A stretch of DNA of 42,534 nucleotides from Selenomonadaceae bacterium (GTDB lineage Bacteria; Bacillota; Negativicutes; Selenomonadales; Selenomonadaceae): NCBI GenBank assembly GCA_017470715.1, contig JAFUYE010000048.1:1-42534 (forward strand), in the 5' to 3' direction. The position numbers and the translations under genes were made by a program. The notes under the pieces were generated by a model. It did no database searches, was not told where the DNA came from, and saw only the letters and a list, made by a program, of their open reading frames with translations. Positions 1 to 42,534 of this stretch are shown in pieces; positions within the stretch are counted from its first letter, which is position 1, and every line of letters starts with the position of its first letter.

Positions 1-55
1 ACTGTCGAGTTTTGTTGCGTCGATTGTGTTCAACTTTAATTTGAGTTTGTTGAAT

Positions 56-87
56 CAACTTTTCTTTGCTTGCCCAAAGAAAAGTTG
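56..87. repeat. Perfect 13-bp inverted repeat
   Basis: CAACTTTTCTTTG at 56-68 is followed by a 6-nt spacer and its exact reverse complement at 75-87. The stem is AT-rich, so this is unlikely to be a simple intrinsic terminator. It lies in non-coding DNA at the window edge, upstream of two further hairpins. It may be part of a dispersed intergenic palindrome family, but no second copy is visible here. Confidence 0.6.
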
Positions 88-159
88 CAAAAGAAAGGGC
101 ACCTCGCGGGGCGGCTACTCGTTCGCTGGAAAAACGTTGCGATAACCCGTGCCGCTCGT

Positions 160-218
160 GTCCGCAAGTGAAACATCCTGTTTCAATTGCGGACGAGGTC
201 GTCATCCTTGACGACCTC
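160..218. repeat. Two abutting palindromes with similar CATCCT loops
   Basis: The first hairpin pairs 160-175 with 179-194, a 16-bp stem with one mismatch. The second starts at the very next base and pairs 195-204 with 209-218, a perfect 10-bp stem with a 4-nt loop. Both loop regions read CATCCT or CATCCTT. The second hairpin ends five bases from the stop codon of the minus-strand gene at 223-588, so it may act as its transcript end, although there is no T-run. Together with the inverted repeat at 56-87, almost all of 50-220 can fold. Confidence 0.6.
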
Positions 219-222
219 TGAT

Positions 223-588
223 TTACACATTACTTTTCAAGCTTTCGAGACGCGAAATTTCTTGTTTGTGACTTTCGAGCGCGTAACCGATTCGGATATG
301 CTCTTCTTCGGTGAACGCGGGATTTTCATACGCCGCAGAAATTTTTTCAAGTCGGGCTTTGACGGCGGCAATTTCGTCGTCGAGAATAAATTTGTCGCCC
401 AATGCCAGCCCGTAAATCGATAAAATTTGTTCGCGAATAGTTTCGTGAAAAGTTTCTTCGCCCGTCATTTCGCCGACGAGTTTGGAAATTTCCAAAATAA
501 TCTCAAGCGGATTTTTGCCCGCGTTGACGGATTCGCTGAGTTTTGTGCGGAGTTCCTGTGCCGCGCCGAAAAATTTTTGTTCAGCCAA
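223..588 (-). CDS. Hypothetical small helical protein
   Basis: This is a protein of about 121 residues that I do not recognise. The composition suggests mostly alpha-helix: charged and hydrophobic residues alternate, with no signal peptide, no membrane segment and no catalytic motif. I chose the TTG at 588 because a GGGGGA Shine-Dalgarno site sits 6 nt upstream; an in-frame TTG at 603 is possible but has no site. A good sigma-70-type promoter lies just upstream on the same strand, and a hairpin follows the stop. It is divergent from the sensor kinase gene, so it could be a local partner of that kinase, but nothing in the sequence shows this. Confidence 0.6.
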   Translation of the reverse strand: MAEQKFFGAAQELRTKLSESVNAGKNPLEIILEISKLVGEMTGEETFHETIREQILSIYGLALGDKFILDDEIAAVKARLEKISAAYENPAFTEEEHIRIGYALESHKQEISRLESLKSNV

Positions 589-612
589 ATGAATTCCCCC
601 CAATGCCGAAAG

Positions 613-641
613 ATTATATTTCCCGCGCAGAAATTTTGCAA
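613..641 (-). promoter_or_regulatory. Promoter for the 223-588 gene
   Basis: Read on the minus strand there is a -35 box TTGCAA (plus 636-641), a 17-bp spacer and a consensus -10 box TATAAT (plus 613-618). The predicted start of transcription is a short distance before the ribosome-binding site of the minus-strand gene. Confidence 0.6.
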
Positions 642-663
642 CTTCGCCGCCCGAAATTAACGC

Positions 664-692
664 TTGCTATCTGCGGGCAATTCTAATAAAAT
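664..692 (+). promoter_or_regulatory. Promoter for the sensor kinase gene
   Basis: A -35 box TTGCTA (664-669), a 17-bp spacer and a -10 box TAAAAT (687-692) lie about 30 bp before the kinase start codon. Spacing is ideal and the -10 matches that of another candidate promoter at 8003-8031. The two divergent promoters here lie back to back within about 80 bp. Confidence 0.5.
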
Positions 693-723
693 CTTTGCAG
701 AAAATTTTTCACGAGGTTAAGTC

Positions 724-3700
724 ATGGAAGAAAAAATTTCCGGTAAAAATAAATCCGGCGGTCGCACGTTTTCGGTCGCGATTGTCGGCGGCGCGATTAT
801 CGCGGTGCTTTTAATTTTGTCGACGCTGTGGATTAATTGGATCGGGCAACAAGCCACGCAAGACATGGTTCATTCGGTGGGCAAAGTTTACCTGCGCGAA
901 TTGACCGACCGCCGCGAACAAGGCATTGCCTCACGAATCAACGACAATATTGCCAACATAAAAACCGCGCTGAAAGTTTTGACGGCGAACGATTTGGCAA
1001 GTGTCGAAAATTTGAGCGCGTTTCTCGGCAGGATGCGCACGATTCATGGCGTCGACCAATTTGCGCTTGTGGACGCGAACGGACAAATTTTCACGCCCGA
1101 AGGTGTTTCTTCCGCCGACGAATATTTTTTTGTGCACGAAATGATTGCCGAGCCGAAAATTTTCACACGTGGCAAGCAAGTTACAATCGCCGTGCCTGCG
1201 GAAAATTTGACGTTCCAAAACGTGCCGATAAAATTTTGTTTCATTCAGGCGGAAGTTGAAGATTTGCTCAAGGAAATTTTGTTGCAGACGACGACGCACG
1301 AATTGACATTGTTCAACCTGTACCAAAAGAACGGCGACACTTTGACCGATTCGGATTCGCTTGTCGGCGGCACGAACATTTTGGACGCGCTGAACGAAGC
1401 GACTTTCGACGCGGGCAACTCCAAAGAACAAGTAATTTTTGATTTCGAGAATTCTCGCAGCGGGATGTCGTCATTTACTTTGGACGGCGTGAAGCTGGCG
1501 ATTTTTTATCGTCCCGTCGAAAACACCGGCTGGATGTTGTCCTACATGATTCGCGAAAACAAAATCGGTGAAGAAATTTCCGCCGTCAACGACAAAATCA
1601 CGCGCTACAATTTGATTCAAATGATTTTGACGGGCATTGCGATGATTCTTGTGTTCGCGCTGATAATTTCGCAGTCACGCAAAAATTCTCAACTGATTCA
1701 CGAACAAAAACTTGCTGAAGCGGAAAACCGAATCAAAGATGCCGAGATGGAAGAAAAATTCCGCCTGCAGACGAAACTTTTATCCGAAGAACGTCGCCGC
1801 CGCCGTCAAAGCGAAATGATTCAGGCGTTGACTGCCGATTATCGATTGGTTTATCACTTGAATTTGGATTCGGACGAGGCTGTCTGTTATCGTGTCGCGC
1901 CCGAAGTTTCCGCCAAGCTCAACCGTCACGAAAGCGACGTTGTTCGTTTTTCCGTTGTGATTAAAGCTTACGCGAAAAATCACGTTGCGCCCGCCGACCG
2001 CGAAAACTTTTTGGAATTCGTCAAGCCGGAAAATATTCGCGCACGTTTGCAGGAAAGCGACATGATTTCGTTCCGCTATCTGATGAACCGCGACGGCGAA
2101 GAACATTTCATGCTGATTCGTGTTGCCCGCATTGACGAAGGACTTCACGCTGTCGGTGTCGGTTTCGCGAACGTCGACGACCAAATTCGCGAAGAGATGT
2201 CTCGCAACCAAAAACTTTCCGACGCGCTCGCGCAGGCTCAGCACGCCAACATTGCGAAGACAACTTTCCTGTCGAACATGAGCCACGACATACGCACGCC
2301 GATGAACGCGATTATCGGTTTTACGACAATGGCACTTCGGCACTTTGAAAATCGCACGCAAGTCAAAGATTCGCTTGAAAAAGTTTTGGCGTCAAGCAAC
2401 CACTTGCTCGGCTTGATTAACGACATTTTGGACATGAGCCGAATTGAAAGCGGACGCGTCGAAGTCGCCGAACAGGAATGCAACTTGAGCGACCTCGTGC
2501 ACAATTTGATTCACATAATCCAGCCGCAGATAACCGCCAAGCAACAAAAATTCCAAATCGACGCGTTCAAAGTCAAAAACGAAGACATTCTCGGCGACCA
2601 ACTCAAAATCAATCAAGTGCTGATAAATATTTTGAGCAACGCGGTCAAATACACGCCGTCGACCGGTTCGATTTTCTTCCGCATTTCGCAATACGAATCG
2701 AACGTGCCCGGTTATGCGCGTTACGAATTCCGAATCAAAGATAACGGCATGGGCATGAGCAAAGAATTTCTTAAGCACGTGTTCGACCCGTTTGAGCGCG
2801 AAGAAACTTCGACGAAAAGCGGCATTCAAGGCACCGGACTCGGCATGTCGATTACGAAAAAAATGGTTGAACTTATGGGCGGCGATATTCACGTCGAATC
2901 CGAAAAAGACAAAGGCTCCGAATTCACCGTGACGCTTGATTTAAAATTGCAACAGAACGTTAAAGCGGCGTCAATTCAGGAACTGCGCGGACTGCGTGCG
3001 TTGATTGTCGACGACGATTTCAACACGTGCGAATCCGTCACCGAAATGCTAAAACAAATGGGTATGCGTTCAGAGTGGACGACCAGCCCGCGTGAAGCCG
3101 TTTTCCGTGCGGGACGTGCGCTTGACAATGATCCGTTCAATGCTTACGTTGTCGATTGGCTTATGCCGGAACAAAACGGAATTGAAACCGTGCGGCAAAT
3201 TCGTCGCGTTGTCGGGATGACCGCGCCCATGATTATTTTGACGGCTTACGATTATTCCGATATTGAACTTGAGGCGAAACAAGCCGGCGTTACAACTTTT
3301 TGCACGAAGCCGCTTTTCATGAGCGACTTGAAAAATGCTTTATCGCGGGCAATCGGCGGGCAAGAAGAAATTTCCAAAGCCGACGAATTGACTGCGACGG
3401 ACTTCAGCGGCAAGCGCGTTTTGCTCGTCGAGGACATTGAAGTCAATCGCGAAATTGCCAAAGCCGTGCTTGAGGAAATCGGGCTTGAAGTTGACGACGC
3501 CGACGACGGGACTGTTGCCGTTGAAAAATTCCGTGACGCGCCGCCGAATCGCTACGACTTGATTTTGATGGATGTTCAAATGCCGAAAATGAACGGTTAC
3601 GAAGCGACGCGGGCAATTCGTTCGATTGAACGCGAAGACGCTCACACCGTCCCGATTGTCGCGATGACCGCCAACGCTTTTGAGGAAGACAAAGACAACG

Positions 3701-3786
3701 CGTTAAAAGCCGGCATGAATGATCATCTTGCCAAGCCGCTTGACATTCCGAAACTTTTGGCAACCCTGACGAAATACTTGACTTAG
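724..3786 (+). CDS. Hybrid sensor histidine kinase with two receiver domains
   Basis: This is a 1020-residue membrane sensor that would autophosphorylate and pass phosphate to its own receivers. Visible order: a membrane helix at about residues 18-40; an extracytoplasmic sensor region of about 250 residues (Cache-like by size and position); a second helix at 298-316; a coiled linker; a divergent PAS-like segment at about 365-485; HisKA with the phospho-acceptor in MSHDIRTP (His521); and an ATPase domain with N-box Asn near 639, DNGMGM near 673 and GTGLGM near 703. Two receivers follow, with Asp811/Lys862 and Asp950/Lys1004. The first receiver is the more divergent. There is no DNA-binding output domain and no Hpt domain, so the downstream partner must be elsewhere. 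ATG start with GAGG upstream. The signal sensed cannot be told from sequence. Confidence 0.93.
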   Translation: MEEKISGKNKSGGRTFSVAIVGGAIIAVLLILSTLWINWIGQQATQDMVHSVGKVYLRELTDRREQGIASRINDNIANIKTALKVLTANDLASVENLSAFLGRMRTIHGVDQFALVDANGQIFTPEGVSSADEYFFVHEMIAEPKIFTRGKQVTIAVPAENLTFQNVPIKFCFIQAEVEDLLKEILLQTTTHELTLFNLYQKNGDTLTDSDSLVGGTNILDALNEATFDAGNSKEQVIFDFENSRSGMSSFTLDGVKLAIFYRPVENTGWMLSYMIRENKIGEEISAVNDKITRYNLIQMILTGIAMILVFALIISQSRKNSQLIHEQKLAEAENRIKDAEMEEKFRLQTKLLSEERRRRRQSEMIQALTADYRLVYHLNLDSDEAVCYRVAPEVSAKLNRHESDVVRFSVVIKAYAKNHVAPADRENFLEFVKPENIRARLQESDMISFRYLMNRDGEEHFMLIRVARIDEGLHAVGVGFANVDDQIREEMSRNQKLSDALAQAQHANIAKTTFLSNMSHDIRTPMNAIIGFTTMALRHFENRTQVKDSLEKVLASSNHLLGLINDILDMSRIESGRVEVAEQECNLSDLVHNLIHIIQPQITAKQQKFQIDAFKVKNEDILGDQLKINQVLINILSNAVKYTPSTGSIFFRISQYESNVPGYARYEFRIKDNGMGMSKEFLKHVFDPFEREETSTKSGIQGTGLGMSITKKMVELMGGDIHVESEKDKGSEFTVTLDLKLQQNVKAASIQELRGLRALIVDDDFNTCESVTEMLKQMGMRSEWTTSPREAVFRAGRALDNDPFNAYVVDWLMPEQNGIETVRQIRRVVGMTAPMIILTAYDYSDIELEAKQAGVTTFCTKPLFMSDLKNALSRAIGGQEEISKADELTATDFSGKRVLLVEDIEVNREIAKAVLEEIGLEVDDADDGTVAVEKFRDAPPNRYDLILMDVQMPKMNGYEATRAIRSIEREDAHTVPIVAMTANAFEEDKDNALKAGMNDHLAKPLDIPKLLATLTKYLT

Positions 3787-3792
3787 TTTTAA

Positions 3793-3826
3793 AACCTAAA
3801 AGCTGACAGCTAAAAGCTAAAAGCTT
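3793..3826 (+). repeat. Short heptameric AAAGCTA array
   Basis: The gap between the kinase and the next gene contains about four imperfect units of a 7-bp motif (AAAGCTA and variants). It is unlike the GAATTAG heptamer arrays seen elsewhere in the window, but has the same period. It lies immediately before the ribosome-binding site of the next gene. Confidence 0.5.
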
Positions 3827-3843
3827 AAGTGAGGCGATAACTT

Positions 3844-5349
3844 TTGTACGTTCCGCGAATTTTGCTGTGCGGTAACATAGAAAATTTTTTGCGCAAATTC
3901 AATCGCCCCGTCGAAATTGTCGGGCGAATCCGTTTCAAAGGTGCCGCCGAACGCGGAGAATTTATCATGCCCGCACACAAAACCGCCGCAGATAATTTCA
4001 CGCTCAAGCCGGGCGACTTCCGAATTTTTCTGGACGGCAAAGAAATTTCCGCCGACGACTTGCAAAAAATTCTTGACGGCTCGGCTGATTATATCGTCAT
4101 CGAAAATCACGGCGAATTTCTTGCACGGTTCCGCGAACTTTACGCGCTGAAATTTATCGACCGCGTTGTCACCGTGCCGACGCTTTTAAATTACGCTCGT
4201 GACGGATTTTTTTCGCTTGGTAATGCCGTGCAAATTTTTAATCTGATTCACGGGCTCAACGTCAAACGCGTGCTTGATTTCGACGGATATTTTGCCGCAA
4301 ACGATTATCACATGTTCCCCGACATTAATCACAAAATCGACGGCATTGTTCGCGACGTGGAATTTCCCGCGCTTGAAAATTTTTACGGGAAAATTTACGC
4401 TTCGCCCGACGATTGCCGATATAAATTTTTCGACGCGATTTTGTTGACTTCCGAACGCACGCCCGCAGAATTTATCGACGCACTTATTGCAACGGACGAA
4501 ATGACGGATAAAATTTTGACGTTCGCACGAACAAATTCCGCGCTTGAAAGTTGGCTTGTCGAAAATCAAAACATCTTCGCGCAGATTTCTTTTGTGCCCG
4601 CAGTCAACGGCTCGTTGTATCTGATTGAAAAAATTTCGTCGAAAAAATTCGCGGCTTACGTCGTCACGCACAAAAAAATTTCGCTCGACCTGCCCGACGG
4701 TTACAAAATTATTCATGCGGGACATGCGCTTTCGACAAAAACTTTCGGCGAATTGGTTGACGACGCGGGCGAAAATATCAGCCGTTTGAATTTGTATCTG
4801 AACGAAGTCACCGCGCTTTTTTGGCTGTGGAAACACACGCGTCAAAGTCACGTTGCATTTTTGCACTACCGCAGATTTTTCACGGCGGACGGGCAAAATA
4901 TTTTGACGGCGGACGAGGCGACCGAAATTCTGCGCGAATACGACATTATCGTCAACGATTGCAAATTCGGCTGCGTCACCGAACGCGACTGGAAAATCAT
5001 GATGAGCGGCAAAATTTTGGCGGATAATGCGCGGGCGGCTCTGCGAAAATTTATCGCTCTGCGTCAACCCGATTATCTGGACGCCTTCGACCGCGTGACG
5101 GACAGTTTCGGCGTGTTCTGCTACGAAATTTTTGTGACGCGGCAAAATATTTTCGACGCTTATTGCAAATGGCTTTTTTCGTTCATTGTCGACGCGACCG
5201 AAGAATTTTTGGCGACAAGTAAAATTTCCGACGACCCCCGCGAATATCGGGCGTTGAGTTTCGTGACGGAACATTTGCTGACGGTTTGGCTGATTAAAAA
5301 CCGTTTGAAAATTAAGCCGTTGCCGATAATCTTCCGCGACGACATTTGA
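3844..5349 (+). CDS. DUF4422 glycosyltransferase-like protein (first of a pair)
   Basis: This is a 501-residue soluble protein. Its C-terminal half matches the DUF4422 family, found in capsule and surface-polysaccharide clusters and thought to transfer sugars. Landmarks are YVVTHKK near residue 272, a YLNEVTALFWLWK segment near 317 and HYRRFF near 341. The first 270 residues are a separate domain, starting YVPRILLCGN, that I do not recognise. It is shared with the next gene. The start is TTG, supported by GAGGCG upstream and by alignment with the paralogue. No signal peptide or membrane segment is seen. The neighbouring FkbM-type methyltransferase, about 8 kb downstream, also fits surface-glycan work. 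The acceptor and sugar are unknown. Confidence 0.75.
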   Translation: MYVPRILLCGNIENFLRKFNRPVEIVGRIRFKGAAERGEFIMPAHKTAADNFTLKPGDFRIFLDGKEISADDLQKILDGSADYIVIENHGEFLARFRELYALKFIDRVVTVPTLLNYARDGFFSLGNAVQIFNLIHGLNVKRVLDFDGYFAANDYHMFPDINHKIDGIVRDVEFPALENFYGKIYASPDDCRYKFFDAILLTSERTPAEFIDALIATDEMTDKILTFARTNSALESWLVENQNIFAQISFVPAVNGSLYLIEKISSKKFAAYVVTHKKISLDLPDGYKIIHAGHALSTKTFGELVDDAGENISRLNLYLNEVTALFWLWKHTRQSHVAFLHYRRFFTADGQNILTADEATEILREYDIIVNDCKFGCVTERDWKIMMSGKILADNARAALRKFIALRQPDYLDAFDRVTDSFGVFCYEIFVTRQNIFDAYCKWLFSFIVDATEEFLATSKISDDPREYRALSFVTEHLLTVWLIKNRLKIKPLPIIFRDDI

Positions 5350-5455
5350 ATTAGGAATTAGGAATTAGGAATTAGGAATTAGGAATTAGGAGTTAGGAAT
5401 TAGGAGTTAGGAATTAGGAGTTGCAGACGCCATATTAATTCCTGACTTCTGACTA
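5348..5455 (+). repeat. GAATTAG heptamer array with inverted tail
   Basis: Ten complete 7-bp units (GAATTAG or GAGTTAG) plus a partial one run from 5348 to 5422, starting over the stop codon of the upstream gene. About 20 nt later, TAATTCCTGACTTCTGAC (5435-5452) is an imperfect reverse complement of the array, so the element can fold back. A shorter copy with the same layout lies in the prophage at 21423-21488. Confidence 0.8.
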
Positions 5456-5472
5456 AACTGGAGGTGATGAAC

Positions 5473-6780
5473 TTGACTTGTAAATATATTCCGCGAATTT
5501 TGCTGTGCGGAGACATGAAAAATTTTTTGCGGGCACTCGACGGGCAAAAAGTTAATATCGTCGGGCAAATTGACTGCGACGACGGGAAAATTTTTTCGGA
5601 CGACTTTCAAACGCTCGTCGACGGTGCGGATTACGTTATCTTCGACGATTCGGCGAAGTTCGCGACGAATTTTGAGCGGCTCGCTCGTTTCGGCAGTGAA
5701 AAATTTTTGACGCGTGAAAGTTTCCTAAAATTCGCGGGCGATAATTTTTTCGCGCTCGAAAATGTCCAAACGTTGCTTGACTTGATTCGTCAACTGAAAT
5801 TTTCGCGCTTGCTTGATGCGGATGATTTTTTTGCCCGCAACGAAATTTTTTCCGCGTTCGCCGACGGTTTGGAAGTCGACGGCATTGACGAAAATTTTTC
5901 TGCGCGACGTTTCCCGCTCCTCGAAAATTTTTACAACAAAATTTATCCGACGTTCGATTCCTGCAAACTTCAAACTTATGACGCGATAATTTTGACTGCC
6001 GACCGTTTACCCGAACAAATTTTTGACACACTCGTTGCCACGGATGCGATGACCGAAAAAATTTTGCTGTTCGTGCGAAAAAATTCCGCGCTTGAAGATT
6101 GGCTCGCCGAAAATTCGGTTGCCTTTTCAAACGTCGAAAATTTTCCCGCCGTCAACGGTTCGTGGGCTTTGCTGACGAAATTCGCGCCGTCCGAAGACTT
6201 CGGAATTTATTCCGCAAGCGATTTGCCCGTCGATACGAAAGGTGCCGTCGGAAATTTGCGGCGTTATCTCGGCGATGATGTTGCGTCACTTCATTGGCTG
6301 TGGAAAAATTCCAAACACACGACGATTGGGCTTGTCAACGACGATTCACCGTCGCAAGATGAAATTTCAAAAATTCTGCGCGGGTGTGACGTGATTGTTG
6401 CGTCGGGCGAATTTTCTGCGCTCACGCCGCACGAACAGACGATTTCGGTTTGCGGAGAATATCTCAATGAACACGTCGAAAAAATTTTCCGCAAGCATTT
6501 GAAGTTGAAGCAACCGGATTATCTGTCGGCGTTCCATTTCGTTTCGGCGGGACATTGCCTGTTTCCGTTCGCAAAATTCATAACGCGGCGAAATATTTTC
6601 GATTCGTATTGCGAATGGCTGTTTTCGTTCGTCACGGACGTTGCGCGGGAAGTTTTGGACACGACAAACATATCAGCCGTCGAAAATCCGAAAAAATATC
6701 GCGTCGTCGCGTTGATTGCCGAACGTTTGTTGACGGTTTGGCTCGCGAAAAATCGTTTGCGACTTGTTCCCGCGCTTTGA
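5473..6780 (+). CDS. Degenerate DUF4422-like paralogue (second of a pair)
   Basis: This protein of about 435 residues aligns along its whole length with the gene before it. Shared landmarks include IPRILLCGD at the start, an LENFYNKIYP segment, a VNGSW segment and matching C-termini. The C-terminal domain has lost most of the DUF4422 signature: YVVTHKK is replaced by a short divergent stretch, and HYRRFF is gone, leaving only LHWLWKN near residue 272. It may therefore be inactive as a transferase, or have taken a structural or regulatory role. I chose TTG at 5473 because GGAGG (5460-5464) stands 8 nt away; ATG at 5467 would leave only 2 nt. The stop lies 11 nt before ftsW, whose ribosome-binding site follows at once. 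Confidence 0.6.
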   Translation: MTCKYIPRILLCGDMKNFLRALDGQKVNIVGQIDCDDGKIFSDDFQTLVDGADYVIFDDSAKFATNFERLARFGSEKFLTRESFLKFAGDNFFALENVQTLLDLIRQLKFSRLLDADDFFARNEIFSAFADGLEVDGIDENFSARRFPLLENFYNKIYPTFDSCKLQTYDAIILTADRLPEQIFDTLVATDAMTEKILLFVRKNSALEDWLAENSVAFSNVENFPAVNGSWALLTKFAPSEDFGIYSASDLPVDTKGAVGNLRRYLGDDVASLHWLWKNSKHTTIGLVNDDSPSQDEISKILRGCDVIVASGEFSALTPHEQTISVCGEYLNEHVEKIFRKHLKLKQPDYLSAFHFVSAGHCLFPFAKFITRRNIFDSYCEWLFSFVTDVAREVLDTTNISAVENPKKYRVVALIAERLLTVWLAKNRLRLVPAL

Positions 6781-6791
6781 GGAGGAATTTA

Positions 6792-7925
6792 ATGGCTGAA
6801 GTTCACGAAGTTGCCCAAGCCGACAAAAAACGCTTTTGGACGAACGACATGGAAGCGATTATCGCGATAACGTTGGTGCTTTTGATTCTCGGCACGATTA
6901 ATGTTTTCAGCGCAAGTTTCGTTTTCGCGGAAGCCGAATTCGACACGCCGTATTTTTTTCTGAAACGCCACGTCATTAATGTCGTCGTCGGGTTAATCGC
7001 GTTTATCGTTTGTTTTCGCGTGGATTATCACATTTGGCGGCGCGGAATTGTCGCGATACTCGGCTTTACGATTTTCGCGCTGATTTTGGTTTTAATAATC
7101 GGACCGGTCGTCAACGGCGCAAAACGCTGGTTGCCGCTCGGAATAACGCAATTTCAACCGGCGGAACTTGCAAAACTCGTTTCGATAATGATTTCGGCGG
7201 CGTATATTTCCATGCGCGTGAAATTGGAACAGCCGCTCGACATTTTCACGTTGCAGGCGGGAATAATCGGCATAATGTTCGCTTTGACGGAAATGGAACC
7301 GGATATGGGCACGGGCTGCATAATTTTGGGAATTCCGATGGTGATGTTGGTCGTTTCCGGTCTCGACAGAAAAAAAATTCTTGCGTTGTCGGGCGTTGCG
7401 TTCGCGGGCGCGGCAGCTTTGATAATTCGCGAACCGTATCGACTTGAACGCTTGAAAATTACCTATGACCCGTGGTCGGACGCGCAAAATTACGGCTATC
7501 AGACAGTTCAATCGCTCTCGGCTATCGGGTCGGGCGAATTGACCGGCATGGGACTCGGCGTCGGCGTTTCAAAATACGATTATTTGCCGGAAGCGCACAC
7601 GGATTTTGCCTTCGCGATTTTTTGTCAGGAAAACGGTTTCCTCGGCGCGATTTTGGTTTTCTTGCTGTTCGGAGCGTTCGCGATTTATGCCGCACGAATT
7701 GCAAACCGCGCACGTGACGAATTCGGACAAATTTTGGCAATGGGAATTATGTTGCTCGTTGTCGGGCAGGCGATTGCGAATTTGTTCATGGTCGGTGGCA
7801 TGATACCCGTCGTCGGCGTCCCGTTGCCGTTTATCAGCTACGGCGGCACTTCGCTGATTGTCACAATGGCGGCGATTGGAATTTTGACGAATATCGGGCG
7901 GCTCGGCGACAAAAAAGGCACTTGA
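6792..7925 (+). CDS. ftsW: Peptidoglycan glycosyltransferase FtsW
   Basis: This is a 377-residue polytopic membrane protein of the SEDS family, which polymerises lipid II into septal peptidoglycan with a partner class B penicillin-binding protein. About ten membrane helices are visible. Family landmarks include the GAKRW segment, the LPEAHTDF loop with the conserved acidic residue, and the C-terminal PFISYGGTS motif, which favours FtsW/SpoVE over RodA. The start is ATG with GGAGG 6 nt upstream; longer in-frame extensions would run into the preceding gene. The protein ends at a short charged tail. No other cell-division gene lies in the window. The gene is followed by a strong hairpin terminator. 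Confidence 0.92.
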   Translation: MAEVHEVAQADKKRFWTNDMEAIIAITLVLLILGTINVFSASFVFAEAEFDTPYFFLKRHVINVVVGLIAFIVCFRVDYHIWRRGIVAILGFTIFALILVLIIGPVVNGAKRWLPLGITQFQPAELAKLVSIMISAAYISMRVKLEQPLDIFTLQAGIIGIMFALTEMEPDMGTGCIILGIPMVMLVVSGLDRKKILALSGVAFAGAAALIIREPYRLERLKITYDPWSDAQNYGYQTVQSLSAIGSGELTGMGLGVGVSKYDYLPEAHTDFAFAIFCQENGFLGAILVFLLFGAFAIYAARIANRARDEFGQILAMGIMLLVVGQAIANLFMVGGMIPVVGVPLPFISYGGTSLIVTMAAIGILTNIGRLGDKKGT

Positions 7926-7964
7926 AAATTTCCACGCGCAAAACGTTTCAAACTCAATTTCAAT

Positions 7965-8000
7965 AAAAAAATCCCGTCGACATTACTCGTCGGGATTTTT
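7965..8000 (+). terminator. Terminator after ftsW, probably bidirectional
   Basis: An 11-bp stem (7970-7980 with 7987-7997, one T-T mismatch) closes a 6-nt loop. It is flanked by an A-run on the left and a T-run on the right, so it could work on both strands. It separates ftsW from the DUF262 pair. Confidence 0.85.
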
Positions 8001-8002
8001 GG

Positions 8003-8031
8003 TTGCGTGAAACGATTTTCCGCGATAAAAT
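8003..8031 (+). promoter_or_regulatory. Promoter for the DUF262 pair
   Basis: TTGCGT (8003-8008), a 17-bp spacer and TAAAAT (8026-8031) lie directly after the ftsW terminator and 34 bp before the first DUF262 start codon. This suggests the pair is transcribed independently of ftsW. Confidence 0.55.
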
Positions 8032-8064
8032 TGCGTCCGAAAAATTTTTTGAAAGGATGATACC

Positions 8065-9789
8065 GTGTCCAAACTCGAAACGAAATTTGTTAATGATATT
8101 GCAGGAAAATTTTTCGTGAAATCCTATCAGCGCGGCTATCGTTGGGGCAAGTCGGAAGTTGAACGCTTGCTTGAAGATGTTTTTGCTTTGAAGGGACACG
8201 GCGGTCAAGCGACGAAAAATTATTGTCTTCAACCGATTGTCGTCAAAAATTTGGGCGACGAAAATTTTGAGCTTATCGACGGTCAACAACGCTTGACGAC
8301 GATTTTTTTGATTTACAATTACATGCACAAGGCAAGCAACGGTTTTTTTGAGGAGCCTAATTTTTCGCTGGACTACGAGACTCGCGACAAGTCTGCGGAT
8401 TTTCTTGCGAACATTGACGTTGCCCGAAAAGATGAAAACATTGACTTTTGGTTTATGGCGAACGCTTACGAGACGATTGAACGTTGGTTTGCCGCCAAAG
8501 GTCAGAAGTCTGTCGTCATGGGGAACCTGAAAAATTTTTTCGCCTATAACGTGAAAGTCATTTGGTACGAAATTGACGATACCGAAAACGCTACGGCAAT
8601 GTTCACGCGGCTCAATATCGGCAAAATTCCTTTGACTTGTGCCGAACTTGTCAAAGCAATGTTCCTGAGCAACGAAAACTGCAATTCGGACAGGCGGCGT
8701 GACGAAATTGCTTTGCAGTGGGACAATCTCGAAAAGGAATTGCACAATGATTCGCTGTGGTACTTTTTGACGAACGACGCGACGAAAAAATATCAGACGC
8801 GCATTGATTTGATTTTGGACTTGATTGCCGGCAAAAAAATCGACAACCGCGACAAGTACGCCACATTTTTTTACTTCGACGGCTTGAAAAAACGCGGCGA
8901 CGATTTAAATGAGCTGTGGCAAAAAATTGTTCAAACCTTTTTGTTGCTGAAGGATTGGCACGAAAATCACGAGCTGTATCACAAAATCGGCTACCTTATC
9001 GCCTCCGGTTACAAAAATCTTTCCGACATTTACGCGGCGTCAAAAAATAAATCCAAGCGGGAATTTTTGTCGCAACTTGACGAACTGATTAAAGCAAGCA
9101 TCAAGCTTAAAGTCGACGAAAATTATTCCGCGTGGAATTACACCGAGGACGCCGAACGAATTCGCAGGTTGTTGCTTTTGTTTAACGTCGAATCCGTGCG
9201 GCAAAACGGCGAACAATCGCAATGGTTTCCCTTCGACAAGTACAAATTCGGCGACGAAAAAAATTCGTGGAGCCTTGAACACATTCACGCCGTCAATTCG
9301 CAGGAAGTCGGCAAGCAGGAACAGTGGCGCGAGTGGCTCAAACTTCATCGGGCATCGTTGGAAAATTTCCCCGACGATAACAAAACTTTGCTTGACGAAA
9401 TTGACAAGTTGCTCAAGATCAGCGAAATCAAAGGTGAAAAATTCCGTGCCCTGCAGAAAAAAATTCTCGACAAACTTTCGCCCGAAAGCATGAGCGAATC
9501 AACCATTGACTCAATCGCCAATCTTGCCTTGCTCAAGTGCGAAAACAATTCCGCGTTGGGCAATTCCGTTTTTGACGTGAAGCGCAACGAAATTATTAAT
9601 CTCGACATGCACGGCGCGTTCATTCCGTTTTGCACAAAGATGGCGTTCCTGAAATACTACACCAAATCGGAACAAACTCAAATTCATTTTTGGAGCGCAA
9701 CCGACCGCCGCGAATACATTCGGGCGATTAATTTTGTGCTGAAAGATTTTTTGTCGGAGCCGATTAAATTTGCGGACAAGGAGAATTGA
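8065..9789 (+). CDS. DUF262 protein with C-terminal DUF1524-type HNH region (GmrSD-like)
   Basis: This is a 574-residue cytoplasmic protein. The N-terminal DUF262 domain shows SYQRGYRW (residues 20-27) and IDGQQRLTT (71-79), the two hallmarks of this ParB/Srx-fold NTP-binding family. Near residue 400, SWSLEHIHAVNSQE resembles the His-containing core of DUF1524/HNH nucleases. The same domain combination occurs in GmrSD-type type IV restriction enzymes, BrxU and SspE, which cut modified or phosphorothioate DNA or block phage. The GTG start has AAAGGATG upstream. The stop codon lies one base before the next start, so the two proteins are made together. No methyltransferase or Dnd/Ssp gene is nearby. 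An antiviral role is inferred from the family only. Confidence 0.8.
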   Translation: MSKLETKFVNDIAGKFFVKSYQRGYRWGKSEVERLLEDVFALKGHGGQATKNYCLQPIVVKNLGDENFELIDGQQRLTTIFLIYNYMHKASNGFFEEPNFSLDYETRDKSADFLANIDVARKDENIDFWFMANAYETIERWFAAKGQKSVVMGNLKNFFAYNVKVIWYEIDDTENATAMFTRLNIGKIPLTCAELVKAMFLSNENCNSDRRRDEIALQWDNLEKELHNDSLWYFLTNDATKKYQTRIDLILDLIAGKKIDNRDKYATFFYFDGLKKRGDDLNELWQKIVQTFLLLKDWHENHELYHKIGYLIASGYKNLSDIYAASKNKSKREFLSQLDELIKASIKLKVDENYSAWNYTEDAERIRRLLLLFNVESVRQNGEQSQWFPFDKYKFGDEKNSWSLEHIHAVNSQEVGKQEQWREWLKLHRASLENFPDDNKTLLDEIDKLLKISEIKGEKFRALQKKILDKLSPESMSESTIDSIANLALLKCENNSALGNSVFDVKRNEIINLDMHGAFIPFCTKMAFLKYYTKSEQTQIHFWSATDRREYIRAINFVLKDFLSEPIKFADKEN

Positions 9790-9790
9790 C

Positions 9791-11971
9791 ATGCCCGAAT
9801 CACTGCAAACGTTCATGAACATTTTCGACAATGTGTCGGTTCGCAAAATCGTTATCCCGAAAATTCAACGCGACTACGCGCAGGGCAGAAACACCGCCGA
9901 AATTTGCCGCGTGCGCGAAAGATTTTTGGATGCATTGTATAAAGCCGTCACGACCGATACAAAAATCAAACTCGATTTTATTTACGGCGACTTGAGCGAC
10001 GGAATTTTGACGCCGCTTGACGGTCAGCAACGTTTGACGACGCTGTTCCTGTTGCATTGGTACGCCGCCCGAAAGTCACATGTTTCGTTCGCCGAGACGG
10101 AATTTCTGAAAAATTTTTCTTACGACACGCGCCCCGATTCGCGGGAATTTTGCAAGTTTCTGGTTGACGCCGAAGTTAATTTCAATGACGAAACTTTGTC
10201 CGCCGAAATAGAAAATCACGCAAACTTCCCGTTAAGCTGGAAAAAAGATCCGACCGTCAATTCAATGCTCGTCATGCTTGACGCCATCAACGAAAAGTTT
10301 CACGACGCGGAAAATCTGTGGGACAAACTCAAAGACGGCGTGATTTCGTTTTATTTTTTGTCGATTGAAGACTTGGGCTTGACTGATGAACTTTACGTCA
10401 CCATGAATTCACGCGGCAAACCTTTGACAGACTTTGAGCACTTCAAGGCGGAATTCAAACGCAAGCTCGACGAAATTGACGGCGAACTTTCCGACAGAAT
10501 CATTTTGAAAATCGACACCGATTGGACGGATTTGCTGTGGACTTACCGCGACGAAAATAATTTGGTCGACGACGGATTTTTGGCTTACTTCGGTTTTCTG
10601 TGCGACGTGATTCTTTATAAAAAAGACGACACGCCCTACGGCAAAAAGCGCGACGATCCGTTTATTTTGCTTGAAGAATTTTTCGGCGGTGACGTGCGGG
10701 CAAATGTCGATTTCATGGAAAAAAGTTTCGATTGCTGGTGCGAACTTGCCAAGCTCGAAAAAATTCCGGAATTCTTTGCCGACAGAGTTTCCGCAGGCAG
10801 CCGCAATAAAAAAGATGTCAACCGACACGCGGCGGGGAAAATTATTACTTACTTCGACGACGCGGATTTTTTCGGCGACTGCGTGAAGTCTTTCAACAAA
10901 AATTTTGGGCTCGGCAAAGTCGTCATGCTGTACGCGTTCCAAACGTATCTGCTTAACCGTGAAAAAATTTCGGACGCGGACTTTCGGCGCAGAATTCGTA
11001 TCGTGAATAATCTGGTCACGAATTCCGGAGATGCCGAACTCAGCAACAGCACGGCGCGCAACAACGGCAACAGAATTCCCGCAATGCTTGAGCAGGTCGA
11101 CAACATAATCATCGACGGGAAAATTTTACAACGCAATGAACTCGCTGCCGAAAACAATTACAACTTCAACGAAATTCAGCTGACGGAGGAGCGCGACAAA
11201 CTTTCGTGGACGAAACAAAATCCCGATAAAGCCGAATCGCTTTTCGAGTTGGAAGATCATTATTTGTTGTACGGGCGAATCGGCGTTATCGGCTTGGAAC
11301 ATCCCGAATATTTTTCGCGGTTCATTTCGCTGTTCGATTGCGATTACGACAAAATTTCTTGCGCGTTGTTGGCTTGCGGCGATTATTGGCAAGTTGACAA
11401 CAATGGTTGGCGTTATCAGCTCGGCTCAACGCGACCGAAGTCGTGGCAAAATCTTTTCCACAAGAGCGCGCTGATTGAGCGTTTTGAGGAAACGCAAATT
11501 GCTTTGGAAATTCTTTTGGACAGTGCAAAAACTTTCACGGATGATTACCTGCAACGAATCATTGACGATTATCTTGCCGGCTGCCAAAAAAATTCTTCGT
11601 TCGAGTGGACGTATTATTTCATTAAGTACGCCGAATTTCGCCCGTCGCGTTACGGAAAATATCGTTGGGAAAATTTTTCGGACGCGCCGTATTATTTCGC
11701 CGCAATGTGGACTGAAAACAAAATGTCGACGAATTCTTATCAGCCGTTTTTAAAGGCAGTTGACGCGCACGACAACATTTCCCGCGACGAATTGGGTATG
11801 CGGCTTGACTTCGGCGATGTTTACGTTACGTGCGAAAATGATGCTTACGTCGTCAAAAATTCTGCGACCGACGTTGAAAAAAATCGCTTGACGATAAATC
11901 AACGCAACGGTGTCGACAGCGAAGACCGAATCAAAAAGTTCAAGTCATTTGCTGAAGGTTATCTTTACTGA
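9791..11971 (+). CDS. Second DUF262 protein, partner of the preceding gene
   Basis: This is a protein of 726 residues. The N-terminal domain again carries the family marks IQRDYAQGR (residues 25-33) and DGQQRLTT (77-84), so it is a divergent DUF262 NTPase-like domain. A second conserved-looking segment, [18 protein letters not shown] near 200-220, is typical of these proteins. I do not recognise the last 350 residues; they contain no clear HNH motif. ATG start with AAGGAG 7 nt upstream, one base after the previous stop. It is not a simple duplicate of its neighbour, since similarity is confined to the DUF262 part. The pair probably works as a two-subunit sensor and effector, but which subunit does what cannot be read here. 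Confidence 0.72.
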
Positions 11972-11994
11972 AAAAAATTTTTGAGGTGATTATT

Positions 11995-13437
11995 TTGGAT
12001 TACGAAGCAGTTATCGGTTTGGAAATTCATTCCGAACTTAAAACCGCAACGAAAATTTTCTGCGGCTGTGCAACGACTTTCGGCGCGGAACAAAATACGC
12101 ACGTTTGCCCCGTGTGTTTGGGATTGCCGGGCGTTTTGCCGACAATCAATAAAAAAGTCGTCGAATTCGCCATCAAAGCCGGACTTGCGACAAATTGCAA
12201 AATAAATAAGTTCAGCAAGTTCGATCGCAAAAATTATTACTATCCAGACCTTCCGAAGAATTGGCAGACCTCGCAATACGATTTGCCGATTGCTTATGAA
12301 GGTCATGTGGACATTGACGTTGACGGAGTGAAAAAAACTGTCCGTTTGACGCGAATTCACATGGAAGAGGACGCGGGCAAGCTCGTTCACAGCGGAACCA
12401 CGATTAAAGATTCGGCAAGCTCGAACGTCGATTACAATCGCACGGGTGTTCCGTTGATTGAGATTGTCAGCGAACCGGACATGCATTCGGCGGCGGAAGC
12501 TCGCGCTTACATGGAAAAAATCAAGTCGATTCTCGAATATATCGACGTGAGCAACTGCCGCATGGAGGAAGGCAACCTGCGCGCCGACATCAACGTCTCG
12601 TTGCGCCCGATTGGCTCCGAAAAGCTCGGAACGCGAACAGAAATGAAGAATATTAACTCGTTCAAAGCTCTCGAAGACGCGATTAACTACGAAATCGAAC
12701 GTCAAGCGGAAGTTTTGGACGACGGCGGCAAAATTATTCAGGAAACGCGAACTTGGAACCCCGAACGCGGAATTACGCAGTCGATGCGTTCAAAAGAGGA
12801 CGCGCACGATTATCGTTACATGCCGGAACCGGATTTGCCGCCGATTGTCACGACGGACGAAGAAATTGACGCGTTCAGAAAATCTTTGCCCGAATTGCCC
12901 GATGCTCGCCGCGAACGTCTGATAAAAACTTTCGGATTGAGCGAATACGACGCCGGAATTATCACAAGCTCACGCGCAATGGCTGAATACTTCGATTCGG
13001 TTGTTGACGGCGGAGCGGACGCGAAAGTTGCCGCGAATTGGATTATGGGCGATTTGTCGAAAAATCTTAACGCGGACGGCTTGACGATTGAAAATTCTCC
13101 CGTTGACGCGAAAAGACTTGCCGAAATGATTCAGCTTATCGCGAAAGGCACAATCAGCGGCAAAATCGCCAAAACTGTTTTCGCCGAAATGTGGAAGTCG
13201 CCCGACTCGCCCGAAAAAATTGTTCGCGATAAAGGTTTGGTGCAAATTACCGACACGGGCGCGATTGAAAGCGTTATCGACGAAGTTATTGCGAAAAATC
13301 CCAAAGCTGTCGAAGAATATCGCGGCGGCAAGAAAAAAGCTGTCGGTGCGCTCGTCGGGCAAGTCATGAAGCTCACGAAAGGCAAGGCGAATCCTCAACT
13401 GGTCAATCAGTTGCTTGCGAAAAAATTGGAGGCATAA
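11995..13437 (+). CDS. gatB: Asp-tRNA(Asn)/Glu-tRNA(Gln) amidotransferase subunit B
   Basis: This is the tRNA-binding, kinase-type subunit of GatCAB, which converts misacylated Glu-tRNA(Gln) and Asp-tRNA(Asn) to the correct amides. About 480 residues, full length. Visible marks: [10 protein letters not shown] at the start, a CGC...CPVC zinc-type pair of cysteine motifs, the [13 protein letters not shown] signature, HMEEDAGK, and a C-terminal YqeY-like helical domain ending [17 protein letters not shown] prefer TTG at 11995 (GAGGTG 6 nt upstream) over GTG at 11986, which overlaps that site. gatC and gatA are not in the window. The start lies only 23 nt after the DUF262 pair with no terminator between, so it may be transcribed from their promoter. 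Confidence 0.95.
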
Positions 13438-13438
13438 C

Positions 13439-14611
13439 ATGAGCGCGGAATTCGTCAAATTAATTTCCGACTTGCATTCGGAGCGTTTCAACGTGCATTT
13501 GGAACAACTGGTGACGCATCAAACGCCCGTCGGAATTTTTTTCGGCTTTGAATTGAAACCGAGCGATGCGGTAGAAAATATTCAAACAATGTTTCGAGCG
13601 GGGCTGAACGTCACATGCGCGATTGTTTTGGCAGACCGTCAAGCTGATGTGCTCAGAAATTTTGTCGACGTGCCTGTTGTCGCGCTGGAAGATTTTGAGC
13701 GATTCGGCGAAGAAAATTTCCCCGTCAAGCCGCAAGAAGTCTTCCTCGTCGAACTGCTCAGAGATCGTGCGTTCACGCCGTATTTCCTGCGCCACGGCAT
13801 CGAAGTCATCACAATGCTTTATTCCAACAGGCAACATGAATATTTTTCACTGGTGATGAAACATCTGCCTGAACTTTACGCCGTGCACGAAAGTTTTATC
13901 GACGACGAATCAAAAAAATCTTTCCGTGCAGTTATCAGAGGACGCTTGACGGGACGAGTCAGCGATTATCGTTTCGCGCCCGAACCTCAATATTTTTTGG
14001 ACGGATTTTTACCGACGGCAGGCGACATTGCAATCGACGGCGGGGCTTACGACGGTGCCACTGCATTAAATTTCGCAAACCTCGGCGCAAAAGTTTTTGC
14101 CTTTGAAATGGACGCAAACAATTACCGAAATTGCCTTGCACGCATCGGACAAAACCCCAACATCACGCTTGAAAACTTCGGTTTGAGCGACAAAGAATAC
14201 GAAGAAAATTATTCGTCATATGGCATGAGCAGTTATAAAGATTCTTCGGGTAACATGCGCGGAAAGTTCATTGATTTGGATACCTATGTTGCGCGAAAAA
14301 ATTTGCCACGTGTCGATTACATCAAGCTTGACATCGAAGGCGCGGAACTCGACATGCTTCACGGTGCGGCGAAGACAATCACCCGTTGCAAGCCGAAAAT
14401 GGCGGTCAGTGCCTATCACAAGCCCAAAGATTTGTGGACTTTGGCGACGTATATAAAATCTTTGCGTCCCGATTATGAATTCGCTTTCCGCCATTACAGA
14501 ATCGATTGTACGGATTATCTTTTGGACGACGACCAACGGGCAATTTTAAAATATTTCGGATTGGATTGGCTCATGGTGAATTCCGGCGAATTTGTTTTGT
14601 ATTGCCGCTGA
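13439..14611 (+). CDS. FkbM-family methyltransferase
   Basis: This is a 390-residue protein. The second half is a class I SAM-dependent methyltransferase of the FkbM type, with IDGGAYDGATAL (motif I, near residue 198), FAFEMDANNY, and YIKLDIEGAELDML near 295. FkbM enzymes commonly O-methylate sugars or polyketides, often in surface-glycan loci. The first 190 residues resemble the helper domain found in other FkbM fusion proteins but carry no motif I can name. ATG start with GGAGG 6 nt upstream, one base after the gatB stop, so it is translationally linked to gatB. It is the last plus-strand gene and ends at a strong terminator. The substrate is unknown. Confidence 0.82.
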   Translation: MSAEFVKLISDLHSERFNVHLEQLVTHQTPVGIFFGFELKPSDAVENIQTMFRAGLNVTCAIVLADRQADVLRNFVDVPVVALEDFERFGEENFPVKPQEVFLVELLRDRAFTPYFLRHGIEVITMLYSNRQHEYFSLVMKHLPELYAVHESFIDDESKKSFRAVIRGRLTGRVSDYRFAPEPQYFLDGFLPTAGDIAIDGGAYDGATALNFANLGAKVFAFEMDANNYRNCLARIGQNPNITLENFGLSDKEYEENYSSYGMSSYKDSSGNMRGKFIDLDTYVARKNLPRVDYIKLDIEGAELDMLHGAAKTITRCKPKMAVSAYHKPKDLWTLATYIKSLRPDYEFAFRHYRIDCTDYLLDDDQRAILKYFGLDWLMVNSGEFVLYCR

Positions 14612-14628
14612 AATTTTCCGCAACAAAA

Positions 14629-14661
14629 ATCCCTCGACCGAAGTCGGGGGATAATTTTTTT
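14629..14661 (+). terminator. Intrinsic terminator after the FkbM gene
   Basis: A 10-bp stem (14629-14638 with 14643-14652, one G-T wobble) with a CGAA tetraloop is followed by AA and a run of seven T. It ends the host plus-strand operon and marks the last clearly chromosomal feature before the prophage. Confidence 0.9.
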
Positions 14662-14722
14662 GGAGCACGTCAGGCATTTGTTTGAGCCGTGCAGTCTACG
14701 TGCAGGCTACCGCCCGATACTC

Positions 14723-14754
14723 AAAAAGCCCCCTCCGAACTTGGAGAGGGCTTT
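14723..14754 (-). terminator. Intrinsic terminator of the prophage late operon
   Basis: Read on the minus strand, a 12-bp stem (one internal mismatch) with a 6-nt loop is followed by TTTTT. It lies 6 nt after the last phage gene, facing the host terminator at 14629-14661, so two converging operons end here. Confidence 0.85.
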
Positions 14755-14759
14755 ATTCG

Positions 14760-14960
14760 TCAATCGGTATTGCCTTTCGTCAGTTGTTTCAAAAGGTCGT
14801 CGACGGCAACGGACAAGCAAGGTGGCGTTTCGTCGATTAAAATTTTTCGTGAAACTCGCGCTCCGTTGTCCGTGAACGCCGCGATTTTGACTTTGTCTTG
14901 GTCAATGGTCACCGAATTTCCGTATTGGTCGGTAGCGACAAGTAAAACGACGTTCCACAT
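14760..14960 (-). CDS. Small phage protein of unknown function
   Basis: This is a 66-residue protein starting MWNVVLLVATDQYGN, the last gene of the lysis module. I do not recognise a domain. It is probably a small beta-rich protein with a charged C-terminal helix; no membrane segment is clear. The ATG lies just after the TGA of the endolysin gene, with a GGTGG site inside the end of that gene, so the two are translated together. Longer in-frame starts would overlap the endolysin and have no site. Confidence 0.6.
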   Translation of the reverse strand: MWNVVLLVATDQYGNSVTIDQDKVKIAAFTDNGARVSRKILIDETPPCLSVAVDDLLKQLTKGNTD

Positions 14961-14961
14961 G

Positions 14962-15888
14962 TCAATTCCACCATTCGACGTGTGAGCCGATACCGCCGTC
15001 ACGAACGTCGACATGAATGAACCACGCGCCGCCGTTTTCAAGTGGCGGGTAAAATCCTGTCCCGTCGAAGTCAATACTTTCAACGAGCTCACGCGCACGC
15101 TTAAAGCCGATTTCGGGAATTGTTATGTCAGCCGCAGTTCCCAGCACGTGCTGAGAATTCGGGACGCCGCCGACTTCTTTATTGTGTTTCGAGCAACGAT
15201 AGCCGCAGTTGACGTGAACCGGTTTGCCTGCTTTTGCTCTGAGTTCTTCCAGCAGTTCAATCAGTCGCGAATCAACCGAACCTTGCCCGCAACAGTGACA
15301 GACGAATTCGGACGCGTTGAAATGTGAACCGACAGTTCCCGATTGCGTTGGTGTGTCAACAACGTCGGGCAACGGCTTTTCGTTGGCGAAATAATCGGTG
15401 ACGCCGCGAGCGATTGCACGGGCGAAATCGTCTTCACGGTCAATCAAAAGTTTGGCGTCGTCAGGATTATCGATAAAAGCTGTCTCAACCAAAACTGCGG
15501 GCGCGTCCGTGTGTTTGAGCACGTAAAAATTTGCTGTCTTCACGCCACGATTGATGACGGGCAACGAATTGATGATTTGTGCTTGAATCTTTTCCGCAAG
15601 ACGCGTGCTTTTCATGCCGCCCGATGAAAAAGTTTCAGTGCCTTTTGCAGTGCCCGTCGCCGCGTTGCAGTGAATTGAAACGAACAAGTCTGCTTTCCAT
15701 GCGTTTGCGTCGAAACAAATTTCGCCGAGCCCGTCGTATTGGAAAAGTTTCACGTCATAGCCGACAGCCCGCAGGTAGCCTTCGACGCGTTTGCCGATTT
15801 TCAAGACAATGTCAGCTTCGCGAAGTCCGTTACCGCACGCGCCGGGGTCAAGTTGCACGTCGTGTCCGGGGTTAATGAAAATTCTCAT
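14962..15888 (-). CDS. Endolysin: N-acetylmuramoyl-L-alanine amidase fused to M15 peptidase
   Basis: This is a 308-residue cytoplasmic lysin that would degrade peptidoglycan at the end of infection. The N-terminal amidase_3 domain (about 1-170) has the zinc ligands His9 (NPGHD), Glu24 and His73 (SIHCNA), and the catalytic Glu135 (VLVETAF). A linker at 171-186 leads to a Peptidase_M15_3 domain (about 187-308) with GYRCSKHN, His247 (NSQH), Asp254 (AADI) and His292 (FIHVD). It has no signal peptide, so it needs the holin. The ATG overlaps the TGA of the holin-like gene in an ATGA junction. The pairing of a glycan-peptide amidase with a peptide-cutting domain on one chain is notable but known in Firmicutes phages. 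Confidence 0.93.
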   Translation of the reverse strand: MRIFINPGHDVQLDPGACGNGLREADIVLKIGKRVEGYLRAVGYDVKLFQYDGLGEICFDANAWKADLFVSIHCNAATGTAKGTETFSSGGMKSTRLAEKIQAQIINSLPVINRGVKTANFYVLKHTDAPAVLVETAFIDNPDDAKLLIDREDDFARAIARGVTDYFANEKPLPDVVDTPTQSGTVGSHFNASEFVCHCCGQGSVDSRLIELLEELRAKAGKPVHVNCGYRCSKHNKEVGGVPNSQHVLGTAADITIPEIGFKRARELVESIDFDGTGFYPPLENGGAWFIHVDVRDGGIGSHVEWWN

Positions 15889-16181
15889 TTTGAATCATCC
15901 TTTCGTTTGCGGATGTTGTTGGTCTCAAGATAACGGCGAAATTCCGTGAATTGGTTTTCTATCTTGTCGAGACGGTTTTCAATGGCGCGGAATTGGTGCT
16001 CAAAAGCGTGCAAGCGACCATCGAGTACGTTCACTTTTTCGGCGAGAGTTTTAACCGAATCCGCGAGAGACTTGTTTGAATCGGCTAAATCTTTCAAAGC
16101 CGAGGTGCCCTTGGTGAGCAAGTAAATCGTCACAACGCCCAATGCTCCGAATTCGCCGATTTTCAATAGCATTTCTTCCAA
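15885..16181 (-). CDS. Holin-like or YvrJ-like membrane protein with coiled coil
   Basis: This is a protein of about 98 residues. A single hydrophobic segment near the start (IGEFGALGVVTIYLLTKG) is followed by about 65 residues of heptad-patterned coiled coil and a basic tail (RKRKDD). Size, layout and the ATGA overlap with the endolysin gene suggest a holin or holin accessory of the XhlA/YvrJ kind. The start is uncertain: TTG at 16181 has GGAG 9 nt upstream, ATG at 16172 would also work, and TTG at 16196 lacks a site. It begins just after an intrinsic terminator, so it may need read-through or its own weak promoter. Confidence 0.65.
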   Translation of the reverse strand: MEEMLLKIGEFGALGVVTIYLLTKGTSALKDLADSNKSLADSVKTLAEKVNVLDGRLHAFEHQFRAIENRLDKIENQFTEFRRYLETNNIRKRKDDSK

Positions 16182-16221
16182 TGAAATCAACTCCAATGAA
16201 TCGAACGTTCATGTTGCCAAT

Positions 16222-16244
16222 AAAAAAAGTGCCCGTCGGCACTT
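16222..16244 (-). terminator. Intrinsic terminator between XkdX and the holin-like gene
   Basis: On the minus strand a perfect 7-bp stem (AAGTGCC with GGCACTT) and a 4-nt loop are followed by seven T. It overlaps the stop codon of the XkdX gene. It would separate tail genes from lysis genes within an otherwise continuous operon and may set their ratio. Confidence 0.8.
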
Positions 16245-16381
16245 CAGTTGTTTTGATTTTCGGGAGGTTTGAGGATTTCATTCGCCTGTTCTTCGGTCAG
16301 CCAGCCTTTTTCGACGGCGTTACGAATTGCCGCTTCGTCGAGTTTGCCTTCGTTGTAAAGTCTTTTCAGTCGCTCAAACAT
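16244..16381 (-). CDS. XkdX family protein
   Basis: This is a 45-residue protein, MFERLKRLYNEGKLDEAAIR at its start, then a GWLTEEQANEI segment. This is the standard layout of the tiny XkdX family found at the end of tail modules in Firmicutes phages and PBSX-like elements: a helix, a basic turn and a W-[IL]-T-x-E-[EQ] helix. Its role is unknown. ATG with a GGGGGTG site 7 nt upstream. The end of the gene is also the left arm of the terminator at 16222-16244. Confidence 0.85.
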   Translation of the reverse strand: MFERLKRLYNEGKLDEAAIRNAVEKGWLTEEQANEILKPPENQNN

Positions 16382-16384
16382 GAT

Positions 16385-16681
16385 TCACACCCCCAACATG
16401 CTGATGATGATATTGTCAATCGCCGCGCTGTTCTCAGCCAAAGCCGCCGCAGTTTCGTCCGCTTCGGTGCCCGCGTCAACTTCGACGAGAATCACGGTAT
16501 CTTCCGCGCCAACTCCGTCACGTCCTTGCAGATTGTACGGTGTGCCTTGAAATGCAATGCCTTGCGCATCTTTTGCCGTTGTGCTGAGGAAACAACCCGT
16601 CGAAGTTTTTTTTCGGATGAAAAGCAGTCGCTCGGCACTTCCAATAACTGCGCCGTCTTTCGTGTCAATAATTTTATACAT
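16385..16681 (-). CDS. Small phage tail-end protein
   Basis: This is a 98-residue protein starting MYKIIDTKDGAVIG. The N-terminal part looks beta-rich and ends in an acidic, Ala-rich helix with DNIIISMLGV at the tail. Proteins of this size often stand just before XkdX in phage tail modules, but I cannot name a family. ATG with GGAG 8 nt upstream. It lies between the protein at 16685-17080 and XkdX, with 3-nt gaps on both sides, so it belongs to the same transcript. Confidence 0.65.
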   Translation of the reverse strand: MYKIIDTKDGAVIGSAERLLFIRKKTSTGCFLSTTAKDAQGIAFQGTPYNLQGRDGVGAEDTVILVEVDAGTEADETAAALAENSAAIDNIIISMLGV

Positions 16682-16684
16682 GGC

Positions 16685-17080
16685 TCAAACTCCTTTTACG
16701 CCGACAAGTGCGGCAATTTGTTTCAAATCGTCAATCGGAGCATTAAAAAAATCGTCGTTCCACAACCAATAATCTTGGTGTTCGGTGCGACGATATTTTT
16801 GCGCCAATTCATTTTCAAAAACTTTTTCCCAGCGGTCAGGATTAGCGTTGAATCCGCCGAGGGTTTTAATTATCGCGTGCGACAATCGATATCGTTCAAG
16901 TCCGTTGCCGTCGTCGTTGCGGGCGAAATATTCATGCGCCGCCGCGCTTCGAGACTTGCACACAGCACGAATGCCGAACCACAACGTCCCGTCGATTTTC
17001 TCAAGTTTCGTGCCATACGGGATGTTGAAATGTCCGCCGACGCCGTCACGCTTGAATCTTTTTGCCGTGATGTATTCCAT
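16685..17080 (-). CDS. Phage protein of unknown function downstream of the DGR reverse transcriptase
   Basis: This is a 131-residue protein starting MEYITAKRFKRDGVGG, with an IPYGT segment, an EYFARNDDGNGLERYRL segment and a tryptophan- and aspartate-rich tail. Similar proteins occur near lysis genes in Firmicutes prophages as far as I recall, always without known function. ATG at 17080 has GGAG 8 nt upstream. It overlaps the last 35 nt of the reverse transcriptase gene in another frame, so its translation may be coupled to that gene. No catalytic motif or membrane segment is seen. Confidence 0.65.
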   Translation of the reverse strand: MEYITAKRFKRDGVGGHFNIPYGTKLEKIDGTLWFGIRAVCKSRSAAAHEYFARNDDGNGLERYRLSHAIIKTLGGFNANPDRWEKVFENELAQKYRRTEHQDYWLWNDDFFNAPIDDLKQIAALVGVKGV

Positions 17081-18389
17081 CGCGTTCACTCCGTCTAAAA
17101 TTTTCGATTGATTCACAGGAAAAACCAAATAACGAGTAAAACAGCCGCCGAAGTTTTAAAACGTTGTTGTGTTCGTTGTAATTGTCGAGATATGCAAACA
17201 TCCCGTTGACGCTTGCCCAAACGGTTTCAAGGTCGATTTCGCCTGCGCACCATTTTCTATGAAGAGATTTAATTTTTCGTCTGTCACGCGGAACCGCTTT
17301 TTTATTGGCGCGCATGACAACTTTTCCGCTCTCGGTCAAGATGTATTTCGTTTTGCAGTAACGGAACGGCTTCGTCAACGGCACGTAGCGCGTCTTGCTG
17401 TCGTTGAAATTGAATTTGCAACGCTTTGCCTGCTCACGCAAGATTTTCAGCACTTCGCGATAATCCGTATCGGGCGGCAAAAGATTATAGAAATCGTCCA
17501 TATAATGCCCGCCCGTCAATTTGCACTGCGCGGACAAGTAGTTGTCCATTTCCGAAGGATAGGCAATCATTTCCGCTTGACTGGGTTCGACGCCCAACGG
17601 CATTCCGACACCGCCGGGTATGGTTTTGACTACCGCGTCGCCGAACGCCCTTAATTCGTCGTTCAAGATGAATTTCTCGTGGCGCGAATAAATGTAGTCG
17701 TGATTCGCACTCGGAAAGAATTTTTTCCCGTCCGCAAGAATAATTCCGCCTTCGCGTCCGTATTTTCTGAAGTGGCGACACAAATCTCTGACCAACATTC
17801 TTTGGCTGAAATGAAAACCTTTGTTCGGTAAGCTTGCGCCGTTGTTGTGAATCATGCTCGGCTGGTACAGCGGCAACAAAACCTTTTGCGTGAAGACTTT
17901 TTCGACTTGTCGGTCTTGAATACGCGGCGCGTCGATTGGTCTGACTTTCCCGCGTTCGCACAATGTGAAATGGACATACGGAGAAAATTTGTACTTACCG
18001 CTCAAAACGGCTCGACGACGGGCGGCGGTTCCGCTGAAAAGTCGCAGTTCAAAATTCTGGACGCTTTGTTTCCAACGGACACCGTTGCAACATTTCTTGC
18101 CCGCTTTGTACAGGTCGCGATAGTTGAAAACTTCGTCCGCGCCGCCGAGTTCGTCACAACGGTCTTGACGTATTTTCAGGCGTTTGGCTTGACGACGAAC
18201 GCGTCTGCCTTTTCGCCTGCTCATTCGAGGAAATTCGCCCGCTGTACCGATATTTTGTCGGGTACCGTCTAATCGGCTTTGTTCGCTACACATGAAACGG
18301 GATGAGGTACATTTCTCGCCATGCACGCGCTCATTTTGAGGCGGCGTACGTGCAGGAACATCAGCGGAACTGTTTTGGGCATTAGCCAC
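17046..18389 (-). CDS. DGR reverse transcriptase
   Basis: This reverse transcriptase copies the template repeat RNA into mutagenised cDNA. About 447 residues from GTG 18389. Motifs (numbered from that GTG): a basic N-terminal stretch; IILADGKKFFPS with catalytic Asp220; PLGVEPSQ at 264-271, the DGR-type form ending in SQ, not the QGxxxSP of most reverse transcriptases; and YMDD at 296-299. No maturase, endonuclease or integrase domain follows, which excludes a group II intron protein. Start choice: GTG 18389 has GAAAGGAG 11 nt upstream; ATG 18224, in front of MSRRKGRRVRR, is the other candidate and lacks a good site. Longer frames would run into the template repeat. The order target gene, avd, TR, RT is that of the Bordetella phage BPP-1 element. 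Confidence 0.93.
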   Translation of the reverse strand: MANAQNSSADVPARTPPQNERVHGEKCTSSRFMCSEQSRLDGTRQNIGTAGEFPRMSRRKGRRVRRQAKRLKIRQDRCDELGGADEVFNYRDLYKAGKKCCNGVRWKQSVQNFELRLFSGTAARRRAVLSGKYKFSPYVHFTLCERGKVRPIDAPRIQDRQVEKVFTQKVLLPLYQPSMIHNNGASLPNKGFHFSQRMLVRDLCRHFRKYGREGGIILADGKKFFPSANHDYIYSRHEKFILNDELRAFGDAVVKTIPGGVGMPLGVEPSQAEMIAYPSEMDNYLSAQCKLTGGHYMDDFYNLLPPDTDYREVLKILREQAKRCKFNFNDSKTRYVPLTKPFRYCKTKYILTESGKVVMRANKKAVPRDRRKIKSLHRKWCAGEIDLETVWASVNGMFAYLDNYNEHNNVLKLRRLFYSLFGFSCESIENFRRSERDGIHHGKKIQA

Positions 18390-18459
18390 AGGAAACGTCT
18401 CTCCTTTCAAAAAGGTCTTTTCTTCACTGTCCGTTACTGTTTGTGACCTGTAATCTTGG

Positions 18460-18587
18460 AATCCGGAGCCAAACAACCCGCATTATTTGCGTTGTTATTA
18501 TTGGCAGAACCGTCGGTGTTTACATTACAGAAGTTATTATTGTTGTTGTAATTAGGCGAGGCAACCCACCACCACACAGCCGACGAC
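18460..18587 (-). repeat. DGR template repeat (TR)
   Basis: This is the donor copy of the repeat pair. Aligned to 19209-19336 without gaps (constant offset 749), the core 18463-18587 differs at 20 of 125 positions, 17 of them where the minus-strand TR has A. It is rich in AAY codons: in frame it would read WWVASPNYNNNNNF and then CNVNTDGSANNNNANN. It sits 18 nt after the avd stop codon and before the reverse transcriptase start. The last bases at 18451-18462 diverge from VR, as is usual where IMH* and IMH differ. No GC hairpin follows it. Confidence 0.95.
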
Positions 18588-18605
18588 TGATTTACAGAGA
18601 CGCAC

Positions 18606-19067
18606 CTAAGATTTTGTTTTCTTCGCGAAAGTTTGTTTGTCGGATTTCAGTACGCCCGCCAAAAGTTTCGCTTCGTCGTCGATTAAGCAACCGAGTTTTT
18701 CAGCCATCTTGTCGAGCTTTTGAATCGCGCCGCTTTTGTCTTTGTTGTCGAATGCCCCTTCGGGATTCAACATCAACAAATTGTAGATGTGAGCCAACTG
18801 AACGTCCAACGCGCCCAAAGCCGCTTTTGCACTGAGAAAATATTTTTCCCGCAACTCGAATCGAACTTGGTCGACAGGTTGCATTGTGTTGGCTTTTTCT
18901 GCATTCGCAATGATTTCGTGCGCAAGATGAATCGTATCGGTCGCCAAAAGCCGCGAATACCTTGCCGAAAGCCGCGACAAGAACCACAAGGTTTCCGTGT
19001 AAATCTTGTTCGCGGTGTTGACGAATTCCGCTTTACTGATTCCGCGTTTGGCTTTTAATACTGACAT
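18606..19067 (-). CDS. avd: DGR accessory variability determinant (Avd-like)
   Basis: This is a 153-residue protein, mostly helical, with no membrane segment and a Lys-rich tail (SDKQTFAKKTKS). Avd proteins form barrel-shaped pentamers of four-helix bundles that bind the reverse transcriptase and the template RNA. The assignment rests mainly on position, between the variable gene and TR, plus size and helical composition, because Avd sequences are poorly conserved. The segment LSARYSRLLATDTIHLAHEI fits a long amphipathic helix. ATG with GGAG 8 nt upstream. It is slightly longer than the BPP-1 protein. Its 3' end probably forms part of the DGR RNA. Confidence 0.82.
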   Translation of the reverse strand: MSVLKAKRGISKAEFVNTANKIYTETLWFLSRLSARYSRLLATDTIHLAHEIIANAEKANTMQPVDQVRFELREKYFLSAKAALGALDVQLAHIYNLLMLNPEGAFDNKDKSGAIQKLDKMAEKLGCLIDDEAKLLAGVLKSDKQTFAKKTKS

Positions 19068-19149
19068 GACAAACTCTCCGTTTAATGAAAATTCAACCGC
19101 GCCAATTTATCACAATCGGCTTGACGGGTCAAATGCTTTTTGGGCGTTG

Positions 19150-19171
19150 CCCGCACCCTGTCGGGCGCGGG
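19150..19171 (-). promoter_or_regulatory. DGR target hairpin downstream of VR
   Basis: On the coding (minus) strand CCCGCGCCC pairs with GGGTGCGGG (9 bp, one G-T wobble) around a GACA tetraloop. It starts 26 nt after the stop codon of the variable gene. In BPP-1 a GC-rich hairpin or cruciform just after VR is needed for efficient homing, and its loop sequence matters. There is no T-run, so it is not a terminator. No equivalent follows TR. Confidence 0.75.
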
Positions 19172-19197
19172 ACTTTCGTGACGATGAGACCGCTACG

Positions 19198-21087
19198 CTA
19201 TACCTTGAAAGCCGGAGCCAAACAACCCGCATAATAGGCGTAGCGATAACTGGCAGAACCGTCGGTGGATAAAATAAAGAAGTTACGAGTGTAGTAGTAA
19301 TAACGCGAGGCAACCCACCACCACACAGCCGACGACGTTGAATCATGCCTGTATTTTATCTTGGAATTTCCATTTTTGTAATAATCCATCTGCTTTTGGT
19401 GATTCTTTTCGTAGTCGTTCGCGTAAGTTCTTGCGCCTTGAACTTCCCATTCGGTGAGCAACGTCACGGCGTCGATTGTCTCTTCGATATTTGCTTCGAC
19501 GTTTGAACAGTTGCCTTTCGCGTCAACCCAACGGCTCCAAAGTCTCAAGGCGTTTCTCATGTCTGACGGCAACGCGGCAAGCAATGTGTTCGACTTCGGG
19601 CTTGTGAGCGTCGCGTCAGTCGCGTTGTAGCCGACGCATGAAGCCGTTTTCGCTGAACCGTATCCGCTCGGCTGTGTGCTTGTTGCGCCTAAAACGTCAT
19701 AACGGAAATCGGCACCTTTCCAACCGCCGTAGTTCGTGCCATAGTAACCGTTGCCGCTACCGTTGTTCGTTTGTCCCGTGTGATTCATGTTAAAACAAAT
19801 CGTCCCGTCAATCGAGCTTGAACCGTATTTGGCGTCGCAGAGCGCAACGTCTTTGCCGTTCGTGAGCGCGGTCTTGAAGCCGCTCCAGATGATATTATTG
19901 TCCGCCTTGCCGTTCAGCGCATAGTTGAAATGCAGGATAAACACGCACAACTTCTGATTGCTCAGCGTCAACTGGTTGCCGATTTTGCCGTTAAGCGTGA
20001 CTTCTTTGCAGTCGCCGATGTCCCAGTGCGTGTCACCGATTCCGGCTTTTGCAACGGCTGAAATTGTCGACCAGCTTGTTTCATTGAGCGTATTGCCGAC
20101 GACAATTTGAACTGTCGCCGAAAACGTCTGTGATTCGGGTGCGTTGTAATTTGTGCCCGCCGCCTGCGAAACGGTGATGATTGCGTTGCCCGCGCCTTTG
20201 CCCGTGACGGTGACCGTGTTGCCGCTGATTGTGGCGGTCGCAACTTCCGTGTCGCTTGACGTTACGGATAACGTCCCGTCGCTCGGTGTCGTCACGGTAA
20301 TCGTTGCCGTGTCGTCCAAACCGACAATGCCCGAAGTTTCCGACAGCGTCATTGTGCACGTGCCTTTTTCGGTTGAAACCGCGCACGTCGTCGAGCCCGC
20401 AAGATAATTCGTTGTTTCGGCGACGTTGATTGTGATTGTCACGTCATTATTTGAAACGCCGGCGGCTTGAACCGTCACCGAATCGGTTGACGCGCTTTGA
20501 ACATCAACAATCGTGTCGTTGCTTGAAGTTGCGGTGACTTCGCCGTTGCCCGCGTTGCCCGTGACGGAAATTGTGCCCGTCGAACCGTAGCCGACAGCTC
20601 CGTCGATTGTCGCCGAAAGATTGAGCGCGGCTTTTGCGATTGTCCACGTGACTTGTTTCGTGTTCGACGTGCCGTCAAGCCATGCGCACAAGCCCTGCGG
20701 CGTGAAAGTCGTTGTATAAGTGCCCGCTTCGGTTGCGGCTGTCGTCCCACCGATTGCCATTTGTTCAGAACTGTAATTGAGCCACGCGGGACTTTGTTCA
20801 GAACCGTTATACGTGAGCGAACCTGTTTGTTCGGGCGTGCTCAAATAAATCACTCCGCCGCCGCCGGAAATGCTTGCCCAAGTTCCATCACCGCGAAGGA
20901 AATAATTTTCTTCACCGGCTGAAGGTGCGGGAACAAGACCACTCAAGCCGCCCGTAATTGAAGTTGCGCCCGTGAAGTCAGAATAAGTTACTCCGCCGAT
21001 TGCCGAAGCCGAAAAGTTTTCGACGAAATCAACCATATCGTCATGGAAAACCTTTAACATGTTCACAACAGTATTTTTTGAAACCAC
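19198..21087 (-). CDS. DGR-diversified tail-fibre adhesin with C-terminal DUF6273 (C-type-lectin-like) domain
   Basis: This is the variable protein, about 629 residues, probably the receptor-binding fibre tip. Order: an N-terminal helix (VSKNTVVNMLKVFHDD) shared with neighbouring fibre proteins; the collar repeat FTGATSITGGLSG...FLRGDGTW (about 38-70); a beta module at about 80-152; two Ig-like BIG_2-type domains (about 155-240 and 245-330); then DUF6273 (about 335-629), with WDIGDCKEVTLNG, MNHTGQ, LPSDMRNALRLWS and DYYKNGNSKIKY. The variable repeat covers roughly the last 42 residues and ends at the invariant CLAPAFKV. The variable surface reads RYYYYTRN and SYRYAYY. I chose GTG 21087 because GGGAGG stands about 9 nt away and the start then matches the neighbours; GTG 21096 is too close to that site. 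Confidence 0.9.
   Translation of the reverse strand: MVSKNTVVNMLKVFHDDMVDFVENFSASAIGGVTYSDFTGATSITGGLSGLVPAPSAGEENYFLRGDGTWASISGGGGVIYLSTPEQTGSLTYNGSEQSPAWLNYSSEQMAIGGTTAATEAGTYTTTFTPQGLCAWLDGTSNTKQVTWTIAKAALNLSATIDGAVGYGSTGTISVTGNAGNGEVTATSSNDTIVDVQSASTDSVTVQAAGVSNNDVTITINVAETTNYLAGSTTCAVSTEKGTCTMTLSETSGIVGLDDTATITVTTPSDGTLSVTSSDTEVATATISGNTVTVTGKGAGNAIITVSQAAGTNYNAPESQTFSATVQIVVGNTLNETSWSTISAVAKAGIGDTHWDIGDCKEVTLNGKIGNQLTLSNQKLCVFILHFNYALNGKADNNIIWSGFKTALTNGKDVALCDAKYGSSSIDGTICFNMNHTGQTNNGSGNGYYGTNYGGWKGADFRYDVLGATSTQPSGYGSAKTASCVGYNATDATLTSPKSNTLLAALPSDMRNALRLWSRWVDAKGNCSNVEANIEETIDAVTLLTEWEVQGARTYANDYEKNHQKQMDYYKNGNSKIKYRHDSTSSAVWWWVASRYYYYTRNFFILSTDGSASYRYAYYAGCLAPAFKV
19209..19336 (-). 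repeat. DGR variable repeat (VR)
   Basis: This is the recipient copy of the repeat pair, at the 3' end of the adhesin gene. It encodes SSAVWWWVAS, then the varied residues, then AGCLAPAFK. The invariant GC-rich 3' end (plus 19212-19230) is the likely initiation site of mutagenic homing (IMH). Thirteen of 14 Asn codons of TR are replaced here: seven Tyr, two Arg, two Ser, one Thr, one Ile. Confidence 0.95.
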
Positions 21088-21105
21088 GAAAGTCACTCCT
21101 CCCTT

Positions 21106-21390
21106 TTAAGAGAATAGCGCATGAATTTCCGAGGGACTGAAAGTTTCTTCGCCAACCCAAGTTCCATCGCCGCGCAAGAATTTGTTTTGGTCGCCCGCCT
21201 GTGGTGCAGGGACATGACCGCTTAAACCGCCCGCGATTGAAGTCGCGCCCGTGAAGTCAACGGTAATTGTTTGAAGTTCAGCGGCAACGGCGTTTGTAAC
21301 GTCTAGGATTTCGGCGAGGACATAGCGTTTTGCGCCGTTCGCAACGTCTTCGAGGTGACGCGCCCGCGCTAAGTTTTGTCCGTTGTCCAT
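21106..21390 (-). CDS. Small fibre/collar-repeat protein
   Basis: This is a 94-residue protein. The N-terminal half is helical. Residues about 44-78 are the collar repeat FTGATSIAGGLSG...FLRGDGTW, nearly identical to that in the variable adhesin downstream. It ends in FSPSEIHALFS, a form of the short C-terminal motif shared by the neighbouring fibre proteins. It may be a shortened partner or adaptor of the adhesin, carrying the collar without the receptor domain. ATG 21390 has CAGGAGG 7 nt upstream; a longer TTG frame does not. It stops 9 nt before the first in-frame GTG of the next gene. Confidence 0.75.
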   Translation of the reverse strand: MDNGQNLARARHLEDVANGAKRYVLAEILDVTNAVAAELQTITVDFTGATSIAGGLSGHVPAPQAGDQNKFLRGDGTWVGEETFSPSEIHALFS

Positions 21391-21422
21391 AGAGTCGCCT
21401 CCTGAAAACAAACGGGCTCCTG

Positions 21423-21488
21423 CAATTAGGAGTTAGGAATTAGGAATTAGGAATTAAGATTTGAATCGCCGGCTCAACTCCTAACTCC
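21423..21488 (-). repeat. GAATTAG heptamer element inside the prophage
   Basis: About five 7-bp units (21423-21457) are followed by a 17-nt spacer and CAACTCCTAACTCC (21475-21488), the reverse complement of two units. The layout matches the larger element at 5348-5455 in the host part. It fills the gap between two fibre genes. Confidence 0.75.
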
Positions 21489-21510
21489 ACATTCCAAACT
21501 GAAATTAAGT

Positions 21511-22344
21511 TCAGTCAGCTTCGCCGAAAACGTCCGTAATCATAGCGGTAACGTCGGCGTCGGGGGCAATGGTCACGCCCGAATCCGTCAAGTTGCCGTT
21601 GGCGTCGAGTCCCGCAAAGTCCCCGTTAGTGGCGTTTGCGACTTTGTCCGTCTTGCCCGAAAGGTTAACGTCGACGGCTTTGTTCGCGTCGGGGGTGAGT
21701 GCAACGCCGTCAACTTTCACCGTTTCGATGATGTTGACTTGTGCGCCGTTTTCAATGCCCGCGAGTTTCGTCTTTTCAGCCGTGGTGTAGTCTTCCGTCG
21801 AAAGTTGTTTGCCTTCGACTTTGTCGACTTTGGTGTCGTCGGAACCGACAAACAAGCCGTCATTCTTGAGTTCAAGCAAGTTGCCCGTGTCGGCGGAAAT
21901 TCTGACGTTGACGTTGTAGCCGTTGATGTTAATGGAAGTGTCGCCCGCCGTGTAAACGTCGACGAGAGCCTCAACGTTCACGAAGCTGTAAGTAAGCGTC
22001 GGATTGGTCGTTGCGTCGCCCTTGACTGCCAAGACGAAAACGGGCTTGCCATCCAAATTCGGGTCGGTTGCGCCGGGGTAAGTCGCCGCACTGAACGTGA
22101 AGTTCGGGACGAATTGCGTCTGAAGCTGGTCAAGGAAAATTTCTTCGGGGAAGTCGAAGGACGCCAAAGCCGTGCCGCTTGCGTCGGTCGAGTTGAAGAA
22201 ACTGACGGTATTACCGCTGACGCTCAACGAACGGAACGACACCGCAATTTTGTTGTCGAGCGCGTCGAGTTCGCTTTTTGTGCGTTGCGCCAAAGCTTGA
22301 AGTCCGCCCAATTTAACGAGATTGTTGGTTTCGTAAGTTGCCAT
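21511..22344 (-). CDS. Tail-fibre-like protein
   Basis: This is a 277-residue protein. An N-terminal helix (MATYETNNLVKLGGLQALAQ) leads to a beta-rich region of about 130 residues. The phage-fibre repeat KQLSTEDYTTAEKTKLAGI with NGAQVN follows (about 180-208), and a second beta segment ends in a DVTAMITDVFGEAD tail. The KLAGI...GAQVN element is widespread in fibre and adhesin proteins of Firmicutes phages. No enzyme motif is seen. ATG with TTGGAGGA about 10 nt upstream. It is one of seven fibre-type genes in a row and probably part of the same baseplate or fibre assembly. Confidence 0.75.
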   Translation of the reverse strand: MATYETNNLVKLGGLQALAQRTKSELDALDNKIAVSFRSLSVSGNTVSFFNSTDASGTALASFDFPEEIFLDQLQTQFVPNFTFSAATYPGATDPNLDGKPVFVLAVKGDATTNPTLTYSFVNVEALVDVYTAGDTSININGYNVNVRISADTGNLLELKNDGLFVGSDDTKVDKVEGKQLSTEDYTTAEKTKLAGIENGAQVNIIETVKVDGVALTPDANKAVDVNLSGKTDKVANATNGDFAGLDANGNLTDSGVTIAPDADVTAMITDVFGEAD

Positions 22345-22425
22345 GAAAAATCATCCTCCAAAAAGTTTTTTTATATCAACGCCGCGTGTTCGTCTGCAGC
22401 CGAAGAGCGACGCCGAAGTCGAAAA

Positions 22426-22659
22426 TTAATCGCCGAAAACGTCAACAAGCATTGAATTAACTTGTTCGTCCGTGGCGACTTGATAACCGCCCAAATTCGC
22501 CGTCAATTCGGTGAGTCGGGCTTTTCCCTCGTCGGTGAAGTCGTTCGTTGAAAGAACTTTTTCGCCGTCTTTTGGAACGTATGTCGCGGCGTTCGCAAGG
22601 TCTTGTAACCTCTTGAAGGTATTTAAAGCCGCAAGGTCGACAACCTTGGTATCCGCCAT
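22426..22659 (-). CDS. Mini fibre protein with shared ends
   Basis: This is a 77-residue protein made of three elements found in its neighbours: an N-terminal helix (LNTFKRLQDLANAATYV), the VLSTNDFTDEGKARL fibre repeat, and a C-terminal ATDEQVNSMLVDVFGD tail. It lacks a receptor domain, so it looks like the bare scaffold of this family, either an adaptor or a remnant. ATG with GGAGGG 7 nt upstream. An 81-nt gap separates it from the next gene. Confidence 0.7.
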   Translation of the reverse strand: MADTKVVDLAALNTFKRLQDLANAATYVPKDGEKVLSTNDFTDEGKARLTELTANLGGYQVATDEQVNSMLVDVFGD

Positions 22660-22677
22660 TGTTCAACCCTCCTCGCG

Positions 22678-23271
22678 TTATTCAAACATAGCTTGAATTT
22701 CCGCCTCGGTAATGGTTTCGATGGTGGTGTCGCTGAGCGTTTCGAGTTTGGATTTCAATTCGTCGGTGAAGTCGTTGGTTGAAAGTCCTTTGCCGTCTTG
22801 AGCCTGAACGAATCCCGAAAGGTCGACATTGCCCGAAAGTAAGTCCCAACCCGTCCCGTTCCAGAAAACAAAATCGCCGGCTTTAATCGCAACGCCGTTC
22901 GTGTCCGAACCGCCCGCCGTTTTGATTTTGTACATGTCGCCGATTTTCTGACCGCTGACGGGAAGATTCCCGTAGGAGTTGAGAATTGACTTGTAGCGGA
23001 GATTGCTGGCGATTTCGGTACCTTTGACGTAAGCGGACATATCAAGCGCGACATTTTTCCTGTTGACGGATTGCGTCACGCCGTCGACGGTTACCGATTC
23101 GATAAGGTTGACTTGTGCGCCGCTTGCAATACCGTCGAGTTTGGATTGGTCGGCGGAACTGATTAAACCTTTGCCCGATTCTTGCGCGACATATTTTGCG
23201 GCGTTGGCGTTGTCCTGCAAGCCCTTGAAGGTCGCGAGCGCGTTAAGAACGGTTGCTTTTGAAACAGCCAT
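22678..23271 (-). CDS. Tail-fibre-like protein with carbohydrate-module-like segment
   Basis: This is a 197-residue protein. N-terminal helix VSKATVLNALATFKGLQD; fibre repeat GLISSADQSKLDGI with GAQVN (about 35-55); a beta segment with GDMYKIKTAGG, GDFVFWNGTGWDLLSG (about 110-145), a common phage-fibre module ending in an aromatic GTGWD; a second repeat GKGLSTNDFTDELKSKL; and the tail ITEAEIQAMFE. ATG with GGAGGGG 6-8 nt upstream. The combination of two fibre repeats around a small globular module suggests a short rigid fibre. No catalytic residues are apparent. Confidence 0.75.
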   Translation of the reverse strand: MAVSKATVLNALATFKGLQDNANAAKYVAQESGKGLISSADQSKLDGIASGAQVNLIESVTVDGVTQSVNRKNVALDMSAYVKGTEIASNLRYKSILNSYGNLPVSGQKIGDMYKIKTAGGSDTNGVAIKAGDFVFWNGTGWDLLSGNVDLSGFVQAQDGKGLSTNDFTDELKSKLETLSDTTIETITEAEIQAMFE

Positions 23272-23286
23272 TGTTCACCCCTCCAA

Positions 23287-23652
23287 TCAGTGGAAAATAT
23301 TGCCAACTTCCTCGTCGGTGATGGTTTCGTCGCCGTCGTCGGGGTCGTCGTTGTCGCCGCCACCGTCGTCGGGATTTGTCGGCGGTTCGGGAGTAACGGG
23401 CGGAGTGTATTCGCCGCCGAAAATACTTCCGATAGCCTCAATCGCGAGTTGAATTTTTTCGTTGGTCGCGTAGCCCGAAAGGTCGGGGTTTTTCTGCGCG
23501 CCCTTTTCGATACTTGCGAGCTTATTGACGTCGCTGTCGCTGATTAACGTTTTGCCCGCTTCTTTCGCGACGAATTTCGCTTCGTTTTGTTCGTCTTGGA
23601 GCACCTTGAAACGCGCAAGAGTGTCCAAAACTGCGTCTTTGCTCATACCCAT
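23287..23652 (-). CDS. Fibre-family protein with acidic Gly/Pro/Asp linker
   Basis: This is a 121-residue protein. N-terminal helix MSKDAVLDTLARFKVLQDEQ like its neighbours, a short fibre repeat (GKTLISDSDVNKLASIEKGAQ), a proline-rich stretch, then a run dominated by Asp and Gly (about 93-110). It ends in the tail ITDEEVGNIFH. The acidic run may bind metal or keep the tail exposed. ATG with CGGAGGA 8-9 nt upstream, inside the 3' end of the preceding gene region. Confidence 0.7.
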   Translation of the reverse strand: MGMSKDAVLDTLARFKVLQDEQNEAKFVAKEAGKTLISDSDVNKLASIEKGAQKNPDLSGYATNEKIQLAIEAIGSIFGGEYTPPVTPEPPTNPDDGGGDNDDPDDGDETITDEEVGNIFH

Positions 23653-23654
23653 GA

Positions 23655-24044
23655 TTAATTTCCTCCGTTAAAAAGATTTTGAAGTTCTGCGTCCGTGATT
23701 ACTTCATTGTCGGACGGGTCTTTGTTGCCGGGTGTCATGCCGTTGAATACGTCTTCAAGTTCGGCGTCGGTGACTGTGTCGTCGTCGCCGTCGTAGAATG
23801 TATTTCCGCTTGTGTTTTTCGCGCTCGTCCTGATGACACCGATAACCGCCGCGCCGCTTTCACCCGCTGCCTTCGCCGCGAAAATCGGGGAACCGAACGA
23901 AATTTTTCTGCTCGGGAACAGAATCACGCCAGTGCCCGAAGTCGCTTGTTCGCTGAGTTCAACCTTGACCGCCGAAATGTTTACGACGGTGCCCGAAGTC
24001 TCCGCCAGTTTTTGAAAAGCTTCCCGCAAAATGTATCTGCTCAT
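23655..24044 (-). CDS. Fibre-family protein with duplicated C-terminal tail motif
   Basis: This is a 129-residue protein, first of the fibre series in transcription order. The body is beta-rich, with segments VKVELSEQATSGTGVILFPS and ISFGSPIFAAKAAG. The end carries two copies of the tail motif, TVTDAELEDVFNG and VITDAELQNLFNG, each after an acidic stretch. It lacks the N-terminal helix of the other family members. Strong AAAGGAGG site before the ATG. Possible role: anchor joining the fibre set to the virion, with two docking tails. This is inference only. Confidence 0.65.
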   Translation of the reverse strand: MSRYILREAFQKLAETSGTVVNISAVKVELSEQATSGTGVILFPSRKISFGSPIFAAKAAGESGAAVIGVIRTSAKNTSGNTFYDGDDDTVTDAELEDVFNGMTPGNKDPSDNEVITDAELQNLFNGGN

Positions 24045-24083
24045 GTGCTCACCTCCTTTCGGCGCAATAAAAAACTTCGCGAA

Positions 24084-27000
24084 TTAATCTTCATCCACGA
24101 AGTTGTCTAAGCTTTGGAACTCTTCACTTGCCCGTTGTTTCTTCGAGCGTCCGTCTTCAAAGCGTCCCCAACGGGTAAGTTCTTTCTTGCGGCGTTCGTC
24201 TTTCACGCGTTTGGGCTTTATCCGCAATTCCTGAAGTCGTTCGAGATTTTTATCCGACGGGTCGTCGAGATAAGCGTCGATTGCTTCTTGTTCTTCGAGT
24301 CGGCGTTCGCTTTCGCGATGGCGTTGAATTCTTTCAGCGTCCGAAATTGCTGATTCGTCGGCGGAACGGAAACCGAAGGCACGCACAAGCCTTGACCCGA
24401 AGTCGTCATAGCGCATGTTTGTACGTCCGCGCTTGCCCGTCGTTTCGCCTTCAAACGCCGCGTAATAGTTGTACAAGCCGGGGCTGAGACTGCGAACGGC
24501 GTTGGCTTTTTCGCCCGCCAAAAGGTTTTCGCCGACGTTCCAAACGGATGAAATCGTCGCGCCCAAAAACAGGCTCTTGAGGTCGTTGTCCAAAAAGCTT
24601 GCCAGTCCCGCTCGTTTACTCACGTCGACATTCGCCAACGCGCCGCCGCCGTAAAGCAACGCACGGGAAATTTCTTTGCCATATTCTTCGCCGAAAAGCT
24701 TTGGCATTCCCTCAATGACGACTTCTTCAACAAAATCTTTCGGGAAGAATCCGAACTTGTTTGCGATTTTATCGCCCCAGTCGAAGAACGGGAGAATCCC
24801 CATCATTCCGAGAGCCAAGAAATACGGTAACCAAAAAGCGATTTTTTGTTTTCGGTTGGTCGTGTTGCTCCAAGGAGCCATATCATAAAGCAATTCGAGT
24901 TGCTTAATCGGATACTTCTGGAACTGCAAAAGGACTTTCCCGACGGGTCCCGTGCGGCGGAAAATGTTCGGTGCGTCCGCAATGCTGTAGTCGAAATTCG
25001 CCTTGCGGTTGATGTCTGCGGCGTACTTCAAAGCGTTGTCTTTGGTTTCGCCTTGCGCACGGGCTTGTTCGTAAGCCGCCAATGTCGTCGCGGCGCGGCA
25101 AAGCATATCCATTGCTTGAAACGCTTCCATTGTCGAATTTACGATGGTTTCGACTTTCGCGCCTTTTTTTACGCCGCTGTTCATAAGCCATTGAATTGAC
25201 TTTAGCGGGTGACGAAGGAGCGAAAAGTCGGATTGTTGCCTGTCGTAAATTTCGGTTGTCTCAATTCCGAGGTCGTTTATTACGCCGCTTTCGGTCAAGA
25301 TTCTGAGTTGTTCGTGCGTTAGCTTCCCGCGTTGAGCAAGTAACTTGCCCATATGTTTGGCGAGGAGCTTGTAGCCGTCTGTGACGCCGTGCTTGCCCAA
25401 ATAACCGCCCGCGTTGATGATTTGCGTTAAGTTGAGTATTGCGCTCGACATGTTGTAAAAGCCCAGCTTCATGTAAGCCGTCCAACGCGAGGCAGTATCG
25501 GCGGCGTTCAGCCAACCGCGATTCCCGAAAGTCGACTGCACGAACTTGCGATAGAATTCCCAATGGTTGAGCGTCTTGTTCATGAGTTCTTCAACCCGCG
25601 TCGGATTTCCGTTTACGTCTTTGATGTAGTCCTTGATATACTCCGCCAAAGGCAAACGCGAATAGTCGTCGTCGAACGCGCCGAAAAGCTGTTCAAAGAG
25701 ACTTACGGCTTGCGGCTTGAATTCGGATTCCATTGCCGTGTATCTGGTCGAAAGGTTGATGTAATGGCGCAACACCCAATCCATATCTTCAACAAAGCCC
25801 TGTGCGCCTTTGCGGTTGACAAGATTGCCCAGCCAGCGGTGCAGTCCCGTTTTGCCTTTGATTTCCGGACGTTTGAGATTGGAATTTGCTTCCTGCAGTT
25901 CTTTGAGCGTCATGTCGTGGAATTTGGTCACCCGTTGCACCATTTCGGTGTAGTTTTTATCACCGATGATGGGCGAAATGTCTTTGGTGTCAATTCCCAA
26001 TTCACGGTCAAGCCCGCGTGGCGTGATGTAGATATTGTCGCCGTCTTTGAGAGCGTCGGGATTTTCCTTCTTCCACTTTTCGGCTAGCTTGATGGCTTCG
26101 CGTTCGCTTCGGGCGGTGAAAAGCGTCGGGCTTATTTGTTTTCCGTCCTTGTTCTTAATCACAGCGGAATACTCGTGGAAGAAATGCGGAATGAATCCGA
26201 CTTCTTCTTTGAGCTTTGAAATACCTTCGCGAATCTTCACGATGGTTTGTCCCGTGGTTGGGTCTTGATATACGTCAAGGACTTGAATCGCGGAGTCTCG
26301 TTTGAACTTATCGAGTTGGTCTTGATTCTTGAGGATAAACGAGTGTTCTTGATTTGCGTATTCCTTGTAAGAGACAAGGCGTCTTCCCGCATGGTCGCGC
26401 TTTTCGCCGATTACAATGTCTTCGACGAACTTATTGTTCTTGAGGTCTTCGACTGCGGTATCGGACAGCCATTTTCTCTGTCTGTGAGGATGGCGGCGGG
26501 CTTCGTCTATGTGGCGATACAAAGCGCGGATTATCTTGCGAACGCCCAAATACGCTTGAGCTACGTTTTCGGAAACGCCTTGCTCGGAGCAAATCTTTTC
26601 GACTTTCGCCCGCTGAATGGCTTTGGTTTCGCTTTCGCCTTCGCGTCGGTTGGCTTTGGCGGTTTCGACTTCTTCAGTGGTGAGCGTCCCGAATTCTTCT
26701 TGTTCTTTGTCGCCTTTCCACAGCAATCCGAAAAGGTTTTCGCGGTCTTCTTTGTTTCCAACGAGTTCCAATGTCCGATTGTACCTGCGAATGAACGTCC
26801 CGCGCAGTTGAATTTGAGTGCGAATTGCTTTGTCGCCCATCCGGAAAAACGCACGGAACAATTTCACTTTGTCGGCGATATCTGACGGCGAACCGATAAC
26901 GTTTTGGGGAATACTGAGGTCGTCGCCGTACCGTTTCCCTTTTTTAAAGTCTTTCCATTGCTTTTCGGTCACGCCCAATTCTGTGAGCCGCTTTTGATTC

Positions 27001-30000
27001 TCCTTCGTCGGGTTTTGTTGGAAGTCTTCCATCGCTTTTTCTTGCTTCAGAATACGGTCGATTTTTTCTTGACGCTGGTCTTCTTCGCTGATGATTCGGT
27101 CGGCTTTCAAGTGCAACGCCCGCGACAATTTATCGACAGCTTTCATGAAGAATTTTCCCGCCGCCGTCTCTCGCGGATTGTTTTCTTCGGCGTCCTGTGA
27201 TATTCGACTGACCCCGACTGAACTCATGCGTTTTGCTCGCTTAAGCGATTCTTTGTCGGCTGTCTTCGCCTTTTCACCCGCGAAAGAATATTTCGTCCCG
27301 CTTTTATCGTTTGCTTTAGTCAGCGGGAGTTTTTCAAGCGGCGTTCCGTCGGCGTGTTCGAGCGCGTGCGTTTCGCGGTTGTAGCGATATTTCTTGTTCC
27401 CGTGTTCGTCGACAATCGATTTGGCGAGTTTCCCAATCGAATCGTAAAGCCGGTTGCGTTGCGAGCGGGACATTCCGTTTTCGGGCTTGAACATGAAGTC
27501 GACAAATTTGTCCGCAACGTCTTTAATCCACGAAAGGAAACGTTCAACCAACGAGGCGTCCTTTTTGTTCGCGTCTTTGAACAGCCCCATTCGTTGCGCT
27601 TCGTCGCCCAATTTGTCGCAAAGAATTTCCGCGTCGATTTCGTCGTCGATCAAGTCATATTGTTTCGTGGCGGCGCGATACGCTTGTCGCTGTTCGTCCG
27701 TGATGTCGAGGAGTTTCACCAGCTGATTGAACAGTTGCGGATTATCGGCGGCGAGCCAATGCCCCAATTCGTGATGGAAAACAAATTCGGGCGTTGCTTT
27801 GGAATTGACGTTGATGTATGCAACGCCGTTTCTGTATGCGCCTTGAGTGTCGGCGTCGCTTCGGAAAAAGACGACGGGAATGCCCATTTTCGCGCAGAAA
27901 TTTTTAATCGCCGCTTGAACGGGCGTTAATTCGGAATCGTCACCGATGTAATCCTCAAGCGTCCCTTTGTCGCCGACACGCGAAAGTTTGAAGTCGGGAT
28001 TTTCGTGGTTCTTCAAGTGATTGACGCAATCCGTCCGTGCGTCCTCGTTCGCGAAGTGAACTTTTCCGTTTTCGTCGCGGGTTGCGCCCAGTTGCGAAAG
28101 GGCACGTTCAACGTCGACGATTTTCATTGCTTCGGCGATTCTTGCGTCCGTCCACTCGTCGGAACTTGCCATGATTTTTTCGTCGGGAACGTGCGCCTTC
28201 AAAATCGATTCCCACTCGCTTTTGTCGGCTGTTTCTAATATTTGCGCCAATCCTCTGTCGCGAAGTGCGCCCAATCGACGCTTGAACTGAATAAAGTTTA
28301 GGGCTGAATTCTTTTTAAACCACTTCAAGAACGCGTCTGCCGAAAGTTCGTCCCGAAAACTTTCAATGCCATTTCCCAAAATCACGGGCTCGAAGAGTTC
28401 ATCGGTCTCGACGTATTTTTTCATCGAGTTGAAAATCGCCTTTGAGAGCGGCTTGGCTTTTTCGCCGTTTTCAATTACGTCGGCGATTCCTTCTGCGACG
28501 GTTTCGCGAGGCGTTTTTGCGGCGTATTTTGAAATGTCTTTTGCGGCTTCGCTTGAACTCTTTCCGCTCAATAAACCTTTGATTGTGTTGTACGCTTGTT
28601 GAACAAAGCGTTTCGCAAGTTCTCTATAGTTTGATTCGGTTCGTCTGCGATAACCGTTTTTTAAGTCGGCTAAAAGATGAATTGCGTGCGCCGCTTCGTG
28701 TGCGCCGTCCCCTTCAATGTTGTCCGTTGATTTATGCCCACTTTTCTTGCTTTCCACCAAAAGACTTCTGTATTCTGCAACTTTTTGCGGGGCGAAGAAA
28801 ACGGGGCTAAGTTGTATCTGTACGCCTTTTCTCAAATGGCTTGGGAAAAACTGCGCAGGAACTGTTTTACTTCTGGCGTTCCAAATTCCTATGTGGTGGA
28901 TTCTTCCCGCGAATCGAGGAAAAGCGGCGAAGACTTTTTCAACACCCGTCAAGAATTCTTTGACCGCCGTGAAGTCCAACTTCTTTTTAATTTTCGGGTC
29001 GATTGTGGCGTTGTGTTTTTCTTTCAAGTATTCTTCGAGTTCGTCGAAGTCTTTAACGTCTTCAAGCTTTTGCGGCTTCGACTTCGATTCCGCCTTCGTC
29101 TCGGTTTGGTTTTCCGATTGCGATTCCGGCTTCGATTCGGGCGTTGTTTCGGATTTTGTTTTGGTCTTTGATTCGGGTTTCGGCGCGGTTTCAGTTTCGG
29201 GCTTTGATTCGGGTTGAGCTTTATCGCCGTTTATAATACGGTCAAGCATTGAAGACGCTTCTTGCTCTGTGATAAGTCCTCTTTCGAGGAATTTAATAAC
29301 TCGTTCCCCGCGTTCTTGCTCTTCGGCGGTTAATTTCTCCCGATTCTGATTCAAACGTTCCCGAAGTCTCTCAACGGGCGTCGACGTTTTGTTCTCCGAC
29401 TTCGATTCGGTGCCGTCGGTCTCGTTGGGGGATTCTTCAACGGACGCGCTTTGAGATTGTGATTCGGATTCGGGCACGTCGTCGGTTTCGACTTTTATGT
29501 CGGCGTCGGTCGGCTGTCGTATCGGTTGCGGCTTTAAGGAATTCTCCCAATCGTCGAGTGCCTCGTCGGAATAATCTTGTGTCAAAAACTCGTCGATTTG
29601 TCCTTGCGCGGCTTTGTCGCCATTCGAGGCGTTGGCGAAGAGTGAATCAACGAACGCCCTCAAACGCGGGTGTTTATCCGTTTTGAGCTTGCGATGGAGT
29701 TTGTCGCCCTTGGAACCTCTCGGATAACTCGGTGTGTTTTGAGCCGGTTGAACTTCGTCGCTTTGATTTTCTTGGGTATCCGTAACCTGCGCGGGTGCAG
29801 ATTCGGGCGTCGATTCGAGCGATTGCGATTGAGTATTCGGATTTAAGGAATTCTCCCACGCGTCGAGTTGTTCGTCGGAATAATCGCGTTTCAACATTCC
29901 GTCAACTTGCTTTTGAGCATCGGTGTCGCCGCTTGTGGCTTTGGACAAAAGCGAATCAGCGAACGCGCCCAGCCACGGATGTGTTTTCGTTTTAAGCTTG

Positions 30001-33000
30001 CGATGGAGTTTGTCGCCGATTGAGCCTTTGGGGTAATGCTTTAACGGTGGCGGCTCTTGAGCTTGTTGAGATTCGGCGTTTTGATTTGAATTTTCTTGGG
30101 TGCCGGTGCCTTGTGCGGGCGCGGCGGCTTGCGAATTTTCATTGGAATTCTCCTCTTCTGTATCGAAAAGTACTTGTTCAGTCGGGTCGCCCTTGAAACG
30201 GTTGAGCGTTCGCAATGCCCAATCGTCGCCGTTCTTCGCGGCTTCAAGCCAACGATTGACGAGATTTTTCAAAGCTTTGTCTTTGCTCGTTTGCAAGCGT
30301 TTGTGCATTCGGGCAGCGATTGAGTTGAAGGTCGGCTCGTGTTGGAGCATTTCTTGCGTGAGGTCGTCGCCTTCAACTTGTTGACGGGCGTTTGCAATAA
30401 CTTTCGCGAGTGAAATACTTTCCGGTGCACCACCAAATAAGCCGCCGCCGTCGTTCGACGCCTTAGACAAAATTCCGTCGGCGAGTGCGTGCATGAATTT
30501 CGTTATTTCTTGCGGACGGCTTTTGTGCCCTTCAAAAAATCCGAGAAGGTCTTTGACTTCCTCGGATTCGGTATCCATCCCCGGTAATGATTCTTGTGTC
30601 AGATGTTTGAGTACAGGCGTTCCCGCTTCACGCAAAGCCGCAAGTTTTTGGACGGCTTGAATTATCGGATTCAAATCGACTTGTGCAAGGTTTCCGTTTG
30701 CGATATTGGCGCGTGCACGGGCGAACTTCGCGGAGGTCGCGGTCAAGGCGTTTGTCACGCTTTTGACGACGTTGCCTGCGGTTTCGCTTGTTTCGGCAAG
30801 GTTTGTGAGAATCGAGCCTGCTTTTTCGCCGAACGCGGCTGAGAAAAGTGCATTGCGAACACGACGAACACCCGCGTCGGTAACACCGCCGTCCGCTGTG
30901 GTCATCGCGTTCAATTCTTCGGGCGTTGCGATTGCACGAACCGCGTTGACGAGAAAATCACGTGCGCCCGCTTTGGTCAAATCGCCGTCGTCGGGTGCTT
31001 TCGAAAGAATTTGACTTGTGAGTTTCTTCGCGTCCAACTGCGCTTGCTCAACCGCGCCCAGTTGCATTCCGCCTTGTCGCGATTGCGTGATGTCTTGCAA
31101 GGCGGCGGCGTCCAATTCGCCCGTGACTTCGCGAACGAGCACGGGATTTTTCATCTTCGCGATTTCATCTTTGTTCAAACCGAGACGCTGAGCGTTTTCG
31201 AGAATCGAATTTCGGTAGCCGTCAGCTCTGCCCGTAGCTTGTGCGCGTCGAATAGCCATTGCCCGCCCGTTGCCGTTCAAAACAACGCCGTCGCTCCGAA
31301 TCACGGGTGCGCCTTGGTTGAGATTTTCCGAATCAAGCAGTTGCGTCGGGTCAAGATTCGCGCCCATATTCAAGACGCTGTCGCGGTAACCTGCGCGTTC
31401 TCTGTCGCGTGGTTGCAATTCGGCGGGATAGCTTTCGTTCGTGTAAACAGCTCCCGTTTGAGAATCAACGCCGTGCGAAACGTTCAAGTCGTCCGCTTCA
31501 ACAACTTTGTATTTCACCCCGTAAGGCGTGCGGCTGTCCGACCTGACTTGAGCCATGTTGCCTTCCGTCCCGCTGATTTTCGTCGGCTTCGTTGACGGTT
31601 GAACCGTCGGCTGACTTTCAACTTGTGGCGATTGTTGCGATGTCGCGTTTTGTGGCGGAGCTTGCGGTTGATTTTGTTGTTGCGGAGGCGTCAAGACATT
31701 TTCGGGCGTTCCGTTTTGAGAAACGGGGTCTTGCGTCGGTTGCGGCGGTTCTTGTTCCGGCGGCTGATTCTGTTGCGTCGGAATTACTTGCGCCGTCGTT
31801 TGTCCCTGCGATTGTCCCTGCGCGGCGGGTTGCGGCGATTGTTGTTGCCCTTGCGATTGAGCTTGTCCCTGTTCGTTCACGGACGTTTGCTTTATCGGTT
31901 GCGGTGCAGATGTCGATTGCGGTTTGGGCGTTGCTTGTACCGGCTGAACTTCGGATTCGGCTTGTTCCCGCGCAAGTGTTTCGTTCGCCCAATCGGTGAG
32001 GTCGGAGCCGTAACGTTGTCGGATTGCGTCGCGATTCTCTTGCGTGTTGATGAAGTTGTCGTCCTTGTCGAACATCGGCGTGAAAAACTCAATGTCATCA
32101 ACATCATCGCTGAAATATCGCTTTTCGGTAGCGAAACGTTCGATAAGGTTGTTCGTCTTTTCGTCTTCGACGTTGATGTCGAAAAGTGGCTTTTCCGATT
32201 CGGGTACCTGTATCGGCGGAGTTTGCGGCGTCTCTTGATTGCCCGTCCGTAAAGGCGTCGCCTGATTGCCTTTGCGATTGGAATTTTCTTGTGTAGCCGC
32301 AGGCGCAGAATCCTGAATTTTGCCTAACGCTTCAGTGTTCAAGCCACCGAGGTGGAGGTGATAACCACTTCCAGCGTCGTGATACAATACTTCCGAAAAT
32401 AATCCAGTCGACTTGAAGTAATCCAAAACCTTTTGCGCCTGTTCTGATGTAACGCCGCCTTCTGCTAAACTGATGTCTAGTGCGTCGCCACCTTCGCCTT
32501 CTCGTATGATGTGATAGGAATTTGGCGCGGATGGGTTTATCTCCATTTGGTGTGCTTGTGTTCGCCCGCCTGAAGTTATAACTGGGTCAAAGCCCATATT
32601 CTTAAGCACGCCGCCGATTTGTGGAATGACTTCGCGCCAGCCTGCTTTGAGTGAAGCAACATCCGGACTTCCCCAAAGCGGCATATCATAGTTCTCAACG
32701 CCGAAAGCGTTTCCACTTTGAGGTTGTCCGTTGTCTTGTTGCCCGCCGTTTTGAATAAGCGAATGGTCGCCCAACATCCCGTTGATTTGGTCGACGTAAT
32801 TTTGATTCTGGACGACATATTTTTGCGTTTCGGAATAAGGCGGAACTCCCCCGTGCTTTTCGACGGCACCGGGTCCCGCGTTGTAAGCCGCGTGCGCCAA
32901 ATCCCAGTTACCGAACTTGTTGTACATCTGCTTAAGGTAAATTGCGCCGCCGAGTGCGTTTTGTTCAAGGTCGTAAGGGTCGACGCCTAAAGCCCGTGCG

Positions 33001-34535
33001 GTTTCGGGCATAAGTTGCATTAATCCGAGTGCTCCGACGGGCGAAGTTGTTACTCCTTCTCCTTGGAAATGCGAGCCTGAACTTTCGGATAGTGCCGTCG
33101 CAATAAGGTGGTCGAGTGGGACGCCCGTTTGTTGAGCCGCTTTAGAGAGCGCGTTGAAAACTTCATCGCTCATCGCACCGCCCGAGTGTTTCGCCGCCCA
33201 GCTCCGAAGTTCTTTGATCGCAACGTTTTCGCGCACGCGTTGATTTTCGCCCGCACGCAAAGCGCGTTGAGTGTATTCTTCGGTCGAAATTTCGTCGCCT
33301 TCGTCCGACATCTCGTCGTCTTGTCCGAAAGCCGCATGGAAAGCCGCACCGCCGCCGCCCATGAATGCGCCCGCCCATCTTACACGTTCCGCCGCGTCGT
33401 ATTGCTCAGGGGCACCGTTGAACGGATTGAGGCTTGCCTCTTGTCCTTTCGCCCACCGCTGAAACGCTTCTTGCCCAAATTCTTCATATTGCTGTTGCAA
33501 CGAGCCGCCGAGAGCGCGTCCGCCGATTTGTGCGGGCGTTGAAAGTCGTCCCAAAAGCGGCTTGAGTCTCGACGTAAGCGGGGAGAACATCAGCGCACCT
33601 TCGAGGAAGTTTGAAGTTCCGAGGAACGGCATATTATACTTTGCGACTTCCCAAGCGCGGCGGTCGGCTTCTTCGGGCGAAAGTCCCTGTCTCAATGCGT
33701 CATATCGTGCTTGTCCGCCTTCCATTGCGGATTCGGTCGGGGCTGAAGAAAGCATGTATCGGGCGATTTGCGGGACGTTTTGAGCAAGATATTTGGCTCC
33801 GCCCGTCAAGCCTTTACTAATCAAGAAATTTGCCATTGCGTCGCCGCCGAGCGCGGCAATCCCGCGAGCAATTCCCAATTCGGGGAGCAACGCCATTGTC
33901 GGGGCGATTGTCGCCATCGAGCCGAAGAGTTGTCCGAGGTCGCTTATAAAGCCGCGTGGATTGGTGAAGTACTCCAAATAGCCGTCGTCGGTGGAAACAC
34001 GGTCGCGATTTTCTAGAGCCGCCGCCGCGTTCATAAGTGCTTGAGCCGCTTTGTCCGAATGAATAAAGCTTGTGAATCCGCCGAGACTTCCATAGCCGCC
34101 CGAACCGAAAGAATTGTTCAGCGCGCCGCTCCACGTGTCGTAGTCGTCGACGGTCAGTCGCTTTGCGCCTTCAGCAAGTAGTCCGGTTGCAAACTTGTCC
34201 AAGCCTTCGCTTGCAGCTTTGAATCCGCCGCGCCATTGAGGGCGAAGTTCCGCCATCGTGTCGCTACCAATCACATTTCCCGCAGTTTCCGCAATCGCAC
34301 CGCCGAGATACCATGGAAGAGGACTCCCGTCGGGTTTCATCGCTTCAGACGCCCATAATGCGGGATTCACGGTTCGCGCAATCGAGCCGATTGTATCCCA
34401 AAAGCCGCCGCCTTCTTCGGCTTCGGGCTGTTGTTCGGGTTCGTCGTCTTCTTGTTGCGGTAAAATTTTTCTCCAAGGGATTTTCCCGCTGTCCGAGCCG
34501 CCGACAAGTTGCGACAACGGAATTTTTTCGCTCAT
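24084..34535 (-). CDS. Giant polyvalent virion protein (transglycosylase, M15-like, ParB-like, HExxH peptidases)
   Basis: This protein of about 3483 residues is probably packed in the virion and ejected with the DNA. Order (approximate residues): membrane-associated N-terminus; lytic transglycosylase (450-600, catalytic Glu in ALSESSG, then AYNAGPG near 560); M15/D,D-peptidase-like domain (620-737, ending YHLHLGG); Gln/Pro-rich linker; DdrB/ParB-like domain (from about 1030, [18 protein letters not shown] near 1085); duplicated modules in Ser/Glu/Lys-rich linkers (about 1500-1680); HEAAH (near 1950) and HELGH (near 2262) metallopeptidase motifs; helical segments; and a C-terminal PLxRFG/LPD38-like region with a hydrophobic stretch near 3240. 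ATG 34535 has GGAGG 8 nt upstream. The roles in wall breach and entry-stage host takeover are inferred from polyvalent proteins in general. Confidence 0.85.
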
Positions 34536-34553
34536 TGTGTCGCCCTCCAAAAG

Positions 34554-36182
34554 TTATTTCTTTTTCGGAATCGGCAATGTGCCCATGTAAACGGTTTGCG
34601 AGACGCCCGACACCCCGCTTGCGGTCAGCCAATTCTCAACCAGTTGTTTGTAAGTGTCCTCGTTGCCGTTCGCCGCTGACCAAAGCTGATTCAAAGCCGC
34701 GGCGTCTTGTTGATAGTCGCCCGTCGCCTTGTCCACACCGGGGTCGGGATTTAATAAGTCGCCGTAAGTTTGCTTCAAGCCCTTAATTTCTTCGTCAAGG
34801 TTGGTTAGCTGAGCTTTAAGTCCTTTTAGGGCTTTCGGGTCTTCTGTTGCCTGCATTTGTTTGATGATAGAGTCTCGTTGTTTTATGTCTACGTCTATAA
34901 GGGTTTTCACGCCCGTGAGTTGGTCTTTTGTAAGGTCTTTCGGATTTCCTTTCAAGGAGGCTATCGTGATACCTTGAACTGCCGCAATCGAGCCGATGTA
35001 TTGTTCGTCCGTTATCGCTCCGCTTGCGCGAAGTTTGTCGAGGAATTCAAATTTCTGTTGCATTCCCGCTTGTGCGGCTTGCAATTTGCGAAGTTCTTTC
35101 CGTTGGTCGAGAGCGTCCTGATATGTCATTCGTTCAATGTCTTGTCCGTGCCGCTGGTCTCCGAGCTGAAGCCCGTTTCGTAAACCGTAGTCCGCCGAGG
35201 CACGGATTTTCGTCAAGTCGCGTGGCAGTCCGTTTTGCGCCGCCCATTCGTTCAAGTAAGCTGTCATAAGCGAATTTTCTTGACCGAATTCATGACCGCG
35301 AATCGCGTCTTCAACGGTGTTGGCGCGTTGCTGTGCGTCAAGCGGCGAGCCGTACATTTTGGCGTAGTAATTGCCCATTTCGCTGTCTGCGTTCCCAATC
35401 ATTCCGACCATTTTGGCTCCGAGTGCGTTGAGATAGCCGCCGTTGAGCCCGTAGCCTTCAAGCATGTCGCTCAAATAGGCGACTTTTTCCGCTTGAAACT
35501 TTTGTGCGTCTTGTCCCGCGAGATGTCGAGCCATCCGTGGACGTTCGCCTTGCGCCACAAGGTCGCGATACCGCTGTTCATAAAATTGGTCGGCGGTTTG
35601 GGAATATTTTCCTTGAAGAATATCGAGACGAGCGCGGGCGGCGTTGCTTGCAAGATTGTCCGTCGCTCTTTCAAGGGACACGTCCGAACCGTAGCCGTCA
35701 TTCAGATTGTAGCCCGCCGATTGTGCAATAGCCCGCGAACGAGTAGCCGCGTTGCTTGCCGCTTCGCGTATTTGGTCGGCGGTCATCCCCGTGGATTTTT
35801 GATAATTGGGGTCGTCCGCCATTGAATACATGTATTTCGCGGCGAGTTGCTCTTGTGCGAAAGGAAGTTCGCCCGTCGAAAGAATTGGAGCGTTCGCCCG
35901 ATATTGTGCGTCCCTTTTCGCCGTTTGAGCGTCGTGGTTTTGAATCCAGTTGTTGCGTGCTTGAATCTGCGCGAGCCGAATCTTTTCAGCCTCTTGTTTT
36001 TCGGCTTCTTGCTTTGCTTGTTCGGCTTGAGCCGCCGTGTTTTCGGTGGATTGCCTGACGACGGGGAAGTCGCCATATTTTTCGCGGAAGGCGTTGCCGA
36101 GTGCTTCCATGTCGACATTCGGTTGTTCCGTGGCGGTTCTTTCGGCTAAAAGTTGTTTAATCCAATCTTGAAACTCACTCAC
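34554..36182 (-). CDS. Helical virion protein, possibly internal
   Basis: This is a 542-residue protein, strongly helical and rich in Gln, Ala and charged residues, with long coiled segments at about 45-90 and 360-480. No enzyme motif, signal peptide or membrane segment is visible. Its place directly before the giant polyvalent protein suggests an internal virion or ejection-complex partner. I chose GTG 36182: it forms a GTGA overlap with the stop of the gene before it and has GGGTGG a few nt upstream. A longer frame to 36221 would overlap that gene without a site. Confidence 0.65.
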   Translation of the reverse strand: MSEFQDWIKQLLAERTATEQPNVDMEALGNAFREKYGDFPVVRQSTENTAAQAEQAKQEAEKQEAEKIRLAQIQARNNWIQNHDAQTAKRDAQYRANAPILSTGELPFAQEQLAAKYMYSMADDPNYQKSTGMTADQIREAASNAATRSRAIAQSAGYNLNDGYGSDVSLERATDNLASNAARARLDILQGKYSQTADQFYEQRYRDLVAQGERPRMARHLAGQDAQKFQAEKVAYLSDMLEGYGLNGGYLNALGAKMVGMIGNADSEMGNYYAKMYGSPLDAQQRANTVEDAIRGHEFGQENSLMTAYLNEWAAQNGLPRDLTKIRASADYGLRNGLQLGDQRHGQDIERMTYQDALDQRKELRKLQAAQAGMQQKFEFLDKLRASGAITDEQYIGSIAAVQGITIASLKGNPKDLTKDQLTGVKTLIDVDIKQRDSIIKQMQATEDPKALKGLKAQLTNLDEEIKGLKQTYGDLLNPDPGVDKATGDYQQDAAALNQLWSAANGNEDTYKQLVENWLTASGVSGVSQTVYMGTLPIPKKK

Positions 36183-36820
36183 AAAGACCACCCGCTTTCG
36201 CCGAATAATCGTTTGCGCCAATCCAAACTGTCGGCGAGGTCTCTATCCCTCAACCAGTTTTCATCTACGGCGTTCGTAAATGGCGGAGGAAAAGACGAAT
36301 CACCCCAGATGTCCGAATTTCTCAAAATATCTGAAGGTGTCGGCGCAGTAAAACCGCCCGCAAGTCTGTCGTCGAATGCTTGTCGAGCGTCGTTCACCAA
36401 TTTCGCGCCCGTAAGCTGATTCGGGTCGGGAAAATATCCCGTTGGCGGAACTTGCCCCAACAAAGCGTCGGGGGCTTGCGATGGTGTTCCGGCGGTCGGT
36501 GCAGTCGGCGTCGGTATGTCGTCGTATCGATGTTGTATGCGTTCCCATTGTGCGCTCTCCGACGGGGACAAAGTTTCGCCGTTTAAAACTTTCTGATGGA
36601 TTTCGGCGTTGACTTTTCCACGGTCTCTGTAGTTGCCAATCCAAGTTTCGATTCCTTGAGCAAGCAACGGGAGCAAGTATTTCCGAACGCCTTTGCCCAA
36701 AGCTTCCGAATTCGAGCGCGATTGTGATTCTCCGCCGCCCATACGGCGGGCGAACATTTCCCACGGGTCGATTTGTTGTTGCGAATTCGTCGGGGCTTGC
36801 GGTTGTTTTTGTTTAGCCAT
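36179..36820 (-). CDS. Phage structural protein of unknown function
   Basis: This is a 213-residue protein. The start is low-complexity (KQKQPQAPTNSQQQ) and is followed by a helical region and a Pro/Thr-rich loop (PTPTAPTAGTPSQAP). The C-terminal part contains several aromatic residues near the end (SGWSL). I do not recognise it. ATG 36820 has AAAGGAG about 9 nt upstream. It is joined by a 4-nt overlap to the helical virion protein downstream, so the two are probably made in fixed ratio. Confidence 0.65.
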   Translation of the reverse strand: MAKQKQPQAPTNSQQQIDPWEMFARRMGGGESQSRSNSEALGKGVRKYLLPLLAQGIETWIGNYRDRGKVNAEIHQKVLNGETLSPSESAQWERIQHRYDDIPTPTAPTAGTPSQAPDALLGQVPPTGYFPDPNQLTGAKLVNDARQAFDDRLAGGFTAPTPSDILRNSDIWGDSSFPPPFTNAVDENWLRDRDLADSLDWRKRLFGESGWSL

Positions 36821-36824
36821 ATCG

Positions 36825-37241
36825 TCAAGCTCCTTTCTTCGGGAACATTCCGCCAATCCACTTGTTCAAGGCGATGTTTGCACCGAGTTTTAAGAGCCCG
36901 CCCAAAAGTCCGCCGCCTTTGCTTTGTTGGTCTTGTTGCATTGCGGCTTGATTCGCGGCTTGTTGTTGAGCTATACGACTTCTTCCCGCCGCCGCAGCAG
37001 TTTCACCGAGATGTTGACCGAGGGCAGCCATTGACTGAGCCGTATCTGAGCCGCCTTCGCTCATGTCTTGCATTTGCTGAGTTACGTCGCCGCCCAAAAG
37101 TCCTTGCGCCAATTCGGGCGTTTGCGGTTGCTGAGCTTGAAAGCCTTCGGGAGGCGGAGCTTCGCCCAAAAGTCCTTCTTGCAGATATTGATTGAAAAGG
37201 TTGTTCGACTCTTCGTCGTTCAGCCCCGGTATTCTGTACAT
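36825..37241 (-). CDS. Small Gln/Ala-rich phage protein with hydrophobic Gly-rich tail
   Basis: This is a 138-residue protein. The first third is acidic and proline-containing, the middle is a Gln/Ala/Met-rich helix (QQQAANQAAMQQDQQ), and the end is GGGLLGGLLKLGANIALNKW with a basic finish (PKKGA). The Gly/Leu tail could insert in a membrane, which would suit a protein ejected or placed at the entry pore. No family recognised. ATG with GGAGGAG about 6 nt upstream. Only 4 nt separate its stop from the next start. Confidence 0.65.
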   Translation of the reverse strand: MYRIPGLNDEESNNLFNQYLQEGLLGEAPPPEGFQAQQPQTPELAQGLLGGDVTQQMQDMSEGGSDTAQSMAALGQHLGETAAAAGRSRIAQQQAANQAAMQQDQQSKGGGLLGGLLKLGANIALNKWIGGMFPKKGA

Positions 37242-37253
37242 GATTGCTCCTCC

Positions 37254-40200
37254 TTAACCGAATAAGCCCGACAAGAAACTGCCGCCCGAAGAATGTGACG
37301 ACGTTTCGGTTGAGCCGGTGCCTGCAAGTGCGCCGAGTGCGCTTGTATTCGCGCCGTTCAAACCGATTGACGCGTTCCAAAGCGTTGTCGGGATTCCCAA
37401 AAGTCCTTCTTGAGCCGCCGCAAGTGTCGTTATCGGCATTCCCGACGCTTGGAGCAAAGCCTGATACAGCGCGGAGTTGGTATTGCTCGCCGTCATGTTG
37501 TTCGCAAATTGCTGTTGGGCGATGTTCGTCTGGTTATTGAGAGCGTTCGACAACCAGTTGTATTGATTGTTGTAAAGATTGTTGAGCGTTCCCGTGGTCG
37601 TGTTCGCGTTGTTGAATACTTGTTGCGTGATGTTCGTGCCCGTGTTGTAGAGGTTCGCGGCATTCGCCAGTTGTTGACCGGTAAAGCCCGCGTTTTGGGA
37701 ATTCGTGTTTTGGATGTTGTTCATCATCTGTTGGAGCGCGCTGGAAGCGGTTGCGTTGTTACCCGTTATCGCCTCATACTGCGAGCCGAGCAGTCCCGCG
37801 TTGGTTTGATTCACGCCCAAACCGTTTGCAAGTTGTTGCCCCGTGAGTGCGGCGTTGGCGGCAGTCGTCGATTGAGTGTTTCCGAATCGATTTGCAGACA
37901 AGTCGGCGTTTGCGGCGGTTGCGCCCATGTTGTTTTGATATTGCTGATTGGTGATTCCCGTGTTCGCGTTGATGGCGTCACGCTGAGCCGCGTAGTTTTG
38001 CCCCGAAAGTCCCGCATTGGCGGCTGTCGTCGACTGAGTGTCGGTGAAGCGGTTTTGAGCAAGTCCCGCGTTCGCCGCCGTTGCGCCCGATTGTGCGCCA
38101 TAGCCCGCGCCCGCGAGATTCGCATTCGCCGCTGTCGTTGACTGGGTATTGGTGAAGTCGTTTTGAGCCAATCCCGCGTTAGCCGCTGTCGACGCGGTTT
38201 GTGCGCCGTAGGCTTGTCCCGCGAGGTTCGCATTGGCGGCGATATTGTTCGTTTGGTTCCCGTAAGCTTGTTGTGCGCGATTCGCCCCGGTCGCTGTGTT
38301 CGCGGTCCGGTTGGCGAAATTCTGCTGAGCGCGGTTAGCTCCCGTCGCGTTGTTCGCCGTCTGATTGGCGTAAACTTGTTGCGCCCGATTAGCTCCCGTT
38401 GCATTGTTCGTCGTCTCGTATCCGTAATTCTGATTCGAGAGTCCCGCGTTCGCCGCTGTTGTTGATTGGGCGTTCGTAAGGTTTTGTTGTGCGACGTTTT
38501 GATTGGCGTCGGCGACGTTGCGGGAGTTGGTGAATTGCTGTTGTGTCCAGTTCGCGGCGTTTTGGAGATTCTGATTTGTGTTTGCGTAAGATTGTTGCGC
38601 CCAATTCGCGCCCGTCGCAAGGTTCTGTGATTGATTGTTGAGTTGTTGCTGAACAAGATTGGCGTTGACTTGATTCGTGTTGAGGGAATTGTTGTAGCGA
38701 TTTTGGGCAAGATTCGCTGTTCGGTCGATGTCCGCTTGCGTGTTTCCGAGCATTTGCGCCGTCATGTTCGCGTTTTCGCGGTCGGTGGTGATGGCGTCGT
38801 TCCACTTGTTCTGAGCGAGCCCCTGCAATGTGTTGATGTTGTTCAAATAGTTTTGCGCCGTGATGTCTGCGGCGTTCTTTTGAATGTCGTTCAAGGCAGT
38901 GTTGGTGACGGAAGAATTCAAGACGCCGCGTTGTCCGAGATTGTTGACCGTGTTTCCGATGGTGTTATTCATTGCCGTTTTAATCGCGTCCGACATGGAA
39001 TTGAGATAACCTTGCGGAATCGTGCCGTTTTCAAGCCCCGTCAAGCTTTGGTCGGCGGTCGACATTGCGGCTTTGTTGCGATTGATGTATTCGGTCAAGT
39101 CGGCGTTGGCTTTGTCCGTTGAAGAGCCGCTTGTATCGATTAAGTTGCCCAAAAGTCCGTTGACCAAATCGGTGGCGTCGTCGTTTTTGGGAATGTAACC
39201 CGCCAAAGCTTTGTTCGCCGAAGTTGTCGCCGCGTTTTGTCGAGAAGTGTAATCGGCAAGTTGGTCGTTAATCCAACCCGTTGCGGCGTCACTGCGATTG
39301 ATGTAATCGCCGAGCGCGGAATTTGCGTCGGTTTCTGCGGCTGAATTCTTTTGGGCAACGCGATTTAATGAGTTCGTCGCCGTATTGAGCGCGTCATTAT
39401 TTTCGCCGATGTAGCCGTTATTGGCGGCGATAGCTCTGTTTGTTGCGGCGTCGTCCCGTGCGGAATAATTATTGAGCGCGCTATTGACGGTGTCGGTTGC
39501 GGCGTCATCACGAGCCGTGTAATTATTGAGCGCGGCGGTAGTGGCGTCCGTTGTGGCGTCGTCCCGTGCCGTGTAATTGCTGAGTGAGTTGTTGACAGCG
39601 TTCGTTGCGGCGTTGTTTTGGTTTTCGTAGTCGCTCAAACGGTTTGCATAATTGCCCGTGTCGGTCGAGTTTTGCCGCATGAAATTTTCGAGCGCGGTTC
39701 CAATTCGATTGTTCGCGGCGTTATTCTGAGCCTCGTAAGTGTTCAAGCGATTGTTGTAATTGCCCGCGTCGGTTGCGTTTTGCCGCATGAAATTTCCAAG
39801 TTCGCTCCCGATTTGGTTATTCGCCGCGTTGTTTTGAGACACGTAATTGCTCAAGTCTCTTTGCAAAGCGTTCGCCGCGCCCGTGTTCTGACCGAGATAA
39901 TTATTCAAAGCACTATTGGCGGCGGCGGTGTTGGTGGAGTTTTCCCGTAAATATCGGGAAATATCTCCGTTGGCTAATCGTTCCGCGCCCGCGTTTTGAT
40001 TTATGTAATCGCCCAAAGTCGAATTCGCGTTGCCCGCAAGGTCGGTGTTCGAGTTTGCAATGTCGCCGAGCGAGTTGGTGTAGTTATTCGTGGCGCGGTC
40101 ATTATTCGTAACTCTTTGTTGAAGTCCCGAATTAGCGTTTTGAACGGCGGATTGATTGCTTGCGGCGTAATTGCTCAAATCTGCATTTGCGTCGTCGGTC

Positions 40201-40646
40201 GTCCGTCCCAAACCCATGTACAAATCTTGCAATGTTCGCGTGGTGTCGGCGTTATTCGTCAACATGAAATTGGCGAGAGGTTCGGCTTTATCGTACATTG
40301 ATTGACCGAGATTCCCGTAATACCGGCTCAAGTCGGAGAGATTGGAATTGGTGTTGTCGGCGTAAGCTTGACTTTTCCCGATTTCATTCGCAAGCCCCGT
40401 CATCGCGTTTCCTTGAATTGCTTGCGCTTGGTCGAAGAGCGCGGGGTACGCGTTCATTGCGTTTTGCAACTGGGGCAACGAATTCCTGAAAAGATTTCCC
40501 GCGTGAATATTCAAGTCCGTGACGTTCGGAAACATGGTCGCCGCCGTCGTCGTGTTGATTGCCTGAAGCATTAATTCATTCAGGCTGGCGGTGTACCAAG
40601 TGCCGCTTGAGCTGTCGAAGCGTTGAAGGTCGAAGTTGAAATTCAT
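37254..40646 (-). CDS. Long phage protein built of 18-residue repeats
   Basis: This is a 1130-residue protein. It opens with MNFNFDLQRF, a short tag related to those on many Firmicutes phage structural proteins. Residues 152-529 are 21 consecutive 18-residue units with a Leu and an aromatic at fixed places (type NANSALNNYTARDDAAT). A spacer of 80 residues follows. Residues 610-1059 are 25 further 18-residue units (type LAQQxYxNxxxxxAANAG). The tail is Gly/Ser-rich and ends SGLFG. Eighteen residues equal five alpha-helical turns, so each repeat would put its aromatic on the same face of a very long rod or bundle. Regular aromatic spacing is also known from tape-measure proteins. Asn and Gln dominate and Cys is absent. 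Confidence 0.8.
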   Translation of the reverse strand: MNFNFDLQRFDSSSGTWYTASLNELMLQAINTTTAATMFPNVTDLNIHAGNLFRNSLPQLQNAMNAYPALFDQAQAIQGNAMTGLANEIGKSQAYADNTNSNLSDLSRYYGNLGQSMYDKAEPLANFMLTNNADTTRTLQDLYMGLGRTTDDANADLSNYAASNQSAVQNANSGLQQRVTNNDRATNNYTNSLGDIANSNTDLAGNANSTLGDYINQNAGAERLANGDISRYLRENSTNTAAANSALNNYLGQNTGAANALQRDLSNYVSQNNAANNQIGSELGNFMRQNATDAGNYNNRLNTYEAQNNAANNRIGTALENFMRQNSTDTGNYANRLSDYENQNNAATNAVNNSLSNYTARDDATTDATTAALNNYTARDDAATDTVNSALNNYSARDDAATNRAIAANNGYIGENNDALNTATNSLNRVAQKNSAAETDANSALGDYINRSDAATGWINDQLADYTSRQNAATTSANKALAGYIPKNDDATDLVNGLLGNLIDTSGSSTDKANADLTEYINRNKAAMSTADQSLTGLENGTIPQGYLNSMSDAIKTAMNNTIGNTVNNLGQRGVLNSSVTNTALNDIQKNAADITAQNYLNNINTLQGLAQNKWNDAITTDRENANMTAQMLGNTQADIDRTANLAQNRYNNSLNTNQVNANLVQQQLNNQSQNLATGANWAQQSYANTNQNLQNAANWTQQQFTNSRNVADANQNVAQQNLTNAQSTTAANAGLSNQNYGYETTNNATGANRAQQVYANQTANNATGANRAQQNFANRTANTATGANRAQQAYGNQTNNIAANANLAGQAYGAQTASTAANAGLAQNDFTNTQSTTAANANLAGAGYGAQSGATAANAGLAQNRFTDTQSTTAANAGLSGQNYAAQRDAINANTGITNQQYQNNMGATAANADLSANRFGNTQSTTAANAALTGQQLANGLGVNQTNAGLLGSQYEAITGNNATASSALQQMMNNIQNTNSQNAGFTGQQLANAANLYNTGTNITQQVFNNANTTTGTLNNLYNNQYNWLSNALNNQTNIAQQQFANNMTASNTNSALYQALLQASGMPITTLAAAQEGLLGIPTTLWNASIGLNGANTSALGALAGTGSTETSSHSSGGSFLSGLFG
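37470..38819 (-). repeat. Array of 25 coding 54-bp repeats (second array)
   Basis: Residues 610-1059 of the protein at 37254-40646 divide without gap into 25 units of 18 residues. Position 1 is mostly Leu, Arg, Trp or Ile, positions 3-4 mostly Gln or Asn, position 6 aromatic or Leu, and positions 15-18 mostly AANA-like. Neighbouring units differ at many silent sites, so the array is old. Confidence 0.85.
39060..40193 (-). repeat. Array of 21 coding 54-bp repeats (first array)
   Basis: Residues 152-529 of the same protein divide without gap into 21 units of 18 residues, with Leu mostly at position 6 and Tyr or Phe mostly at position 9. The consensus differs from that of the second array, but the period is identical. 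Confidence 0.85.
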
Positions 40647-40657
40647 GACTTCACCGC

Positions 40658-42534
40658 CTATTCATTGAAGGTGCAGGCGAACGAATCCGCCGAGAATTCT
40701 TTGCCTTTCCATTTGTAGCTGATTCGGATTGTGTCACCAATCGGCGCAGTTACGATGACGATATTTTGTTCCTCATTGAATTCCCACGGGGCAGTGGCGG
40801 GCGTCACCCAAATGGAGCCGTTCAAAGCTTTGTGAGCAAGTTTAAACCCGCGCGCTTTGCCCGTGCCCGTCGAAACAATTTCATTGAGCGATTCGCCTTC
40901 GCCGCGAGAGAGTGTCAAGCGGATTGTAGCAACGGAACCGCTTGCCCCGTTGTAAAGGAATTGCGTTGTCGCACGATTCGGATTGCGGCGGTCGGGATAA
41001 GTGCCCGTCTTCGTCATTTCAACGAAATTTTCCGCGCTCCAGTCATAAAAATAATCCGCCGAAACAATAACGTCGCTTGGGGCTTTGAACGTCACTTGCC
41101 CCGTCAGCGGCGAAAAGACAAAGCCGCTTGTTTGAAGTTCACCGTTGAAATACAGCGCGAATTTGTAAGCCGTCAAGTTGTCCGTGTGGGCGAGCAAAGC
41201 CGTTTGTTCGCGCCCGTCGCCAATTCCGATGACTTCGCCCTTGATGAACTTCACGCCGTCGCGCAGGGCTATTTCAGCCTTAATTTCGGCGTCCGCAACG
41301 TTTTGATGTTTCACAACCAGATGAGCGCGGCTGATTTCTGTCGTTTCGCCCGTCGCCTCGTTGACGAAGGGAATTAATTTTGTGATGAAAGAAACGCCGT
41401 CGCCCGAAATTGTTCCGTCGCCGATTGTCCCGTCCGTGCGCAAAAGTTTCGTTCGCCCTTCAAGGAATTGTTCCGTCACCGAATTGGACAGAATCAATCG
41501 CTTTAAGTCGTTTCCGACGAGGATGTTCTTTATTTGAACGAGTTCGGTTTTCACGCCGTCGCTCAAAATGTAATTCGAGCCTTCAATCAAGTCGTCGACA
41601 GAATCAACGTCAATGGAATCGTCGCCGCGAACAACCGACAACACATTGACCGCCGTTGTGTCTATGTCCGAATATTCGCCGTAAAACGTTTCGCCGCTCA
41701 AGCCGTCGTAGCCACTCGGATTGAGTGACGCTTCTTCAAGCGCAAGATACAAATTTTCCGTGAGTCGCATTAAATGAGCAACTTCAAGCGAGAGCGTCGA
41801 ACGGTTCAAAACGTCTTGAATGTCGACGTTTACCGTTGTTCCGCCGTTGTAGTCGCCCAAAACTTTATCGCCGTCGCGAAGAATCAAAGACTTGCCGACG
41901 CCGACTGTCGCCGTTTGATTTTCATTTCGGAAAGTGTTCGTCGATTCGTGATAGCGAAGAATCTGCCCGTCTTCAAGTTGGTTTAAAGCAATCGGAACGG
42001 AGCCGAGCCCCTGCGCGGAACCGGTGATGTCCGCGTGTATCTTTCCGTCCGAGCTGACTTTTACGAACTTGTTGGCTTCGCCCGTCGTCGTCACCGATGA
42101 ATCGTCGAACGCGTCTTTCGGCGTTGGGGTAAACGAACCGCGAAGATAAGCCAACACATAGCCTTCGCGAATTCCCGTCAAGTTCACTGGAACATTAGCG
42201 ATTTCGGTCGCCGAGCCTTCGATGTCCGCATGGATTTTTCCATCCACCGCAACGCGCACCAGCTTACCCGTTTCGCCCGATGTCGTAACGTCTTCTTCGG
42301 TGAAAACGTCCTTTTTCGCGGGCACGAATGAATTGCGAATGACGTTGTATTGAAGGATTTCGCCGTCGCTTATTTCGTGCGCTTCGATATTCACGCCGTC
42401 AATTTGGTTTGCGGAGCCCGTGATGTCAGCATGAATTTTCCCGTCCGTCGCAACGCGAATCAGTTTGTCCGTGTTTTCTTCCGTTTGAGAACTCGACGGA
42501 TAACCCATTCGTTGACGTTGAGTAATTCCGCCAG
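40658..42534 (-). CDS. Phage fibre or tail protein with tandem modules, 5' end outside window
   Basis: The frame stays open to the window edge, and ATG 42508 has no ribosome-binding site, so the gene very probably begins beyond the right end. The visible 620 or so residues start with three tandem modules of about 65-70 residues, each containing V.VDGKIHADI.GSA followed by a beta segment (DGEILQYN, EGYVLAYL, DGQILRYH). Then come a region with LILRDGDKVLGDYNGG, a central beta-rich part and a C-terminal domain with TLSRGEGESLNEIVSTGTGK and ISYKWKGKEFSADSF. The repeats are fibre-like; no enzyme motif is seen. Probably a tail-tube-attached or spike protein. Confidence 0.7.
   Translation of the reverse strand, partial: GGITQRQRMGYPSSSQTEENTDKLIRVATDGKIHADITGSANQIDGVNIEAHEISDGEILQYNVIRNSFVPAKKDVFTEEDVTTSGETGKLVRVAVDGKIHADIEGSATEIANVPVNLTGIREGYVLAYLRGSFTPTPKDAFDDSSVTTTGEANKFVKVSSDGKIHADITGSAQGLGSVPIALNQLEDGQILRYHESTNTFRNENQTATVGVGKSLILRDGDKVLGDYNGGTTVNVDIQDVLNRSTLSLEVAHLMRLTENLYLALEEASLNPSGYDGLSGETFYGEYSDIDTTAVNVLSVVRGDDSIDVDSVDDLIEGSNYILSDGVKTELVQIKNILVGNDLKRLILSNSVTEQFLEGRTKLLRTDGTIGDGTISGDGVSFITKLIPFVNEATGETTEISRAHLVVKHQNVADAEIKAEIALRDGVKFIKGEVIGIGDGREQTALLAHTDNLTAYKFALYFNGELQTSGFVFSPLTGQVTFKAPSDVIVSADYFYDWSAENFVEMTKTGTYPDRRNPNRATTQFLYNGASGSVATIRLTLSRGEGESLNEIVSTGTGKARGFKLAHKALNGSIWVTPATAPWEFNEEQNIVIVTAPIGDTIRISYKWKGKEFSADSFACTFNE

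Follow-up and report, generated by a model that had tools for sequence, protein, structure and literature searches.

A conserved RT-2 RNA between template repeat and reverse transcriptase in a phage-type diversity-generating retroelement of a rumen Selenomonadaceae prophage

Introduction

Phage diversity-generating retroelements (DGRs) with DUF6273 targets have been published. PMC11792537 describes DGR targets with the variable repeat (VR) at a DUF6273 C-terminus for the Faecalibacterium phages Roos, Pioen and Lelie and for the candidate prophage CP11. A GC-rich hairpin located after the VR in phage DGRs, with the loop consensus 5'GRNA, is described in PMC3240598.

The cassette reported here belongs to this already known kind. 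It lies on the minus strand of a prophage from a rumen Selenomonadaceae bacterium (contig JAFUYE010000048.1), from which a stretch of 42,534 nucleotides, referred to as the window, was analyzed, and it adds a rumen Selenomonadaceae prophage to the known DGR phage clade. An original prediction, made from the DNA letters alone, had noted a template repeat (TR), a VR, a reverse transcriptase (RT), an Avd-like gene and a target together. This observation proved to be real. Its list is extended here by a hairpin with a GRNA loop, by a difference of the IMH type and by an RNA of 235 nt that separates TR from RT.

Results

Organization of the cassette

The features of the locus are listed in Table 1. 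On the minus strand the order is target with VR, Avd-like gene, TR and RT, which is the annotated order of Bordetella phage BPP-1, as had been predicted. We have hardly any doubt that the cassette is a complete phage-type DGR that would act by the template-copying mechanism proposed below. No tRNA that could serve as attachment site was found within the window.

Table 1. Features of the DGR cassette and adjacent genes, with positions in the window.
Feature	Position	Strand	Remarks
Next gene, phrog_29409 family	16685..17080	-	overlaps RT end; ORF open to 17128, ATG at 17080
DGR reverse transcriptase	17046..18224	-	392 aa; YMDD; PLGVEPSQ (SQ form of motif 4); start probable
RT-2 structured RNA, Rfam RF03077	18217..18451	-	TR-RT spacer, 235 nt
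Clamp helix	18407..18459	-	18459-18455 (TR 3' border) pairs with 18411-18407 (inside RT-2)
Template repeat (TR)	18455..18587	-	repeat comparison
IMH/IMH*-type difference	18459..18462	-	two TR/VR differences: A>C at 18462, C>T at 18459
Avd-like accessory protein	18606..19067	-	phrog_30516; predicted four-helix bundle
DNA hairpin	19150..19171	-	32 nt after VR; 9-bp stem with one G.T; loop GACA
Variable repeat (VR)	19204..19336	-	at 3' end of target gene
Target gene, tail-fibre-like	19198..21087	-	phrog_37900 match, E 1e-116; DUF6273 at C-terminus
Small tail gene	21106..21411	-	collar-like repeat and phrog_4302 match, both common to target

Template repeat, variable repeat and 3' border

TR and VR are 133 nt each and 83% identical, with differences at 22 of the 133 sites. 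Eighteen of these mismatches fall on TR adenines (nine A>T, six A>C and three A>G), with a chance probability of 4.4e-9 for at least 18 of 22 mismatches on 36 of 133 positions; the other four are C>G, G>T twice and C>T. The predicted repeat pair is thereby borne out. Its 33 adenines hold as the count upstream of the 3' border (36 are present in all), and 17 of the 33 are changed in VR.

The 3' border shows the IMH/IMH*-type difference of DGRs, and its A>C recurs in relatives, where VR has C in 52 of 55 pairs. The hairpin after VR is far more stable than expected (z -4.2; none of 200 shuffles as stable), and its loop fits GRNA, in agreement with the hairpins of phage DGRs. A role of this hairpin as transcription terminator was rejected, as a scan for terminator-like sites lists none there.

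Reverse transcriptase

The predicted YMDD and SQ form of motif 4 were recovered on reading the motifs, the latter conforming to the xGxxxSQ of DGR enzymes. A tree was built from 18 RTs including three group II intron RTs, with retron RTs left out. The window RT falls in an eight-row clade (100/100) that also contains Faecalibacterium phage Pioen, and a separate 100/100 clade unites the three group II intron RTs; the grouping with intron enzymes that was named in advance as evidence against a DGR was not seen in this tree. The best PDB sequence match is a chain of 8ub7 (E 8e-12), an entry titled as a DGR reverse transcriptase complex, and an intron RT follows at E 0.0035. An RT of another class (group II intron, retron or defence RT) beside an incidental repeat would agree with a weak NCBIfam group II intron RT match of 34.4 bits, against a cut-off of 300. 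Motif 4 with SQ in place of QGxxxSP, the RT tree, the adenine bias and the hairpin all speak against it, and we regard it as extremely improbable. A group II intron origin in particular was rejected, since the window RT has neither the QGxxxSP motif 4 nor a place in the intron RT clade.

The RT had been predicted at 17046-18389. Its identity and its end at 17046 stand, and its start is probably 18224 instead, because the RT-2 RNA occupies the spacer between TR and RT. The window frame is open further upstream of 18224, but that stretch is RNA. The start at 18389 was rejected since the site lies inside the conserved structured RNA, and the AAAGGAG ahead of it is a block conserved across the RNA family. 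The RTs of relatives begin at the position matching the ATG at 18224. Reading back from the RT start in nine relatives, the first in-frame stop is reached after 9 to 189 nt (48 nt or less in five), so that an open upstream frame is not a feature of the family.

RT-2 RNA in the TR-RT spacer

The spacer belongs to RF03077 with 110.7 bits (E 5.5e-26), about 70 bits above the gathering threshold of 40, and covers the whole model (1-222 of 222). Between window positions 17000 and 21500 nothing matched Rfam Phage_DGR (RF03022), even with E values up to 1 allowed, whereas the BPP-1 spacer matches it at 104.7 bits. Rfam lists RF03077 as 'Gene; sRNA' with no function given, under a name without a link to DGRs.

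A clamp helix joins the TR 3' border to the interior of RT-2. Double changes were found in all five of its pairs, with 97.8% of cells paired; other records yielded 14 distinct strand pairs, in which 58 of 70 cells are paired, a level that none of 2000 shuffles reached. Its 5' strand falls outside the Rfam match, and in the window copy the first pair is a non-standard C.A. Single-sequence folding of the window spacer was not better than shuffles (z -0.5), nor clearly so for the BPP-1 spacer (z -1.4), and the RNA structure therefore rests on covariation.

A 20-mer from RT-2 selected 68 viral contigs. In 67 of them an RT adjoins RT-2, and an adenine-biased TR/VR pair is present in 38 of the 41 RT-2 contigs with room upstream. 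The records of this DGR clade in our analysis are mostly from Clostridia and Selenomonadaceae. Across 398 evenly sampled genomes of the phylum, two match RT-2 at E 0.001, which makes RT-2 rare in such a sample; only one of them, the window's own genome, exceeds the cut-off.

RT-2 very probably serves a large phage DGR clade as the 3' scaffold of its template RNA, with the covarying helix clamping the TR 3' border. On the same reading, RT-2 would fill the place held in BPP-1 by the Phage_DGR RNA, with the clamp helix reaching beyond the Rfam model. A spacer RNA that lies outside the template RNA and is only a leader controlling RT expression seems very improbable: the RNA does extend up to the start codon of the RT, a position that would suit a cis-regulator, and its Rfam type leaves room for such a role, but RT-2 begins -4 to 52 nt after the TR end in the 29 loci where both were mapped, the covarying helix links the TR border to the RT-2 interior, and BPP-1 has a named DGR RNA at the same place.

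Avd-like protein

The predicted Avd-like gene is in the expected position, and its four-helix model is close to Avd in a VIA-align structure comparison, but its sequence is not alike: profile comparison of the family with the Avd proteins of BPP-1 and VP58.5 gave no match (probability 0.2 and 0.3%). A Foldseek search of PDB with the model found no match below E 0.001. The annotated Avd of Roseburia phage Shimadzu gave a middling profile match (46%, E 2e-4), and BLASTP between the two proteins gave nothing. The protein in this place may be a true Avd.

Target tail protein

The longest ORF of the target reaches 21096; judged by eye, the spacing of a GGAGG-type site favours the GTG at 21087. Of the predicted make-up, the DUF6273 end (residues 524-631 of 632; 23.9 bits, just over the cut-off of 23.5) and the collar repeat (20877-20980 versus 21156-21259, 78% identical in DNA) were found, and the Ig-like domains were not upheld, with He_PIG at 18.5 bits below its cut-off of 24. 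The DUF6273 end does not set the target apart as had been supposed, since published phage DGR targets possess it (PMC11792537). With regard to the C-type lectin fold looked for in DGR targets, the model of the target tip has a mean pLDDT of 63 and no PDB match below E 0.001 in Foldseek. Searching BFVD with the target model returned a tail-collar fibre protein as the best match, and DUF6273 proteins were among the first nine rows. The tail protein presumably binds a host receptor, and the predicted rapid switching of receptor range by the phage may follow.

Diversification in relatives and state of the window copy

Comparison of two related contigs across 10.3 kb showed 16 differences, every one of them in VR opposite a TR adenine; the DGRs of these relatives are active. 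Three near-identical contigs (L007, L008 and L120) have one VR in common even though, outside it, 74 sites distinguish L007 from L008, and rewriting is thus not constant. Scans of viral contigs with one 25-mer and one 22-mer gave 0 hits to a near-identical copy of the window phage, and the best same-genus RT relative stands at 75%.

Core mismatches off adenine number 3 of 20 in the window (C>G, G>T, G>T), versus 17 of 892 in other pairs (Fisher P 0.008). Given this excess, ordinary mutations have probably built up in VR after it was last rewritten, or else the RT is less specific. The cassette could also be a DGR by descent that is now silent in the prophage, its VR being a frozen past variant. 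These core changes would fit, as would the C.A at the first clamp pair and a genome with a single Avd match and a single RT-2 match. A related tail module in the same genome (C20), where a relative of the phrog_29409 gene directly follows the target and the cassette is absent, points the same way, and so does another module (C127) holding only an RT fragment that ends after YMDD. Against silence, the RT, the avd-place gene, TR, RT-2 and the hairpin appear undamaged in the window, the RT-2 score is far above its threshold, VR departs from TR at 18 adenines, and core changes off adenine also occur in ten other pairs of the 61. We consider a silent cassette unlikely; a functional DGR is preferred, and this very copy is presumably active.

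Discussion

In the mechanism we propose, a single transcript would run through avd, TR and the RT-2 spacer, and the spacer would fold into a scaffold clamping the TR 3' border. The RT and the Avd-like protein would bind this template RNA and reverse-transcribe TR, making errors where the template has adenines. By analogy with BPP-1, RT, Avd and RT-2 may form one assembly. The tail-protein gene would then receive the cDNA at its 3' end in place of VR, with the common 3' border and the hairpin after VR as guides. The outcome would be a library of tail tips in which as many as 33 adenines, all upstream of the border, can vary.

If the role of RT-2 is as we suggest, a job is assigned to an RNA family named only after its neighbour gene, and RT start codons called too far upstream can be corrected. 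The frequent adjacency of RT to RT-2 would also offer an RNA-first route for finding DGRs, and the priming and assembly model derived from BPP-1 could be put to the test with another spacer RNA of different build. Weinberg 2017 is reportedly where RT-2 was first described. The link between RT-2 and DGRs may already be in print. Our literature search found the Rfam 15 paper as the sole one naming RF03077, in a table of improved structures. Sections 3.3 and 3.4 of the DGR paper PMC8143477 cite Weinberg 2017 in connection with two protein domains and not with RT RNAs.

Among known systems, Tentaclins share the DUF6273 domain, which is modelled as a C-type lectin and hypermutated by a DGR in PMC10743442. 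Their DUF6273 is N-terminal and followed by Ig domains, whereas that of the window target is C-terminal. BPP-1 (NC_005357.1) resembles the window in its A-biased repeat, GRNA hairpin, structured spacer and avd-place protein of similar fold. It differs in its RT (about 25% identical), its RF03022 spacer, its hairpin 4 nt after VR instead of 32, and its target Mtd, which the DUF6273-ended target is unlike, as originally predicted. Roseburia phage Shimadzu (LR596903.1) has an RT that forms the sister row of the clade with the window RT; RT-2 precedes it with a score of 144.9 bits, and an annotated Avd gene lies upstream. The Shimadzu RT is about 32% identical, and its Avd is only weakly alike. 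The DGR of Faecalibacterium phage Pioen (PP479940.1; PMC11792537) differs in host and is alike in its RT (about 46% identical, same clade), RT-2 spacer, adenine-specific TR/VR pair (17 of 17 mismatches) and DUF6273 target.

A DGR cassette in a phage region

The original prediction of a complete DGR in a phage region is borne out by an adenine-biased TR/VR pair, an RT within a phage clade and a tail-protein target. Phage tail and lysis genes occupy the minus strand from roughly 15 kb up to the end of the contig, and the left 14.6 kb resembles host DNA, as exemplified by GatB. Neither an integrase nor an attachment site was identified in the window among the selection of ORFs searched. The source assembly has 155 contigs and 2.9 Mb, and the window is all of contig C12. 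Matches to the window RT were found in two same-genus genomes and one same-family genome.

Positions of features in the window and on compared contigs
Feature	Location	Strand	Description
GatB	window 11986-13437		host-like
Endolysin	window 14962-15888	-	phage tail-lysis region
RT	window 17046-18224	-
RT-2	window 18217-18451	-	Rfam RF03077
TR	window 18455-18587	-
avd-like	window 18606-19067	-
Hairpin	window 19150-19171		3' of VR; 9-bp stem with one G.T, loop GACA
VR	window 19204-19336	-
Target	window 19198-21087	-
3488-aa phage protein	window 24084-34550	-	transglycosylase domain, ddrB-like ParB domain, weak PLxRFG-type tail match
Tail protein	C20 (L034) 2-1192		DUF6273-type
RT fragment	C127 (L035) 183-869
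TR	L133 7687-7810
RT-2 (two)	L132 798-1065, 3184-3408
Hammerhead-II ribozyme	L012 10633-12022	-
Hammerhead-II ribozyme	L015 10930-10994	-
Hammerhead-II ribozyme	L126 13888-13976	-
Twister-sister ribozyme	L074 11947-12028	-

The target matches phrog_37900 (E 1e-116) and DUF6273; its best match among viral models is a tail-collar fibre protein, and the predicted model of the tip is poor. According to the published accounts, DUF6273 bears the VR in Faecalibacterium phages Roos, Pioen and Lelie and in candidate prophage CP11 (PMC11792537), and DUF6273 DGR targets were modelled as C-lectin (PMC10743442).

The RT was rightly predicted to be a DGR enzyme. Its proposed 5' end at 18389 did not hold, since relatives start with MTSxER, which aligns to MSRRKGRR of the window at codon 18224. 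Grouping with intron enzymes was checked in a tree of 18 rows, where the window RT is separate from all three group II intron RTs. Its closest row is viral contig L003 (100/100); both fall, together with phage Pioen, in a clade of eight rows (100/100) that has Roseburia phage Shimadzu as sister.

Template and variable repeats

The predicted TR/VR pair was located by repeat search and by BLAST, and 18 of its 22 mismatches fall on TR adenines, which occupy 36 of 133 positions (P = 4.4e-9). At the 3' border, the mismatch on a TR adenine is an A>C change. Because the VR base is C in 52 of the 55 pairs in which the last A mismatch is found at most 16 nt from the 3' end, we read this as an IMH-type fixed difference and not as mutagenesis. 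Three non-adenine differences are present in the VR core, at TR 18555, 18528 and 18523 (C>G, G>T and G>T); most relatives' TRs, compared by eye, keep the window TR base at these sites, which suggests that the changes probably arose on the VR side. A perfect GC-rich stem of 5 bp or more, a rule that leaves the window's own G.T-containing stem uncounted, follows within 90 nt in 53 of 61 VRs, some few being other small stems, and 35 of the 53 have a GRNA loop.

Diversification was found between related contigs. A 10,266-bp comparison of L014 with L027, which come from two IMG samples, shows just 16 differing sites, every one a VR position facing a TR adenine. The VR likewise holds 18/18 differences between L134 and L162 (6,070 bp), 12/14 for L108/L111, 15/17 for L108/L113, 18/19 for L111/L113 and 20/25 for L107/L158. 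VR change is absent from eight further pairs compared, in five of which the VR lies (almost) outside the aligned part or was not found. The same VR is shared by L007/L120 (0 differences), L008/L120 (21) and L008/L007 (74). Over 7,015 bp, two contigs, L133/L012 and L154/L013, show 16 differences, of which 15 fall in the TR. Adenines have gone from the L133 TR, which is all but identical with its own VR (2 mismatches) and carries the VR-side base at the border; either VR-to-TR overwriting or an assembly error would account for this.

Two further contigs of the same genome hold an orphan target and an RT fragment. The C20 tail protein is 67% identical to the window target, with a VR-like end whose DNA is 71% identical to that of the window TR; the next gene follows directly, with avd, TR and RT all absent between. 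The C127 RT fragment shares 94% identity with the window RT, ends after YMDD and runs into the next gene, and the stretch before it does not align with the window. It is either the remnant of a decayed DGR or the product of an assembly joint. For C20 and C127 alike, a mixture of strains in the assembly could play a part.

The RT-2 spacer RNA

The identification of RT-2 is the part of this analysis that deserves pursuit. The TR-RT interval is conserved in 48 aligned loci (13 of 61 pairs were left out, their RT motif not being found by the script), and the window interval matches RT-2 end to end. The consensus of 36 sequences has 47 pairs, with 95.7% of cells paired and both-side changes in 32 pairs; 0 of 500 shuffles match this pairing and slid versions reach 40-51%, though the structure was predicted from the alignment on which it was scored, which favours it. 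Helix 1, the clamp helix, links the TR border (18459-18455) with the spacer interior (18411-18407), and 58 of 70 cells pair in 14 distinct strand pairs (shuffle mean 45 of 70; slid 30-49%). These strand pairs come from 45 records beyond the RT-scan set, 32 of them script-readable; a few of the pairs are oddly spaced and probably misread.

An RT-2 20-mer matched 68 viral contigs, 23 of them, by record name, already in the RT scan. An RT frame containing the H[YF]xDD box lies downstream in 61/68; in 59 of these 61 a GVEPSQ-like motif 4 (57 exact) comes up as the first SQ match, another segment being picked in two. Six contigs show the N-terminal RT signature alone, five of them lying at most 740 nt from where the locus ends; L125 has this signature and ample room, yet its frame lacks the box. 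The L152 locus stops after 158 nt. The TR region occurs a second time in 39 of the 41 contigs with at least 1.5 kb upstream, the remaining L127 and L132 having no repeat despite that length; 38 of the 39 are adenine-biased, and 595 of 621 mismatches across all 39 unfiltered repeats are at A. L132, a 7.6-kb viral contig, contains two RT-2 RNAs. The exception to the bias, L141 (7/18 mismatches at A), has an adenine-poor TR and GREPSQ in its RT and looks like an eroded DGR. An Rfam check of 12 of the 68 contigs, partly circular, returned RT-2 for all 12.

Among sources picked by RT kinship, RT-2 is present, beyond the window, in 9/13 of a first Rfam set and in 12/12 and 13/13 of two further sets. 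The scan gave no match in L096, L099 and L100, three of the 13 sources; L099 and L100 hold A-specific TR/VR pairs, which argues that RT-2 is the mark of one DGR clade rather than of every DGR. Shimadzu carries RT-2 (144.9 bits), whereas the spacer of BPP-1, the fourth of the 13 sources lacking it, matches Phage_DGR (RF03022) in its place.
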